64,000 bases of DNA from Microtetraspora niveoalba. GTDB lineage: Bacteria > Actinomycetota > Actinomycetes > Streptosporangiales > Streptosporangiaceae. Below, piece by piece: positions 1-64,000 of the stretch (position 1 is the stretch's first letter; each line of letters starts with the position of its first letter). The stretch covers positions 62,001 through 126,000 of the forward strand of contig NZ_BBYM01000023.1 in the NCBI RefSeq assembly GCF_001570405.1. The letters run 5' to 3'. The position numbers were made by a program, and so were the translations under genes. The notes below the pieces were generated by a model. It had not been told where the DNA came from. It was given only the letters and a program-made list of their open reading frames with translations, and did not search any database.

Positions 1-205
1 GTACGACCGGCTGGCCGAGACGTACGTGCTCGACCCGGATAACCGGGAGTTCATGACCCGGTCGAACCCGTGGGCGCTGCACGGGATCGCCGAGCGGCTG
101 CTGGAGGCGGCCGACCGCCGGATGTGGGAGCACCCGGACCCGGAGGTCCTCGAGGAGCTGCGCGCGGCGTATCTGGCGATCGAAGGCGACCTGGAGGACC
201 GCTGA
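1..205 (+). CDS. cobN: Cobaltochelatase subunit CobN, C-terminal end (partial)
   Basis: Only the last 67 codons are present, in the frame starting at base 2 and ending in TGA at 203-205. The peptide YDRLAETYVLDPDNREFM followed by NPWALHGIAERLLEAADR is the characteristic C-terminus of the large CobN/BchH-type chelatase subunit, which binds hydrogenobyrinic acid a,c-diamide and inserts cobalt in the aerobic cobalamin pathway. The companion AAA+/VWA chelatase gene at 3029-5239 and cobO-cobB on the opposite strand support the assignment. The N-terminal bulk of the protein (over 1000 residues in the family) lies outside the window, so integrity cannot be judged. Confidence 0.85.
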   Translation, partial: YDRLAETYVLDPDNREFMTRSNPWALHGIAERLLEAADRRMWEHPDPEVLEELRAAYLAIEGDLEDR

Positions 206-388
206 CATGGCGCCGAGACCCGCTGGGCGCCGGCCGCGCGCCGGCTATCTGGTGCGGTCTCCTTAGCGGCGGGCGATAGACCCGAGCCGAGACCGCTTTC
301 TCCCCTTTGAGTGCATTGGGTAGTTATGTCACCACTCTGGGTAACACACGTGGGGGACACACACTCTGCACGCCAGCGAGGAGAAAAC

Positions 389-961
389 ATGTCATCAGCA
401 CGGCATGGCAACGTGACCAGCCCGCAGTCCAGAGCCGGTTTCCACCTCCAGGACTGGCAGGCCGCCGCTCTGGAGGCGGGGAAGTTCTTCCCGGCCATGC
501 AGGCCGGCCTGCGCGACCCCTACGCCCCGGACGACGTCGCCAACAACACGCCCCCAGTGGACGGGAAGATCGCGAGCGCGGGGCTCGACTTCGCCGCCTC
601 GCTCGACGAGCCGCGGGACGACTGGACGAAGCACCCGGCGCGCGCGGGCCAGGAACTGGAGATCACCTGGCACATGCACGCACCGCACAAGACCCGCCGC
701 TGGAACTACTTCCTCACCAGCGGTAGCTGGGATCCGAACAAGCCGCTGGCGCGCTCGCAGTTCGATCCCGCTCCCATCGCCACGATCCAGAACGCGGGCC
801 AGCCGTTCTGGTCGAGCGACGACCTCATCCCGGACAACCCGACCGTCCACCGCGTCCGCCTGCCCCGGGACCGCAAGGGCTACCACGTGCTCCTCGCGGT
901 GTGGGAGGTCGCCGACACCGGCAACGCCTTCTACCAGGTCATCGACCTGGACCTCACCTGA
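389..961 (+). CDS. AA10-type lytic polysaccharide monooxygenase-like protein without signal peptide
   Basis: A 190-residue protein made almost entirely of an AA10 (chitin-binding type 3) domain. The copper-site residues of the family can be placed: His6 in RHGNVTSPQSR (the N-terminal His of the histidine brace), His100 in ITWHMHAPHKT, and the axial Phe181 in GNAFYQVIDLDL. Secreted members begin at this His after signal-peptide cleavage, but here only MSSAR precedes it. The start at 389 is set by the GAGGAG Shine-Dalgarno directly upstream. The frame is open back to 311, but that extension (MHWVVMSPLWVTH) has no hydrophobic signal core. Activity would need removal of five residues, or the protein may act inside the cell, bind copper without oxidising glycans, or be exported by another route. 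It sits alone between cobN and the convergent cobB. Confidence 0.8.
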   Translation: MSSARHGNVTSPQSRAGFHLQDWQAAALEAGKFFPAMQAGLRDPYAPDDVANNTPPVDGKIASAGLDFAASLDEPRDDWTKHPARAGQELEITWHMHAPHKTRRWNYFLTSGSWDPNKPLARSQFDPAPIATIQNAGQPFWSSDDLIPDNPTVHRVRLPRDRKGYHVLLAVWEVADTGNAFYQVIDLDLT

Positions 962-976
962 CCGCACCGGCTCCGG

Positions 977-2431
977 TCAGCCGCGTTCCGGCGTCCCGGG
1001 CGGCGCCGGGGCGCAGGCGGCGACCAGGCGGGCGGCCAGCCCGGGACTGCCGGCCCAGTGCAGGTGGAGGTACGACGCGGCCAGCCGCGGCCCGCCGAAG
1101 CCGTCCGCGCCGCCCCGCCAGCGGAACAGCGGCGGCTCCGCGTGCCCGGGGTCGGCGGCGGTGCGGTGGAACTCGTGGCCGCGATAGCGCTCCCCCTCGC
1201 GGGTCAGCACCGAGTCCGCGGTCGCCACCGCGTCGCGGTAGCCGAGCGTGAGCCTTCCGGTCATCGTCGCGGTGACCGGGAGCCGGCCGCACATGGGGTG
1301 GCCGTCCAGCTCGCGTGCCAGGTACAGCAGCCCGGCGCATTCCGCGACGATCGGCCCGGTGAAGCCGGCCACCTCGCGGCGCAGCGGTTCGTTGGCCGAC
1401 AGCTCGGCCGCGTACATCTCGGGGAAGCCGCCGCCGACGACGACCGCCCCCGCGCCCTCGGGGAGGCGTTCGTCGCGGAGCGGGTCGAACGTCACCACCT
1501 CGGCTCCGGCGGCGGCCAGCAGCTCGGCCTGCTCGGCGTACCCGAAGGTGAAGGCGGAGCCGCCCGCCACCGCCACGACCGGCCGCGGCGATCCCCTCCC
1601 GGCCCGGCGCCCGTGCGGGGACGCGGCACTCCGCGCCGCCCCGGGGCCCGGCGGCTGTGGAGAGGGCGCGGACATCTCGGCGAGCGCAGAGGCGCGGGGC
1701 TCGGCGGCCGGCGGCGGTGTCCAGGGGGCGGCGGCGAGCGGCGGGGCGGAACGGGCGAGCGCGACCAGCGCCTCCAGGTCGCAGGACGCGGCGACCAGCT
1801 CCCCCATCCGGCCGACGGCGGCCACGGCCTCCGCACGGCGTTCGGCGGCCGGGATCAGTCCGAGGTGGCGCGAGGGGGTCGCCACGCCGTCCACGCGCGG
1901 GACCACGCCGAGCACCGGGACGCCGCTCTCCGACAGGGCGGACCGGCAGATCTCCTCGTGCCGCTCGGAGCCGACCCGGTTGAGGACCACCCCGGCCAGC
2001 CGCACCCGGGTGTCGAACGAGGCGAACCCCTGCACCAGCGCCGCGACCGAACGGCCCTGCCGGGCGGCGTCCACGACCAGGACGACCGGCGCCTCGATCA
2101 GCCGCGCGACGTGCGCGGTGGAGGCGAACTCCTCCAGCCCGGCCCCGTCGTACAGGCCCATGACGCCCTCGACCACGGCCAGGTCGGCGCCGCGCGCGCC
2201 GTGCAGGAACAGCGGCGCGACCAGGTCCGCGCCGGTCAGCCACGGGTCGAGGTTGCGTCCCGGCCTGCCGGTGGCCAGCGCGTGGTAGCCGGGGTCGATG
2301 TAGTCGGGCCCGACCTTGTGCGGCGACACCCGCAGCCCCCTGGCGCGCAGCGCCGCCATCAGGCCGGTCGCGACCGTGGTCTTCCCGCTGCCCGAGGACG
2401 GCGCCGCGATCACCAGTCGCGGGATCACCAT
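977..2431 (-). CDS. cobB: Hydrogenobyrinic acid a,c-diamide synthase CobB
   Basis: A 484-residue ATP- and glutamine-dependent amidase that converts hydrogenobyrinic acid to its a,c-diamide. The start MVIPRLVIAAP at 2431 overlaps the cobO stop by 7 bases, giving translational coupling; the open frame runs further upstream, but only through the cobO gene. Residues 9-19 carry the P-loop APSSGSGKTT, followed by the conserved HKVGPDYIDP. The C-terminal half is a class I glutamine amidotransferase with the nucleophile Cys in IVAECAGLLYL and a terminal region YLHLHWAG that supplies the His. A proline- and alanine-rich linker of roughly 60 residues joins the two halves. Third gene of the minus-strand operon, likely under the cobalamin riboswitch at 5385-5480. 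Confidence 0.9.
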   Translation of the reverse strand: MVIPRLVIAAPSSGSGKTTVATGLMAALRARGLRVSPHKVGPDYIDPGYHALATGRPGRNLDPWLTGADLVAPLFLHGARGADLAVVEGVMGLYDGAGLEEFASTAHVARLIEAPVVLVVDAARQGRSVAALVQGFASFDTRVRLAGVVLNRVGSERHEEICRSALSESGVPVLGVVPRVDGVATPSRHLGLIPAAERRAEAVAAVGRMGELVAASCDLEALVALARSAPPLAAAPWTPPPAAEPRASALAEMSAPSPQPPGPGAARSAASPHGRRAGRGSPRPVVAVAGGSAFTFGYAEQAELLAAAGAEVVTFDPLRDERLPEGAGAVVVGGGFPEMYAAELSANEPLRREVAGFTGPIVAECAGLLYLARELDGHPMCGRLPVTATMTGRLTLGYRDAVATADSVLTREGERYRGHEFHRTAADPGHAEPPLFRWRGGADGFGGPRLAASYLHLHWAGSPGLAARLVAACAPAPPGTPERG

Positions 2432-3027
2432 TCGATGCCCTTCTGGCCTTTCTGCCCGGCGTCCATGGGGTGCCTGACCTTGCCCATCTCGGTGACCAGG
2501 TCGGCGGCCTCCACCAGCCGCGGATCGGCGTCCCTGCCGGTGATCACGACGTGCTGGACGCCCGGCCGCCCGGTCAGCGTCTCGACGACCTCGCCGACGT
2601 CCAGCCACCCCCACTTGAGGGGGTAGGTGAACTCGTCGAGCACGTAGAAGCGGTAGGTCTCCGCGGCCAGGTCGCGCTTGATCTGCTCCCAGCCCTCACG
2701 GGCGTCGGCGGCGTGGTCCTCCTCGGTGCCGGGCCGCTGGATCCACGACCAGCCCTCGCCCATCTTGTGCCAGGCCACCGGGCCGCCCTCGCCGGAGGCG
2801 CCGAGCACCCGCAGGGCGTGTTCCTCCCCGATGCGCCACTTCGCCGACTTGACGAACTGGAACACCCCGATCGGCCACCCCTGGTTCCACGCCCGCAGCG
2901 CCATCCCGAAGGCGGCGGTCGACTTCCCCTTGCCGGGGCCCGTGTGCACGATCAGCAGCGGCCGGGTGCGGCGCTGCCGTGTGGTCAGGCCGTCGTCGGG
3001 AACGACGGCCGGCTTGCCCTGCGGCAT
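2425..3027 (-). CDS. cobO: Cob(I)yrinic acid a,c-diamide adenosyltransferase
   Basis: A 200-residue CobA/CobO-type adenosyltransferase that transfers the adenosyl group of ATP to the cobalt of cob(I)yrinic acid a,c-diamide. The modified P-loop GPGKGKST lies at residues 30-37, and VFQFVKS, YVLDEFTYPLKWGWLD and VVITGRDADPRLVEAADLVTEM are family landmarks. Length fits the family. It starts one base after the chelatase stop and overlaps cobB at its 3' end, so the three genes form one tightly packed operon that performs successive late steps in corrin-ring metallation and activation. Confidence 0.93.
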   Translation of the reverse strand: MPQGKPAVVPDDGLTTRQRRTRPLLIVHTGPGKGKSTAAFGMALRAWNQGWPIGVFQFVKSAKWRIGEEHALRVLGASGEGGPVAWHKMGEGWSWIQRPGTEEDHAADAREGWEQIKRDLAAETYRFYVLDEFTYPLKWGWLDVGEVVETLTGRPGVQHVVITGRDADPRLVEAADLVTEMGKVRHPMDAGQKGQKGIEW

Positions 3028-3028
3028 C

Positions 3029-5239
3029 TCAGACCGCCCTCCTGTAGTCGTCGCGCGGGCGTCCGTCCACGCGGGCGCCGGCGAGGTCTCGGCCCCTCCC
3101 GCGCTCGCGCGGATGCGCCTTCCGGCGCCCGTTCACATGCCCGTTCCTGTGGTCGCGGACGAGGTCGCGCAGTCCCCCCGCCGCGAGCGCGTCGAGCCGT
3201 ACGGCGGGCGCGCCCAGCCGGGCGGCGAGGTCGAGCGCGAGGCCCAGCCGCACCGGACCGCTCTCGCAGTCCACCACGATGCCGGCCGTGCCGGCGAGCC
3301 GGGCGGCGGCGCCGGCGACGTCGCCACCCGCCGTGGCCCGGCCGTCCGTGACCACCACCAGCAGGGGCCGCCGGGACGGATCGCGCATCCGCTCCACGCG
3401 GAGCACCTCGGCGGCGCGGCGCAGCCCGTCCGCGAGCGGGGTGCGGCCCCCGGTCGGCAGCTCCCGCAACCGCGCCGCCCCGGCCTCCACGGAGGAGGTC
3501 GGCGGCAGCACCAGCTCGGCGCCCGGCCCCCGGAAGGTGATCAGCCCGACCTTGTCCCGCCGCTGGTAGGCGTCCAGGAGCAGGCTCAGCACGGCGGCCT
3601 TGACCTCCCTCATCCGCCTGCGCGCCGCCATCGAGCCGCTCGCGTCCACGACGAACAGGACGAGGTTGCCCTCCCTGCCCTCGCGGACCGCCTCGCGCAG
3701 GTCGGTGTCGCGTACCAGCAGGCCGGGCCCCGTGCGTCCGCGTTCGCGCTGGTGCGGCGCGGCGGCCAGCAGGGTGGCGGCCAGGTGCGGCCGCCGGAGC
3801 CGTCCGGAGGGGACGCGCGCGCCGACGGTGCGGCCGTTCGGGGTGCGCGCCCGGGAACGCCGCCCCGCCGCGCCCTCCCCCAGTCCCGGGACGCGGAACG
3901 CGCGCACCCGGTACGGCTCGGCCGCGGCGATCACCCGGTCCGCAACCGCGCCGGGCGACCCGCCGTCCCCCTCCCCCGGTGCCGCCTCCCCGGTGCCCGC
4001 GGCCCCGGAGTCACCGGTGCCGGCGCGCTCCGGCCCGCCGGCTTCGGGGGCGTTCGGCTCGCCGCCGCGCCCCACGCCGGAGTCGCGGCCGCGATCGGGA
4101 CCTGGGCCGGCGTCGGGGCGGTCCGCGCCGGGAGCCGAACCGGAATCCGGGGAGGGCTCCGGATCGGGCCCCGGTCCGGAGCCGGGGGCGGGGGCGGGGC
4201 CGTCCGGGTCGTCGTCCGGATCGGATTCGTCGTGCCGGGCCAGGAGGTCGTCGAGGAGGTCCTCGTCGAGGCCGGGCGCGTCGAAGGGGTCGCGCCTGCG
4301 GCGGTGCGGCAGGGAGAGCCGGGCCGCCGCGCGCACGTCCTCTCCGGTCACCCTCGTGCGGCCCCGCCATGCCGCGTGCGCGATCGCCGCGGCGGCGGTG
4401 ACCAGGTCGGCGCGGAGCCCGTCCACCTCGAAGTCCGCGCACACCCCCGCGATCTGGCGGAGCCGCGCGTCCGGCAGGACGACGTCCGCGACCCGCTCCC
4501 TGGCGCGCAGGACGCGCCGGGCGAGCGCCGCCTCCTCCGCCTCCCATCGCGCCGCGAACCCCGCCGGGTCGGCGTCGAAGGCCAGGCGCCGCCGTACGAC
4601 CTCGGCCCGCTCGGCCGGGTCGCGGGACGCGCGCACCTCGACGGTCAGCCCGAAGCGGTCCAGGAGCTGGGGCCGCAGCTCGCCCTCCTCCGGGTTCATC
4701 GTGCCGACGAGCAGGAACCGCGCCGCGTGCCGCACGGAGACCGACTCGCGCTCGACGACGCAGGTCCCGAGCGCGGCGGCGTCGAGCAGCAGGTCCACGA
4801 GGTGGTCGTGCAGCAGGTTGACCTCGTCGACGTAGAGCACGCCCCGGTGGGCGGCGGCGAGGAGGCCCGGCTCGAACGCCTTGACGCCTTCGGTGAGCGC
4901 CCGCTCGATGTCCAGCGCGCCCACCAGCCGGTCCTCGGACGCGCCCACGGGCAGTTCCACGAGCGCCGCCGGACGCGTCCGGCGGCCCTCGCCGGCGCCG
5001 TGCGGGCCGTCGGGGCAGGAGGGGTCGGGAGCGGACGGGTCGCACGCGAACCGGCATCCGGCCACCACCTCGACGGGAGGCAACTGGGCGGCCAGCGCGC
5101 GGACGATCGTGGACTTGGCGGTGCCCTTCTCCCCGCGCACCAGCACGCCGCCCACCCGGGGGGAGACCGCGTTGAGGATCAGCGCGAGCTTGAGGTCGTC
5201 GAGCCCCACCACCGCGCTGAACGGATACCCGCCGGTCAC
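3029..5239 (-). CDS. AAA+/VWA chelatase subunit (ChlI-ChlD fusion type), cobaltochelatase partner
   Basis: A 736-residue protein with an N-terminal AAA+ ATPase and a C-terminal von Willebrand A domain, the fused I+D architecture of magnesium and cobalt chelatases. The GTG start gives MTGGYPFSAVVGLDDLKLAL; Walker A is GEKGTAKST at residues 36-44. The sensor segment HAARFLLVGTMNPEEGELRP is typical. A long Asp/Pro/Gly-rich acidic linker precedes the VWA domain, whose MIDAS motif is FVVDASGSM, with ITFRGPGAELVLPPTSS after it. With CobN it would form the ATP-driven cobalt insertase. It heads the minus-strand cobalamin operon with a 146-base leader to the riboswitch. Sequence alone does not exclude a magnesium chelatase, but context strongly favours cobalt. 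Confidence 0.85.
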   Translation of the reverse strand: MTGGYPFSAVVGLDDLKLALILNAVSPRVGGVLVRGEKGTAKSTIVRALAAQLPPVEVVAGCRFACDPSAPDPSCPDGPHGAGEGRRTRPAALVELPVGASEDRLVGALDIERALTEGVKAFEPGLLAAAHRGVLYVDEVNLLHDHLVDLLLDAAALGTCVVERESVSVRHAARFLLVGTMNPEEGELRPQLLDRFGLTVEVRASRDPAERAEVVRRRLAFDADPAGFAARWEAEEAALARRVLRARERVADVVLPDARLRQIAGVCADFEVDGLRADLVTAAAAIAHAAWRGRTRVTGEDVRAAARLSLPHRRRRDPFDAPGLDEDLLDDLLARHDESDPDDDPDGPAPAPGSGPGPDPEPSPDSGSAPGADRPDAGPGPDRGRDSGVGRGGEPNAPEAGGPERAGTGDSGAAGTGEAAPGEGDGGSPGAVADRVIAAAEPYRVRAFRVPGLGEGAAGRRSRARTPNGRTVGARVPSGRLRRPHLAATLLAAAPHQRERGRTGPGLLVRDTDLREAVREGREGNLVLFVVDASGSMAARRRMREVKAAVLSLLLDAYQRRDKVGLITFRGPGAELVLPPTSSVEAGAARLRELPTGGRTPLADGLRRAAEVLRVERMRDPSRRPLLVVVTDGRATAGGDVAGAAARLAGTAGIVVDCESGPVRLGLALDLAARLGAPAVRLDALAAGGLRDLVRDHRNGHVNGRRKAHPRERGRGRDLAGARVDGRPRDDYRRAV

Positions 5240-5384
5240 GATGATCCAGCGGCGCGGCGGAGCGCGTCGCGCCGTGTCCGGGCGCGCGGTGTGCCGTGGT
5301 GGGGAATCGGGTTCGGGGGCGAGGTCGCCGGCCCGCTCATCGTTGCCTCCCTGGGATGACGCGTCCCGTCAGACGAGGACGCGG

Positions 5385-5480
5385 CGGCCGAGTGACCTGG
5401 CTCCCGGAACTCGCGTTCCGGATACAGTGGCGCGACCGCACCGGCATCTCACCGGACTTCCCTCGGAACCACCGCGAATC
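5385..5480 (-). promoter_or_regulatory. Cobalamin riboswitch (minus strand), short variant
   Basis: Read on the minus strand, this stretch contains in order GGTGGTTCC, GAGGGAAGTCCGGTGAGA, CGGTCGCGCCACTGTA, a hairpin of CCGGAAC with GTTCCGG, and GGAGCCAGGTCACTC. These match the conserved core of the cobalamin riboswitch: the GGGAAnnCCGGTG segment, the GCCACTG segment and the B12 box. The box here ends GCCAGGTCACTC, unlike the GCCAGGAGACC box of the plus-strand element. It lies about 146 bases upstream of the chelatase GTG start and would repress the chelatase-cobO-cobB operon when adenosylcobalamin is plentiful. Ends are approximate. Confidence 0.75.
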
Positions 5481-5649
5481 CCCGGGAACGTATCCCGCCC
5501 CGATCGCGAACGTCAACTTCGTCCCGCTTCCTCGCGGAGCGTCCGGCTCGGGGTGATGCCGAACTCGTCCGCCACTCCGGATCTTCTCCGTCCCGCGAGA
5601 CGTAACGGCGAACCCACGCACATACCCTGCCTTGTCGATAGGGAGAGGC

Positions 5650-5845
5650 CAGGCTTACTCTGAAGCCGCCTCGGCAAACGGGAAGTCCGGTGTGCGTCCC
5701 GATCCGGGACGCGAATCCGGCGCGGCCCTCGCCACTGTGATCGGGCATGGTCCCGCTCATCCGCGTACGCGGAAGCCACTGGGCGCCAGCCGCCTGGGAA
5801 GGCGAGCGAGACCTTCCAACCCGTCAGCCAGGAGACCGGCCAAGG
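5650..5845 (+). promoter_or_regulatory. Cobalamin riboswitch (plus strand) controlling cbiMNQO
   Basis: The leader holds GGGAAGTCCGGTGTG, GCGAATCCGGCGCGG, CGCCACTGTGATCGGG, GCGGAAGCCACTGGGC, GCCTGGGAAGGCGAG, and the canonical B12 box GTCAGCCAGGAGACCGGCC near 5823-5841. This is the complete order of conserved blocks in the AdoCbl riboswitch. The cbiM start codon lies about 50 bases downstream, and a CACC/GGTG hairpin between box and ribosome binding site could form the expression platform. It predicts repression of cobalt uptake by cobalamin and supports cobalt rather than nickel as the substrate of the transporter. Confidence 0.9.
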
Positions 5846-5891
5846 CACGGAAACACCATCCACGAGGTGCTGGAAAGGTCGGAGTTTCGCC

Positions 5892-6569
5892 ATGCACATT
5901 GCCGAGGGATTCCTCCCTCCCCTGCACGCGGCGGGGTGGACCGTCGCCGCCGCCCCCTTCGTCGTCCACGGCGTCGTGCGCCTCAACCGCCAGTTGCGGG
6001 AGAACCCCGAGGCCAAGCTGCTCGTCGGAGCGTCGGGCGCGTTCTGTTTCGTGCTGTCGGCTCTGAAGATCCCGTCGGTCACGGGGAGCTGCTCCCACCC
6101 CACCGGCACCGGGCTGGGGGCGATCCTCTTCCGGCCCCCCGTGATGACCGTGCTCGGCACGATCACGCTGCTGTTCCAGGCCCTGTTGCTGGCCCACGGC
6201 GGGCTGACCACGCTCGGGGCCAACGCCTTCTCCATGGCCGTCGTCGGCCCCTGGGCCGGTTACGGAGCGTACGCGCTGGTCCGGCGCCTGGGCGGCGGGC
6301 TGCTCGTCGCGGTCTTCGCCGGAGCCTTCGTCGCCGACCTGGTGACGTACTGCGTGACGTCGGCGCAGCTCGCGCTCGCCTTCCCCGACCCGGCGAGCGG
6401 CTTCACCGGGGCACTGACCAAGTTCGGCGCGATCTTCGCGGTGACGCAGATCCCGCTGGCCGTCAGCGAGGGGTTGCTCACCGTGCTCGTCGTACGCCTG
6501 CTCCGCTCCACCAGCGCGGCCGAGCTGATCCGGCTCCGCGTCCTGAAGGAAGGCCAGGTGGCCTCGTGA
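5892..6569 (+). CDS. cbiM: ECF cobalt transporter substrate-capture component CbiM
   Basis: A 225-residue membrane protein starting [16 protein letters not shown], the invariant CbiM N-terminus whose first residues (Met1, His2 and a downstream His) bind the metal. Also seen are [16 protein letters not shown] and [21 protein letters not shown], both diagnostic of the CbiM/NikM family. Several transmembrane helices are evident. The ribosome binding site GGAG lies upstream at 5881-5884. It overlaps cbiN by GTGA and heads cbiMNQO. The upstream cobalamin riboswitch argues for Co2+ as substrate. Confidence 0.95.
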
Positions 6570-7012
6570 AGCGCAACGTCCTCGTCAACCTGCTCCTGCT
6601 GGCCGCCGTCGCCGCGCTCGCCGTCCTGCCCCTGGCGATCGGGGCGGGCGACGGGCACGAGGAGCCCTTCGCGGGCGCGGACGCGCAGGCCGAGACGGCG
6701 ATCAGCGAGCTCGCGCCCGACTACCGGCCGTGGTTCGCCTCGCTGTACGAGCCTCCGTCGGGAGAGATCGAGTCCGCCCTGTTCGCCCTGCAGGCCGCGG
6801 TCGGCGCGGGCTTCCTCGGGTACTACTTCGGGGTCGCGCGCACCCGCAACCGGCTGCGGCACGCCACCGCCTCGGCGCACCCGGCCGCGCCCGACCCGGT
6901 CGGCGGTCCGCGGGAGACGGAACACGCGCGGGCGTCCGGGGGCTCCCCCGAGCCGGGGGACGTGCCGAGGGCGGGAGGAACGGCCGCCGGACCCGGCGCG
7001 CCCGTCTCCTGA
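6566..7012 (+). CDS. cbiN: Cobalt transport protein CbiN
   Basis: A 148-residue protein with GTG start overlapping the cbiM stop (GTGA). It has two membrane segments, about residues 5-25 and 72-92, separated by the extracytoplasmic segment [20 protein letters not shown], and ends the second helix with [13 protein letters not shown]. This is the CbiN pattern; CbiN induces metal loading of CbiM in ECF cobalt transporters. The family is usually about 90-110 residues. Here a tail of about 50 residues rich in Pro, Gly, Ala and charged residues follows the second helix, with no recognisable domain. Confidence 0.9.
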
Positions 7013-7021
7013 GTCCTCCAC

Positions 7022-7771
7022 GTGCTCGCCATCGACGCCGCCGCCTATCGGAGCCCGTGGCGGCGGCGCCATCCCGCGGCCAAGGCGGTCCTGGCGGGGG
7101 CGCTGCTCCTGTGCGCCCTGCTCCTGCCGCCCTGGCCGGGCGCCCCCGTCACCGCCGCGATCACGCTCGCGGTCGCGCTGGGCTGGGCCCGCGTGCCGCC
7201 GCGCGCGTTCCTGCGCTCGGCGCGCGCCCCGCTGGCCTTCGTCGTCACCGGCTCGTTGACCTTCCTGGTCAGCGTGAACGCGTCCGGGCTCGCCTGGGCA
7301 CCCGGCGGCGCGGCGCGGGCGGGCGAGGTGATCGGCCGCTGCGTGGCCGCCGTCCTCGCGCAGCTCCTGTTCGCGATGACGACCCCGCTGGCCGACGTGC
7401 TCCCCCGCGTCGCCCGCAGGCGCGGCCTGTCCGGCCTCGCCGAGGTCGCCGGTCTCGTCTACCGGATGTTGTCCGTCGTGCTGGAGACGGTCGAGGCCGT
7501 ACGGCGGGCCCAGGCGGACCGGCTCGGCACCCTGTCGTGGGGGGCCAGGTGGAGGTCCGTCACCGGGCTGGCCGCGCAGGTCTTCGTCCTGTCCTTCGAC
7601 CGGGCCAGACGCCTGGAGGACGGCCTGAGCGACCGCGGCTACACGGGAAGCCTCGCCGTGAGCGTGGAGCCCCTCCCCCTGTCCGGGCGTTTCCTCGCGC
7701 TCGCCCCGCTTCCCGGGCTGGCGGCGGCCGGGCTGACCCTCGCGCTGACCTCCGCGTCGGCCGTCACCTGA
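7022..7771 (+). CDS. cbiQ: ECF transporter transmembrane component CbiQ
   Basis: A 249-residue T-component starting at GTG 7022, nine bases after cbiN. The N-terminal segment MLAIDAAAYRSPWRRRHP and the coupling motifs around VEAVRRAQADRLGTLSW and FDRARRLEDGLSDRGYTG (Arg-rich helices contacting the ATPase) are typical of CbiQ. Hydrophobic helices cover residues 20-45, 60-85 and the C-terminus. It connects CbiMN to the ATPase CbiO encoded next. Confidence 0.92.
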   Translation: MLAIDAAAYRSPWRRRHPAAKAVLAGALLLCALLLPPWPGAPVTAAITLAVALGWARVPPRAFLRSARAPLAFVVTGSLTFLVSVNASGLAWAPGGAARAGEVIGRCVAAVLAQLLFAMTTPLADVLPRVARRRGLSGLAEVAGLVYRMLSVVLETVEAVRRAQADRLGTLSWGARWRSVTGLAAQVFVLSFDRARRLEDGLSDRGYTGSLAVSVEPLPLSGRFLALAPLPGLAAAGLTLALTSASAVT

Positions 7772-7843
7772 GGCGGCGTCCGGGCCCGGTCCGGACATCG
7801 CGCCGTGAAGTCCCCGACCTCCTCGTCCGAAAGGGAAGCCGCA

Positions 7844-8680
7844 ATGACCGCGGTGCTCGCCGCCGACCGGCTCTCGTACTCCTATCCGGGGGCTCCCCCG
7901 GTCTTCTCGGAGCTCAGCCTGGAGGTGACCCAGGGGACCTCCCTCGCCGTGCTGGGACCCAACGGCGGCGGGAAGACCACGCTGCTGCGTCTCCTGTGCG
8001 GCGGGCTGCGCCCCATGGCGGGCACCGTCCTGCTGCGCGGCCGGCCCCTCTCCTACGGACGCGTGGCGCTCGCCGAGTTCCGCACGCAGGTCCAGTTCGT
8101 CCACCAGGATCCCGACGACCAGCTCTTCGCGGCCACGGTCCGCCAGGACGTCTCCTTCGGCCCGTTGAACCTCGGGTTGCCGCCGGAGGCGGCGGCAGCC
8201 CGGGTGACCTCGGCCCTGGAGGACATGGAGATCCTCCCGCTCGCGGACCAGCCCACCCACCTGCTGTCCTTCGGCCAGCGCAAGCGGGTCGCGATCGCCG
8301 GAGCGCTCGCCCTGCGCCCGGTGGTGCTCATCCTGGACGAGCCCACCGCCGGTCTCGACCCGGCCGGCACGGAGGCGCTCCTCACGACGCTGGAACGGCT
8401 GCGCGCGGGCGGGACGACGATCATCGTGTCCACGCACGACGTCGACTTCGCCCACCGGTGGGCCGACGACGCCGCGATCATCGCGCGCGGCACGCTGCAC
8501 GCGGGCCCGGCGGACACGCTGCTCACCGACTCCGCGCTGCTGCGCGGCGCCTCGCTCCGCCCGGCCTGGGGCCCGGCGGTGGGCCGGGTGCTGCGCGCGC
8601 TCGGCGGGCTGCCCGCCGCCGCTCCCGACCCGCGCAGCCCCGAGGAGGTGCTCGCCCTGGAGCCCGAGCCCCGCCCCTGA
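7844..8680 (+). CDS. cbiO: ECF cobalt transporter ATPase CbiO
   Basis: A 278-residue ABC ATPase. Walker A is GPNGGGKTT, the Q-loop HQDPDDQLFAATVRQDVSFG is the usual CbiO form, the signature is LLSFGQRKRVAIAGAL (LSFGQ replacing LSGGQ), Walker B is VVLILDEPTAGLD, and the H-switch is IVSTHD. The start at 7844 is preceded by AAAGGGAAG; an in-frame ATG 39 bases upstream lacks such a site. A tail of about 60 residues after the ATPase core is low in complexity. It completes cbiMNQO. Confidence 0.93.
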   Translation: MTAVLAADRLSYSYPGAPPVFSELSLEVTQGTSLAVLGPNGGGKTTLLRLLCGGLRPMAGTVLLRGRPLSYGRVALAEFRTQVQFVHQDPDDQLFAATVRQDVSFGPLNLGLPPEAAAARVTSALEDMEILPLADQPTHLLSFGQRKRVAIAGALALRPVVLILDEPTAGLDPAGTEALLTTLERLRAGGTTIIVSTHDVDFAHRWADDAAIIARGTLHAGPADTLLTDSALLRGASLRPAWGPAVGRVLRALGGLPAAAPDPRSPEEVLALEPEPRP

Positions 8681-8769
8681 CCAGCGCCGCCGCCCCGCGC
8701 CGTCCGATCCGCCGTCCGAACCACGGTCCGGCCGCCTGCCCGGCCCCGGCCGCGCTCGCGCCGGAGCTC

Positions 8770-9426
8770 CTATCCCTGGCCCGGTTCCTGCCGGCCGGGG
8801 GCGCCTCCCCTGCTGTTGCGCAGCCAGATGACCGCGCCGACGACCGCCACGGCGAGCAGCCCGCCCCAGATCCAGCCTCCCGCGCCGCGCGGGCCGTCCG
8901 CGTCCGGCGCCGCCGCGGCCGTCGACGCGGACGAGGTGGGCGCCTCCGTCGAGGCGGAAGGCGCGGATGAGGTGCCGGGCGACGCCTCGCTCGTGGCGGC
9001 GGCGATCGACGGCGAGATGGCGGCCGTCGGCGTGGCCGCCCCGGCGCCTCCGGAACCGGTGACCGTGAACGGGATCTCCCCTTCGATGGGGTGGCCGTCC
9101 GAGGAGACGACGCGCCAGGCGATCACGTACCCGCCGGGCGCCAGCGGCGCCGTGACGTCGGCGAGAACCTTGGCCCCCTCGGACCGGGGCGCGCCGACCC
9201 CGACCGGCTTCCCCGCGCTGTCGCGCATGGCGATGACGGGGAACCGGACCTGGGCGCTGTAGTCGAGCTCGATCTCCTTGAGGTCGGTGACCTCGGCGTT
9301 CTCGGCGGGAGTGCTGCTCTTCAGGCTGTCGTGGGCCTGGGCGGCGGGCGTCGCGAAGGTGAGGAACATCCCGCAGCCGAGCGCGGCCACGAGGCCACCG
9401 CGGATGATTCGTGGCAAGAATGCCAT
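8770..9426 (-). CDS. copC: CopC-domain copper resistance protein, secreted with C-terminal anchor
   Basis: About 218 residues: a signal peptide (PRIIRGGLVAALGCGMFLTF, then ending AAQA), the CopC domain beginning HDSLKSSTPAENAEV, a Ser/Thr/Ala/Pro-rich stalk, and a terminal transmembrane helix (GGWIWGGLLAVAVVGAVIWL) followed by basic residues. The mature N-terminal His and the C-terminal motif SSDGHPIEGEIPFTV provide the Cu(II) site of the family. Start 9426 has GGAG six bases upstream; an in-frame ATG at 9438 is an alternative. CopC usually carries copper between the periplasm or cell surface and CopD. No CopD is encoded here, but a membrane protein follows downstream. Confidence 0.88.
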   Translation of the reverse strand: MAFLPRIIRGGLVAALGCGMFLTFATPAAQAHDSLKSSTPAENAEVTDLKEIELDYSAQVRFPVIAMRDSAGKPVGVGAPRSEGAKVLADVTAPLAPGGYVIAWRVVSSDGHPIEGEIPFTVTGSGGAGAATPTAAISPSIAAATSEASPGTSSAPSASTEAPTSSASTAAAAPDADGPRGAGGWIWGGLLAVAVVGAVIWLRNSRGGAPGRQEPGQG

Positions 9427-9522
9427 CACTGACTCCATAGACGAAGAACCCGGCTGTACCGGGCAAAGCGGAAAGGCGCTCTCGCGATGTCGCGGAGCGT
9501 TCGATCGTCGCGTGTGCCGGCG

Positions 9523-10149
9523 TCAGCGGGTCGGAGCCGGCGCGGGGCGGCTCGGCGGGCCGCGCCGATGGATCGCCGCCTCGACCTCCCGCCCGATGTA
9601 CGGCCCGGGTTCGGTCTGCGGCACGGGCCGGTCCGGCGCCGTGAACATCCCGGCGGAGACCGCGCGCATCCAGCGGAGCACGGCGAACGGGGCCGCGCTC
9701 CAGAGGCGCAACATCAGCCACACGGCACGCTCGCCGCGATACAGCCACCAGCCCGTCGTGACCGCGAGCACGAGATGCGCCAGCGACATGCCAACGCCGA
9801 GGTGGCCGCCGTGCCCCGTTCCGGGTGGCACGGTCGGCAGCGGGTACACGGCCGGCGTGATCCCGGCGGCCGGCAGGGGCGTCAGCGAGGCGCCCGGCGC
9901 GGACCAGACGAACAGCTCGTGCAGCAGGACCTGGACGCCGATCGTCGCCGTGAGCACCACCTCGGGACCGCGCTCGCGGGCGTTCAGCGCGTACGCGATC
10001 GCGAGCGCCCCGACGGCGCCCAGCGCCATGACGTCGGGCGGAACCGCGCCGCCGCCCGCGAAGGCGTGCGCGGCGGCGGAGACGACGACGCACACCGCCG
10101 CGAACACGATGGCTCGCGGCAGGCGCAGGGCCGGCTCCTCGGACGACAT
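9523..10149 (-). CDS. Polytopic membrane protein next to CopC, function unknown
   Basis: About 208 residues with some five hydrophobic helices (AIVFAAVCVVVSAAAHAFAG, VMALGAVGALAIAYAL, VVLTATIGVQVLLHELFVW, MSLAHLVLAVTTGWWLY, MLRLWSAAPFAVLRW) and a soluble Pro- and Arg-rich tail. Intramembrane or loop His residues (HAF, LLHELF, GHGGHLG, AHLV) could handle a metal, and it lies just upstream of copC on the same strand, so a role in copper traffic is a reasonable inference. I do not recognise a named family. Start 10149 is favoured by GGGAGG nine bases upstream; ATG 10158 would sit directly on that site. Confidence 0.72.
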   Translation of the reverse strand: MSSEEPALRLPRAIVFAAVCVVVSAAAHAFAGGGAVPPDVMALGAVGALAIAYALNARERGPEVVLTATIGVQVLLHELFVWSAPGASLTPLPAAGITPAVYPLPTVPPGTGHGGHLGVGMSLAHLVLAVTTGWWLYRGERAVWLMLRLWSAAPFAVLRWMRAVSAGMFTAPDRPVPQTEPGPYIGREVEAAIHRRGPPSRPAPAPTR

Positions 10150-10357
10150 GCCCAGCATCCTCCCAGGCGGGTACGCCGGTGAGAAGCGCGACCCAGCGGC
10201 GCGCGGGCGGAGGCGCCGTCCTCGACGCCGCGGGACGGAGACGCGCGGGCCGCGCCTGTCAACAGGAGTGGCGTCCCCGACAGGGTGTCCGGCGGGGAAG
10301 GGCCTTCACCCCCGGCAAACCTTTACCACGACATTTCTCGTTTTTACGGTGAACTTC

Positions 10358-10573
10358 ATGTGCGATCTGAACTCTGAGGAGACCCGGTACATCGTCGGAG
10401 CCCTGGGAGCGATCGACTCCCTGGCCGAGCAGGTGAGGGCGCACTCGTCGTCGATCGGCGAGACGGCCTACATGGATCACGAGGCCCTGGCCGCGCTCCT
10501 GGCCGGGCTGCGGGACCAGGCCGACACGGCGCAGCGCTGGGTGGAGGCGAAACCGCAGCAGCACGCCATGTGA
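10358..10573 (+). CDS. Small hypothetical protein
   Basis: A 71-residue acidic protein, MCDLNSEETRYIVGALGAID, predicted mostly helical, with no signal peptide or known motif. Coding character is supported by codon use and by a relatively AT-rich stretch just upstream (10310-10357) that could hold the promoter. It stands alone, divergent from the CopC-linked membrane protein. A GTG nine bases upstream is an alternative start. Confidence 0.55.
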   Translation: MCDLNSEETRYIVGALGAIDSLAEQVRAHSSSIGETAYMDHEALAALLAGLRDQADTAQRWVEAKPQQHAM

Positions 10574-10626
10574 TCGGGCACGCCGCCGGACGGGACGGCG
10601 AGCCCGAGGACGATCGGCGCGGACGG

Positions 10627-10678
10627 CCAGCAGGGACGACCAGCAGGACGATCAGCAGGGGCGATCAGCAGGGGCGAG
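10627..10678 (+). repeat. Short imperfect tandem repeat, about four 13-bp units
   Basis: The unit CAGCAGGGRCGAY recurs about four times in direct order in the gap between the 71-residue ORF and the acetyltransferase fusion. It has no start codon or ribosome binding site of its own. It may be slipped-strand expansion of no function, or sit in the 5' leader of the downstream gene. Confidence 0.6.
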
Positions 10679-10692
10679 AGCCCGTGCCCGCC

Positions 10693-10713
10693 GGGCACAA
10701 AGGCCCTGTTCCC
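10693..10713 (+). promoter_or_regulatory. Possible DosR/OsdR-like operator upstream of the GNAT fusion
   Basis: GGGCACAAAGGCCCT followed by GTTCCC resembles the interrupted GGGnCnnnnGGCCCT pattern found upstream of hypoxia and stress genes controlled by DosR-type regulators in actinobacteria. The downstream gene (GNAT/acyl-CoA synthetase) and the convergent universal stress protein are typical members of such regulons. The match is partial and was made by eye. Confidence 0.35.
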
Positions 10714-10741
10714 GGCGCTCGCCCGCCCCGAGGCTGGAGGT

Positions 10742-13411
10742 ATGAAACGAGCGCCCTCCGGTGAATGCGACGTCCTCCTCCGCGACGGCGGGATCGCGCA
10801 TCTGCGCCCGCTGCGTCCCGCGGACCGGCCCACCCTGCACGCGCTGGTCGACCGGACCAGCGAACGCTCGGCCTATCTGCGCTTCTTCAGCGGCGGCCGG
10901 GCCTCCGCGCACGTCCACGCCGATCACCTGACCGACCCCGGGTATCCCGGCCACGCGCTGGTGGCCCTCATGAACGGCCGGCTCGTGGCGGTCGCCGAGT
11001 ACGTGCCCGACGGCGCGGGGCAGGTGGCCGACCTCGGCATCCTCCTCGACGACGGCGTGCACGGTCTGGGGCTCGGCACGCTCCTGCTGGAGCACCTGGC
11101 CCTGGACGCCGCCGAGAGCGGCGTCCGCGAGATGGTCGCCGACGTCCTGGCCGAGAACCGTCCCATGCTCGACGTCGTACGGGACCTGGGCCTGGAAGTG
11201 GGGCGGAGGCACGACGGCGACCAGGTGGAGCTGCGCATCGCCCTGCGGCCCACCCGCCGCCTCCTGGCGAAGGTCGAGGAGCGCGCGCACGAGGCGGAGC
11301 GGGCCTCTCTGGCCCGGCTGTTCGCGCCGGAGTCGGTGGCCGTGATCGGCGCCGGCCGCGACCCGTCCGGCGTCGGCCACCGGGTGCTGCGCAACCTCGT
11401 CGACGGCGGCTTCCCCGGCCCGATCTATCCGGTCAACCCGCGCGCGGACCGGCTCTGCGGGCTCACCGCGTACCCGGACCTGGACAGCGTCCCCGGGCCG
11501 ATCGGCCTGGCGGTCGTCGCCGTCCCCGCGGAGGCCGTGACGGACGTGGCGCGCGACTGCGCGAGGGCGGGCGTCGGGAACCTGGTCGTGGTGAGCGCGG
11601 GTTTCGCCGAGACCGGCGACGCGAAGCGGGAGGCGGAGCTGCTGGCGATCTGCCGCGAGGCGGGGATGCGCCTGGTCGGGCCCAACTGCCTGGGCGTCGT
11701 CGACACCGGGTCGCGGCTCAACGCCGGTTTCCTGCCCACGCCGCCCCCGCCCGGCCGCCTGGCCCTGATGTCGCAGTCGGGGGCCGTCGCGGTGGCGCTC
11801 ATCGACCGCGCGGCCGAGGTCGGGCTCGGGCTGTCCGGTTTCGTGTCCGTGGGCAACAAGGCCGACGTGAGCGGCAACGACCTGCTGGAGTACTGGGAGG
11901 ACGACGACCGGACCGACGTGATCGGCCTCTATCTGGAGTCGTTCGGCAACCCGCGCCGTTTCGGGCGGATCGCCCGGCGGGTGGGCCGCACCAAGCCGAT
12001 CGTGGTGGTCAAGAGCGGCCGCAGCGCCTCCGGCGACCGTGCCGTACGGTCGCACACCGCCGCCGCGGCGACCCCGGACACGGCGGTCGACGCGCTGCTG
12101 GCCGGTGCCGGCGTGATCCGGGTCGACACCGTCCAGGATCTGCTCGACACGGCCCGACTCCTGATCGGGCAGCCGCTTCCCGGCGGCGCGCGGGTCGCGA
12201 TCGTCGGCAACTCCGGCGGCCCCGAGGCGCTGACGGCCGACGCCTGCGAACGCCAGGGGCTGGAGGTGCCGGAGCTGTCGGCGGAGACCAGGCGGCTGCT
12301 GCGCGACCGGCTGCGGCCGGGGGCCGCCGTCGGCAACCCGATCGACCTCACCGCCGACGGGGACGCCGGCGAGCTGGGCTTCGCGATCGGGACCGTGCTC
12401 GCCGACCCCGGCGTGGACGCCGTCATCGTCGTCTACACGCCGCCCTTCGGCTCGGGCCGCGCCCTGACGGAGGCCGCCATCGACGAGGCGACGCGGGACA
12501 CGGCGAAGACCGTGCTCGCCTGCGTCGTGGGCCACGACGGGCTGATCGGCGGCCGGGTGCCGTCCTACGCGTTCCCCGAGCAGGCGGTGCACGCCCTGGC
12601 CCGCGCGGTGTGCCACGCCCGCTGGCGGGCGCGGCCGGAGGAGCCGGAACCGGGGACGGACTCCGAGAGGGACCGGCGCGCCCTCGCCGCGGCCGAGGAG
12701 ATCGTCTCCCGGGAGCTCGCCCGTACGCCGGAGGGAGGCTGGCTCGACCATCCCACCGCGGCGCGGCTGCTCGGCTGCTACGGCGTGAGCGTGGTCGAGT
12801 CGATCGGCGTGGACGGCCCGGAGAGCGCGGCCGAGGCGGCGGCCCTGACCGGGCTGCCCGCCGTCCTGAAGGCCACCGGCCCCGGGCTGGTGCACAAGAG
12901 CGACGTCGGAGGGGTGCGGCTGGGGCTGCGCACCCCCGAGGAGGTGGCCGAGGCCTACCGGGAGACGGCCGAGCGGATCGGCCCGGCGATGACCGGCGGG
13001 CTCGTCCAGCGGATGGTGACCGGCGGCGTGGAGATGATCGTGGGAGGCGTCCGGCACGCCGCCTTCGGCGCGCTCGTCATGGTCGGCATGGGCGGGGTGA
13101 CCGCCGAGCTGCTGGCCGACCACGCGTTCCGGGTGCCGCCGCTGACGCGCGGCGACGCGGCCGAGATGCTCCGGGAGCTGCGCTGCGCGCCGCTGCTGTC
13201 CGGATACCGGGGCCGTCCCGAGGTGGACGTGCGGGCGCTGGAGGAGCGGATCGTGCGCGTCGGGCGGCTCCTCGACGACCTGCCCGAGGTCGCCGAGCTC
13301 GACATCAACCCGCTGATCGTCACCCCCAACGGGGTCGCGGCGGTGGACGTGCGGATCCGGCTCGCTCCGGCCGCTCCCCCGCCCTCGCCGTACCGCCGGC
13401 GGCTGCGCTGA
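10742..13411 (+). CDS. GNAT acetyltransferase fused to ADP-forming acyl-CoA synthetase (Pat-like)
   Basis: An 889-residue protein. Residues about 12-165 form a GNAT domain (LRPLRPADRPTLHALVDRTS; acetyl-CoA pocket around DGVHGLGLGTLLLEHLA). Residues about 180-640 hold the CoA-binding and CoA-ligase domains of NDP-forming acyl-CoA synthetases (PESVAVIGAGRDPSGVGHRV; His438 in RSHTAAAA aligns with the phospho-His), and about 660-880 an ATP-grasp domain (VLKATGPGLVHKSDVGGV, PLIVTPNGVAAVDVRI). This is the Pat/PatZ family of protein-lysine acetyltransferases, here with GNAT first, as is common in actinobacteria. If the synthetase half is active it could also make acetyl-CoA. The ATG lies only one base after GGAGG, an unusually short spacing. 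Confidence 0.88.
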   Translation: MKRAPSGECDVLLRDGGIAHLRPLRPADRPTLHALVDRTSERSAYLRFFSGGRASAHVHADHLTDPGYPGHALVALMNGRLVAVAEYVPDGAGQVADLGILLDDGVHGLGLGTLLLEHLALDAAESGVREMVADVLAENRPMLDVVRDLGLEVGRRHDGDQVELRIALRPTRRLLAKVEERAHEAERASLARLFAPESVAVIGAGRDPSGVGHRVLRNLVDGGFPGPIYPVNPRADRLCGLTAYPDLDSVPGPIGLAVVAVPAEAVTDVARDCARAGVGNLVVVSAGFAETGDAKREAELLAICREAGMRLVGPNCLGVVDTGSRLNAGFLPTPPPPGRLALMSQSGAVAVALIDRAAEVGLGLSGFVSVGNKADVSGNDLLEYWEDDDRTDVIGLYLESFGNPRRFGRIARRVGRTKPIVVVKSGRSASGDRAVRSHTAAAATPDTAVDALLAGAGVIRVDTVQDLLDTARLLIGQPLPGGARVAIVGNSGGPEALTADACERQGLEVPELSAETRRLLRDRLRPGAAVGNPIDLTADGDAGELGFAIGTVLADPGVDAVIVVYTPPFGSGRALTEAAIDEATRDTAKTVLACVVGHDGLIGGRVPSYAFPEQAVHALARAVCHARWRARPEEPEPGTDSERDRRALAAAEEIVSRELARTPEGGWLDHPTAARLLGCYGVSVVESIGVDGPESAAEAAALTGLPAVLKATGPGLVHKSDVGGVRLGLRTPEEVAEAYRETAERIGPAMTGGLVQRMVTGGVEMIVGGVRHAAFGALVMVGMGGVTAELLADHAFRVPPLTRGDAAEMLRELRCAPLLSGYRGRPEVDVRALEERIVRVGRLLDDLPEVAELDINPLIVTPNGVAAVDVRIRLAPAAPPPSPYRRRLR

Positions 13412-13413
13412 GA

Positions 13414-13434
13414 GCCCTCGGGACTTTCGAGGGC
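13414..13434. terminator. Bidirectional hairpin between convergent genes
   Basis: GCCCTCG at 13414-13420 and CGAGGGC at 13428-13434 form a perfect 7-bp stem with the 7-base loop GGACTTT. It lies exactly between the stop codons of the acetyltransferase fusion (13411) and the convergent universal stress protein (13437), so it can terminate in both directions. There is no T-run, as is usual in such GC-rich genomes. Confidence 0.6.
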
Positions 13435-13436
13435 CG

Positions 13437-14348
13437 TCACTCGGGGGGTTCCCGGCCTTGCGGCGGTGGGCGGCCGCCGGGCCGGGAGCACACCACCGCG
13501 ACCGGGCAGCGGGCGTGGTGGAGCACGCCGCGGCTCACCGAGCCGAGCACCATCGCGCCGATCCCGCTCCTGCCGTGCGACCCCACGACGAGCACGTACG
13601 CGGTCGCGGACGCCTCGACCAGCGCGCGCACCGGGTGGTCGCAGATCACCTCGACCTCCGCCCGCACTCCGGGGTATCTCGCGCGCCACCCGGCGATCCT
13701 CCCGGTGGCGATCGTCTGCCGCAGTTGCCGCATCTCCTGGAGGTCGTACACGAACCAGCCGGTGTAGATCTCGGGAGGCAGCCGCCAGCCGTACACCGCG
13801 CGGACCGGGCATTCGCGCAGCCGGGCCTGCTCGAACGCGTAGGCCAGCGCGGGCTCGCACTCCTCCGACTCGTCCACGCCGACGACCACCTCCGCTCCGG
13901 CGTCCGGCACGCCGCCCGGCATGTGGCCGGGCCGTACGACGACGACGGGGACGGCGGTGTGACCGGCGAGGTGCCCGCTCACCGAGCCGAGCAGCATCCC
14001 GGCGAACCCGCCCCTGCCGCGGCTCCCGACCACCAGCTCGGACGCGTTCTCGGCCTCCCGGAGCAGGACGCGGGCCGGGGCTCCTTCCAGCCGCCTCGTG
14101 GACACGGCCAGGTCCGGGTGCCGGTCCCGCGCGGTCTGCTCGGCCTCCCGCAGGATCTGGTCGCCCGCGCGCAGCAGCGCCTCGCCGAGCCCGGGGATCG
14201 GGTAGGGGCGGCTCGCGTACGCCGGGGACGGGATGGTGTGGACGGCGGCGAGCGGCACCCCCTTCCTGGCCGCGTCGTCGGCCGCCCAGACGACGGCCGC
14301 CGTCGCGGCCGGGGAGCCGTCCACTCCGACGAGGATCGGTCCGGCCAT
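13437..14348 (-). CDS. Tandem-domain universal stress protein
   Basis: A 303-residue protein with two UspA domains (about residues 1-145 and 150-295). The first starts GPILVGVDGSPAATAAVVWA and carries VVGSRGRGGFAGMLLGSVSG, an ATP-binding G-2x-G-9x-G-S type motif; the second starts VVVGVDESEECEPALAYA and carries VVGSHGRSGIGAMVLGSVSR. Both motifs are intact, so nucleotide binding is likely. Such tandem Usp proteins are typical of dormancy and hypoxia regulons, and the convergent GNAT fusion is a frequent neighbour in actinobacteria. Confidence 0.93.
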   Translation of the reverse strand: MAGPILVGVDGSPAATAAVVWAADDAARKGVPLAAVHTIPSPAYASRPYPIPGLGEALLRAGDQILREAEQTARDRHPDLAVSTRRLEGAPARVLLREAENASELVVGSRGRGGFAGMLLGSVSGHLAGHTAVPVVVVRPGHMPGGVPDAGAEVVVGVDESEECEPALAYAFEQARLRECPVRAVYGWRLPPEIYTGWFVYDLQEMRQLRQTIATGRIAGWRARYPGVRAEVEVICDHPVRALVEASATAYVLVVGSHGRSGIGAMVLGSVSRGVLHHARCPVAVVCSRPGGRPPPQGREPPE

Positions 14349-14496
14349 CGCTCCCCCTCTCGCGCCCCGGGCCGTACGGCATCGCCACTACCCGAGATGG
14401 CGCGGGGGCATCACAGGGGCACGCGCGGCGCACCGGCCGCACGCGCGGGTCGGCCGCTCCGCCCGGAGCCTCGGTCCAGCCGGAGCCGCATCCCCG

Positions 14497-14516
14497 CCCA
14501 AGGTCTTGACCTTGGG
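14497..14516. promoter_or_regulatory. Perfect 20-bp palindromic operator upstream of the OsmC-like gene
   Basis: Arms CCCAAGGTC and GACCTTGGG are exact inverted repeats separated by TT. The site lies 90 bases upstream of the OsmC-like start and about 150 bases upstream of the universal stress protein start on the other strand. A TTGACC hexamer within the site could serve as a -35 element for the plus strand. The protein that binds is not identifiable from the window; the nearby MerR regulator has a differently shaped site at its own promoter. Confidence 0.6.
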
Positions 14517-14605
14517 GGAAATAGCACGATTTGAGGGGTTTTTCGGTCAGTGTTGAGGGGCACCCGCATCATCTGGGAGCGAAAGTCACGAGCGTGGAGC
14601 CACCC

Positions 14606-15040
14606 ATGGCCGAGAGCCGGAGCGAAACCCTGCGGGTCGCGTGGCACGGCGGTGGCCGCTTCGACATCGGGATCCGCGGGCATTCCGTACGGGTCGACGA
14701 GCCGAGGGACTTCGGCGGAAGCGACACCGGTCCCACAGCGACCGAACTCTTCGTCGGCAGCCTCGCCGCGTGCGTCGCGCACTGCGCCGAGCGCTACCTG
14801 CACCGATGCCAGTTGCCCGCCGGCGTCACGGTCACCGCGCGGTACGTGCTCGGCCTGCAACCGGCGCACCTCAGCGAGGTCGCCCTCGACGTCGAGGCGC
14901 CCGGCCTCCCGGAGGGGCTGCGCGCGTCGTTCACCGCGGCGATCGGGCACTGCCCGGTGTACAACACCCTCTACCGGCCGCCGGAGGTGACGTTCCGGGT
15001 CCTCACCTCGGGCCACGAGGCCGTCTGCCACCACCCCTGA
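14606..15040 (+). CDS. OsmC/Ohr-family protein
   Basis: A 144-residue OsmC-like protein. The segment GPTATELFVGSLAACVAHCAERYL contains the family Cys in the motif SLAACV, and the second conserved region is around AIGHCPVYNTLYRPPEV, with Cys in GHCPV. Members reduce organic hydroperoxides or act on other small thiol-reactive compounds; the substrate here is unknown. The start at 14606 is supported by GTGGAG seven bases upstream; the frame is open further upstream without a good site. It is preceded by a 20-bp palindrome and followed by a convergent MerR gene. Confidence 0.85.
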   Translation: MAESRSETLRVAWHGGGRFDIGIRGHSVRVDEPRDFGGSDTGPTATELFVGSLAACVAHCAERYLHRCQLPAGVTVTARYVLGLQPAHLSEVALDVEAPGLPEGLRASFTAAIGHCPVYNTLYRPPEVTFRVLTSGHEAVCHHP

Positions 15041-15046
15041 GCCGCG

Positions 15047-15811
15047 TCACCCGGCCCGGCGCACCCGGTCCACGTACGCGACCAGGCCGTTCAGCAGGTC
15101 GGCCGACCAGGGGAGGCCGCGGGCCAGCTCGGGGCCGTGGTCCCGCCACATCCGGCGGGCCGCCCCGGCTGTCCGTTCGTCCCCGGCGTGGAACGCCGCG
15201 CCGATCGTGTCCCAGCGCCGGACGAGGTCGCGGACCCGCGGATCGTCGACCGGCGTGTCCGCCCGGACATGGCCGAGGAGCTCCTCGACCAGCCCGGCCC
15301 ACTCGGTCCTGGCCGCGTCGACGGCCTCGCTCCCGAGCTCGGCGCGGCGCTCGGCCAGCCGTTCCCGCTGCTCCGGCGTGAAATAGGCCTCGAACACAGA
15401 GATCATCTCCAGGGTCGTCATGAACTGGTCTGGATCGGGCATCGACCGGCCGTCCAGCCGCCGCAGCAACCCCTGGATCCGGTCCATGAGCAGCGCGATC
15501 TGTCCGGCTCGCTCCTCCAGGTCCCGGAGCTGGGCGGCGAGCAGCGCGCGCATCGCCTCGGGTTCGTCCCCCGAGTCGTCGAGCACGCCCGCGACCTCGT
15601 CCAGCGACAGCCCGAGAGCGCGCAGCGCGCGCACCCGGTACAACCGCCGCAGGTCGCGCTCGGTGTAGCGGCGATGCCCCGACGCCGTGCGCTCACCGGC
15701 CCTCAGCAGGCCGATCTCGTCGTAGTGGCGCAGCGTCCGCACCGTCACGCCGCTGGCCTCGGCCAGCTCCCCGATGCTCCACCGGCGTCCGGCCCTGTCC
15801 TTCCCGATCAC
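15047..15811 (-). CDS. MerR-family regulator with TipAS-like ligand domain
   Basis: A 254-residue regulator. Residues about 10-78 form the MerR winged helix (RWSIGELAEASGVTVRTLRHYDEIGLL, then SGHRRYTERDLRRLYRV), then a coiled-coil dimerisation helix (LLAAQLRDLEERAGQIALLM), then a C-terminal TipAS-like domain (MISVFEAYFTPEQRERLAERR, MWRDHG) that in TipA binds multidrug ligands. The GTG start at 15811 is chosen because a MerR-type promoter lies directly upstream, leaving a leaderless transcript. Autoregulation is likely. It diverges from the lipoprotein gene at 15927, whose control it may share. Confidence 0.88.
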   Translation of the reverse strand: MIGKDRAGRRWSIGELAEASGVTVRTLRHYDEIGLLRAGERTASGHRRYTERDLRRLYRVRALRALGLSLDEVAGVLDDSGDEPEAMRALLAAQLRDLEERAGQIALLMDRIQGLLRRLDGRSMPDPDQFMTTLEMISVFEAYFTPEQRERLAERRAELGSEAVDAARTEWAGLVEELLGHVRADTPVDDPRVRDLVRRWDTIGAAFHAGDERTAGAARRMWRDHGPELARGLPWSADLLNGLVAYVDRVRRAG

Positions 15812-15818
15812 GGGGGCA

Positions 15819-15849
15819 ACGCTAGAACCTCCCCCTGCGGCCGGTTCAA
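15819..15849 (-). promoter_or_regulatory. MerR-type promoter with 19-bp spacer and dyad
   Basis: On the minus strand TTGAAC (15849-15844) and TAGCGT (15824-15819) are separated by exactly 19 bases, the over-long spacer characteristic of promoters activated by MerR regulators through DNA untwisting. A dyad GAACC/GGTTC lies across the spacer. The GTG start of the MerR gene is seven bases below the -10, which suggests a leaderless transcript. Confidence 0.7.
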
Positions 15850-15926
15850 CCCTCCTCCGCGCACCCGAACCGGCGATCTTCCGCGTACGCGGGGTGCGGT
15901 TCGCCGCGCTTCGGTACAAAAGGTCG

Positions 15927-16853
15927 ATGATCTCCTTGTCGACGTACGGAACCCTCCGGTGGGCGGCGGCGCTGCTGTGCGTCGCCGCCGTCACGAGCTG
16001 CACGGCCGACCCGGCGGACCCATGGGACGACCTCGCGCTGCCCCTTGACGCCTACCAGCTCACCCACGAGGACCAGGCCCGGGTCCAGCGCGCGCGGTTC
16101 GCGTTGATCCGGGACTGCATGCGGCGGTTCCGGATCGACTTCCGGGGCCCCTCGACGGAGCCGGTGACCTATCCGAGGAACGCCTCCTACATCGACCTGC
16201 TCGACCGCGACCAGGTCGAGAAGTACGGATACGCGGCCCCGCCCGGGCAGGCGGAGGAGGCGGCGGCCGCGCAGACCGGCATCCGGACCGGATACAGCGT
16301 CACGGACGAGCAGTTCTTCGTGCTCGAAGGAAAGGTCAAGCGGTACCGGGGCACACCGGTGCCGCCCGGCGGATGCTTCGCGGAGGCGGACGGCGTCCTC
16401 AACCAGGGGGCGAAGGGCGTGCCGCCCGCCGAGTCGGCCAGGAAGTTCAACGACGACGAGATGCTCACCTTCTCCTACGACGCGGCCGATCTCGCGTGGA
16501 AGGACCCGAGGGTCCGGGCGGCCGAGCGCTCGTGGAGCGCGTGCATGAAGGAAGCCGGTTTCGACTACGCGACCCCCGCCGACGCGATGGGCGACCGCCG
16601 GTGGGCGGTGACGGCCGCCGACGACCACATCGAGAAACCCCGCGGCACCCGGGTGGAGATCGAGACGGCCGTCGCGGACGCCGGCTGCCGCCTGGACACC
16701 GGCTATTACGGCGTCCGGCGGGCGGTCTACACCGACCATCACAACAGGGTCATCGCCGGACACCGCGACCGGCTGAACACCATCAAGGCGCTCAACGAGA
16801 CCCGGCTGTCCAACGCCGCCAAGGTCCTCAAGGGCGAACTCCCGGCCCGATAG
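15927..16853 (+). CDS. Putative lipoprotein, function unknown
   Basis: A 308-residue protein with an N-terminal hydrophobic stretch and a lipobox: LRWAAALLCVAAVTSCTADP, with Cys at about residue 23. The mature part is soluble, rich in Asp, Arg and Ala, and contains several further Cys residues (RDCMRRFRIDF, GGCFAEAD, SACMKEAGFDY, DAGCRLDTGYYG) spaced as in small actinomycete lipoproteins of unknown role. No enzyme motif is recognised. The start MISLSTYGTL at 15927 has only a weak AAAAGG site. It diverges from the MerR gene, so a cell-envelope stress response is possible but unproven. Confidence 0.75.
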   Translation: MISLSTYGTLRWAAALLCVAAVTSCTADPADPWDDLALPLDAYQLTHEDQARVQRARFALIRDCMRRFRIDFRGPSTEPVTYPRNASYIDLLDRDQVEKYGYAAPPGQAEEAAAAQTGIRTGYSVTDEQFFVLEGKVKRYRGTPVPPGGCFAEADGVLNQGAKGVPPAESARKFNDDEMLTFSYDAADLAWKDPRVRAAERSWSACMKEAGFDYATPADAMGDRRWAVTAADDHIEKPRGTRVEIETAVADAGCRLDTGYYGVRRAVYTDHHNRVIAGHRDRLNTIKALNETRLSNAAKVLKGELPAR

Positions 16854-16918
16854 CCGGGTTCCCTCCACCGCGCGTCCGGCCGCGAGGACGACACCGCCTC
16901 TCCCGGCGACGGCGGTGT

Positions 16919-17125
16919 GTGGTGGCGCACCTGGCGGAGCGCGGGGCGACCGGCCCCGCCTTCACCGTGGGCTTCTGCTTCGGCGGAAGCCGGCACACCT
17001 ACCCCGGCGCACCGCACTCCTTCTTCGACCGCGCGTACGCCGAGTGGGGAGAGGCGTGCGCCGACGCGTGGCGGCGGATCCTGGAGTTCACCGGCCGCCA
17101 CGGCGCGTCCGGCGAGCCCGTCTGA
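16919..17125 (+). pseudogene. Dienelactone hydrolase remnant, 5' truncated and internally deleted
   Basis: The frame reads VVAHLAERGATGPAFTVGFCFGGSR and then immediately HTYPGAPHSFFDRAYAEWGE, ending DAWRRILEFTGRHG. The first part matches the segment around the catalytic Cys of dienelactone hydrolases (GFCxGG), the second the segment around the catalytic His near their C-terminus (YPGAPHSFFDR). In intact enzymes these are separated by some 70-80 residues holding the catalytic Asp, and over 100 residues precede the first. Here both the N-terminal half and the middle are missing, so this is a decayed gene joined by an in-frame deletion. Confidence 0.75.
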
Positions 17126-17172
17126 TCGGCCGCACGGCACCGGCGGCCACGGGCCGCGGCTCCGCCGGGGCT

Positions 17173-18192
17173 TCAGCCGGCTCTCGACGAGGACTCCCTG
17201 ACGAAGAACGACGTCGGAAGCCGGACGCGCTCGGCGACGGGTGTGCCGTGGATCAGACCGTGGAGCATGTCGACGGCGCCCTCGGCGAGGCGCTCGGGGT
17301 GCATGTCGACCGCCGAGATCGCGGGGCTCGCGGTGCGGGCGTGCTCGGAGTCGGACGCCGTCGCCAGGAGCGTACGGCCGGGCACGCTCACTCCGGCCTC
17401 GCGCAGTTCCTCCAGCACGCCGACGGCCTGCCGTCCCGTGGCGCACAGGACGGCGTCGGGCACGCCGTCGCGGAGCAGCCGGGCGGCGACGGCGCGACCG
17501 CCCCGGATTCCGGCTCCCTCGGCGGCGCGCAGAACGCGGGGAGGCAGCCCCGCCCCCGCCGTCCACGCCCGGTAGGCGGCCTCGCAGTCCTGGTTCCAGC
17601 CGTTGGAGTCGGTGCCGCCGACCAGGACGATGTCGCGCGCGCCGGCGGAGGCGAAGTGGTCGAGCACCGCCGCCATGGAGCCCTCGTCGTCCGACGACAC
17701 CCAGTACGGCGAGTCTGGCCGGGCGACGTTCCGCCCGAGTGAGACGTAGGGGATGTCGCGGTCCTCCAGCCGCCGCACCACGGGGTCGTCCACCTCGGGC
17801 TCGGCGACGACGTAGCCGTCCAGGGAGTAGGCGAAGGCGGGGACCGGCGACCTCAGGAGGTTGGGGACGAGCATCATCCCGATGCCGCGGTCCATCGCCG
17901 CCACCGCCGCCGCCGCGAGCAGCCGGCTGAAGAAGTCGACGCCGTTCAGCGTGTACGAGCCGATCGCGTCGAGCGGGCGCAGCACCAGCCCGATCGTCCC
18001 CATGGGCGAGCGGCGCAGTCCGCGGGCGAGGGCGTCGGCCTGGTAGTCGAGCTCGGCGGCGACCCGTTTGACGCGGGCCCGGGTCTCCTGGCTGAGCGTG
18101 CCCTTGTCGTTGAGGGCGAGGGAGACGGCGGCGATCGAGACACCGGCTGCCCGCGCCACGTCCTCGATCGTCAGGCCCTTCCTGCGTGCCAT
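17173..18192 (-). CDS. LacI-family transcriptional regulator
   Basis: A 339-residue LacI/GalR protein. The N-terminal headpiece (residues about 6-60) is LTIEDVARAAGVSIAAVSLA with hinge helix region DALARGLRRSPMGTIGLVLR, followed by a periplasmic-binding-like effector domain. The start at 18192 is supported by GGGAGG; the open frame extends upstream without a site. It diverges from the ABC transporter operon, and a perfect palindrome lies between them, so it most likely represses the operon and itself, with an effector related to the imported solute. Confidence 0.92.
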   Translation of the reverse strand: MARRKGLTIEDVARAAGVSIAAVSLALNDKGTLSQETRARVKRVAAELDYQADALARGLRRSPMGTIGLVLRPLDAIGSYTLNGVDFFSRLLAAAAVAAMDRGIGMMLVPNLLRSPVPAFAYSLDGYVVAEPEVDDPVVRRLEDRDIPYVSLGRNVARPDSPYWVSSDDEGSMAAVLDHFASAGARDIVLVGGTDSNGWNQDCEAAYRAWTAGAGLPPRVLRAAEGAGIRGGRAVAARLLRDGVPDAVLCATGRQAVGVLEELREAGVSVPGRTLLATASDSEHARTASPAISAVDMHPERLAEGAVDMLHGLIHGTPVAERVRLPTSFFVRESSSRAG

Positions 18193-18219
18193 CCGCGGCC
18201 CTCCCCCGGTCGAACGATC

Positions 18220-18233
18220 ATAAATCGATTTAT
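18220..18233. promoter_or_regulatory. LacI-type operator, perfect 14-bp palindrome
   Basis: ATAAATCGATTTAT is an exact palindrome with the central CG typical of LacI-family operators. It lies 28 bases upstream of the lacI-like start and about 90 bases upstream of the solute-binding protein start. It is strikingly AT-rich in a GC-rich genome and is positioned to control both divergent transcripts. Confidence 0.78.
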
Positions 18234-18320
18234 AACAGTATCTGCTCGGCATGGCATAAAACCTTTTACTTCTCTAGCGTTGGCCCGGTTCGATCCGGCC
18301 CATGCCGAAGGAGCCATCCC

Positions 18321-19940
18321 GTGACACGCTCCCCCGTCGCCGCCGCCCTCGTGGCGGCGGCCGTCACCGCCATCGCCTCCTGCGCGCCGGCGGCTCCCGC
18401 CGAGCGCGCCCCGCAGAAGGAGGTCGCCCCCGGATTCGCCGCCGTCGCCGACACGTCGGCGACGCGCACCGGCGAGGCGACCGTCCAGCTCGACTACGAC
18501 ACCGCCGAGGCCGACGGCCTCGACCCGCAGACCGCGCAGTGGGCCCGCACCTGGATGCTGACCGGCCTCAGCTACGAGACGCTCGTGACCACGGACGAGA
18601 AGTTCGCCATCGTCCCCGAGCTCGCCACGTCGTGGACCACGCCCGACGACCGCACCTACGTGTTCACCCTCGACCCGGCGGCCACCTTCTCCAACGGACG
18701 GAAGGTCACCGCCGACGACGTCGTCGGCAGCCTGGAACGCCTCCGCGAGGGCGGCGGCGTGTGGTCGGGGCAGCTCGGACCGGTGTCGAGCGTCGAGGCG
18801 ACCGACGCCTCGACCGTGACCGTCAAGCTCGCCGAGCCGTACGCGCCGTTCCTGGCGGCGCTGGCGAACACCCCGGCCGCCGTGCTCCCGATGAAGGAGG
18901 TGAACGCGGGCACGATCGACCTCAAGAAGCAGATGGTCGGCAGCGGCCCGTACGTCGCCACGCAGCACCGGCAGGACAAGTCGTGGACGTTCGAGCGCAA
19001 CCCGTCCTACCGGCACGCCGACCAGGTGAAGATCACCAAACTGACCGTCGACATCGTCCCGCAGGACTCGACGCGGATGGCCGCCCTGCGCGAGGGCAGC
19101 GCGCAGATCGCGAACTTCAACAACGCGGACGCGATCGACCTCCTCGCCGACAGCCCGAAGACGAAGGTGTTCGCGCAGAAGCAGAGCGACTACTTCTACC
19201 TGCTCGTCAACTCGCGGCGTCCCGGCTCGCCCCTGGCGGACGAGAAGGTGCGGTTCGCGATCAACGCGGCGATCGACCGCCGGGCGCTCGTCGACGTCGC
19301 CCTCGGCGGCGAGAGCGCGCCGACCGCGGCCGCGCCGAGCAACCTGCCCGGCGGGTGCGCACCCGCCGAACTGCCCTCGGCGAAGGCCGGCCCGGGCAAG
19401 GCGGCGGGACTCCTCGCGGAGAGCGGCGCCAAGAACGTCTCCCTGAACCTCCTCATCGACAACTCCGAACCGGTGCTCGCGCAGCTCGCCCAGGTCATCC
19501 AGCAGCAGCTCGCCCAGATCGGCGTCACCGTGAAGATCGAGCAGTACGACGTCGGCACGTACGAGAAGCGGGTGCTCACCACCCGGCCCGGCGAGTTCGA
19601 CCTCGCGATCGGCTGGTTCGTCGGCTACGTCGACGCCTCGATGGTCACACGCTGGTGGAACCCGAAGCTCTCCGGCTTCACCTCCGGATTCGCCGGCGAC
19701 CACGCGGACCTCGACGCGCTCATCGCCAAGGCCCAGGCGACCGGCGACGAGAGCGCCCGCGCCGCCGCGCTCACCGAGCTGTGCGCGTCGGCCGACCGCC
19801 ACTCGGAGATCGTGCCGCTGGTGCACCGGCCGTCGTTCCTCGCGGTGGACACCTCGGTGGTGAGCCCGACCGTGCAAAGCGACGAGGGGTACGGCGACTT
19901 CCTGCGCCACATCGCCGACTTCCGCCTGCTCGGGAAGTAG
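18321..19940 (+). CDS. ABC transporter solute-binding lipoprotein (family 5, oligopeptide type)
   Basis: A 539-residue SBP_bac_5 protein. The GTG start at 18321 has GGAG eight bases upstream and opens a lipoprotein signal VAAALVAAAVTAIASCAPAA with the acylated Cys. Family landmarks include LATSWTTPDDRTYVFTLDP, FSNGRKVTADDVVGSLERL, YAPFLAALANTPAAVLP and VGSGPYVATQHRQDKSW. Such proteins bind peptides, nickel chelates, glycosides or other amide-bearing compounds. It is the first gene of the operon with two permeases and two ATPases under the LacI operator. Confidence 0.93.
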   Translation: MTRSPVAAALVAAAVTAIASCAPAAPAERAPQKEVAPGFAAVADTSATRTGEATVQLDYDTAEADGLDPQTAQWARTWMLTGLSYETLVTTDEKFAIVPELATSWTTPDDRTYVFTLDPAATFSNGRKVTADDVVGSLERLREGGGVWSGQLGPVSSVEATDASTVTVKLAEPYAPFLAALANTPAAVLPMKEVNAGTIDLKKQMVGSGPYVATQHRQDKSWTFERNPSYRHADQVKITKLTVDIVPQDSTRMAALREGSAQIANFNNADAIDLLADSPKTKVFAQKQSDYFYLLVNSRRPGSPLADEKVRFAINAAIDRRALVDVALGGESAPTAAAPSNLPGGCAPAELPSAKAGPGKAAGLLAESGAKNVSLNLLIDNSEPVLAQLAQVIQQQLAQIGVTVKIEQYDVGTYEKRVLTTRPGEFDLAIGWFVGYVDASMVTRWWNPKLSGFTSGFAGDHADLDALIAKAQATGDESARAAALTELCASADRHSEIVPLVHRPSFLAVDTSVVSPTVQSDEGYGDFLRHIADFRLLGK

Positions 19941-19946
19941 CCGCCG

Positions 19947-20909
19947 ATGCTCCGATGGATCGCCGGCCGCGTCGTCAGCGCGGCGGTCACCCTGCTCGGC
20001 ATCTCCCTGCTGATCTTCGTCGCGGTACGGCTCATGCCGGGCGGCTATGAGGACGTGATCCTCGGGCCGCTGGCCGGCCCCGAGCAGCGCGCCGCCGTGG
20101 CGGCCCGCTTCGGCCTCGACCAGCCGGTGTTCGTCCAGTTCTTCCTCTGGCTCGGCGCGCTGGTCCGGGGCGACCTCGGCATCTCGATGGTCACCCAGGC
20201 GCCGATCGTCGACGAGCTCGCGCTCCGGCTGCCGCTGACGACGCTGCTGGCGGCGATGTCGCTCACGGTCACCCTCCTCGTCGGCGTGCCGCTCGGGGTC
20301 CTCACCGCCGTACGCGGCGGCGGGGGCCGCGGCGGCGCGGCCGGCCGCCTCCTGTCGGCGATCGGGATCAGCCTGCCGGAGTTCGTGCTCGGCAGCGTGG
20401 TGATCTACGTCTTCTCGCGGTACGCGCTCGGGTTGCGGATCGGCGGGTTCGCGACCGGCGCCTCCGGGTCCGGCGCGGCCTTCCAGGCGCTCATCCTGCC
20501 CGCGCTCGTGCTCTCGGTGTTCTCGGTCGCCGCGACCGCGCGCACCACGCGGGACGCGGTGCTCGGCGTCCTCGTCGAGCCGCACATCGCCGCCGCGATC
20601 GGCCGGGGCGAGTCGCCCTGGCACATCGTCCGCCACCACGTGCTGCGCAACATCGGCATCCCGGTCCTCACCCTGCTGGGCAGCGTCGTCGCCTACCTGC
20701 TCGGCGGCGCCGTGATCGTCGAGTCCCTCTTCAACATCTCGGGACTCGGGTCGTACATGGTGTCCGCGCTCGGCCGCCGCGACTTCGGGGTGGTGCAGGC
20801 GACCGTGCTGTTCACGGCGGCGGCGTTCGTCGTCGTGAGCCTGCTCACCGAGCTCGCGTCCGGCCTGCTCGACCCGCGCGTCGCCACCACACGAAAGGGA
20901 GTCCGATGA
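19947..20909 (+). CDS. ABC transporter permease, DppB/OppB type
   Basis: A 320-residue inner-membrane permease. The N-terminus MLRWIAGRVVSAAVTLLGIS and the segment GLDQPVFVQFFLWLGALVRGD are typical of DppB/OppB proteins. The EAA loop that contacts the ATPase is recognisable around EPHIAAAIGRGESPWHIVRH, and six membrane helices are evident. It starts six bases after the binding-protein stop and overlaps the next permease by four bases. Confidence 0.93.
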   Translation: MLRWIAGRVVSAAVTLLGISLLIFVAVRLMPGGYEDVILGPLAGPEQRAAVAARFGLDQPVFVQFFLWLGALVRGDLGISMVTQAPIVDELALRLPLTTLLAAMSLTVTLLVGVPLGVLTAVRGGGGRGGAAGRLLSAIGISLPEFVLGSVVIYVFSRYALGLRIGGFATGASGSGAAFQALILPALVLSVFSVAATARTTRDAVLGVLVEPHIAAAIGRGESPWHIVRHHVLRNIGIPVLTLLGSVVAYLLGGAVIVESLFNISGLGSYMVSALGRRDFGVVQATVLFTAAAFVVVSLLTELASGLLDPRVATTRKGVR

Positions 20910-21766
20910 CGCTCGTGTCCTTCGCGCGGCGGTCCCGCGTCGCGCCCCGGCGGCGGGACGGCCTGTTCACCGTCGCGGCCGGCGTCCTCGCCGTCATCGC
21001 GGCCACCGCCGCGATCGCCGCGGTCGTCCCGTTCGCGGGCGACCCGGACGCCATCGTCGGGCCCCGGCTCTCGCCGCCGTCGGCGCGGTGGCCGTTCGGC
21101 ACCGACGCGCTCGGCCGCTCGCTGCTCGCCCGCGTGCTGGAGGGAGCCGGGACGACCCTCCTCGTCTCGATCGCCGCCGTCACGGCGACCGCCGTGGTCA
21201 GCACGCTCCTCGGCATGGTCGCCGGCTACTGCGGCGGCCCGCTGCGGGAAGCGGTGACGCGCCTCGGCGACGTCCTCTACGCGTTCCCCTCGATCGTGCT
21301 CGCGGTGCTGGTCGCCGCGGTCGTCGGCCCCGGCCTGGCCTGCGCGGTCGCCGCCATCGTGCTCGTCACCGTCCCCCTGATGACGAGGATGATCACTGCC
21401 GCGGCGGCCTCGGTCGCCGAGCGGGACTTCGTCACCACGGCGAAGATCAGCGCAGTGCCGGCCCCGGTCATCCTCGGCCGGCACGTCCTCTCGAACATCG
21501 GCGGCACGATCGCCGTGCAGGGCACGTACGCGCTCTCCGTCGGCATCCTCGTCGAGGGCGGGATGAGCTTCCTCGGGTACGGCGTGCAGCCGCCGCAGTC
21601 GTCGCTCGGCTCGCTCATCCAGCAGGGCGGGGCCTACATGGCCCACGCGCCCTGGCTGCTCTTCACGCCGGCCCTCGTGCTCGTGCTGGCGATCCTTTCG
21701 ATCAACCTCATCGGCGACACCCTCCGGGACCGCCTGGAGCCGCGCGAGACGAGGAGCCTCGGATGA
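20906..21766 (+). CDS. ABC transporter permease, DppC/OppC type
   Basis: A 286-residue permease with an N-terminal helix (FTVAAGVLAVIAATAAIAAV), the family motif RWPFGTDALGRSLLARVLEG and a C-terminal EAA-like segment (AERDFVTTAKISAVPAPVIL) ahead of FLGYGVQPPQSSLGSLIQQG. It pairs with the preceding DppB-type subunit. Start and stop overlap the neighbouring genes by ATGA, indicating translational coupling. Confidence 0.93.
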   Translation: MTLVSFARRSRVAPRRRDGLFTVAAGVLAVIAATAAIAAVVPFAGDPDAIVGPRLSPPSARWPFGTDALGRSLLARVLEGAGTTLLVSIAAVTATAVVSTLLGMVAGYCGGPLREAVTRLGDVLYAFPSIVLAVLVAAVVGPGLACAVAAIVLVTVPLMTRMITAAAASVAERDFVTTAKISAVPAPVILGRHVLSNIGGTIAVQGTYALSVGILVEGGMSFLGYGVQPPQSSLGSLIQQGGAYMAHAPWLLFTPALVLVLAILSINLIGDTLRDRLEPRETRSLG

Positions 21767-22581
21767 CCGTCCCCACCCGCGCCCCGCTCGTACACGTGCG
21801 CGGACTGTCGGCCGAGTACCGCTCCCGTCTCGGCACGATCGCCGCCCTCCGCGACGTGGACCTGTCGCTCGAACCGGGTGACCTCCTCGGCGTCGTCGGG
21901 GAGAGCGGGTCGGGCAAGAGCACGCTGTCGGCCGCGCTCGGCCGGATGTCGCCGGGCTCGTGCCGCGTCACCTCCGGCACCGTGGAGATCGGGGGCGTGG
22001 ACGTCGCCGGCCTCGACGGCCCGGCCCTGCGCGCGCTGCGCCGCGACGTGCTCGGCTTCATCCCGCAGGACCCGATCGGCTCCCTCGACCCGACCCTGCG
22101 CATCGGCCGCCAGCTCCGCCTCGCCCTCCGCCCGCTCAGGCGGCCCTACGACCACACGGCGCTCGTCGCCCTGCTGGACGGCGTGCAGATCCGCGAGCCG
22201 GAGCGCGTGTTGCGCCTCTATCCCCACGAGATCTCGGGCGGGATGGCCCAGCGGGTCGCGATCGCGCTCGCGATGGCGCGCGAGCCGCGCGTCCTCGTCG
22301 CCGACGAACCCACGGCGGCGCTCGACGCCCAGGTACGTGAGGACGTGCTCGACCTCATGGTGCGGCTCATCGCCTCGTCGGGGGCCGCGCTCCTCTGGGT
22401 GAGCCACGACCTGCGGGCGGTGCGGCGCTGGTGCACACGCGTGATGGTGATGCGGGCGGGCGAGGTGGTCGAGGCGGGACCGACCGAGGACGTGTTCGGC
22501 CGGCCGGAGCATCCGTACACGCGGCGGCTCCTGGACGCGCTCGCGATGACACCCGCCGCGGACGAACGGGAGAAGGCATGA
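21763..22581 (+). CDS. ABC transporter ATPase, DppD/OppD type
   Basis: A 272-residue ATPase. Walker A is GESGSGKST, Q-loop FIPQDPIGSLDPTLR, signature EISGGMAQRVAIALAM, Walker B PRVLVADEPTAALDAQ, H-switch WVSHDLRAV, and the oligopeptide-type C-terminal HPYTRRLLDAL. The ATG at 21763 overlaps the stop of the preceding permease. Unlike many DppD proteins it has only a short C-terminal extension. Confidence 0.93.
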   Translation: MTVPTRAPLVHVRGLSAEYRSRLGTIAALRDVDLSLEPGDLLGVVGESGSGKSTLSAALGRMSPGSCRVTSGTVEIGGVDVAGLDGPALRALRRDVLGFIPQDPIGSLDPTLRIGRQLRLALRPLRRPYDHTALVALLDGVQIREPERVLRLYPHEISGGMAQRVAIALAMAREPRVLVADEPTAALDAQVREDVLDLMVRLIASSGAALLWVSHDLRAVRRWCTRVMVMRAGEVVEAGPTEDVFGRPEHPYTRRLLDALAMTPAADEREKA

Positions 22582-23336
22582 CCACGGTGCTGAAGATGTC
22601 GGACGTGAACGTCACCTTCACCAGCGGATGGGGGCGGCGGCGCACCCGGTCCCGGGCGATGAAGGACGTCACCCTGGAGGTCGAGGCCGGGCGCACGCTC
22701 GGGGTCGTCGGCGAGTCCGGCTCGGGCAAGAGCACCACCGGATCCGTCGCGCTCGGGCTGCGCCGGCCGGACAGCGGAACCGTCGAGGTGCTGGGACGGC
22801 CCGCGGCGGAGCGCGGGCGGGCGCTGCGCGGACGGGTGCAGGCGGTGCTGCAGCACCCGCACTGGTCGTTGAACCCGCGGCGGCGCGTAGGCGTCTCGGT
22901 GCGGGAACCGCTCGCGGTGGCCGCGCGCCGTCTCGGCCGGGAGGAGCAGCGGGAGCGCGTGGTCCGCATCCTGGAGCAGGTCGGGCTCGACGCGGCGACG
23001 GCCGACCGGTACCCCCATGAGCTCTCCGGCGGCCAGCGGCAGCGGGTGTCCGTGGCGCGGGCTCTCATCACGGAGCCCGGCTTCATCGTCTTCGACGAGG
23101 CGGTGAGCGCCCTCGACGTGTCCGTGCAGTCGCAGATCCTCGAGCTCATCCGCGAACTGCAGGCCTCGCACACGTTCGGCGCCCTCTTCATCTCGCACGA
23201 CCTCGCGGCGGTACGGCGCGTGGCCGACACGATCGCGGTGATGCGTCACGGCGAGGTGCTCGAGACGGCGCCGGCCGAGCGGTTCTTCACCGATCCGGCC
23301 CATGAGTACTCGCGGCGCCTGCTCGCCGCGCTCTGA
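22578..23336 (+). CDS. ABC transporter ATPase, DppF/OppF type
   Basis: A 252-residue ATPase overlapping the preceding gene by ATGA. Walker A is GESGSGKSTT, Q-loop AVLQHPHWSLNPRRRV, signature ELSGGQRQRVSVARAL, Walker B FIVFDEAVSALDVS (Glu followed by Ala-Val instead of Pro-Thr), H-switch FISHDLAAV. It completes the heterodimeric ATPase pair of the oligopeptide-type importer. The Q-loop carries His-Pro in place of the usual Asp-Pro. Confidence 0.92.
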   Translation: MTTVLKMSDVNVTFTSGWGRRRTRSRAMKDVTLEVEAGRTLGVVGESGSGKSTTGSVALGLRRPDSGTVEVLGRPAAERGRALRGRVQAVLQHPHWSLNPRRRVGVSVREPLAVAARRLGREEQRERVVRILEQVGLDAATADRYPHELSGGQRQRVSVARALITEPGFIVFDEAVSALDVSVQSQILELIRELQASHTFGALFISHDLAAVRRVADTIAVMRHGEVLETAPAERFFTDPAHEYSRRLLAAL

Positions 23337-23357
23337 CCCACGACAGGAGGAACATCG

Positions 23358-24974
23358 ATGGACATCGCGGCGGACGCCGTCTACATCGTCGGCGAGGTCG
23401 AACCGTTCGACGGAACACCGGAGCCGGGGCCGAGGCCCACCGCGATCGCCGTGACCGGTGGACGCGTGCTCGCGGTCGGCGGCGCCGAGGTCGCCGAGCG
23501 TCATCTCGGGCCGCGCACGGTCGTGCACCGGTACGAGGACGCCGTCCTGCTCCCCGGTCTCACCGACTGCCACGTGCACCCGGTCTGGGGCTCCGTCGAG
23601 CTGGGCCGGGCCGTCGACCTCGACGGGATCGCCACCCTCGACGGCGTGCTCGGCGCGCTCCGGTCCGCCGCGGCCGGCACCGCGCACGACGAGTGGATCT
23701 TCGGCCACGCGCTCGACCCGAACGTCTTCGACGGCGCCCCGCACGGCAGGATGCTCGCCGAGGCCCTGCCGAACCGGCCCGTCGCGCTGCTGCTCCGGGA
23801 CGCCCACTCGCTCGTCGTCAGCCCGCGCGTCATCGAACTGGCCGGCCTGACCGGGCGGGAGACGTTCGACGACCGGGCGTCGGTGGCGCTCCATCCCGAC
23901 GGCGCGCCGAGCGGGCTGCTCCTCGAACTCAGCGCGATGGCGCTGGTGGAGCCCCTCTACCCGGCGCTTTCCGTACGGCAACAGGCCGACTACGTGCTCG
24001 CGGAGCTGGCGAAGACGGCCGCCGCGGGGCTCACCGGCGGTCACGCGATGGACTTCGGCCCGCCCAGCCACGAGATCTTCCTGGACATCGAGTCGCGCGC
24101 CGAGCTGCCGATCAAGCTGCGCTGCTCGCCGCTCGTCCCCGCCGACTCCGGTCCGGAGACCTGGCGGGAGATCGCCGCGCTCCTGGGCCTGCGCGGGCGG
24201 CGCTGGAGCGTCGAGGGCGTGAAGTTCATGCTCGACGGCACGATCGACAACGGCACGGCCTGGCTGGAGGAACCGGACGCCTACGGGGAGAACCACGCGG
24301 CGCTGTGGACGGACCCGGACGCCTACCGGGCGGCGGTCGCGTTCTTCGCCGGCCGCGGCGTCCCCACCGCCACCCACGCGATCGGCGACCGCGCCGTGCG
24401 CTTCGCCCTCGACGCCGTGGCCGAGGTCGGCGCCGGGCCCGCCGCCCCGCACCGGATCGAGCACGTCGAGACCATCCCGGACGAGACGGTCGACCGCTTC
24501 GCGCGGCTCGGCGTCGTCGCGAGCATGCAGCCCGTCCACGGCACCCGGCACACGCGCGCCGACCGCAGCGACAACTGGTCGGTACGGCTCGGCGCCGAAC
24601 GCGCGTCGCGCGGCTGGCGCTGCCGGGACCTGCGGGAGCGCGGCGCGGTCGTCGCCCTCGGCTCGGACTGGCCCATCGGGACGGCCGATCCGCGGGTCCT
24701 CCTCGCCGACGCGCAGCTCCGCCGTCCCGTGGAGGAGCCGGGAACCGCGCCGGTGCAGCCGGAGCAGGCGCTCACCGCCCGCATGGCCTACGAGGGCCTC
24801 ACCACCCACGCCGCGATCGCCGCCGGCCGGGCCACGAGCCGAGGGCGCGTCGCGCCGGGGTACGAGGCCGACTTCACCCTCTTCGCCGAGAACCCGCTGC
24901 GGCTCACCCCCGAGCGGCAGGCCGTCAACCCCGTGATCGCCACGGTCGTCGACGGCCGCCCGCAGCACGGCTGA
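23358..24974 (+). CDS. YtcJ-like metal-dependent amidohydrolase
   Basis: A 538-residue Amidohydro_3 protein, cytoplasmic (no signal). The metal motif LTDCHVHP follows the N-terminal beta-sandwich strand, then GVKFMLDGTIDNGTAWLEEP, THAIGDRAVRFALDAV (metal His), HRIEHVETI and ALGSDWPIG (catalytic Asp). The N- and C-terminal sandwich pieces (AVTGGRVLAVGG; GYEADFTLFAENPL) are intact. Members hydrolyse amide bonds of formamides and N-substituted compounds; the substrate is not known here. A strong GGAGGAAC site precedes it, 21 bases after the ATPase. It is paralogous to the exported protein at 26147-27940. Confidence 0.9.
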   Translation: MDIAADAVYIVGEVEPFDGTPEPGPRPTAIAVTGGRVLAVGGAEVAERHLGPRTVVHRYEDAVLLPGLTDCHVHPVWGSVELGRAVDLDGIATLDGVLGALRSAAAGTAHDEWIFGHALDPNVFDGAPHGRMLAEALPNRPVALLLRDAHSLVVSPRVIELAGLTGRETFDDRASVALHPDGAPSGLLLELSAMALVEPLYPALSVRQQADYVLAELAKTAAAGLTGGHAMDFGPPSHEIFLDIESRAELPIKLRCSPLVPADSGPETWREIAALLGLRGRRWSVEGVKFMLDGTIDNGTAWLEEPDAYGENHAALWTDPDAYRAAVAFFAGRGVPTATHAIGDRAVRFALDAVAEVGAGPAAPHRIEHVETIPDETVDRFARLGVVASMQPVHGTRHTRADRSDNWSVRLGAERASRGWRCRDLRERGAVVALGSDWPIGTADPRVLLADAQLRRPVEEPGTAPVQPEQALTARMAYEGLTTHAAIAAGRATSRGRVAPGYEADFTLFAENPLRLTPERQAVNPVIATVVDGRPQHG

Positions 24975-24994
24975 ACCCCCGAACGAAGGAAGAC

Positions 24995-26092
24995 ATGAAC
25001 CCCGAAAGGCGACACATCGCCGTCAGCGCGTCCGACCCCTTCGAGCGCGGCAGGGAGCGCGGCGAACGGCTGCGCGACACCCTCCCCGGCGGGCTCGGCC
25101 TGTACGCCGAGCTCTTCCGGCGGGCCGACCTGACCGAGGAGCGCGTACGCGAGGACGCGCGGCGCACGGCTGACGTGATCGGCGCGTTCCGCCCGCGCCT
25201 GCGGGAGGAGCTGGACGGCGTCGCCGCGGGCGCCGGGATCGACCCCTGGCGGGTCCACGCGCTCAACGCGCGCACCGAGATCCTCGCGCAGAGCGCCGAG
25301 GGCCGTCCCGGCGAGTGCTCGACCATCGTCCACCGGCTGGAGACCCGCGAGAACGGCGGGAACGGCGGGAACGGCGGGCGCACCTTCGGCGCGCAGACCT
25401 GGGACTGGCACGTGGAGCTCGCGCCGTACTGGCACACGCACGAGGTGCGCGGCGGACGGTACGACGTGGTCGGGCTCACGGAGCACGGCATCCTCGGGAA
25501 GGTCGGGGTGAACTCGGCCGGGCTCGCGCTGCACTTCAACATCCTCGGGCATCGCGAGGACGGCGTCGGCGGCGTCCCGGTGCATGTCCTCGCCGCCGCC
25601 GTGCTGGAGGAGGCCGGGTCGGTCGCGGAGGCGCTCGACCTCGTGCGTTCGGCGCCGGTCAGCGCGTCGAGCTCGTTCACCCTCTTCGACCACGAGACCG
25701 TCGTCACCACCGACATCACCCCGGTCGGGGTGTTCGTCGTCGAGCCGGTCGGCGGGACCGTCATCCGCACCAACCACTTCCTCTCCCCGACCCCCCGAGA
25801 GGGCGAGAAGAACGAGCTCTACCAGCCGGACTCGGGCGAGCGGTACGACCTCGTGGCCGCCCGCCTCGCGCGGCGGCCGGAGCCGCGCGACGCGCGCGAA
25901 CTGCTCGGCTTCCTCCACTCCGGCCCGGGCGAGCCGCGGTTGTGCTGCGTGCCGGACATGTCCCTGCCACTCGGCCAGCGGTGGGCCACCCTCGCCACCG
26001 TCGTGCTCGAACCCGCGCTCCGGACGGCGCGCGTCGCCGACGGTTCGCCGCTGGACGCACGGGACCGGCCCTGGCGGGTGCTCACGGCCTGA
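24995..26092 (+). CDS. C45-family (AAT-type) acyltransferase/amidase
   Basis: A 365-residue Ntn-hydrolase of the family of acyl-CoA:6-aminopenicillanate acyltransferase. Cys108 in RPGECSTIVHRLE is in the position of the autocatalytic nucleophile, followed by FGAQTWDWHVELAPYW and VGLTEHGILGKVGVNSAGLAL, the usual family landmarks. Precursor self-cleavage between Glu107 and Cys108 would expose the nucleophile. A short NGGNGGNGG repeat lies just after it. Family members remove or transfer acyl groups on amide nitrogen. The site AAGGA five bases upstream fixes the start. It ends the LacI-controlled operon and suggests deacylation of the imported compound. Confidence 0.85.
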   Translation: MNPERRHIAVSASDPFERGRERGERLRDTLPGGLGLYAELFRRADLTEERVREDARRTADVIGAFRPRLREELDGVAAGAGIDPWRVHALNARTEILAQSAEGRPGECSTIVHRLETRENGGNGGNGGRTFGAQTWDWHVELAPYWHTHEVRGGRYDVVGLTEHGILGKVGVNSAGLALHFNILGHREDGVGGVPVHVLAAAVLEEAGSVAEALDLVRSAPVSASSSFTLFDHETVVTTDITPVGVFVVEPVGGTVIRTNHFLSPTPREGEKNELYQPDSGERYDLVAARLARRPEPRDARELLGFLHSGPGEPRLCCVPDMSLPLGQRWATLATVVLEPALRTARVADGSPLDARDRPWRVLTA

Positions 26093-26146
26093 CCGCACGG
26101 CGCGCCGACCCGGACGGGCTCCCCGGGAGCCCGTCCGGGGTGATGA

Positions 26147-27940
26147 TCAGTCGAACTCGGTGGTGCCGTGCACGACCTTTCCGCCGACCATGGTGAGCAG
26201 GACCTCGGTCTGGGCGATCTGCTCGGCGGGCACCTTCATCACGTTGCGGTCGAGCACGATGAGGTCGGCGAACTTGCCGGCCTCGAGCGAGCCGGTGTAC
26301 GCCTCCTGCCTGAGCTGGTACGCGCCGTTGAAGGTGACCGCCCGGATGGCGGCGGCCCGGGAGAGCCGCTGGTGCGGGGTCATCGCGCCCTGCTCGGCGT
26401 ACGGGCTGTCCGGGGCGGCGGTGCGGGTGATGACGGTCCTGATCGCGCCCCACTCGTCCAGCGGATCGACCGGCCAGTCGCTCCCCAGCGAGATGCGGCC
26501 GCCGGCGCGGAGGATGTCGCCTTCCGGCTCGTAGTTGGCCCAGCGGCGGGTGCCCAGATACGGCTTGACCGACTCGACGGAGTCGGGGGCGGGCTTGGCC
26601 CAGTGGAATCCCATCGCGGCGGTGACGTTCAGCTTGGCGAAGCGGGGGATGTCGGCGGGATCGACCAGCTCGGCGTGCGCGATCGCGGGACGCACGGTGC
26701 GGTTCCCGGCCCTGCGCAGGCCGGCGTACGCGTCCAGTGCGATCCGGACCGCCCGGTCGCCGATGGCGTGGATGTGCGGATCGAACCCGGCCGCCGCGAT
26801 CTTCCGCACGACGGCGTTCAGCTTGGCCGGCTCCCAGTACTGCTCGCCCATCTTCTTGCCTGGCACCCAGTGCTTGTGCTTGTGCACCAGGTACGGCTCC
26901 AGCAGGCTCGCCGTCTGGGCGGGATGCTGCAGGACGCCGTCCATGAACAGCTTGGCGTTGCGTACGGCGACGCCCGGCCTGGGCTTGATCCGGCCGCCGT
27001 CGTACGTGCGCCGCAGCCGCGACAGCTCCGGCACCGGGTCGGTGTCGGTCACCTCGACCAGGTGCGCGAAGTGCGCCCGCGCGGTGAGCCGCCCCTGCTC
27101 GGCGAGCGTGGTGAAGGCGCGCAGCGCGTCCTCGGTCGCGATGGCGTCCATGAACGTGGTCACCCCTTGCGCGGCCAGCGCGGCCAGCGCCGTACGGGCG
27201 ATCTTCAGGTTCTCCGCACGGGTGGGCCGGGGGATCTTCGCGTCGACCAGGTTCCCGGCGCCGTCCTGCAGGATGCCGGTCGGCCGGCCCTCCGCGTCGT
27301 GTTCGATGACTCCGTCGGGCGGGTTCTTGGTGGCGGACGTGATCCCCGCCAGCTCCAGCGCCCGGCTGTTCACCAGCACGGTGTGCCCGTCGCTGGACTG
27401 GACGATGATGGGCCGCTTGGTGTCCAGGACGTCCAGGTCGGCCTTGGTGAGTTTCGTTCCCGCGGGCCGGATGGCCTGCTGGTACCAGTTGACGACGCTG
27501 ACCCAGCCGTCCGGCTCCTTCTCCGCGGTCTTGTCGAGGTACTCCTGGATGGTCGTCCGGAACTCCTCGACGGTGAGGGCGGCGTATTTCAGGTCACAGT
27601 CGAGCAGGCCCTTGCCGCCGGACATCTCGTGAAGGTGGCCGTCGTGCAGGCCCGGCATCAGCATCCGGCCCCCCAGGTTCACGACCTTCGTCCCCTTGCC
27701 GACGTACCGGGAGGCGCCCTCGGTGGTGCCGACGTAGACGATGCGGCCGCCGGACACGGCCAGCGCCTGATGGACGCTGTCGGCGGCGTCGACGGTGTAG
27801 ACGTACCCGTCGGTGAAGACGACGTCGGCGGGGCCGGCGGCGGCGCCGGCCGCCGGGGCGAAGGCGGCCTCGGTGGCCGCGACGGCGGCTGTGAGGGCGC
27901 CGGCGGTCAGCACGGTCCTGCGGCGGAGGATATTCTCCAC
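26147..27940 (-). CDS. Tat-exported YtcJ-like amidohydrolase
   Basis: A 597-residue Amidohydro_3 protein. The GTG start at 27940 (GGAG seven bases upstream) gives VENILRRRTVLTAGALTAAV, a twin-arginine signal, followed by an Ala-rich region ending before GPADVVFTDGYVYTVD. Metal and catalytic motifs are GLHDGHLHEMSGG, AKLFMDGVLQHPAQ, HIHAIGDRAVRIALDAY, AIAHAELVDP and SLGSDWPVDPLDEW. It shares architecture with the cytoplasmic protein at 23358-24974, so the region may encode matched extracytoplasmic and intracellular hydrolysis steps. It is convergent with that operon and diverges from the TetR gene after only 29 bases. Confidence 0.9.
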   Translation of the reverse strand: MENILRRRTVLTAGALTAAVAATEAAFAPAAGAAAGPADVVFTDGYVYTVDAADSVHQALAVSGGRIVYVGTTEGASRYVGKGTKVVNLGGRMLMPGLHDGHLHEMSGGKGLLDCDLKYAALTVEEFRTTIQEYLDKTAEKEPDGWVSVVNWYQQAIRPAGTKLTKADLDVLDTKRPIIVQSSDGHTVLVNSRALELAGITSATKNPPDGVIEHDAEGRPTGILQDGAGNLVDAKIPRPTRAENLKIARTALAALAAQGVTTFMDAIATEDALRAFTTLAEQGRLTARAHFAHLVEVTDTDPVPELSRLRRTYDGGRIKPRPGVAVRNAKLFMDGVLQHPAQTASLLEPYLVHKHKHWVPGKKMGEQYWEPAKLNAVVRKIAAAGFDPHIHAIGDRAVRIALDAYAGLRRAGNRTVRPAIAHAELVDPADIPRFAKLNVTAAMGFHWAKPAPDSVESVKPYLGTRRWANYEPEGDILRAGGRISLGSDWPVDPLDEWGAIRTVITRTAAPDSPYAEQGAMTPHQRLSRAAAIRAVTFNGAYQLRQEAYTGSLEAGKFADLIVLDRNVMKVPAEQIAQTEVLLTMVGGKVVHGTTEFD

Positions 27941-27969
27941 GGGGTTCTCCTTCTGAATGCGATGGGCGG

Positions 27970-28578
27970 ATGGCTGACCGGACCAAGACGCAGGAGCGTG
28001 GCCGCCAGGCACGCCGCATCGTGCTGGAGGCCGCGCTGGCCGAGGTCGCGGAGCGGCCCGTCGCCGAGATCCAGGTTCAGCAGATCGCCGACCGCGCGGG
28101 GATGAGCCCGGCACGGGTGCTGTACTACTTCCAGTCGAGGGACCGGATCCTCGCCGAGACCTTCCGCTGGAGCGAGCGCCTGCTCGCCGAGCGCCGGGCG
28201 AGCGAGCTGGACGGGGTCCCCGATCCCGAAGAGCGGCTCGAACGGTACATCCGGCTCTACCTGCCCGTTGACAGGCACGACGTCTCCTGGAAGCTCTGGC
28301 TGGAGGCCTGGCTGCGCTCGGTGACCAACGACGAGATGAGCCGAACCGCGCAGGAGATCGACAACGGCTGGATGCGGGATCTCACCGCGATCATCGAGGA
28401 CGGCGCGGCGAGCGGGATCTTCCGCGCGGTCGCCGTCGAGGACTTCCTGCCGTGGTTCAACGCCCTGCTGGACGGCCTGGCGGTCCACGTGCTCATCGGC
28501 CGCCTCAGCCAGGAGCGGGCCGTGGGGACCGCGTTGAGGCACGCCACCGGTGAGCTGCGCATCGCGCCACCTACTTGA
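27970..28578 (+). CDS. TetR-family transcriptional regulator
   Basis: A 202-residue regulator with an N-terminal helix-turn-helix (RIVLEAALAEVAERPVAEIQ, then QQIADRAGMSPARVLYYFQS) and a C-terminal ligand domain of helices ending in LPWFNALLDGLAVHVLIGRL. The 29-bp gap to the divergent Tat amidohydrolase means their promoters must overlap the opposite coding regions, so regulation of that gene by this protein is likely. No strong ribosome binding site is visible before ATG 27970. Confidence 0.9.
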   Translation: MADRTKTQERGRQARRIVLEAALAEVAERPVAEIQVQQIADRAGMSPARVLYYFQSRDRILAETFRWSERLLAERRASELDGVPDPEERLERYIRLYLPVDRHDVSWKLWLEAWLRSVTNDEMSRTAQEIDNGWMRDLTAIIEDGAASGIFRAVAVEDFLPWFNALLDGLAVHVLIGRLSQERAVGTALRHATGELRIAPPT

Positions 28579-28592
28579 ATTTGAATCAAATT
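28578..28592. repeat. AT-rich palindrome at the tetR stop
   Basis: AATTTGAATCAAATT is a palindrome around one central base and starts at the last base of the TetR stop codon. It is followed at once by TTAACTTTGAT, another partial TTTGAT repeat. The composition contrasts sharply with its surroundings. It could be an operator, a factor-independent terminator without GC stem, or a relic of a mobile element end; no gene start is near enough to decide. Confidence 0.5.
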
Positions 28593-28747
28593 TAACTTTG
28601 ATCGGAGTATCACGAGCGGCGCCGCGCGCGTCAATAGCGTGCCGCGTCCCCGATCGGCCGGGACGCCGCCCGGTCCGCCCTCAGCGGGCCGATCGGCGGG
28701 TCACGGGAGGTCCGCGATCCACCCGCCCGCTCACCCTCCCGGCGGCC

Positions 28748-29400
28748 TCACGCTCCTACTGAGCAGCGGGCGTCGGCGCAGGTCAGGAAGTGGTAGGCGT
28801 CGTCGTCGCCGGGCCGGAGCCGTCCGTACCAGAGGAGGCGCGGCCGGCCGTCGGGCCCGATGGCCAGGTCGAAGAATCCGCAGCCCCCGTACGCGGACAC
28901 GAGCGGGGCGGTCGTCCGGCGGGCGCAGTCGTCGTCCTCGCAGGCGAGGAAGGCCAGCAGCGGCCCGTTCCGGTCGTACCCGGCCAGGAGGGGACGGCCG
29001 CGCCGGTCCAGCGTCAGGGCGGGCGCACCCGGGGCGACCACCTCGGTGATCCGCGCGGTGCCCGGAGTCCCGGAGAACTCCGGATCGCGGCAGGCGGTCA
29101 GGCCGAGCGGGTTGCCGGTCAGGTAGCCCGCGTACAGCAGGCCGGGCGCGTGCCGCCGAGCAGGTGCGGCGACCCGTTGACGACGACGACCCGGTGTCCC
29201 ATGGCGGCCAGCACGGCCGACGGGAGCGCCATGCCGGGGACGAGGGTCAGCGCGCCGGCCGCCAGCAGGTCCCGGTACAGGCGGCGGGCCGTGCCGTAGA
29301 TGATCGGGAGCTGATTCGGCGCGCGCTCCATCTCGGTGAACGTCTCCGGCGACCATCCCGGGGACGCGCCGGTCGCGCTCGCGGATCGGTCCAGAGGCAT
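28748..29400 (-). pseudogene. Frameshifted beta-propeller-like gene
   Basis: Translation starts well at ATG 29400 (GAGGAG upstream) and reads MPLDRSASATGASPGWSPET through VLAAMGHRVVVVNGSPHLLGG, after which that frame stops near 29119. Coding-like sequence continues in another frame from about 29170: LLYAGYLTGNPLGLTACRDP, then ALTLDRRGRPLLAGYDRNG, LLAFLACEDDDCA and FDLAIGPDGRPRLLWYG, ending DARCSVGA at 28748. The second part has the repeat SLALDxxGxPxxxYYD...CxDxxC of a secreted beta-propeller family. A one-base shift near 29150-29190 joins them. It may be a real mutation or a sequencing error in a GC run. The N-terminal part is not a family I recognise. Confidence 0.6.
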
Positions 29401-29805
29401 CGTGTCTCCTCGCGGGAGTCCCGCGGCAACGCGTTTTCCGGGCGGACGGGTTGTGCACGAGCGGCTCCATCCTCCGCGGAGAAGATCTCGGAACGATCTC
29501 GGGCAAGCGCCTTTACCTTGTAGATCAGATATCTGGGTCGCCGTCATGGGAGGGCTTCGACGCCCGCTCTCGCGACCCCGCCGCCGCCACGCAGTACGGC
29601 GGCCGGCGGCGGCCCCGGCCGGGCGCGGCAGGACAGGCGAAGCGCGGCGGGGTGACCGAGAGGGGCCGGACGGCCTCCCCCACCGGGTGCCCGAAGGCAT
29701 ATGGCACGGATATCGCTGGGCCGCAATAAGGGATATGAGGCAGTCTTATACCGTTTTGGCACCAAACATGTGACATATCATCGACTGCATGATCATGGCT
29801 GTCTA
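29401..29805. other. 405-bp intergenic region upstream of the NRPS, with AT-rich core
   Basis: No gene is supported here. From about 29690 the DNA becomes unusually AT-rich for this window and contains CTTATACC near 29745-29752, an inverted repeat TTTGG-CA-CCAAA at 29755-29766, and several ATAT and CATG runs before the NRPS start. A separate palindrome CAGATATCTG lies at 29526-29535. This is the likely promoter and regulator-binding area for the NRPS operon and, on the other strand, for the frameshifted gene. An in-frame ATG at 29701 exists, but its product lacks similarity to NRPS N-termini. Confidence 0.5.
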
Positions 29806-34685
<4,880 letters not shown>

Positions 34686-34689
<4 letters not shown>

Positions 34690-37600
34690 CCGTCGTCTCC
34701 GGTGAGGACAAGCTGCGCGAGCTGCTCAACCGGCGCATCGCGCAGGCCCGGCGGGCGGCCCCCGCGGCCATCCCGCGGCGTACGGACGACGGGCCGTGGC
34801 GGCTGTCGCCGGTGCAGCGCCGCATGTGGCTCGCGTCCGAGATGGAGCGGGACAGCCCCGCCTACAACGTGCCCGTGGCGCTGCGGCTGCGCGGCGAACT
34901 GGACGTGGACGCGCTGCGCCGGGCCGTGGCGGACGTGGTGGAGCGGCACGAGGTGCTGCGCTCGACCGTGGAGGTCCGCGACGGCGAGCCGTACGCGGTG
35001 ACCGGCGGCGCGGACGGGATCGACGTCGCGGTGGAGGAGGTCGCCCCCGAGGCGGTCGAGGGCCGGATCGCGGAGCTGGCGCGGGTGCCGTTCCGGCTGG
35101 CGGAGGAGTATCCGCTGCGGGCGACCCTCCTCACGGCCGGCCCCCGGGAGCACGTGCTGCTCCTGCTCATGCACCACATCGCGATCGACGCGTGGTCGGA
35201 GCCGCTGCTCCTCGGCGATCTCGCGGCGCAGTACCGGTTCCGCCTGGGCGCCGGACCCGCGCTCGACCCGCCCGAGACGCGGTACTCGGACGTGGCCGCG
35301 TGGGCCACCGAACGCGCCGCGTCCCCCGAGACCGAACGGGCGCTGGATTGGTGGGAGGAGTGGCTCGCCGGGCTCGAACCCTCCCCCGGGCTCCTTCCGG
35401 ACCATCAGGTCCGTCCCGGCCCGCCGGACCTGGAATGGCGGGCCGGCGTCGTGGACGTGCCCCTCGCCCCCGAGACTGTCACCCGGCTGCGCGCGCTGGC
35501 CTCCGAGACCGGCGCGACCGTGTTCATGGTGCTCCTGGCGGCGCTCCAGGCCACGCTCGCCCGGGTGTCCGGCGGCTCCGGGCCGAGCGCCGACGTCACC
35601 GTGGGAGTGCCGGAGTCCGGCCGCAGGCACCCGCTGACCGAGTCCCTGGTCGGCTGCCTGGTCGAGACCCTGGTCGTACGCGGGACCGTGGACGGCGCCG
35701 GCACCGGCCGTGAGCTGGTCGGGCGGGCCCGCTCCGCCGCCCTCGACGTGTTCGGCCACGCGGACGTGCCGTTCGACCGCGTCGTGGAGCGGGTGCGCCC
35801 TCCCCGGTCCGGCACGGCGGCGCCGCTGTTCGATGTGCTGCTCAACGTCTACGACGCCCCGGCGGAGGTCGCCGGTTTCCCCGGGCTGACCGCCGAGACG
35901 GTCGAGGTGCCGCCGTTCGCGGCGAAGTTCGACCAGGCGTGGACGTTCCTCGACGACGGCACCACGCTGCGCGGCACGCTCACCTACCGCTCCGGCCTGT
36001 ACGCGCCGGACACCGCCGCCCGCCTGGCGGGCTGGTTCGGCTCGCTGCTGGACCGGCTCGTGGCGGAGCCGGACCGCCCGGTCGGCGAGCTGGAGCTGGA
36101 GCCCGGCGCCCGGCACACCCTCACCGAGCCCGCGGCGCCCGTGCTCGGCGAGCCGACCCTGCACGGCCGGATCGCCGCCCAGGCCGCCCGTACGCCGTCG
36201 GCCACGGCCGTGGTGGCGGCGGACGGCGCCCTCACCTACGCGGAGCTGGACGCTCACGCGGAACGCCTGGCCGGGCGCCTGCGCGCGGCCGGGGTGACGC
36301 GCGGCGACCGGGTCGCCCTCCTCATGGAGCGGACCCGCGACCTCCCGGTCGCCCTGCTCGCCGTGCTCAGGGCCGGGGCGGCGTACGTGCCGATCGACGA
36401 CGCCGCGCCCGCCGACCGGATCGCCGCGATGGTGGCGGCGGGCGGGGTGCGGGTCGCGGTCTGCGCGCCCGGGCTCGCGGACCGCCTGCCCGCCGGCGTC
36501 ACCGCGCTCACGCCCGGCGACCACGCGGACGACGACGGGACGTCCGGGACGCCCCGTGCCGTGAGCCGCTCGACCTCCGGCGAGGACGACGCGCGAGACG
36601 GCGGCGCGGCGGACGTTGACGGGACGTCCTCGGGCCCAGGGGACGGCGGTGCGGCGGACGGCGGAGACCTCGCCTACGTGATCTTCACGTCCGGCTCGAC
36701 GGGCACGCCCAAGGGGGTCGCGGTCGAGCATCGCCAGGTGACCGCGTACCTCGACGCGGTGCTCACCCGGGTCGGCTCGGGCGAGGCGGCCCCCCGCTCG
36801 TACGCGCTCGTCTCGACGATCGCCGCCGACCTCGGCCTGCTGAACGTCTTCGGCGCGCTGACCACGGGCGCGGCGCTGCACGTGCTCGGCCGGGAGTCGG
36901 CCGTCGATCCCGACGCGTACGCGGCCTGGCTGCGCCGCCACGAGGTGGACGCCGTGAAGTGCGTGCCCAGCCAGCTCGAACTCCTGGCCGCGCACGGCGA
37001 CCTCGCGGCGGTGCTGCCCCGCCGCCTGCTCGTGCTGGCCGGCGAGGCGACCCCCTGGACGCTGATCGACCGGATCGCGGAGGCGCGGCCCGACCTGGAG
37101 GTCCAGGTCCACTACGGCCCGACCGAGACCACGGTCTCGGTGCTCGGCTGCGCGACCGGCTCCACTCCGCGCACGGGCGCGGTGGCGCCGCTCGGCACGC
37201 CCTTCCCCGGCGTGCGCTGCTTCGTCGCCGACCCGGCCGGGCGTGCCGTGCCGCACGGCGTGGCGGGCGAGCTGTGGATCGGCGGCCCCCAGGTCGCCCG
37301 GGGATATCTGGGCGATCCCGGTGACGCGCGCTACGTGGAGCGCGCGGACGGCCGTTACTACCGGTCCGGTGACCGGGTGCGCGTCACCCGTGACGGGGTC
37401 GTGGAGTTCCTCGGCCGGATCGACGACCAGGTCAAGATCCGGGGATACCGCGTCGAGCCGGGTGAGGTCGCCGCCGCCTGCCGGGCCCTGCCCGGGATCG
37501 CGGAGGCGGTCGTGCTTCCCACGGGCGAGGGATCGGCGCGGCGGCTGGCCGCCTGGCTGGTTCCCGCCCCGGCGTCGGCGGGCACCCCGCCGACCGGCAC

Positions 37601-40600
37601 CCCGTCGACCGGCACGGCACCGACCGACGTGAGCCCGGCCGCGACGCCGGACCGCGCGGACGAAGCGGCGACCGGCGCGGCGCCGACGGCGGAGGGGATC
37701 CGCGCGGCGCTGCGACGCGTGCTGCCCGACTACATGGTGCCTTCGGCGATCACGCTCGTGGAGGCGCTGCCGCTCAACGCGAACGGCAAGGTGGACCGGG
37801 CCCGCCTGCTCGACGGGCTCGCGGACGCACCGTCCGGCGGCCTCACGGCGGACGGCGCGGGCCGCGCCCCCGAGACGGACAGCGAACGGCTGATCGCACA
37901 GATCTGGGCGGAGCTCCTCGGGGCCAGGGCCGCCGCCGCGAGCACGCGCGGCAGCGGCGGCCGTCCGATCGGCGTGAGCATGGACGGCTCCGGTGGTGGG
38001 GCTGCGAACGACGCGGACGGCTCGGGCGGCGCGGCCGCGTATGGCTCGATCGGGGCGGAGGCGGACTTCTTCGCGCTGGGCGGCGACTCCTTCACCGCCG
38101 TCCGCGTGGCGGGGAGGCTCGGCCCGGCGCTCGGGGTGACGGTCCCGCTGCGGCTGATCTTCGAGCACCCGGTGCTCGCCGACCTGGCCGCCGCGCTGGA
38201 CGCGCTGCCCGGGAGCGGGACGGCTCCCGCGCCCGCCGCGATCCCCCGGCGCGAGGGCACCGACCCGATCCCGCTGACCCCGCTCCAGCGCCAGATGTGG
38301 CTCGCCGGAGAGGTGGACCCGGACAGCGCGGCCTACAACGTGCCGGTCGTGATCCGGTTCGACGGCGAACTCGACGCGGAGGCGCTCCGGCTCGCGGTCG
38401 TGGACCTGGCCGAGCGGCACGAGGTGCTGCGCTCGACCGTCGAGGTCCGCGACGCGGAGCCGTACGCGGTGACCGGTCCGGCGTCACGGGTCGTCGTGGA
38501 GGTGGTCTCCCACCTGGACACGTCCACTCCGGGGAGGCGGGCCGACGATCCGGCGGTGGCGGCGCGCCTCGCCGAGCTGGCCGTGCGGCCGTTCCGGCTG
38601 GCGGAGGAGTATCCGCTGCGCGCGGCGATCCTGGTGCTCGGCCCGCGCGAGCACGTGCTCGCCCTCGTGCTCCATCACATCGCCAGCGACGCCTGGTCGC
38701 GCGGCGTCCTGCTCCGCGATCTCGCCGACCTCTACGCGGCGCGCACGGGGGCCCGGCCCGCGCCCGCCGCCCTCGACCGCCAGTTCGCCGACGTCGCGGA
38801 ATGGCAGCGGCTGTCCGCCGAGGCGACGGATCCCGGCTGGTGGGCGGCCAAGCTCGACGGGATGCCCGCCGAGATCGCGCTTCCCGCCGATCGGATGCGG
38901 CCGGCCGCCCCCGGCACCGGAGTGGGGCTGCTGGACCTGGAGCTGCCGGACGGGCTGGCCGCCCGGGTGCGGGCGCTGGCGTCCGCGCGCGGCGCGACGA
39001 CGTTCATGGTGCTGCTCGCGGGCCTCCAGGCGATGCTCGCGCGGATGTCGGGCGGCTCCGACATCGCCGTGGCGGTGCCCGAGTCCGGCCGGCGGCATCC
39101 CGAGACCGAACGGCTCGTCGGCTGCTTCCTGCAGACCCTGGTCATCCGTACGTCGGTGGAGGACGGCCTCACCGGCGGCGGCCTGGTCGAGCGGGCCCGC
39201 GCGGAGACGCTGGACGCGTTCGCGCACGCGGGCGAACCGCTCGAATCAGGGCAGGCGCTGCCCCAGGTGCTGCTCAACGTCTACGACGCGCCCGGTCCGA
39301 TCACCGGCTTCCCCGGTCTCGCCGCCGAGGCGGTGGAGATGCGGCCGGTGACCGCGAAGTTCGACCTGAGCTGGACCGTCCAGGACACCGGCACGGGGCT
39401 GCGGGCCGGCCTCGCGTACCGTCCCGAGCTGTTCGACGAGGCGACGGCGCGGCGGATGGCCGGGTTCCTCGTGGCGGTCCTGGACCAGATCACGGCGGAT
39501 CCCGGCCGCCTGATCGGCGACCTCGACCTCGATCCGGGCACGGACTCGACGCTGACGGGACCCCGGCGTACGCCGCTCGGCGGGCCGACCCTGCACGGGC
39601 GGATCTCCGCGCACGCGGCCCGGACCCCGTCGGCGACGGCGGTCGTCGCGGCGGACGGCACTCTCACGTACGGCGAGCTGGAGGAGCGGGCCGCCCTGCT
39701 CGCGGGCCGGCTGCGGGCGGCGGGCGTGGAGCGCGGGGACCGGGTGGCGGTCCTGATGGAGCGGACCCGTGACCTGCCGGTCGCCATGCTCGGCGCGCTC
39801 AAGGCGGGAGCGGGGTACGTCCCGATCGACGACGCCGCGCCCGACGACCGGATCGCCGCGGTGTTGTCCACCGCCGGGGCCCGTGTCGTGGTCTGCGCCC
39901 CCGACCTGGCGGCCCGCGTGCCGGACGGAGTCACCGCCGTCGTGCCCTCTCCCCCGGCCGCGGGTCCCCCGGCCGAAGACGCCTCAGCCGATGACGCTCC
40001 CGGCCGGGACGCCGTGTCGGACGGGGCCGGGCCGACGAGTGGGGAGCCGTCGCGGGCGGACGGCGGGCCGGTCCAGACGCCGCCCGGCGGCGTGGAGGTC
40101 GGGCCCGAGGACCTGGCCTACGTGATCTTCACGTCCGGCTCGACCGGCACGCCGAAGGGTGTGGCGGTCGAACACCGGAACATCACCGCCTACCTCGACG
40201 GGATCCTGTCCCGGCTCGCCCCGGCGGGGCCGCTCCGGTCGTGGGCGCTGGCGTCCACGGCCGCGGCCGACCTCGGCATCCTCAACGTCTTCGGCGCGCT
40301 GACCACCGGTGCCGCGCTGCACCTGCTCGACCGGGACACCGCGACCGACCCGCCCGCCTTCGCCGCCCACATGACCGGCCACGCCGTCGACTTCCTCAAG
40401 TGCGTGCCCAGCCACCTGGAGCTGCTGGCCTCGCACGGCGACCTGTCGGCGGTGCTGCCGCGTCGGATACTCGTCCTCGCGGGTGAGGCGGTGCCGTGGT
40501 CGCTGGTGGACCGGATCGCGGAGGTACGGCCCGACCTGGAGGTCCAGGTCCACTACGGCCCGACCGAGACGACGGTCGCGGTGCTGGGCTGCTCGACCGG

Positions 40601-43600
40601 GGACGCGCCGCGGGCGACCGCGAACGTCCCGCTGGGCCTGCCGCTCCCCGAGGCGCGCTGCTTCGTGGCCGACCGCGCCGGGCGCGCCCTGCCGTACGGC
40701 GTGGCGGGCGAGCTGTGGATCGGCGGCCCGCAGGTGGCGCGGGGCTATCTGGGACATCCGGAGGACCCGCGCTATGTGACGCGGGACGACGGCCGGTGGT
40801 ACAGATCGGGAGACCGGGCCCGGGTGACCTCCGAGGGATTCGTGGAGTTCCTCGGCCGGATCGACGACCAGGTGAAGATCCGGGGATACCGGGTCGAACC
40901 CGGCGAGGTGGCCTCTGTGTGCCGGGGCCTGCCCGGGATCGCGGAGGCCGTGGTCCTGCCGGTGGGCGAGGGCACGGGACGGCGTCTCGCCGCCTGGCTG
41001 GTCCCCACCGCGCCGGGCCCGGAGGCGACCGGCACAGGAGCGACCGGCACAGGAGCGCTGGACTCCGCCGCGCCGGGCTCGGAGGCGGCACCCGGCGCCC
41101 GTCCGGAGGGGGCGCCGACGGTGGACGGCATCCGGGCGGCGCTGCGCGACGCGCTTCCCGACTACATGGTGCCCTCGGTCATCACGCTGCTGGACGCCTT
41201 CCCGCTGAACGCCAACGGCAAGGTGGACCGTACGCGGCTGGTCGCCGAGCTGGGCACGGTGAGCGCGGGCGAGCGGGTGGACCCCGCCACCGGCACCGAA
41301 CGGCGCGTCGCCGAGATCTGGGCGGGCCTGCTCGGCCTGGACGCCGTCGGCGCGACCGACGACTTCTTCGCACTGGGCGGCGACTCCTTCGTCGCGGTCA
41401 AGGCCGTACACGAGATCGACGAGGGGCTGCGGGTCATCGACCTGTTCACCAACCCGACCGTGCGCGAGCTGGCCGCCCTCCTCGACGGCCGCTCCGGTGG
41501 GCAGGGCGGCGGGCTGCTGCACCGGCTCGGCGGCCCGAAGGCGGGCGGCACGGTGACCGCGACCGTGGTCTGCGTGCCGTACGGCGGAGGATCGGCGGCC
41601 GTCTACCGCCCGCTCGCCGAGGCACTGCCCGACGGCGTGGAGGTGCTGGCGCTCGAACTGCCCGGACACGACCCGGCCCGCCCCGACGAGGAGCCGCAGC
41701 CGGTGGAGGAGGTGGTCGAGCGCTGCGTGGCCGAGCTCGCCGCCAGGGAGAACGGGCCGATCTCGGTCTACGGCCACTGCGTCGGCACGGCGCTCGCCAC
41801 CGCCCTGGCCCTGCGGCTGGAGGAGACGGGCGTGCCGGTCACCGGCGTGTTCCTCGGCGGCAGCTTCCCGACCGCGCGGCTCCCCGGAAAGTTGTCCGCG
41901 TGGTTCAACCGGCGCCTGCCCGCGGACCGGTGGTTGTCGGACCGCGCCTACCGCGACGTCCTGCGGGCGATGGGCGGCCTGCCCGAGGACCTGGAGGGCG
42001 CCACGGTCGAGACCGCCGTCAAGGCGCTCAGGCACGACGCGCGCCAGGCGCAGGCGTGGTTCACCCGGCGGCTGGCCGAGCCGGGAGGCCACAGGCTGCG
42101 CGCGCCGGTGCTGGTCGTCATCGGCGGCGCCGACCGCGCCACCGAGCTGTACGAGGAGCGCTACCGGGAGTGGACGGCCTTCGCCGACCGGGTCGAACTG
42201 GCGGTGATCCCGAACGCCGGGCACTACTTCCTGCGCCACCAGGCCGACCAGCTCGGCGACCATCTGGCCGCGGCGCTGCGCCGCTGGACCGAGCCCGGCA
42301 CAGCGGCGGACGAGCAGGCTGACGGCGACCGGTCCGGCGCACCCGGCGGTGCCCGGCACACGGACCGGGTGACACCCGCCGGCGCCGCGACCGGCGCACC
42401 GGGCGACGGGCCGCCGGGAGCCGGAGCCTCGGCGCCCGCGGCACCGGCGCACGGTGGCCGGACGGACGGTACTCGTACGGGCGGGGCGTCGGGCCAGGCG
42501 GCGGGAGCCGGACCGCGCGGCCTGGGCGGTTTCTACACCGTGGCGCTCGGCCAGCTCGTGTCGATGGTCGGCAGCTCGCTCAGCTCGTTCGGCCTGGGCG
42601 TGTGGACGTTCCAGCGCAGCGGGGCCGTCTTCGACTTCGCCCTGGTCACGATGCTGGCGCTGCTGCCGACCGTGCTGGTGGGGCCGGTGGGCGGCGCGGT
42701 CGCCGACCGGTACGACCGGCGGTGGATCATGCTGGTCTGCGACGCGCTCAACGGCCTCGCCATGGCGGCCGTGGCGGTGCTCCTGTGGCTGGACCGGCTC
42801 GACTTCGTCGTGGTGTGCGGCGTCGTGACGCTCACGTCGGTGGTCACCGCGTTCCACCGTCCCGCCTACCTGGCGGCCATCGCGCAGCTCGTGCCCAAGC
42901 CGTACCTGCCGCAGGCCAACGCGCTGGCGCAGGCCGGGCTCGGCCTGGGCAACCTGGTCGCGCCGCTCGCGGGGGGCGCGCTCGTCGCGCTCGCCGGGCT
43001 GCCGGTCGTGGTCGGCGCCGACGTGGTGACGTTCGCGATCGCGTTCTTCTCGCTGCTCGCCGTACGGATCCCGAACCGGATGTTCCGGCGCAGGGAGGAG
43101 TCGTTCCGGTCGGCGGTGGCCGGCGGCTGGCGGTTCTTCGTGCGGCGGCCCCCGCTGATGGTGATGGCCGGATACTTCATGGTCGTCAACTACTTCACCG
43201 CGCTGACGCTCGCCGTGGTCTCCCCCATGGTGCTGTCGCTCGGCGACGCGGCCGACCTGGGCGTGGTCACGGCGGTCGGCGGCCTCGGGGCGGTGCTGGG
43301 CAGCGTCGTGATGATGGTCTGGGGCGGCACGCGCCGCCTCGCCGACGGCATGGTCGGCTTCGTGGCCCTTGCGGGGCTGGCGACCGTCCTGGTCGGCGTG
43401 ACCGGAGCGGCGGCGGTGATCCCGGTGATCGCCGTCGGGCTGGCCCTGCGCTGGGGCTCGACCAGCGTGATCAACGCCCACTGGCTGTCGATCATCCAGC
43501 TCAAGGTCAGGATCGAGCTGCAGGGCCGCGTGCTGGCCACGAACCAGATGCTGGCCACGGCGATGACGCCGGTGGGCTACCTGACGGCGGCGCCGCTCAC

Positions 43601-43823
43601 CTCCTGGTCCGAGTCGCTGACCGGGGCGGCGACGGGCCCGGCGATCGGTGTGATGCTGGCCGTGTCGGGCGTGATCCTCGCGGTGTGGGGCGTCGTCGGG
43701 TTGCGGATCAGGCGGCTGCGCCACATCGAGGACGAGCTGCCCGACGCCCTCCCGACGGCTGTCATCAGCACGGACCTCGACGAGCTGCAGGAGGAGGCCG
43801 ACCGGCACGCCCTCACCCGGTGA
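34686..43823 (+). CDS. NRPS-thioesterase-MFS fusion, C-A-T-C-A-T-TE-MFS
   Basis: A 3045-residue protein. C (34-465; HHIAIDA at 163-169), A (490-1040), T (Ser1135), C (1194-1618; HHIASDA from 1330), A (1636-2185), T (Ser2234), thioesterase (2289-2536) and an MFS transporter (about 2614-3012). Both A domains replace the usual FDAS core with AADLGLLNVFGAL/AADLGILNVFGAL and read DAVKCVPS/DFLKCVPS and VHYGPTETTV; inferred codes D-L-L-K-V-A-H-V-S/A are nearly identical, with some likeness to Asp codes. Gly/Ala/Pro-rich inserts interrupt both A domains just before the ATP loop and near the C-terminal subdomain. The thioesterase has GHCVG, so Cys2365 replaces Ser, with Asp2483 and His2513 as likely partners. 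The MFS part has about 12 helices and GGAVADRYDRRWIM. No E, MT or MbtH is present. Ends at the terminators from 43833. Confidence 0.95.
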
Positions 43824-43832
43824 CCTCGAACC

Positions 43833-43906
43833 GGACCCCGGGACCGCGGCACAGGGTGACCCGGTCCCGGGGTCCGGCGCGTTCCGGGGCCGCACATCGG
43901 CCCCGG
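43833..43906 (+). terminator. Two consecutive hairpins after the NRPS operon
   Basis: GGACCCCGGGACCG (43833-43846) pairs perfectly with CGGTCCCGGGGTCC (43862-43875), a 14-bp stem with a 15-base loop. A second stem CCGGGGCCG (43884-43892) with CGGCCCCGG (43898-43906) has a 5-base loop. They fill the gap between the convergent NRPS and tryptophan dioxygenase genes and can stop transcription from both sides. Confidence 0.8.
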
Positions 43907-43949
43907 GGCCGCATACCGGCCTCCGTACGACGACGGGCGCCGGGCGGCC

Positions 43950-44762
43950 TCACATGGCCGTGCGGGCGGACCACAGCTCGGGGAAGACGTCCCGCCGCAT
44001 CGAGCGCTCCAGCCAGCCCGCGCCGCTGGAGCCGCCGGTGCCGATCTTGGCGCCCATCGTGCGCCGCACCGCCATCAGGTGGCGGTAGCGCCACTCCGAG
44101 AACCGCTCGGCCACGTCGGTGAGCGTCTCGGCCAGCTCCCACAGCGCGTCTCCCGGCCCGTACTCCGAGTAGACGCGCACCCACGCGGCCTCCACGACCG
44201 GGCTCGGCTCGTACGGCTCGGCCGGATCGCGGGCGAGCGTCCCGGCGGGGATCGGGTGGCCGTGCCGGGACAGCAGGGCGAGCACGGCGTCGTACAGGCT
44301 CGGCGCACGCAGGGCGTCCAGCAGCTCCCGGTACACCTCGGGGTTGGCACGGTGCGGGCGGGTCAGCGGTTCCGACTTGTTCCCGAGGAGGAACTCGACG
44401 TGGCGGTACATCGCGGACTGGAACCCGGACGCCTCGCCGAGGCTCTCGCGGAAGGCGTTGAACCGGGCCGGGGTGAGCGTGCCCAGTGCCGACCAGGCCG
44501 CGTTCAGCACCTCCAGATAACGCGTGACCCTCCGCAGGACGACGGTCGCGCCGACGAGGTCGTCCTCGTCGAGCCGCCGCACGGCGAGCCGCAGCTCGGT
44601 CCTGATCAGCCCGAAATACAGCTCCATGACCTGCGTCGTCACCAGGAAGGCGGGCTCCTCGGGGACGTCGGTCCGCGGCCTCAGGAGCGTGTGCAGGACG
44701 TCGGTGCCGACGTACTCGTCATAGGGCGTGCGGTGCGTGAAGTCCACCGTGGGCGTTCGCAT
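43950..44762 (-). CDS. kynA: Tryptophan 2,3-dioxygenase
   Basis: A 270-residue haem dioxygenase that opens the indole ring of tryptophan to N-formylkynurenine. Landmarks are TPYDEYVGTDVLHTLL, FLVTTQVMELYFGLIRTEL, FNAFRESLGEASGFQSAMYR, EFLLGNKS and the C-terminal WRYRHLMAVRRTMGAKIGTG followed by GSSG, with the proximal haem His in WRYRHLM. The usual first-motif His (QHQ) is replaced by TTQ. Start 44762 has GGAGGGG upstream. No kynurenine formamidase or kynureninase is adjacent. Placement beside an NRPS recalls clusters where such an enzyme supplies kynurenine, but it faces the NRPS and may instead serve tryptophan breakdown under the divergent AsnC-type regulator. Confidence 0.9.
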   Translation of the reverse strand: MRTPTVDFTHRTPYDEYVGTDVLHTLLRPRTDVPEEPAFLVTTQVMELYFGLIRTELRLAVRRLDEDDLVGATVVLRRVTRYLEVLNAAWSALGTLTPARFNAFRESLGEASGFQSAMYRHVEFLLGNKSEPLTRPHRANPEVYRELLDALRAPSLYDAVLALLSRHGHPIPAGTLARDPAEPYEPSPVVEAAWVRVYSEYGPGDALWELAETLTDVAERFSEWRYRHLMAVRRTMGAKIGTGGSSGAGWLERSMRRDVFPELWSARTAM

Positions 44763-44950
44763 ATCCCCTCCTTGTTCCTCCTCCAATGATCCGCGACCAC
44801 ACGAAAGGGGGAAATAGGATGAAAAAGGCGATAAGACTGATCGGCCTTCCGTTCCGAAGCCAGATCGACGGATCGCCTTCCATTCATGCGGAGCCCCGGC
44901 CCTCACCGCCGCGGGCTCCGCCGTACGGGCCGATCCGGGGAGGCGTGCGG

Positions 44951-45409
44951 GTGGACGCGATGGACTGGGCGATCCTGGCCGAGCTGCAGGCGGACGCGCG
45001 GTTGTCGTACAGCGAGCTGTCCCGGCGGGTGCACATGTCGGCGCCGGCGGTGGCGGAGCGGGTCCGGCGGCTGGAGGAGAGCGGGGTGATCTCCGGCTAC
45101 CACGCCCATGTGGACCTCGGACTGGCCGGGCGCACGGTGCGGGCGCTGATCCGCATGTCCTGCTACGGACCGCGCTGCGTGCTCCGCGACGAGGAGGCCC
45201 TGGCCCGGCCGGAGATCCTCCAGGTGTACCGCGTCACCGGCGACACCTGCTGCCTGCTCCTGGTCGCGGTGCCGTCGATGGAGGCGTTCGAGGCGCTGAT
45301 CGACCTGCTCGCGCAGTACGGCAGGCCGTCCAGCACGATGGTCCTGTCCAGCCCGGTGCCGTGGCGGCCGGTCACCGCGCCGCCCGCGACCGGCCCGGCG
45401 TCAGGATGA
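44951..45409 (+). CDS. Lrp/AsnC-family regulator
   Basis: About 152 residues: winged helix-turn-helix (MDWAILAELQADARLSYSEL, then SRRVHMSAPAVAERVRRLEE) and a C-terminal RAM/AsnC ligand domain (ALIRMSCYGPRCVLRDEEAL; VYRVTGDTCCLLLVAVPSME). These proteins sense amino acids and often control amino-acid catabolism. It diverges from kynA, so tryptophan or kynurenine sensing is plausible. GTG 44951 is chosen for the GGGGAGG site seven bases upstream. An ATG at 44819 also has a fair site (GGGGGAAATAGG) but would add a Pro- and Arg-rich leader starting with rare ATA and AGA codons. Confidence 0.85.
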   Translation: MDAMDWAILAELQADARLSYSELSRRVHMSAPAVAERVRRLEESGVISGYHAHVDLGLAGRTVRALIRMSCYGPRCVLRDEEALARPEILQVYRVTGDTCCLLLVAVPSMEAFEALIDLLAQYGRPSSTMVLSSPVPWRPVTAPPATGPASG

Positions 45410-45430
45410 CGCGGACGCCCACGGAATCCG

Positions 45431-45763
45431 TCAGGCGACCTTCCACGTACGGTCGCCCAGGGTCGCGACGACATCGACGGTTCCCCCGAGCGCGGCGACA
45501 TAGGCGCGTACGACGTCGATCCCGGAAACCTCACCGTTCTCGATCTTGGAGATCCGCGCCTGCGTCACGCCGAGGGCCTCGGCAAGCTCCACCTGGGTGA
45601 CTCCCACGGCCTTGCGCATCTCGGCGAGCTGGTGGCCGCGCACGTACGCCTCGCGCCGCTGGCGGGCGGCCTGCCGTCCTGCCGCACGCTCGGCGTCGGG
45701 GCGCGAATCCAGCGCGCGCGCCCTCGCCCTCACATCGGACCATTTGGAGTATCCGCCGCTCAT
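45431..45763 (-). CDS. XRE-type antitoxin
   Basis: A 110-residue protein with a C-terminal Cro/CI-type helix-turn-helix (LAEMRKAVGVTQVELAEALG, then VTQARISKIENGEVSGIDVV) and a basic helical N-terminus. It overlaps the preceding toxin gene by four bases (ATGA), in toxin-first order as in HigBA systems. It would neutralise the toxin and bind the shared promoter. The product ends TLGDRTWKVA. Confidence 0.85.
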   Translation of the reverse strand: MSGGYSKWSDVRARARALDSRPDAERAAGRQAARQRREAYVRGHQLAEMRKAVGVTQVELAEALGVTQARISKIENGEVSGIDVVRAYVAALGGTVDVVATLGDRTWKVA

Positions 45764-46131
45764 CGTCCCTCCTCCTTCAACGAGATCAGGTGCGCCTCGA
45801 ACCGTTCGTCGGCGAGGGGGATCGCCGCGCGATACCACCCGTCCCAGTTACCCGCTTTGTCCCCCGCCACCAGGAAGATCGCCTCTCTCGCCGGATCGAA
45901 GGCGAAGATGATCCGGATCTCACTCTTTCCCGATGAGGGCGGACGCAGCTCCTTCATATTGTGAAAGCGACTGCCCTGAAGCCGGTCCACCAGCGGGCGT
46001 CGGGCCATCGGCCCTTCCTCGGCGAGCTGATCGATGGCGTCCGCGATCAGATCGCCGGTCTCGGGATCATCCACGCAGATTGCCAGATACCACTCTTCCA
46101 CTTCGGGATGAAGGCTGATCTCCCAGCTCAT
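45760..46131 (-). CDS. RelE/HigB-type toxin
   Basis: A 123-residue protein, MSWEISLHPEVEEWYLAICV, with the RelE-superfamily landmarks RLQGSRFHNMKELRPPSSGK, then SEIRIIFAFDPAREAIFLVAGDK split as SEIRIIFAFDP and FLVAGDKAGNW. Members cleave mRNA on the ribosome. The start at 46131 is chosen because a TATAGT element lies seven bases upstream, indicating a leaderless transcript; an ATG 18 bases further up is possible. The antitoxin follows by a 4-base overlap. Confidence 0.85.
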   Translation of the reverse strand: MSWEISLHPEVEEWYLAICVDDPETGDLIADAIDQLAEEGPMARRPLVDRLQGSRFHNMKELRPPSSGKSEIRIIFAFDPAREAIFLVAGDKAGNWDGWYRAAIPLADERFEAHLISLKEEGR

Positions 46132-46137
46132 CGGCCC

Positions 46138-46143
46138 ACTATA
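46138..46143 (-). promoter_or_regulatory. -10 element of the toxin-antitoxin operon
   Basis: TATAGT on the minus strand sits seven bases before the toxin ATG, so the predicted transcription start coincides with the start codon. No clear -35 is visible upstream. Confidence 0.5.
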
Positions 46144-46282
46144 ACCCATCCGTCATATCCAGGAGTCGGACGGCAGGCTCCCCCTGGGGCGGTTCCGGCC
46201 CGCCCGAGCACACCGCCCCGGAGGTGAACACGGGCGGGCCGAGGAGGGCCCGGCCGGGCCGCACCGGAGTCGCGCGTGGGTC

Positions 46283-46328
46283 TTGACTCCCGACCGCCGG
46301 TCCGTTTTGATTAGGAAAGTTTCCTAAT
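46283..46328 (+). promoter_or_regulatory. Promoter with ROK-like palindromic operator
   Basis: TTGACT (46283-46288) and TTTGAT (46306-46311) are spaced by 17 bases, a good sigma-70-type promoter. Overlapping its -10 and start point is ATTAGGAAAGTTTCCTAAT (46310-46328), a perfect palindrome around a central G. Sequences of this TTAGGAAAnTTTCCTAA type occur in actinobacteria upstream of sugar genes controlled by ROK repressors. No sugar gene follows here; the next genes are a 53-codon ORF and an anti-sigma-like ATPase. Confidence 0.65.
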
Positions 46329-46372
46329 GGAAACGGCTTCCCCCGCTGCTCACAGGATCCGGAGGCGGAAAC

Positions 46373-46534
46373 GTGACATCGACGCCCCGGCCCGGCCCGG
46401 CCGGGATCCCCCGGCCGCCCGCGGCGGTGAAGTGCCGGCGTACACCCCGGCGCGACCTCGAAGGAGCCGACATGGTGCTGATCACAGGCGACGTCCGTAC
46501 CGGAAACGGGTCATGGACATCCCCGCGAAGCTGA
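46373..46534 (+). CDS. Small ORF upstream of and overlapping the ATPase gene
   Basis: A GTG start at 46373 with GGAGGCGGAAAC upstream opens a 53-codon frame (TSTPRPGPAGIPRPPAAV...) that ends 21 bases inside the following ATPase gene. A second in-frame start, ATG 46472, has an even better AAGGAG site and would give MVLITGDVRTGNGSW. The sequence is rich in Pro and Arg and unlike any family I know. It could be a coupling leader peptide, a truncated gene left behind the ROK-like promoter, or chance. Confidence 0.3.
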   Translation: MTSTPRPGPAGIPRPPAAVKCRRTPRRDLEGADMVLITGDVRTGNGSWTSPRS

Positions 46535-47310
46535 GCGACGGCGGCTTCCCCGCCTGGTCGTTGCCGCTGGACGCGACGTGCGCGGAGTTCGCGCGGTCGG
46601 TCGCGCGAGCCCTGTGCCAGGAGTTCGGCCTGGCGCGCGACATCGTCGACGACGTCACGCTCATCGCCTCCGAACTCGCCACCAACGCCCTCCTGCACGC
46701 GTACCGGACGGAACGGACGCCTCCGGGCACGGGCCGCCCGGAGATGTGGGCCTACCTGCGGCGGTGCTCGGTGCCGGAGATCGTCGTCAAGGTGGTCGAC
46801 CCCGTGCCGTGGAAGGGCCCGTTCCGCCGTCCGCCGCAGTCGCCGCCCACCGACTCCACCGGCGGGCGCGGGCTGCACCTGGTGGACGCGCTGACCGCCG
46901 AGCACGGCGGCCGCTGGGGAGTGCACCCTACGCGCGCCCGCCTCGGCGCGTCGCCGTACCCGGGGAAGGCGGTGTTCTTCACCGTCCCGGTCTCCGCCCG
47001 GACCACGGAGCTCGTCCCGGAGACCGCGACGGCACGGCGGCGGCCGTGGGCCTGCCGCCGGTCCGCCGAGCGGATCCACGCGCTGCTCACCGCCCGCGGC
47101 CTGCGCGCAGACCTGACCGGCGACGGAACCCTGCTGCACGAGGGCGGCGGATGGCAGGTGCGGGTCCGCGAGGAGTGGATCTCCTACCGGCTGCTCGGCG
47201 GCGAGGCCGTACGGCTTCCCGCCTCGGAGGGGATCGAGGTCGTGGAGCGGATCGTCCGGCACACCGAGGAACTCGTCGCGGTCTGCTCCCGCATGGCCCT
47301 CCCCCTGTGA
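46513..47310 (+). CDS. ATP-binding protein of the anti-sigma (RsbW-like) HATPase family
   Basis: A 265-residue protein. Residues about 15-165 form a GHKL ATPase: N-box VTLIASELATNALLHAYRTE, second box VVKVVDPVPW, and glycine box STGGRGLHLVDALTAEHGGR. These match the many single-domain RsbW/SpoIIAB-like proteins of actinomycetes, which act as anti-sigma kinases or partners in phosphorelays. A C-terminal extension of about 90 residues (RRPWACRRSAERIHALLTAR; GGGWQVRVREEWISYRLLGG) has no recognised function. The start at 46513 has only a weak site and overlaps the small upstream ORF. Confidence 0.8.
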   Translation: MDIPAKLSDGGFPAWSLPLDATCAEFARSVARALCQEFGLARDIVDDVTLIASELATNALLHAYRTERTPPGTGRPEMWAYLRRCSVPEIVVKVVDPVPWKGPFRRPPQSPPTDSTGGRGLHLVDALTAEHGGRWGVHPTRARLGASPYPGKAVFFTVPVSARTTELVPETATARRRPWACRRSAERIHALLTARGLRADLTGDGTLLHEGGGWQVRVREEWISYRLLGGEAVRLPASEGIEVVERIVRHTEELVAVCSRMALPL

Positions 47311-47337
47311 TGCGGGAACCGGGGTCCGGCCGGACGG

Positions 47338-48474
47338 TCAGCGGATCCGCAGGGACGGGCGGCGGCCCCAGGTGGCCCAGCGCCAGAGCCACTCCATCGG
47401 ACCGAAGCGGAATCGGCGCAGCCACAGCGTGGACCACAGCCACTGGACTCCGAGGATGACGCCCGCGGTCGCGAACACCGCGGCCCACGACCGGCCGAGC
47501 GGCAGGCCGAGGACGCGCGCGGCGCCCAGCACGAGGATCGACGCGCTCAGATAGTTCGTCAGCGCCATCCGGCCCAGCGGCGCGAACACGGCCCGCAGCA
47601 CCGGCCGCGCGGGTGTCCTGAGCAGCACGAGCAGGGCGCACACGTACGTCCCGGCCAGCAGCACCCCGGCCAGGGCGAGCGCGGAGGAGAAACCGCGCAG
47701 GTCGCCGGACATCGTCCGCGTCTGCCACCACAGCGCGGGCGCCGCCGCCGCTGCGAAGACCAGGCCCAGTACGGCCGGGACCCGGGTGGAGCGCTCGATC
47801 CGGCCGATCACCCCGTACCTGGTCAGCGCGGACCCCAGCAGGAACAGCCCGGCGATCAGCATGACCCGTTCACCCTGCGCGATCAGCGACGCGGTGACGA
47901 GCACGGGAGCGAGCGCGGCCACGGCCCACCGCGGCAGCCAGGTGGAGGGCAGCAACACCAGCAGGCCGACGATGGCGTACCAGCTCAGGATGTCCCCCTG
48001 CCACAGCAGCAGGAAGTGCGCCGCTCCGAACGCGAGCAGGACCAGAAGCCGGCGCAGGAGGAGCGGGCGTGGCTTGGCGGCGCGCACCGTGGCGGATTCC
48101 AGCAGCAGCGAGAACCCGACGCCGAACAGCAGGGAGAAGATCGGGAAGAAGCGTTGATCGACGAGCAGGCCCATCCACGTCTCGGCCGCGCCCGCCGTCG
48201 GCTCGTCCACGCGGAGGGCGGTGACGCTGGCGATCGGCTGGACGTTGGCCAGCAGGATCCCGCACAGGGCGAACCCGCGTACGACGTCGAGTGCCGCGAT
48301 GCGCGGCCGCCCGGGAGACGCGCCGGGAGGACCGTACGGAGAGCCGCCGGGAGAGGCGGGAGGGGAGCCGGCCCGGTCGGCGCGGCGGGGCGGGGCGGAC
48401 GGCGGCCGCACCCCGCCGCGCCCCTCGGACGGCGTCCCCGCGTCGGGGACCGGAGAGAGAGCTTCGTGTGGCAT
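47338..48474 (-). CDS. DUF418-family polytopic membrane protein
   Basis: About 378 residues with some eight to ten membrane helices. The start of the fold, [20 protein letters not shown], and [20 protein letters not shown], then [17 protein letters not shown] and [20 protein letters not shown] are diagnostic of the YeiB/DUF418 family, whose function is not established. About 60 Pro-, Ser- and Gly-rich residues precede the first helix. Start 48474 is preferred because AGGA lies eight bases upstream; ATG 48483 is an alternative. It diverges from the two-component genes. Confidence 0.85.
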
Positions 48475-48596
48475 GGCGCTCATCCTGCGGGCCGTGGCCC
48501 GGCTCCGGCACCGGCCGAAAGCGGGGTTCGCCGCCGCCGCGATCGTACTTTCGGCCGGTATGACCCGCCGGGGTCCATCTCATAGCCTCGACCGTT

Positions 48597-49754
48597 GTGA
48601 ACGTTCCCGAGTGGCTGGCCGGACGGGCCAGGAACGCGGCCGACGCCGGGCTCGCCGTCGTGTTCGCGGCGGCGCTCGCGTTCTGGGCGTCCCGGATCGC
48701 GGAAAGCTGGGGAGGCGGCTACTGGGGGTTCGACTGCGCCGCCGGCGCCGTGGTGTGCCTGATCGCCTTGTTGCGGCGGCGCGACCGGGCGTGGGCGGCG
48801 TTCGCCGGGCTGGCCGTCGCGGCGGTCGCGATCCTGGCCGCCCGGTTCGGCGACCTGCCCGCGGAACCGGGGCCCGCGATGACCCTCGGCCTGTCCGTGC
48901 TCGTGGGCTCGGCCGTACGGGCGCTCCCCGCCCGGTCCGCGTGCGCGGTCGCCGCCGGAGGGCTCGCGATCGTGGCCGGCAGCCTGCTCTGCGCCCGTAC
49001 GTTCGCCTTCGGGATCCCCTCCGTGACGATGCTGAGCGGCGCGGGATGGCTCGCCGCCGTCGCCGCCGGGCTGTTGCCCCGGCTGCTCGCCACCCGCCGG
49101 AGAGCCATGGCGGGCAGGGTGCGCCGCGACGAGCGGCTGGCCCTGGCGAGGGAGCTGCACGACGTGGTCGCGCACCACGTCACCGGCATCGTGCTCCAGG
49201 CGCAGGCCGCCCAGCTCGTCGCGCGCAAACGCCCGGAGACGCTGGAGTCCTCGCTCGCCGGCATCGAGGCGGCCGGCGCCGACGCGCTCGCCGCGATGCG
49301 CCGCGTCGTCGGGCTGCTGCGCGACGCCGGCGACGCGGACCCGGCCCCGCCCGCCTCCGAACGGCTGAGCGAGCTGGTCGGGCGCTTCGAGGGCGGCGGC
49401 CGGACGGTACGCCTGCGGCTGCCCGGCGACGACGCCGAGTCGGCGTGGCCGCCCGAGGTGGCGAGCACCGTCTACCGGGTCGTCCGGGAGTCGCTGACCA
49501 ACGTCTCCCGCCACGCGGCGCAGGCCCGGTCCGTCACGATCAGCGTCGGCCAGGATCGGGAGGCCGTGACCGTCGAGGTCGCCGACGACGCGCCGCGCGC
49601 GCCCGTCCGGTCCCCCCACCGGCGCGGGTACGGCCTGGTCGGGATGCGGGAACGCGTCGAGGCGCTCGGCGGCACACTGCGCGCCGGTCCGGGCGAGGAG
49701 GCCGGCTGGTCGGTTCTCGCCACGCTGCCCGTCCCGGCGCGGGAGCGGCGATGA
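48597..49754 (+). CDS. NarL-type sensor histidine kinase
   Basis: A 385-residue kinase with about four to five N-terminal membrane helices (residues 15-165), a HisKA_3 dimerisation domain with the phospho-acceptor His in RLALARELHDVVAHHVTGIV, and a HATPase domain with the N-box YRVVRESLTNVSRHA and glycine box RRGYGLVGMRERVEALGG. No extracellular sensor domain is evident, so it may sense membrane state or a membrane partner. GTG start; it overlaps the response-regulator gene by four bases. TCATAG just upstream may be its -10. Confidence 0.92.
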   Translation: MNVPEWLAGRARNAADAGLAVVFAAALAFWASRIAESWGGGYWGFDCAAGAVVCLIALLRRRDRAWAAFAGLAVAAVAILAARFGDLPAEPGPAMTLGLSVLVGSAVRALPARSACAVAAGGLAIVAGSLLCARTFAFGIPSVTMLSGAGWLAAVAAGLLPRLLATRRRAMAGRVRRDERLALARELHDVVAHHVTGIVLQAQAAQLVARKRPETLESSLAGIEAAGADALAAMRRVVGLLRDAGDADPAPPASERLSELVGRFEGGGRTVRLRLPGDDAESAWPPEVASTVYRVVRESLTNVSRHAAQARSVTISVGQDREAVTVEVADDAPRAPVRSPHRRGYGLVGMRERVEALGGTLRAGPGEEAGWSVLATLPVPARERR

Positions 49755-50407
49755 CCATCAACGTGCTGATCGCCGACGACCAGGCGATGGTCCGCGGCGG
49801 CCTGCGGCTCATCCTCGAGGACCAGCCCGACATCAGCGTGGTCGCGGAGGCCGCCGACGGCGCCGAGGCGGTCGCCCTCGCCAGGCGGCTGCGCCCGGAC
49901 GTGTGCCTCGTGGACATCCGTATGCCCCTCCTCGACGGGATCGAGGTCACCCGCGCGCTGGCCGGCCCCGGCGTCGCCGACCCGCTCCGGGTCGTCGTGG
50001 TCACCACCTTCGACCTCGACGAGTACGTCTACGGCGCCCTGCGCGGCGGCGCGGTCGGCTTCCTCCTGAAGGACGCGGGCCCGGCGCTGCTGGTGGAGGC
50101 CGTACGGGCCGCGCACGCGGGAGACGCCCTCGTGTCCCCGTCGGTCACCGTCCGGCTGCTGCGCCACCTGACCACCGGCGCCGCGCCGCCCTCGGCCGCG
50201 ACCGCCCGGCCGCTGTCGGACCGGGAGATCGAGGTGGTGCGGGCCATCGCCCGGGGCCGTACCAACCAGGAGATCGCCTCGGAGCTGTTCATCTCGCTGA
50301 GCACGGTGAAGAGCCACGTGTCGGCCATCCAGGCCAAGCTCAAGGTGCGCAACCGGGTCGGGATCGCCGCCTGGGCCTGGGAGAACCGCCTCGCCGGCCC
50401 CACGTAG
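49751..50407 (+). CDS. NarL/LuxR-family response regulator
   Basis: A 218-residue regulator: receiver domain (VLIADDQAMVRGGLRLILED; phospho-acceptor Asp in VCLVDIRMPLLDG; VVVTTFDLDEYVYGALRGGA; Lys in GFLLKDAGP) and a LuxR-type helix-turn-helix (LSDREIEVVRAIARGRTNQE, IASELFISLSTVKSHVSAI). All key residues are present. It is coupled to the preceding kinase. Targets are unknown; the divergent DUF418 gene is a candidate. Confidence 0.94.
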   Translation: MTINVLIADDQAMVRGGLRLILEDQPDISVVAEAADGAEAVALARRLRPDVCLVDIRMPLLDGIEVTRALAGPGVADPLRVVVVTTFDLDEYVYGALRGGAVGFLLKDAGPALLVEAVRAAHAGDALVSPSVTVRLLRHLTTGAAPPSAATARPLSDREIEVVRAIARGRTNQEIASELFISLSTVKSHVSAIQAKLKVRNRVGIAAWAWENRLAGPT

Positions 50408-50433
50408 CAGCCTCGCCCGCGTACTCACCGGCG

Positions 50434-50463
50434 GAGCGGACGGTTTTCCGAAGCCGTCCGCTC
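50434..50463 (+). terminator. Hairpin after the two-component operon
   Basis: GAGCGGACGG (50434-50443) pairs perfectly with CCGTCCGCTC (50454-50463) across a 10-base loop beginning TTTT, 26 bases after the response-regulator stop. Confidence 0.8.
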
Positions 50464-50637
50464 GGACTTCGGCGCAAGGCCCTCACCGCGATCGAAAGCC
50501 GAGGGTTCGGCCCGCAGAGATCCGCCCGTTGCCGTTCGGCGGGCCTACCACGGTGTCCTCGGCCACCGATCCGGCGAGAGCGCGTCAATGCGGAGCGAGC
50601 CGGAGGGGGATGCGGCGAGCTGAATAAGGTTGTCGGA

Positions 50638-50994
50638 GTGAGCACCGAACTGGAGCGACTGGCTCTCAGGCTGCGTGAGTTCGCGCGGGCGAGGGACTGG
50701 GAGCAGTTCCATACCCCCAAGAATCTGGCGATGGCCCTCGCGGGCGAGGTCGGGGAGCTGGTCGCCGAGTTTCAGTGGCTTACCCCCGCCGAGTCGGCCG
50801 ACCTCGATCCCGCGACGTTGGCCAGGGTGCGCGGGGAGATCGCCGACGTGATGGCGTATCTGGTCCGACTGGCCGACAGCCTCGGCGTGGATCTGGCCGA
50901 GGCGACCAACGCCAAACTGGACGAGAACGAGCGCAGATACGACGTCGGGCGTTATCGCGGGTCCGCCGAAAAGGCGCCTCCGCTGACCTCGTGA
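50638..50994 (+). CDS. MazG-like nucleotide pyrophosphohydrolase
   Basis: A 118-residue all-alpha NTP-PPase: LREFARARDWEQFHTPKNLA, then the metal-binding EVGELVAEFQWLTP and GEIADVMAYLVRLADSLGVD. This is the dCTPase/RS21-C6-like branch that hydrolyses non-canonical or excess nucleotides. Start GTG 50638 lies seven bases after TAAGGT, a plausible -10, suggesting a leaderless transcript. It stands alone after the terminator at 50434-50463. Confidence 0.85.
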   Translation: MSTELERLALRLREFARARDWEQFHTPKNLAMALAGEVGELVAEFQWLTPAESADLDPATLARVRGEIADVMAYLVRLADSLGVDLAEATNAKLDENERRYDVGRYRGSAEKAPPLTS

Positions 50995-51205
50995 TCGTCA
51001 TGTGACGCGGCCCGACGGGCTTTCGCCTTCGTACGGCTCCCGCCGGAGAAGACGAGTGACCGCGAGATCGACCTCAGCGCCGGTTCGATACCCCCGGGGC
51101 CGGCGGCCTGCGGCATCCGCGTGACCCGGCGGTGTGTGATCACTGTCGCCGTCGGCGTCTCTCATGGGCCCCAGGACGGGCAAGGAGAGAAGGAGACTCT
51201 CGGGA

Positions 51206-51526
51206 TCAGTGCTCCGCGCCCGCCCGGAGGGTGCGGCGCTCGCCGGTGACCTTCGAGGCCGGAAGACGTCCGGCCTTGGACGTTCCCGTGAGAGAGTCGC
51301 CGTCGATCGTCACGGCGAAGGCCAGGTTCAGCCGCATGGGCTTGGTGATGGCCTGTCGCCACGTGAGCCGGTCGCCGTCGAGGACGACGTCGTTGAGCGG
51401 GACTTCCTCTCCTGCCCCGCGGGCGGTGCCGACGAGGACCGCGTCCTCGCGCCGGAACTCGGCCACGGCCTTGATCCTGCCGATGGGGGTGGAGATCGAC
51501 AGGTCCCAGGTGCCTTCGACGGACAT
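51206..51526 (-). CDS. Small hypothetical beta-rich protein
   Basis: A 106-residue protein, MSVEGTWDLSISTPIGRIKA, with alternating strands (VAEFRREDAVLVGTARGAGE; LNLAFAVTIDGDSLTGTSKA) suggestive of a lipocalin- or avidin-like barrel. Similar small proteins in actinobacteria are uncharacterised. AGGAAG lies about ten bases before ATG 51526. It sits between a MazG-like gene and a truncated DJ-1-like gene on the same strand. Confidence 0.7.
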   Translation of the reverse strand: MSVEGTWDLSISTPIGRIKAVAEFRREDAVLVGTARGAGEEVPLNDVVLDGDRLTWRQAITKPMRLNLAFAVTIDGDSLTGTSKAGRLPASKVTGERRTLRAGAEH

Positions 51527-51569
51527 GCTGCTGTTCTTCCTGACGATGTGCTGCGGGAGGAGGGGCGGG

Positions 51570-51975
51570 TCAGAATCGGGCGGGCTGCGGGCCCGTGTTC
51601 CGCCAGACGGTGCCGCGGCGCTCATGGGCGAACAGTTCCTCGACGGCGTGGGCGATCCGGGGGCCCACCTCACGCTCCAGCAGGTACAGGCCCAGGTCGA
51701 GTCCGGAGGTGACACCGGCGCCGGTGACGAGGTCGCCGTCGTCGACGACGCGGGCGCTCACCGCGTGGACGCCGGTGGCGTCGAGCATGTCCAGGCCCAT
51801 GTGGTGCGTCGTGGCGTGGCGTCCCACCAGCAGGCCGGCCATGGCCAGTACGAGCGAGCCGCCGCACACCGCGCTGACGGTCACCTCGGGATTCTCCATC
51901 GCGGCCTTCAACAGCGCGGGCAGCTCGGTGGTCAGGGTGCGCTGACACCCCTCAACGGAATGCTGCCAGGGCCCC
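51570..51975 (-). pseudogene. DJ-1/PfpI-family gene, 5' truncated
   Basis: The frame contains WQHSVEGCQRTLTTELPALL, VTVSAVCGGSLVLAMAGLL with the nucleophile-elbow Cys, then VVDDGDLVTGAGVTSGLDLG and VEELFAHERRGTVWRN, which is the C-terminal two-thirds of DJ-1/PfpI (isonitrile hydratase-like) proteins. The preceding residues in the frame bear no resemblance to the N-terminal Rossmann strand and Glu-containing segment that should come first, and no start codon with a ribosome binding site is seen. The N-terminal 60-90 residues have been lost. Confidence 0.65.
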
Positions 51976-52165
51976 TCGGAGCTCGCCCAGGCAGAACCGG
52001 AACGGAACCGGAACGCGGTGCACCAGCTCGAACGCCTTCGACCGGTCCCACGCCCGTCAAGGTCACCGTGCGGATCCGGGAGTCCATCGTGGCCGTCGAG
52101 CGCGCGCGGGCGGTGCTCTCCGAGCGGGTGCGCCGGGCTCATGAGGGCCGCTAGCGTTGGGGCCC

Positions 52166-52687
52166 ATGATCGTATGGCTCAACGGCACCCACGGCGCAGG
52201 CAAGACGACGACCAGCGCACTCGTGCAGCCACTGATCCCAAATTCACGGGTGTTCGACGCCGAGAAGGTCGGCGAGACACTCATGGACATCAAGCCGGGG
52301 CTGCCCTGGACGGGCAACTTCCAGCACTGGCCGCCGTGGCGGCCGCTCGTCGTCGAGACCGCCCGCCACGTACTCGACTACACCGGCGGCACTCTGGTGA
52401 TCCCCATGACTGTCCTGGTCGAGCAGTACTGGCGCGAGATCAGCACGGGCCTCGCCCAACATGCCATTCCGGTACGGCACTTCGTCCTCCACGCCGACCA
52501 AGAAACCCTCCGCGGGCGCATCGAGGGGGACACTGTTCTTGGCCCCTCCTCATTCCGTCTCCAATACCTTGAGCCCTACGCCGAGGCGGCCCGCACGTGG
52601 CTACACAGCGAGGCCGAGGTCGTCGACACCACGCACCTCACGCCCATCCAGGCCGCCCTGCAGATTGCGGAGGCCGTCAAGAGTTGA
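52166..52687 (+). CDS. AAA/zeta-like small-molecule kinase, substrate unknown
   Basis: A 173-residue P-loop protein: MIVWLNGTHGAGKTTTSALV carries Walker A (GTHGAGKT), and VFDAEKVGETLMDI resembles the substrate-side Asp/Glu of chloramphenicol phosphotransferase-like and zeta-type kinases. RHFVLHADQETLRGRI is a lid-type Arg helix. The family includes small-molecule phosphotransferases and toxins, so the role is open. ATG 52166 lies nine bases after TAGCGT, a likely -10. No antitoxin gene is adjacent. Confidence 0.75.
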   Translation: MIVWLNGTHGAGKTTTSALVQPLIPNSRVFDAEKVGETLMDIKPGLPWTGNFQHWPPWRPLVVETARHVLDYTGGTLVIPMTVLVEQYWREISTGLAQHAIPVRHFVLHADQETLRGRIEGDTVLGPSSFRLQYLEPYAEAARTWLHSEAEVVDTTHLTPIQAALQIAEAVKS

Positions 52688-52815
52688 GGTCCGCCTGCCT
52701 GCCGAAGCTCGCCGCTTTACGACGTAGATTTGGATTTGTCGTTTCGTCGGTTCGTGGTGCTCATACTGATCTATGGACGCTGACCACAGGCGACAAGGCT
52801 GAAGGTCGGGCACGG

Positions 52816-53391
52816 TCAGTCCGAAACGATGGCGAGGATTGCCGTGCCGTCCCGGCCGGTTGCCACCTGGATCACCACGGCGTCGGGCTGAGGACTCGGC
52901 CGAGCGCCCGGCAGGCGACCGCAGAAGTTGCTGGAGCCGTTGCGGCGTAGGACGGTGATGCAGCCCTGCCCCGGACCGCTCGCCCCGCCGTTGGACTGGC
53001 CGTTGCCCGAGTTGACCGTGTATTCGACCCTGTTCGGGCCCACCTCGGTCACGGACAGCGTCCCCGGACCGGCCGGCCCCTTGAACCGGACCGTTACCGG
53101 ACCGGACACTGCGATCTCACAGTTGCCGTCCGCACAGGCGCCGACGTCACGCCTGTCTGCCGCCGGCTCCGACGGCTCGGCAGAGGCGGTGCGACCAACG
53201 GACGGGCTCGGTGAGGACTGCGCGGAGGGGGACTCCGACGCACCCTCCGCACGCGAGGACGCCCCACCGATCTTGCCTGAGCCACTGCAGCCGATCGCCG
53301 TCAGGGCGGCCAGCACCGCCAGTGCTACGCCCGCTCCTGACCGACGCGTACGCGCCGTTCGCTCTCTGCTCGCCGTTGCCGTCGCGGTCAT
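52816..53391 (-). CDS. Putative lipoprotein with C-terminal beta domain
   Basis: A 191-residue protein: basic N-terminus, hydrophobic stretch GAGVALAVLAALTAIGCSGS with lipobox Cys, a Ser/Pro/Ala-rich stalk of about 50 residues, then a compact domain with two Cys pairs (DVGACADGNCEIAVSGPVTV; GCITVLRRNGSSNFCGRL). No named family is recognised. Start 53391 has GGGGGA about nine bases upstream. It is convergent with the kinase-like gene. Confidence 0.78.
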   Translation of the reverse strand: MTATATASRERTARTRRSGAGVALAVLAALTAIGCSGSGKIGGASSRAEGASESPSAQSSPSPSVGRTASAEPSEPAADRRDVGACADGNCEIAVSGPVTVRFKGPAGPGTLSVTEVGPNRVEYTVNSGNGQSNGGASGPGQGCITVLRRNGSSNFCGRLPGARPSPQPDAVVIQVATGRDGTAILAIVSD

Positions 53392-53453
53392 GATGTTGTT
53401 CCCCCTGTTGTCCGGCGTGCCGTGGTGCCGCGTCTCGATATAGGTCGAGAGTC

Positions 53454-53890
53454 TTAACCACCTGATTCCCCGTAGGCGCCGAGTTGTCGATACCGTCGCC
53501 TGAGAGGTCGTAGTCCTTGGTGTTCCGACCTCGGCGACAGTCTTGCCGCGTGGCGATCGGTGTCCGTGGGCGCGCGCTCCGCACGGGCCCGCATCCGCGC
53601 CGGCGCCACCGACTTCCGCCGCCGCTCCGCCGCCTCTTCCATCGCCCAGGCCGAGCCGTCCGTCTGGTGGTCCGGGGCCGTGCAGCACGTCGCCCGCGCT
53701 CCACCCTGAAGCGACGAAAGCCCTGGTCAGGTTCCGGATGTACCACGGCGACAGCCGCCGCAGCGTGCTGCTGTGGTCGTGGATCTTCTGGGCGACCTGG
53801 AGCGCGTGCTTGCGGGTCCCGGCGCGGCGGCGGGCTCGTCCGTCGTCGTCCCCGAGCCGGTCAAGGATGTTCGAGCCGGCGACGGCACCT
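53454..53890 (-). pseudogene. Degraded gene remnant, possibly plasmid or mobile-element type HTH protein
   Basis: One minus-strand frame reads NILDRLGDDDGRARRRAGTR, KHALQVAQKIHDHSSTLRRL, SPWYIRNLTRAFVASGWSAG, DVLHG, and then coding-like sequence resumes in a shifted frame as DHQTDGSAWAMEEAAERRRK. The order (helix, AGWxxxDVLHxLDHxPDG) recalls a conserved actinomycete protein type found on plasmids and integrated elements; that likeness is from memory and uncertain. No start, ribosome binding site or intact frame exists. The rest of 53.4-54.18 kb holds no supportable gene. Confidence 0.35.
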
Positions 53891-54189
53891 CACTGCGCGA
53901 CGGCAGGGCACACACCAGCTTCGCCGCTACTTCGCCGGCGTCCCCCCGGTCGGCGGCGTGACGATCAAGGATCTGTCCGAGTACGGGGCACGCCGGTGTC
54001 TGCGCCCACATGCTGCCTTCGTCCCGCGACCGGCCCGCGAGGCCATCGATCGGCAGTTCCGGCACACCGAAAGCCGCTGAGACGGAACTGCGACAGAACT
54101 GAGGTCCGCGCCCTGGCGAAGGGGCGGGGAGGGGGGCGTGCCGCATTGACGGCTCTGCGGTCACACCACCCCTGCGACGTGCGGTTTTC

Positions 54190-55410
54190 TCAGCGTACGG
54201 GGAGACCGGTGACGGAGCGGCCGATGATGAGGCGCTGGATCTCGGAGGTGCCCTCGAAGATCGTGTAGATCTTCGCGTCGCGGTGGAAGCGCTCCACGGG
54301 GTGCTCGCGGGTGTAGCCGGCGCCGCCGAGGATCTGGATGGCCTGCTCGGTCACCCAGACGGCGGTCTCGCTGGCGACGAGCTTGCTCATCGACCCCTCG
54401 GCCTGCTCCATCGGGCGCCCGTGCCGGGCCATCCAGGCGGCGCGCCACGTCATGAGCCGCGCGACGTCCACCCGGGTCGCCATGTCGGCCAGCAGGAACG
54501 CGACCGCCTGGTTCTCCCCGATCTTGCGGCCGAACTGCTCGCGCTCGCGGGCGTAGTCCCTGGCGTACTCGTACGCGGCGCGGGCGGTGCCGACGGCCAT
54601 GGCGGCCACGAGCGGGCGGGTGGACTCGAAGGTCCGCATCGCGCCCTGCTCTCCGGCGCGGGCCCCGGAGCGTACGCGGGCGAGCCGGGCGTCGAGCTTC
54701 TCCTTGCCGCCGATCAGGCAGGATCCGGGCACGCGTACGTTGTCGAGGACGACCTCGGCGGTGTGCGAGGCGCGGATGCCGTGCTTGCGGAACTTCTGCC
54801 CCTGTGAGAGGCCGGGGGTGCCGGGCGGGATGATGAAGGACGCCTGCCCGCGCGTCCCCAGCTCGGGGTCCACGGAGGCGACGACGATGTGCACGTTGGC
54901 GATGCCGCCGTTGGTCGCCCAGGTCTTCACGCCGTTGAGGACCCAGTCGCCGTCGTCGTACACCGCGCGGGTGCGGATCGCGCCGACGTCGCTGCCGGCG
55001 TCCGGCTCGGAGGCGCAGAACGCGGCGACCTTGACGTCGTCCGGGGTGCCGAACATCTGCGGCAGCCACTCCCCCACCTGCTCGGGCGTGCCGCCGGTGG
55101 CGAGGGCGGCGGCGGCCAGGCCGGTCCCGACGATGGACAGGCCGATGCCGGCGTCGCCCCAGAAGAGCTCCTCGAAGGCCACGTGCAGCCCGAGGCCGGA
55201 CTCCTCGAACCACTGCTGGGCGAAGAAGTCGAGGGAGTACAGCCCGATCTTGGCGGCCTCCTGGATGACCGGCCAGGGCGTCTCCTCGCGCTCGTCCCAT
55301 TCCGCGCCCGCCGGGCGGACGACGTCGCGGGAGAACCGGCGCACCCAGTCCCGCATCTCCCGCAGGTCGTCGTTCAGTTCGGGGCAGAAGCCCGTCGCGC
55401 CGTCGCTCAT
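54190..55410 (-). CDS. Acyl-CoA dehydrogenase
   Basis: A 406-residue flavoenzyme of the fatty acyl-CoA dehydrogenase family that introduces the alpha-beta double bond. Landmarks are AAFCASEPDAGSDVGAIRTR and GVKTWATNGGIANVHI (FAD/substrate), REREQFGRKIGENQAVAFLL, IQILGGAGYTREHPVERFHR and the catalytic Glu in YTIFEGTSEIQRLIIGR. Substrate chain length cannot be read. GGAG lies seven bases before ATG 55410. A TetR-type operator lies in its promoter. Confidence 0.94.
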   Translation of the reverse strand: MSDGATGFCPELNDDLREMRDWVRRFSRDVVRPAGAEWDEREETPWPVIQEAAKIGLYSLDFFAQQWFEESGLGLHVAFEELFWGDAGIGLSIVGTGLAAAALATGGTPEQVGEWLPQMFGTPDDVKVAAFCASEPDAGSDVGAIRTRAVYDDGDWVLNGVKTWATNGGIANVHIVVASVDPELGTRGQASFIIPPGTPGLSQGQKFRKHGIRASHTAEVVLDNVRVPGSCLIGGKEKLDARLARVRSGARAGEQGAMRTFESTRPLVAAMAVGTARAAYEYARDYAREREQFGRKIGENQAVAFLLADMATRVDVARLMTWRAAWMARHGRPMEQAEGSMSKLVASETAVWVTEQAIQILGGAGYTREHPVERFHRDAKIYTIFEGTSEIQRLIIGRSVTGLPVR

Positions 55411-55470
55411 CGCACTTCTCCGTCAGGGGTCGAGGCGGGGATCACCGGTCGTAACACCGGACGGCGCGCA

Positions 55471-55500
55471 AACTTACCGGTCGGTAGCATTTCCGCGCAA
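55471..55500 (-). promoter_or_regulatory. Promoter with TetR-type operator in the spacer
   Basis: On the minus strand TTGCGC (55500-55495) and TAAGTT (55476-55471) are 18 bases apart. Within the spacer is the inverted repeat TACCG-AC-CGGTA (55475-55486), of the form bound by TetR-family repressors of lipid and acyl-CoA genes in actinobacteria. A repressor there would block polymerase directly, so induction by an acyl-CoA is plausible. No such regulator gene is adjacent. Confidence 0.65.
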
Positions 55501-55516
55501 CCGGCCTTCCCAGGAG

Positions 55517-56482
55517 TCACCGCCCCCGGGCGGCGTAGTGCGGGATGGTCACCATCGGCGGGCGCTCGGCCACGGCGACGTCCCGCACGATCGGCTCGTG
55601 GATGGACCGGTGCCCGGCCGTGCCCCGCCGGAACTGGGTGAGCAGGGGGGACGGCGCGTGCAGCGAGACGATGCGGTCCTGGCGTTCCAGCCGCGACCAG
55701 GCGGTGTACATGATCTGTCCGGCCATGCCGCCGAGCGCCTCGGTGGACTGGTGGGAGTGGACCCGCCGTCCGAGGTCCACCTGCGCCAGCGCGTCCAGCC
55801 CGGCCAGGTCGAGCAGGTCGATCAGCAGCCCGAGCTCCACGCCGTACCCGGTGACGAACGGCACCCGCTCAAGGGCGCTGCGCCGTCCGGCGTACTCGCC
55901 GGCGAGCGGCTGGACGAACCCGGCGAGCAGCGGCCAGTGCAGGTTGAGCAGCGGCCGGGCGACCAGCTCGGTCACCCGTCCTCCGCCGCCCTGCAGCTCC
56001 GACAGCGGCCGGTCGTAGCATCCCTTGACGTACACGACGGAGGGGTCGGCCAGCAGCGGGCCGAGCAGGCCGGTCACGAACGAGGTGCGGAACTCGCGCA
56101 GGTCGGCGTCGACGAAGACGACGAGGTCGCCGGTGGTCACGGCGAGGGACTTCCACAACGCCTCGCCCTTGCCGTCGAGCGGGTGGAGGTCGCACAGGAT
56201 CTCGTCCTGGGCGAAGACCTTGGCCCCCGCCTGCACCGCCTGGGCGGCGGTCTCGTCGGTCGAGCGCGAGTCGATGACGACGAGCTCGTCCACCAGCGGG
56301 ACCCTCTCGACAAGGTCGCGCCGGATCGCCGAGACGATCTCGCCGACGGTCTCGGCCTCGTTCCTGGCCGGCAGCACGACGCTGATCCTCGTGGCGCCCT
56401 TGGCCTCCATCAGGGCCCTTACGGGCCAGTCGGCCGAGGATGACGTACGGCCGCGCAGCCAGGCTTCCACCTCAGGCAGCAC
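55517..56482 (-). CDS. gpgS: Glucosyl-3-phosphoglycerate synthase
   Basis: A 321-residue GT81-type glycosyltransferase that joins glucose from NDP-glucose to 3-phosphoglycerate, the first step to glucosylglycerate and methylglucose lipopolysaccharides. Landmarks are RISVVLPARNEAETVGEIVS, VIDSRSTDETAAQAVQAGA, DGKGEALWKSL, VFVDADLREFRTSFVTGLLG (metal DxD), RVTELVARPLLNLHWPLL and FVTGYGVELGLLIDL. Length equals that of characterised homologues. GTG start with GAGG upstream. It lies 35 bases upstream of the acyl-CoA dehydrogenase promoter. Confidence 0.92.
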   Translation of the reverse strand: MLPEVEAWLRGRTSSSADWPVRALMEAKGATRISVVLPARNEAETVGEIVSAIRRDLVERVPLVDELVVIDSRSTDETAAQAVQAGAKVFAQDEILCDLHPLDGKGEALWKSLAVTTGDLVVFVDADLREFRTSFVTGLLGPLLADPSVVYVKGCYDRPLSELQGGGGRVTELVARPLLNLHWPLLAGFVQPLAGEYAGRRSALERVPFVTGYGVELGLLIDLLDLAGLDALAQVDLGRRVHSHQSTEALGGMAGQIMYTAWSRLERQDRIVSLHAPSPLLTQFRRGTAGHRSIHEPIVRDVAVAERPPMVTIPHYAARGR

Positions 56483-56523
56483 GCAGGATCCTCATTTCTC
56501 CGCCGCAGTCCACAGTTATCACC

Positions 56524-56757
56524 TTATGGTGTCCGATCCCGCGTGGGAGTCGGGGTGCGCGCCGCCTCGCCGGTGTGCCGTCGCGGCCGCAGGGCGGCCC
56601 CGGTGACGGGGGCCGGGCCGGGGCGGCGGCGCCCACGGCGGGCGGGGCGCCCCAGGGCGCTCGACGTCGCGTCCATGAGGGGGATGGCGCCGTAGAGGTG
56701 GCCGGTGGCGAGCAGGCCGGTCAGCACGAACACGAGCACGGTGCGCCCGAAGGGCGG
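56524..56757 (-). pseudogene. Fragment resembling the first helix of an MFS transporter
   Basis: The minus strand reads RTVLVFVLTGLLATGHLYGA, then IPLMDATSSALG, which resembles the first membrane helix and following loop of MFS drug exporters. It then turns into Arg- and Pro-rich sequence without further helices and stops at 56524. No second helix or motif A follows. It is best seen as a decayed gene; a short one-helix membrane protein is the alternative. The rest of the 56.48-56.82 kb gap shows nothing. Confidence 0.35.
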
Positions 56758-56825
56758 TCAGGCCGGGATGGCGGGCGAGGCGCTCCCGGGCGGCCCGGAA
56801 GGCGCGGAAAGCCCTCGGCGGGCGG

Positions 56826-58295
56826 TCAGGACGCGGCGTGCCGTTCCAGGAACGCGTACACGTCGGCCTCGTCGACGCCGGGGAACGATCCAGGCGGCAG
56901 GGCCGCGAGGACGTGCGAGTTGGCCCGCGCCGACGGCCAGGCGTAGCCCTCCCAGCGCTGCGCCAGCTCGGCCGGCGGGCGGCGGCAACACTCGCCGTTG
57001 GGGCAGTTGGACCGGGTCCGGTTCGTCGTCTCCCGGCCGCGGAACCAGCGTGACTCGCGGAACGGCACGCCGAGCGTGATGGCGTAGTCCTTGCCCTGCG
57101 ACGGGTCCACGTGCGCGACGCAGAAGTACGTCCCGGTGGGCGAGTCGGAGTACTGGTAGTACACCGAGAACCGGTCCGGCGACAGGAACACCTGCCGGCC
57201 GGACCACTGCACGCACATCCGCTGGCCCTCGATCGCGCCCTGCTCGTCCGCGGGGAAGACGATGCCGTCGTTCTCGTACGCCTTGTAGATGGTGCCGCCC
57301 GCGTCGTTGCGGACGAAGTGGCAGACCAGATCCAGGTGGCGGGTGGCCAGGTTCGTGAACCGGTGCGCCGCCATCTCGTACGACACGGCGAAGACGTCGC
57401 GCAGGTCCTCCACCGACAGGGCCCGGTCCTGCTTGGCCTCCCGCAGGTACGGCGCGGCCGCGGCCTCCGGCACGAGCACGGCGGCGGCGAAGTAGTTGGC
57501 CTCCACCCGCTGGCGGAGGAAGTCGGCGAAGTCGCGCGGCTTGTGGTGCTGGAGCGCGAAGTGGCCGAGGGTCTGCAGGAGCACGGTGCGCGGCGTGTGC
57601 ATGCCGAGCTGCTCCCGCTTGAGGTAGATGCGCCGGTTGCGCAGGTCGGTCACGGATCGGGCCGAACGCGGCAGGTCCTGCGCGGTGTGGACGGTGAACC
57701 CGAAGTGCGACACGAGCGCCTGGACCGTGCTCTCCGAGAGCGCGCCGGCGCGGTACCCGACGGCGGCCAGCGCCTCGGCGGCCGCGTTCTCGATCTCCTC
57801 GAAGTAGTTGCCCAGCTCGCGCTGCTTGCGGCGCAGCTCGGCGTTGGCCGCGCGGGCCTCCTCCGGGGTGGCCGTCCCCTTGGCCTGGCGGGCCTTGAGC
57901 TCCTCGTACAGGCCGAGGATGTGCTCCAGCACGTCGTTGGTGACGCGGGCGGAGACCTTCAGCTTGCTCAGTCCGAGGCCGGCGTAGAGCGGGTCCCGCT
58001 GGGCCTCCTCCAGTGCGATCTCCAGTTGGGCCCTGCGGTTGGGCGCCTGGCGGCGCAGCAGTTCCTCGACCGGCACGTTCAGCGCGCCGGCCAGGGACTT
58101 CAGCAGCGACAGCTTGGGCTCGCGCTTGCCGTTCTCCAGGAGGGAGAGCTGGCTCGGGGCGCGGCCGACGCGCTCGCCCAGCTCGGAGAGGGTGAGGCCG
58201 CGCTGCTTGCGCAGGTGCCTGAGCCGCTGCCCGAAGGCCAGGAGGTCGAGCTCCTGCGTCAAAGACAGCGGTTCTTCACCAAGCATGGATGGCAT
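56826..58295 (-). CDS. ramB: RamB/ScfR-family regulator of acetate and short-chain fatty acid metabolism
   Basis: A 489-residue protein with an N-terminal Cro/CI helix-turn-helix (LRHLRKQRGLTLSELGERVG, then RAPSQLSLLENGKREPKLSL), a long helical region, an ImmA/IrrE-like segment (VLLQTLGHFALQHHKPRDFA, where the HExxH-type zinc motif is degenerate) and a C-terminal DUF2083 domain with NCPNGECCRRPPAELAQRWE. This is the RamB/ScfR architecture. RamB in corynebacteria regulates the glyoxylate cycle, and isocitrate lyase is divergent here. TATGAT lies six bases before ATG 58295, suggesting a leaderless transcript. Confidence 0.9.
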   Translation of the reverse strand: MPSMLGEEPLSLTQELDLLAFGQRLRHLRKQRGLTLSELGERVGRAPSQLSLLENGKREPKLSLLKSLAGALNVPVEELLRRQAPNRRAQLEIALEEAQRDPLYAGLGLSKLKVSARVTNDVLEHILGLYEELKARQAKGTATPEEARAANAELRRKQRELGNYFEEIENAAAEALAAVGYRAGALSESTVQALVSHFGFTVHTAQDLPRSARSVTDLRNRRIYLKREQLGMHTPRTVLLQTLGHFALQHHKPRDFADFLRQRVEANYFAAAVLVPEAAAAPYLREAKQDRALSVEDLRDVFAVSYEMAAHRFTNLATRHLDLVCHFVRNDAGGTIYKAYENDGIVFPADEQGAIEGQRMCVQWSGRQVFLSPDRFSVYYQYSDSPTGTYFCVAHVDPSQGKDYAITLGVPFRESRWFRGRETTNRTRSNCPNGECCRRPPAELAQRWEGYAWPSARANSHVLAALPPGSFPGVDEADVYAFLERHAAS

Positions 58296-58667
58296 ACCCG
58301 GATCATATGCGAAATTTCGGCGTTTCTTCCAGTCTGCGGCTTTCGTGATGCCGCGCGGGGGCGCGCCCACCTGCGACGACCGCTCGCCCGCCCGCGACGC
58401 CGTCCGGCCCCGGGACACCGCGGCCTCCGGGAGGGTACGACCGACGCCATTGGTCTAGTCCATAGAGAAAAGTCCGCGTTTCTTCTCCGCTGAATACTCA
58501 CGAGTCTTGACTTAGGCGGAAATTTCACGACTTTTCGCTTCGATCTCGGGTTGCTGGATCTCCACACTCAGTCGGACACTCGAACCAAGCACCCAGGTGA
58601 TGACAGAACGCCTCAGACAGGGACAGACGGTCCTGTATCGGGTGGCAGCAACAAGGGAGTGACGACA
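58296..58667. promoter_or_regulatory. ramB-aceA divergent control region
   Basis: The region is AT-richer than the genes around it and holds the motif GAAATTTC twice: as CGAAATTTCG (58310-58319, a perfect palindrome next to the ramB -10 TATGAT on the minus strand) and at 58519-58526 upstream of aceA, followed by CACGACTTTTCGC. The two copies are good candidates for RamB binding, giving autoregulation plus control of isocitrate lyase. Sites such as AGTCTTGACTTAGG (58503-58516) may hold the aceA -35. Confidence 0.55.
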
Positions 58668-59960
58668 ATGTCGGACCGGTTCACGGCGGCCGCGCGGCGG
58701 CTCCAGGACGACTGGGACACCAACCCCCGCTGGAAGGACGTCGAGCGCACGTACACCGCCGAGGACGTCGTGCGGCTGCGCGGCTCCGTCCAGGAGGAGC
58801 ACACGCTGGCCCGGCTCGGCGCGGAGCGGCTGTGGCACCTGCTGCGGACCGAGGACTACGTGAACTCGCTGGGCGCGCTCACCGGCAACCAGGCCGTGCA
58901 GCAGGTGAAGGCCGGCCTGAAGGCCATCTACCTGTCCGGCTGGCAGGTCGCCGCCGACGCGAACCTGGGCGCGCAGACGTACCCCGACCAGAGCCTCTAC
59001 CCCGCCAACTCGGTGCCCGCCGTGGTGCGGCGCATCAACAACGCGCTGCTGCGCGCGGACCAGATCACCTGGTCCGAGGGCGACGAGGACGCGCCGCACT
59101 GGCTCGCGCCGATCGTGGCCGACGCCGAGGCCGGGTTCGGCGGCGTTCTGAACGCCTTCGAGCTGATGAAGGGCATGATCGCGGCCGGCGCGGCGGGCGT
59201 GCACTGGGAGGACCAGCTCGCCTCGGAGAAGAAGTGCGGCCACCTGGGCGGCAAGGTGCTGATCCCGACCGCGCAGCACATCAAGACCCTCAACGCGGCC
59301 CGGCTCGCGGCCGACGTGGCCGGGGTGCCCTCGCTGATCGTCGCGCGGACCGACGCCCAGGCCGCGACCCTGCTGACCAGCGACGTGGACCCGCGCGACC
59401 GGGAGTTCTGCACCGGCGACCGCACCGCGGAGGGCTTCTACCGGGTGCGCAACGGCGTCGGCGCCTGCATCGCCCGGGGCCTCGCCTACGCGCCGTACTC
59501 GGACCTGCTGTGGATGGAGACGTCCACCCCCGACCTCGACGTCGCCCGGACGTTCGCGGAGGCGATCAAGGAGCGGTACCCCGACCAGATGCTCGCCTAC
59601 AACTGCTCGCCGTCCTTCAACTGGAAGCAGCACCTGGACGACTCCACGATCGCCAAGTTCCAGCGGGAGCTCGGCCACATGGGGTACAAGTTCCAGTTCA
59701 TCACCCTGGCCGGCTTCCACTCGCTCAACTACTCGATGTTCGACCTGGCCCGCGGCTACGCCGAGGAGGGCATGACGGCCTACGTCGAGCTGCAGGAGAG
59801 GGAGTTCGCGGCCGAGTCGCGCGGCTACACCGCCACCCGCCACCAGCGCGAGGTCGGCACCGGATACTTCGACCTGGTCAGCACGGCCATCGCGCCGGAC
59901 TCCTCGACGACGGCCCTGAAGGGCTCGACCGAGGAGGAGCAGTTCACGCAGGCTCACTAA
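58668..59960 (+). CDS. aceA: Isocitrate lyase
   Basis: A 430-residue isocitrate lyase that splits isocitrate to glyoxylate and succinate in the glyoxylate bypass. The signature KKCGHLGG with the catalytic Cys is present, together with [74 protein letters not shown] and [15 protein letters not shown]. Start 58668 has GGGAG nine bases upstream and gives [16 protein letters not shown]. It diverges from ramB and is followed by a strong terminator. Confidence 0.97.
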
Positions 59961-60014
59961 CCAGCGGGATCGGGTGACGCCCCTCGTCGGGCACGCCCCC
60001 GCCAGGTCGAGGCG

Positions 60015-60080
60015 AAGGCCCCGCCGGAGCGCCGCAGGTCACCTCGGCCGAGGGACCGGACGGCGCTCCGGCGGGGCCTT
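60015..60080 (+). terminator. Long perfect hairpin after aceA
   Basis: AAGGCCCCGCCGGAGCGCC (60015-60033) pairs base for base with 60062-60080, a 19-bp stem with a 28-base loop, ending CCTTCCC. It lies 55 bases after the isocitrate lyase stop. Confidence 0.88.
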
Positions 60081-60217
60081 CCCATGCTTCTCACCGGGAC
60101 ACCCACCGGGCCTCTCTCACACCGCGCCTCGTGCCGGGCCCACCGCGCTTCTCACCGCGCTTTCCGCACCGCGTTTACCTCACCGGGCCCCGACACGGCG
60201 CGTACGGCCCGCCCGGC
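60081..60217. repeat. Cytosine-rich imperfect repeats between aceA terminator and ABC gene
   Basis: Short units of the type CTCACCGGG and CACCGCGCTT recur several times in this 137-base gap downstream of the convergent ABC ATPase gene. No coding frame is supported. Their regularity is approximate and the function, if any, is unknown. Confidence 0.35.
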
Positions 60218-61030
60218 TCACAGCCGCACGGCTCGGGCGTACCAGCGGCCGTCCACCGGGTGGATGATCAGCCGCCGCCCGAAGCAGTCCGACAGGTTCG
60301 CGTCGGTCAGCACCTCGTCGACCGGCCCGCCGACGACCACGCGGGTGTCCCGCATCAGCAGGGCGTGCGTGGTGCCGGCGGGCACCTCCTCCAGGTGGTG
60401 GGTCACCAGGACGGTGGTCAGGTCGGAGCGGGTCGCGGCGAGGTTCTCCAGCGCCTCGATCAGGTCCTCGCGGGCCGGGAGGTCCAGCCCGGAGAACGGC
60501 TCGTCCAGCAGCAGGACCGCCGGGTCGGCCATCAGCGCCCTGGCCACCCGGACCCGCGCCCGCTCGCCCTGGGAGCAGACGGCGAACGGCCGGTCCCCCA
60601 GGTCCTTGCAGCCGAGGTCGGCCAGCAGGCGGTGCGCCCGCTCCCGCTCGGCGTCGCCGTACCTGTCCCAGAGGGGGGCGCTGGTGCCGGTGTGGCCGGT
60701 GAGCACGACGGTGAGGGCGGTCGCGCCCTCCTCCTCCAGCAGGGCCTCGTCGACGAGCCGCTGGCTGGCCGCGACGAGGCCGATGTGCCGCCGCAGCTCG
60801 CGCAGGTCCACCCGGCCGAGCCGCCGGCCCAGCACCTCGGCCGTGCCCGACGTCGGGTGCCGTACGGCGGCGGCCACCGAGAGCATGGTGGTCTTCCCGG
60901 CCCCGTTGGGGCCGAGCACGACCCAGTGCTGGCCGTACTCGACGCGCCAGTCGACGTCGGCCAGGAGGGTCCGGCCGGCCGCGCGGACGGTCACGTCGTT
61001 CAGTTCGAGGGCTGCTCCGTCGATTCGCAT
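60218..61030 (-). CDS. ABC transporter ATP-binding protein
   Basis: A 270-residue ABC ATPase. Walker A is LGPNGAGKTTML, Q-loop IGLVAASQRLVDEALLEEEG, signature CSQGERARVRVARAL (SQGE in place of SGGQ), Walker B AVLLLDEPFSGLD, H-switch LVTHHLEEV. The single-domain form with CSQGE signature is common in actinobacteria, often without a linked permease, so its partner and substrate are unknown. It lies 81 bases downstream of the esterase gene on the same strand and may be cotranscribed. Confidence 0.9.
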   Translation of the reverse strand: MRIDGAALELNDVTVRAAGRTLLADVDWRVEYGQHWVVLGPNGAGKTTMLSVAAAVRHPTSGTAEVLGRRLGRVDLRELRRHIGLVAASQRLVDEALLEEEGATALTVVLTGHTGTSAPLWDRYGDAERERAHRLLADLGCKDLGDRPFAVCSQGERARVRVARALMADPAVLLLDEPFSGLDLPAREDLIEALENLAATRSDLTTVLVTHHLEEVPAGTTHALLMRDTRVVVGGPVDEVLTDANLSDCFGRRLIIHPVDGRWYARAVRL

Positions 61031-61111
61031 GCGTTCAAGGATGCAACAGCGGCCCGACCCTACGCGCCGGTCGTCCGATGCGTGGACGGAGCACGGTGGA
61101 GGACCCCCGGG

Positions 61112-62095
61112 TCAGGCGGCGGCGGTCTTGCCCGAGCCTCCGGCCCGCTCCTCGACGGCCTGGAGGAAACGCGCGACGTGCCGGAAGAAGATCCGCGCCT
61201 CCGGGACGACGTCGGCCAGGATCGGGAACACGTGCGGCATCCGGCGCCACTCCTCGTACGTCACGGGCACGCCGTTCTCCCGCGCGCTGAGCACGACGCG
61301 GCGGGCCTCATTGCGCAGGATCTCGGTCGAGCCGGTCACGATCATGAGCGGCGGGATCCCCGTGTAGTCGCCGTAGACCGGCGACACCAGCGGGTCACGG
61401 CAGTCGAGGCCGGCCGTCCACTGGCGGGCGAGCCAGTCCACCCGGCCCGCCGGCAGCATCGGGTCCAGCCACCGGTTGTCCCTGCGGCAGCCGTCGCTCA
61501 GGTCGGTCCACGGGGACAGGCAGATGGCGGCGGCGGGCAGCGGCAGCCCCCGGTCGCGCAGCGCCAGCAGCGTGGCGAGCGTGAGGTGCCCGCCGGCCGA
61601 GTCACCGGCGAGCAGCATGTCCTTGGCCGTGAACCCCCGGTCGAGCAGGCCCTCGTACGCCTCGAGCGCGTCGCTGAGCGACTCGGCGAGCGAGTGGACC
61701 GGCCCCTGCCGGTAGTCGAGCGCGAGCACCGGCCGCCGGGTGGCGGCCGACAGCCGCCAGGTGATGGGCCGGTGTGTGGCCGGGGAGCATATGAAATAGG
61801 CGCCACCGTGGAAGTAGAGCAGCACCTTCGTCTCGTCCAGTCCGGGGCCGCCCCGCACCCACTCGCCGGAGCAGCCGTTGAAGCGGGCGCGGACGGTGGA
61901 CGCCTCCGCCGGCAGCCGTCCCGGCACCCACTGCCCGAGGCCGATCAGCCTGCTGGCCAGGGCCATTCCGGCCGTGTGGCGCAGGAGGACGGCGGAGATG
62001 GGCCGCGCCGTGCCGCGCAGGAGGCCGTTGAAGGCGGCGGCCTGCCAGCTCACGGGGTAACCGGGATGGATGTCGACATCGATCTCCGACTTCAC
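61112..62095 (-). CDS. HSL-type (alpha/beta hydrolase fold 3) esterase
   Basis: About 327 residues. The oxyanion motif is LLYFHGGAYFICSPATHR, the nucleophile elbow MLLAGDSAGGHLTLATLLAL, and the catalytic Asp and His lie in LMIVTGSTEILRNEARRVVL and MPHVFPILADVVPEA. The family hydrolyses short- to medium-chain esters; the substrate is unknown. GTG 62095 is preferred because GGAGG lies five bases upstream; ATG 62125 would add ten residues without a visible site. Confidence 0.9.
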   Translation of the reverse strand: MKSEIDVDIHPGYPVSWQAAAFNGLLRGTARPISAVLLRHTAGMALASRLIGLGQWVPGRLPAEASTVRARFNGCSGEWVRGGPGLDETKVLLYFHGGAYFICSPATHRPITWRLSAATRRPVLALDYRQGPVHSLAESLSDALEAYEGLLDRGFTAKDMLLAGDSAGGHLTLATLLALRDRGLPLPAAAICLSPWTDLSDGCRRDNRWLDPMLPAGRVDWLARQWTAGLDCRDPLVSPVYGDYTGIPPLMIVTGSTEILRNEARRVVLSARENGVPVTYEEWRRMPHVFPILADVVPEARIFFRHVARFLQAVEERAGGSGKTAAA

Positions 62096-62351
62096 GCTGA
62101 CCTCCACTCCCGCCTCATGGACCATCGCCGCTGACGGTCGCTCTTGCCGACGGATACCGGACAGGCCGGGAAAAACTCCACTATATGTCCCTATATGCCG
62201 AAACCCCTCTGCCCAGAAAACCGGGGATCAGGCCCGGACTCCGGGCTTCCCGGGCCGGCGCCCCGCCCCCTTGGGCGGCGGAGCGGGCGAACTCCGGCGC
62301 GGGGTCCGGCGAAGACGCTCACGGAGCCGAACCCCGCACGCGGTTATTCCG

Positions 62352-62380
62352 TTGCGCGCGCTCCTCCTGGTCGCTAAGTT
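62352..62380 (+). promoter_or_regulatory. Promoter of the ABC-2 permease operon
   Basis: TTGCGC (62352-62357) and TAAGTT (62375-62380) are separated by 17 bases; the GTG start follows nine bases after the -10, consistent with a leaderless transcript. The remainder of 62096-62351 shows no gene. Confidence 0.55.
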
Positions 62381-62389
62381 CCGTCGTTC

Positions 62390-63217
62390 GTGCCGACAGT
62401 CCATCGGAGGTTCCTCGCTTCATCGCCCTCTATTTCGCTTTATGCCCAACTTGTCCGGTACGGCTTCCGCAAGCACGCCACCTATTGGGGAGCGGCCGCC
62501 GCGGGAGCGTTCACCAACACCGTCTTCGGCGTCCTGCGGGCGTACGTGCTGATCGCGCTGTGGCGGGCCCGCCCCGGCCTCGGCGGGTACGACATCGCGG
62601 ACGCGGTGACCTTCTGCTTCCTCACCCAGGCGTACATCGGGCCGATGCAGGTCTTCGGCGGTGGCCTGGAGATCGCGCAGCGCGTCCGGTCCGGCGACAT
62701 CGCCCTCGACCTGGCGCGACCGGCGCCGCTCGTCCTCTGGACCCTGTCCGAGGACCTGGGCCGGGCCGGATACCTCTTCCTCGCGCGCAGCCTCCCCCCG
62801 ACGGTCGTCGGCGCGCTGCTGTTCGGGATCGTCCTCCCCGACGGGGCCGCCGTGTGGGCGGCGTTCGCCGCGAGCTTCGCGCTCGGCGTCGTCATCAGCT
62901 TCGGCTGGCGCTACATCGTCGCCCTGGCCACCTGCTGGCTCCGTGACGACCGGGGCCTCGCGGTCGTGTCCCTGGTCCTGACCACGTTCTTCAGCGGGCT
63001 GATGTTGCCGCTGGTGATCTTCCCCGGCTGGCTGGGGACCGTCGCGCGCGCCCTGCCCTGGTCCGCGATGGTCCAGGTGCCCGCCGACGTCTACCTCGGC
63101 ACGGCCGACATCCCCCGGACGCTCGGCTTCCAGGCGCTGTGGGCCGCCGTCCTGCTGGCCCTCGGCGCGCTCCTCACCCGGGCCGCCCGGCGGAGGGTGG
63201 TCATCGATGGCGGGTGA
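62390..63217 (+). CDS. ABC-2 family transporter permease
   Basis: A 275-residue membrane protein with six predicted helices, starting RYGFRKHATYWGAAAAGAFT and including YDIADAVTFCFLTQAYIGPM, VRSGDIALDLARPAPLVLW and FFSGLMLPLVIFPGWLGTVA. The pattern SGDIALDLxRPxP is the mark of the permease family often annotated DUF990/ABC-2. It pairs with the next gene, and an ATPase gene is expected beyond the right edge. The substrate is unknown. Confidence 0.88.
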   Translation: MPTVHRRFLASSPSISLYAQLVRYGFRKHATYWGAAAAGAFTNTVFGVLRAYVLIALWRARPGLGGYDIADAVTFCFLTQAYIGPMQVFGGGLEIAQRVRSGDIALDLARPAPLVLWTLSEDLGRAGYLFLARSLPPTVVGALLFGIVLPDGAAVWAAFAASFALGVVISFGWRYIVALATCWLRDDRGLAVVSLVLTTFFSGLMLPLVIFPGWLGTVARALPWSAMVQVPADVYLGTADIPRTLGFQALWAAVLLALGALLTRAARRRVVIDGG

Positions 63218-63223
63218 GGTCTG

Positions 63224-64000
63224 ATGCGCGTCTACCTCCTGCTCATCTGGACGTGGACCCGGGCCGCCGCCCGCTACCCCGCCTCGTTCGCGCTGATGAC
63301 CGCCGCCGGAACGGTCACGGCCGGGCTGGACGTCGCCGTCATCTGGGTCGTCTTCAGCAACACGACGACGCTCGGCGGCTTCGACGTGTCCGAGGTCATG
63401 TTCCTGTACGGCGCAGGGGGCCTGGCGTTCTCGATCGCGGACCTGCTCTTCAGCAACGCCGACCGGGTCGGCCAGCACATCAGGGCGGGCACCCTCGACG
63501 CCATGTTGGTCCGGCCCGTCGGCACGTTCGTCCAGGTGACCGCGGACCGGTTCACCCCGCACCGCGCGGGGCGGGTGCTCCAGGCCGCGATTGTGCTCGG
63601 CGTCGCCCTCGCCCGGCTGGACGTGCCCGGGTCGCGGCTCTGGATGATCCCCGTCATGGTCGTCTGCGGCATCGTGATCTTCGCGTCGATCTGGGCCCTC
63701 GGCGGCGCGCTCCAGTTCCTGCTCACCGACTCCTCGGAGGTCGCCAACGCCTTCACGTACGGCGGGGCCACGCTCGGCCAGTACCCGCTCAGCGTCTACG
63801 GCGCCGAACTGGTGCGCGGCGTCACCTACGTCCTGCCGCTGGCGTTCGTCAACTGGCAGCCCGGCCTGTACGTCCTGGACCGCGCCGACCCGCTGGGCCT
63901 GCCGTACGCGCTGCGTTTCCTCTCCCCGGTCGCCGCGGCGGCGCTGGCGGTCGCCGCCGCGCTCGCCTGGCGCGCCGGGGTCCGCCGTTACCGATCGACA
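63224..64000 (+). CDS. ABC-2 family transporter permease, second subunit (partial)
   Basis: Starts at ATG 63224, six bases after the preceding stop, and remains open to the right edge (259 codons). MRVYLLLIWTWTRAAARYPA is followed by FDVSEVMFLYGAGGLAFSIA, IRAGTLDAMLVRPVGTFVQV (the same family mark as its partner) and further helices up to ALRFLSPVAAAALAVAAALA. The protein is nearly complete, as family members are about 260-270 residues. Confidence 0.85.
   Translation, partial: MRVYLLLIWTWTRAAARYPASFALMTAAGTVTAGLDVAVIWVVFSNTTTLGGFDVSEVMFLYGAGGLAFSIADLLFSNADRVGQHIRAGTLDAMLVRPVGTFVQVTADRFTPHRAGRVLQAAIVLGVALARLDVPGSRLWMIPVMVVCGIVIFASIWALGGALQFLLTDSSEVANAFTYGGATLGQYPLSVYGAELVRGVTYVLPLAFVNWQPGLYVLDRADPLGLPYALRFLSPVAAAALAVAAALAWRAGVRRYRST

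Follow-up and report, generated by a model that had tools for sequence, protein, structure and literature searches.

An exporter-fused nonribosomal peptide synthetase of Microtetraspora niveoalba and its conserved clade with ObiF-like thioesterases

Organisms that make small peptides usually rely on separate proteins to synthesize, release, and export them. A stretch of 64,000 nucleotides from Microtetraspora niveoalba (contig NZ_BBYM01000023.1, positions 62,001 to 126,000; referred to here as the window) raises the question of whether these tasks can be joined in one chain and what such a joint may mean. An earlier note, made from the letters of this DNA, had described a nonribosomal peptide synthetase (NRPS), a thioesterase (TE), and a major facilitator superfamily (MFS) transporter in a single frame of 3045 residues at the end of a four-module assembly line, and had proposed that release and export could be coupled there, with the peptide channeled straight to the pump. 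The architecture is borne out by the stop-free frame and by Pfam, which places the domains in the order of a modular NRPS with a terminal TE and assigns four modules to the upstream gene and the fusion gene together (Table 1). The fusion gene overlaps the upstream NRPS gene by 4 nt (ATGA), a perfect AGGAGG (6/6) precedes its start, and its GC3 of 0.95 is comparable to that of neighboring genes of the window.

Table 1. Features of the fusion gene and adjoining genes in the window (positions are those of the window; C, condensation; A, adenylation; T, carrier domain)
Feature	Position	Strand	Details
First NRPS gene	29701-34689	+	1662 aa; A-T-C-A-T, modules 1-2; Pfam
NRPS-TE-MFS fusion gene	34686-43823	+	3045 aa; C-A-T-C-A-T-TE-linker-MFS
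Condensation domain 1	34803-36098	+	aa 40-471; Pfam PF00668
Adenylation domain 1	36159-37790	+	about aa 492-1035; pocket code DLLKVAHVS
Carrier domain 1	38046-38198	+	aa 1121-1171; Pfam PF00550
Condensation domain 2	38262-39518	+	about aa 1193-1611, limits approximate; two Condensation stretches in Pfam
Adenylation domain 2	39609-41252	+	about aa 1642-2189; pocket code DLLKVAHVA
Carrier domain 2	41292-41486	+	about aa 2203-2267; two PP-binding stretches in Pfam
ObiF-like thioesterase	41562-42254	+	aa 2293-2523; Pfam and alignment to ObiF1
TE triad residues (predicted)	41778-41780; 42132-42134; 42222-42224	+	Cys2365; Asp2483; His2513; alignment to ObiF1
Disordered Ala/Gly/Pro-rich linker (predicted)	42297-42515	+	aa 2538-2610; AlphaFold2 pLDDT <50, composition, alignment
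MFS exporter (predicted), 12 TM helices	42525-43736	+	aa 2614-3017; Pfam, AlphaFold2, profiles
MFS motif A GGAVADRYDRRW	42690-42725	+	within MFS exporter
C-terminal tail, predicted cytoplasmic	43737-43820	+	family pattern LRxxEDxLPDA...DxDxLQxxAD starts just 5' of tail; alignment
Tryptophan 2,3-dioxygenase	43950-44906	-	right after fusion gene
Tryptophan 2,3-dioxygenase with divergent AsnC/Lrp regulator	43950-45409	regulator +	the two overlap head to head

Whether the protein is one chain depends first on the integrity of the joint. The same open joint between TE and MFS occurs in close orthologues from independently assembled genomes (Microtetraspora NBRC 16547, M. glauca, M. fusca, Bailinhaonella, and Sphaerisporangium), which rules out an assembly artefact; the stop or frameshift that the earlier note had thought resequencing might reveal is found in none of these orthologues. 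The length of an open frame is in itself no proof of fusion, as in two other loci long stop-free frames contain NRPS and MFS coding sequence in different frames. These frames, of more than 1600 aa (L087, 3886-9914; L164, 1833-7937), each span two genes of GC-rich DNA. Because stop-free length misleads in such DNA, only domain-verified cases enter the counts of fusions given here. A different way to arrive at separate TE and MFS chains would be an internal start or cleavage within the linker, which contains a few in-frame GTG codons and whose predicted disorder would make it a likely protease target. However, the best match to AGGAGG before any in-frame start checked in the linker is at most 4/6, compared with 6/6 both at the NRPS start and at a split MFS gene of the same genome, and orthologues do not share the potential starts of the linker. 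Separate translation of the MFS part, another reservation of the earlier note, is thus rejected for lack of a usable start, and two chains by either route are highly improbable.

The type of the thioesterase, which lies outside the earlier note, is a rare one. Its closest solved relative is ObiF1 (162.8 bits, versus 72 bits for the next), and the ObiF1 entry is also the best fold match of the AlphaFold2 model described below, followed by RifR and SulM. Cys2365, Asp2483, and His2513 align with the ObiF1 triad of Cys1146, Asp1254, and His1284 (PMC6668435), so that the domain has the Cys nucleophile, the Asp on the loop after β7, and the His by which the ObiF/SulM type is defined (PMC6668435 and PMC11298585). 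Among structurally characterized NRPS thioesterases, only ObiF1 and SulM pair Cys with Asp at that place, and both close four-membered rings (PMC11298585). The nucleophile is Cys in 121 of 130 fused proteins and Ser in the other 9, with the Asp ("position II") and the His present in all 130; the motif around it is GHCVG here and GHC[VLM]G in the family. ObiF, the obafluorin NRPS (PDB 6n8e, PMC6668435), shares the Cys within GHCxG, the Asp at position II, and the His, but it lacks an MFS and carries an MbtH domain after its TE where the fusion protein has the transporter. The TE of the sulfazecin NRPS SulM (PDB 8w2c, PMC11298585) is alike in fold and in being a Cys-TE with Asp at position II, but it has Gln-Cys-Asn in place of GHC[VLM]G and is far more distant in sequence than ObiF1. 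A sulfazecin-type β-lactam NRPS does not fit the motif GHCVG, nor did the genes scanned near the NRPS genes of the window include a sulfotransferase.

This kinship invites the idea of a distinct class in which an ObiF-type Cys TE would make a strained or reactive product, for example a β-lactone, and hand it at once to the attached exporter so that none builds up in the cell. That idea is an unlikely one. The pocket codes of the terminal adenylation domains, read with a GrsA reference segment that matches 1amu at 100%, vary from DLLKVAHVA here to DLTKVAHVS in many members, and are presumably Ser-like in the SAR324 member and Gly-like in Nonomuraea. Because the terminal codes differ between members, no single product chemistry can be given for the fused family; an ObiF-type TE is likewise not proof of a four-membered ring, which a Gly terminus cannot form. 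Assignment of adenylation substrates was dropped, as a literature search found the code DLLKVAHVS and its relatives in no paper.

For the C-terminal 770 residues an AlphaFold2 model was built from 20 relatives. It shows a folded TE, then about 73 residues (around aa 2538-2610) whose pLDDT is below 50, and 12 transmembrane helices. The linker, of 73-79 residues and composed chiefly of Ala, Gly, and Pro, is unconserved in the alignment of relatives, among which its length ranges from 14 to 138 aa. MFS_1 (aa 2620-2961) and MFS_3 (aa 2617-2989) both score above the Pfam gathering cut-off. The low-complexity linker of about 75 residues and the complete transporter of about 12 helices that the earlier note described thus hold up under the topology prediction and profile searches that it recommended. 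Since Arg/Lys-rich loops follow TM2 and TM6, both ends of the MFS are predicted to be cytoplasmic, on the same side as the TE. The 12 helices, motif A, and profile matches place the transporter in the efflux-antiporter branch: it matches the TIGR00900 H+ antiporter, Mef macrolide efflux, and EntS (64 bits) profiles, although its TIGR00900 score of 165.8 bits falls below the curated cut-off of 319.6, which makes it a relative of that subfamily rather than a certified member. These efflux profiles, with MdfA among the fold matches of the MFS model, support outward transport; a PDB sequence search with the MFS part gave no match.

Conservation within the MFS bears on whether it serves chiefly as something other than an exporter of fresh product. 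Its main role could be to anchor the protein in the membrane, or to confer self-resistance by pumping out product that has re-entered, in which case the fusion would matter for localization or co-expression and not for hand-over. The unconserved, disordered linker is consistent with such a role, the Mef and EntS matches fit self-resistance as well as export, and separate MFS genes beside NRPS genes exist elsewhere. Against it, motif A and numerous positions of the transport core do not vary even as far as the SAR324 member, and no fission is seen among the 127 fused members. Because these residues are kept over such deep divergence, the MFS appears to be constrained as a transporter and not as an anchor alone; the loss of transport residues entertained in the earlier note is not seen, and the anchor or self-resistance role is fairly unlikely. 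How the two ends of the joint might communicate is a further matter. Since the linker is predicted to be disordered, is unconserved, and varies from 14 to 138 aa, a flexible tether that raises local concentration is favored over a closed channel. Linker length and sequence give no sign of a structured TE-MFS interface among the relatives, and the C-terminal tail was ruled out as a fusion-specific docking motif because several split relatives have similar tails.

How widely the architecture occurs was assessed with several queries. A combined TE and MFS query, applied to one genome per species, returned 42 loci, in all of which (42/42) the frame is single and stop-free. Three Microtetraspora orthologues are 85-86% identical, with gene order conserved around the fusion gene, and fused loci are also present in Bailinhaonella, Sphaerisporangium, Actinomadura, Nonomuraea, Micromonospora, Streptomyces, Kitasatospora, and Antribacter; megaplasmids of Embleya and Streptomyces clavuligerus carry a fused synthetase as well. 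Outside Actinomycetota, the fusion is found in two Chloroflexota bins and one SAR324 bin. Because this first query used TE and MFS together, the survey was repeated with the MFS alone, which matched in 29 of 81 Streptosporangiales genomes. Scanned with home-built domain profiles, the fetched loci gave 96 MFS rows, 77 with T-TE-MFS in one frame and 19 with a separate MFS. Adding the window's own genome (four fused, one split) and three further loci (L061 and L169, fused; L070, separate) brings the count for the MFS query to about 83 fused of 104, the rest separate, and so provides the frequency of TE-MFS fusions and split homologues that the earlier note had proposed to survey. Single Streptosporangiaceae genomes have up to eight MFS matches of the fused-type family. 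When sampling was extended across the class, a related MFS turned up in just one genome from outside the family, as a separate gene adjoining an NRPS; phage records gave no match. In the reverse direction, a TE-only query produced about 84 strong matches, and in every case but one the locus also carried an MFS. The sole exception (L167, 6605-10612) is a C-A-T-TE protein with an ObiF-like Cys TE (GHCAG) that lacks the MFS. Its genome also has the fused kind and offers a natural comparison.

The split relatives show what the unfused state looks like. The window's genome encodes four fused synthetases (C23, C6, C19, and C56), a multiplicity that the earlier note did not include, and one split pair (C15, which is L067). 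In this pair the NRPS ends C-A-T-TE, and the MFS gene, whose ATG overlaps the stop codon of the NRPS, has a perfect AGGAGG ahead of its start; on plasmid C of Trichormus variabilis (L055), an NRPS-TE gene and an MFS gene lie 14 nt apart. Separate MFS genes directly beside NRPS genes are found in these two loci and in L072, L073, L075, L078, and L081. L067 and L055 resemble the fusion in having a homologous MFS directly after a C-A-T-TE NRPS, but they consist of two genes rather than one chain, their MFS domains lie outside the fused clade, and their TEs are unmatched by a query of the fused type. The MFS of L067 also has its own start and ribosome-binding site, whereas the fusion-gene linker has none of the kind.

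Such pairs suggest how the fusion may have arisen, and the tree of MFS domains how often. On a large tree of 151 MFS domains (127 fused, 24 separate), the fused and separate states require one change, compared with 22.7 in shuffles. In a more careful tree of 37 thinned MFS rows, all fused domains fall on one side of a branch with support of 99/97, recovered in 100% of bootstrap trees; fused MFS domains differ down to 32% identity, and the split NRPS neighbors lie outside the clade. The protein encoded at 34686-43823 belongs to it by its one-frame T-TE-MFS order, the placement of its MFS, and its ObiF-like TE. With no fission seen on the tree among the 127 fused members, a single old fusion is the simplest reading, though not proof, as the root was placed at the midpoint. 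The TE and MFS halves travel together, as indicated by the correlation of their distance matrices (r = 0.87; 0/999 permutations as high). The clade also takes in members from Chloroflexota and SAR324, which suggests interphylum transfer, although these come from bins and could be misbinned.

This pattern also bears on whether the fusion is close to neutral, an ancient joining of an overlapping NRPS-MFS pair that has rarely been undone and whose persistence says little about function. The few overlapping bases of L067 and the 14 nt of L055 are one step from fusion, and the linker resembles unconstrained sequence, with weak third-position bias. Yet one stop and one start would undo the fusion, and this is seen in 0/127 members that reach down to 32% identity across phyla; TE and MFS have moreover stayed matched (r = 0.87). 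Near-neutrality is accordingly quite improbable.

The reading that seems likely, taken as a whole, is of a synthetase tethered to the membrane, in which the Cys-TE sets a small peptide free beside the protein's own exporter, because the open frame, the domain order, the intact Cys-Asp-His TE, the 12-helix MFS, and the fused clade all point the same way. The TE cysteine would take over the tetrapeptidyl chain from the final carrier domain and release it by cyclization or hydrolysis. The product would then find itself at the inner face of the membrane, no farther from the MFS than the linker allows, and the MFS would export it, probably through proton antiport. What the fusion would offer is local concentration and a fixed 1:1 stoichiometry, an advantage should the product be toxic or reactive within the cell. 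Several observations weigh against this tethered-exporter reading: linker length and sequence are unconserved with no sign of an interface, an ObiF-type TE also occurs without an MFS (L167), terminal adenylation codes differ among members (DLTKVAHVS, DLLKVAHVA, and the putatively Ser-like and Gly-like ones), drift could maintain the fused state if fission is rare, and the tree is midpoint-rooted. The coupling of release and export proposed in the earlier note has evolutionary support, from a single fused clade without observed fission and from the TE-MFS correlation (r = 0.87); straight channeling to the pump is less well supported, as a disordered and unconserved linker of 14-138 aa fits a tether better.

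Neighboring genes and known systems give some further context. The tryptophan dioxygenase is unsupported as a part of the pathway; because it and the AsnC-type regulator are conserved in Microtetraspora orthologues alone, the pair is probably a separate unit. Upstream of the NRPS genes, at 17173-28114 of the window, lie a LacI regulator, a peptide-type ABC importer (substrate-binding protein, two permeases, and ATPase), and two amidohydrolases. Fused synthetases of a shorter type, C-A-T-TE-MFS with about 1800 aa, often adjoin a pair of genes for the alpha and beta E1 subunits of a thiamine-dependent 2-oxoacid dehydrogenase (L064, 4218-6688; L065, 2756-6845; L046, 15463-16716; about 37 of 99 shorter-type loci), in what looks like a conserved gene cluster; L065 also has a stand-alone T-C-T gene. 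The enterobactin pair EntF and EntS likewise unites a terminal C-A-T-TE NRPS with an MFS exporter of the EntS/MFS_3 kind for one product, but as two genes and with a TE of another type. A siderophore reading of the EntS-like MFS was ruled against, as no siderophore genes, whether catechol or hydroxamate, were found among those scanned around the NRPS genes.

The name "non-ribosomal peptide synthetase/MFS transporter" is in use at NCBI, and such proteins are known to annotation pipelines. No paper describing an NRPS-TE-MFS fused family was found in open full text, in agreement with the earlier note's remark that such annotations exist and that the function of these fusions is little studied. 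Open full-text searches for NRPS-MFS or TE-MFS fusions led only to fungal domain tables (PMC9495618 and PMC11057048). One table entry lists a Verticillium polyketide synthase with terminal TE-MFS, so that release and MFS domains share one protein (PMC9495618); this is a fungal polyketide synthase, alike in its listed domains.

Judged from sequence, the fusion protein belongs to a conserved clade of exporter-fused NRPSs with an ObiF-like TE, a finding of wider reach than the earlier note stated. In more than 130 synthetases of Actinomycetota and of bins from two further phyla, a rare Cys TE and the exporter have stayed in a single polypeptide after what looks like one ancient fusion. The persistence of the joint suggests a physical link between the production, release, and export of these compounds, and the fused clade makes this coupling of synthesis and export open to experiment. 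An ObiF-like TE followed by an MFS also provides a sequence handle for unexplored, possibly strained-ring peptides in Streptosporangiaceae.
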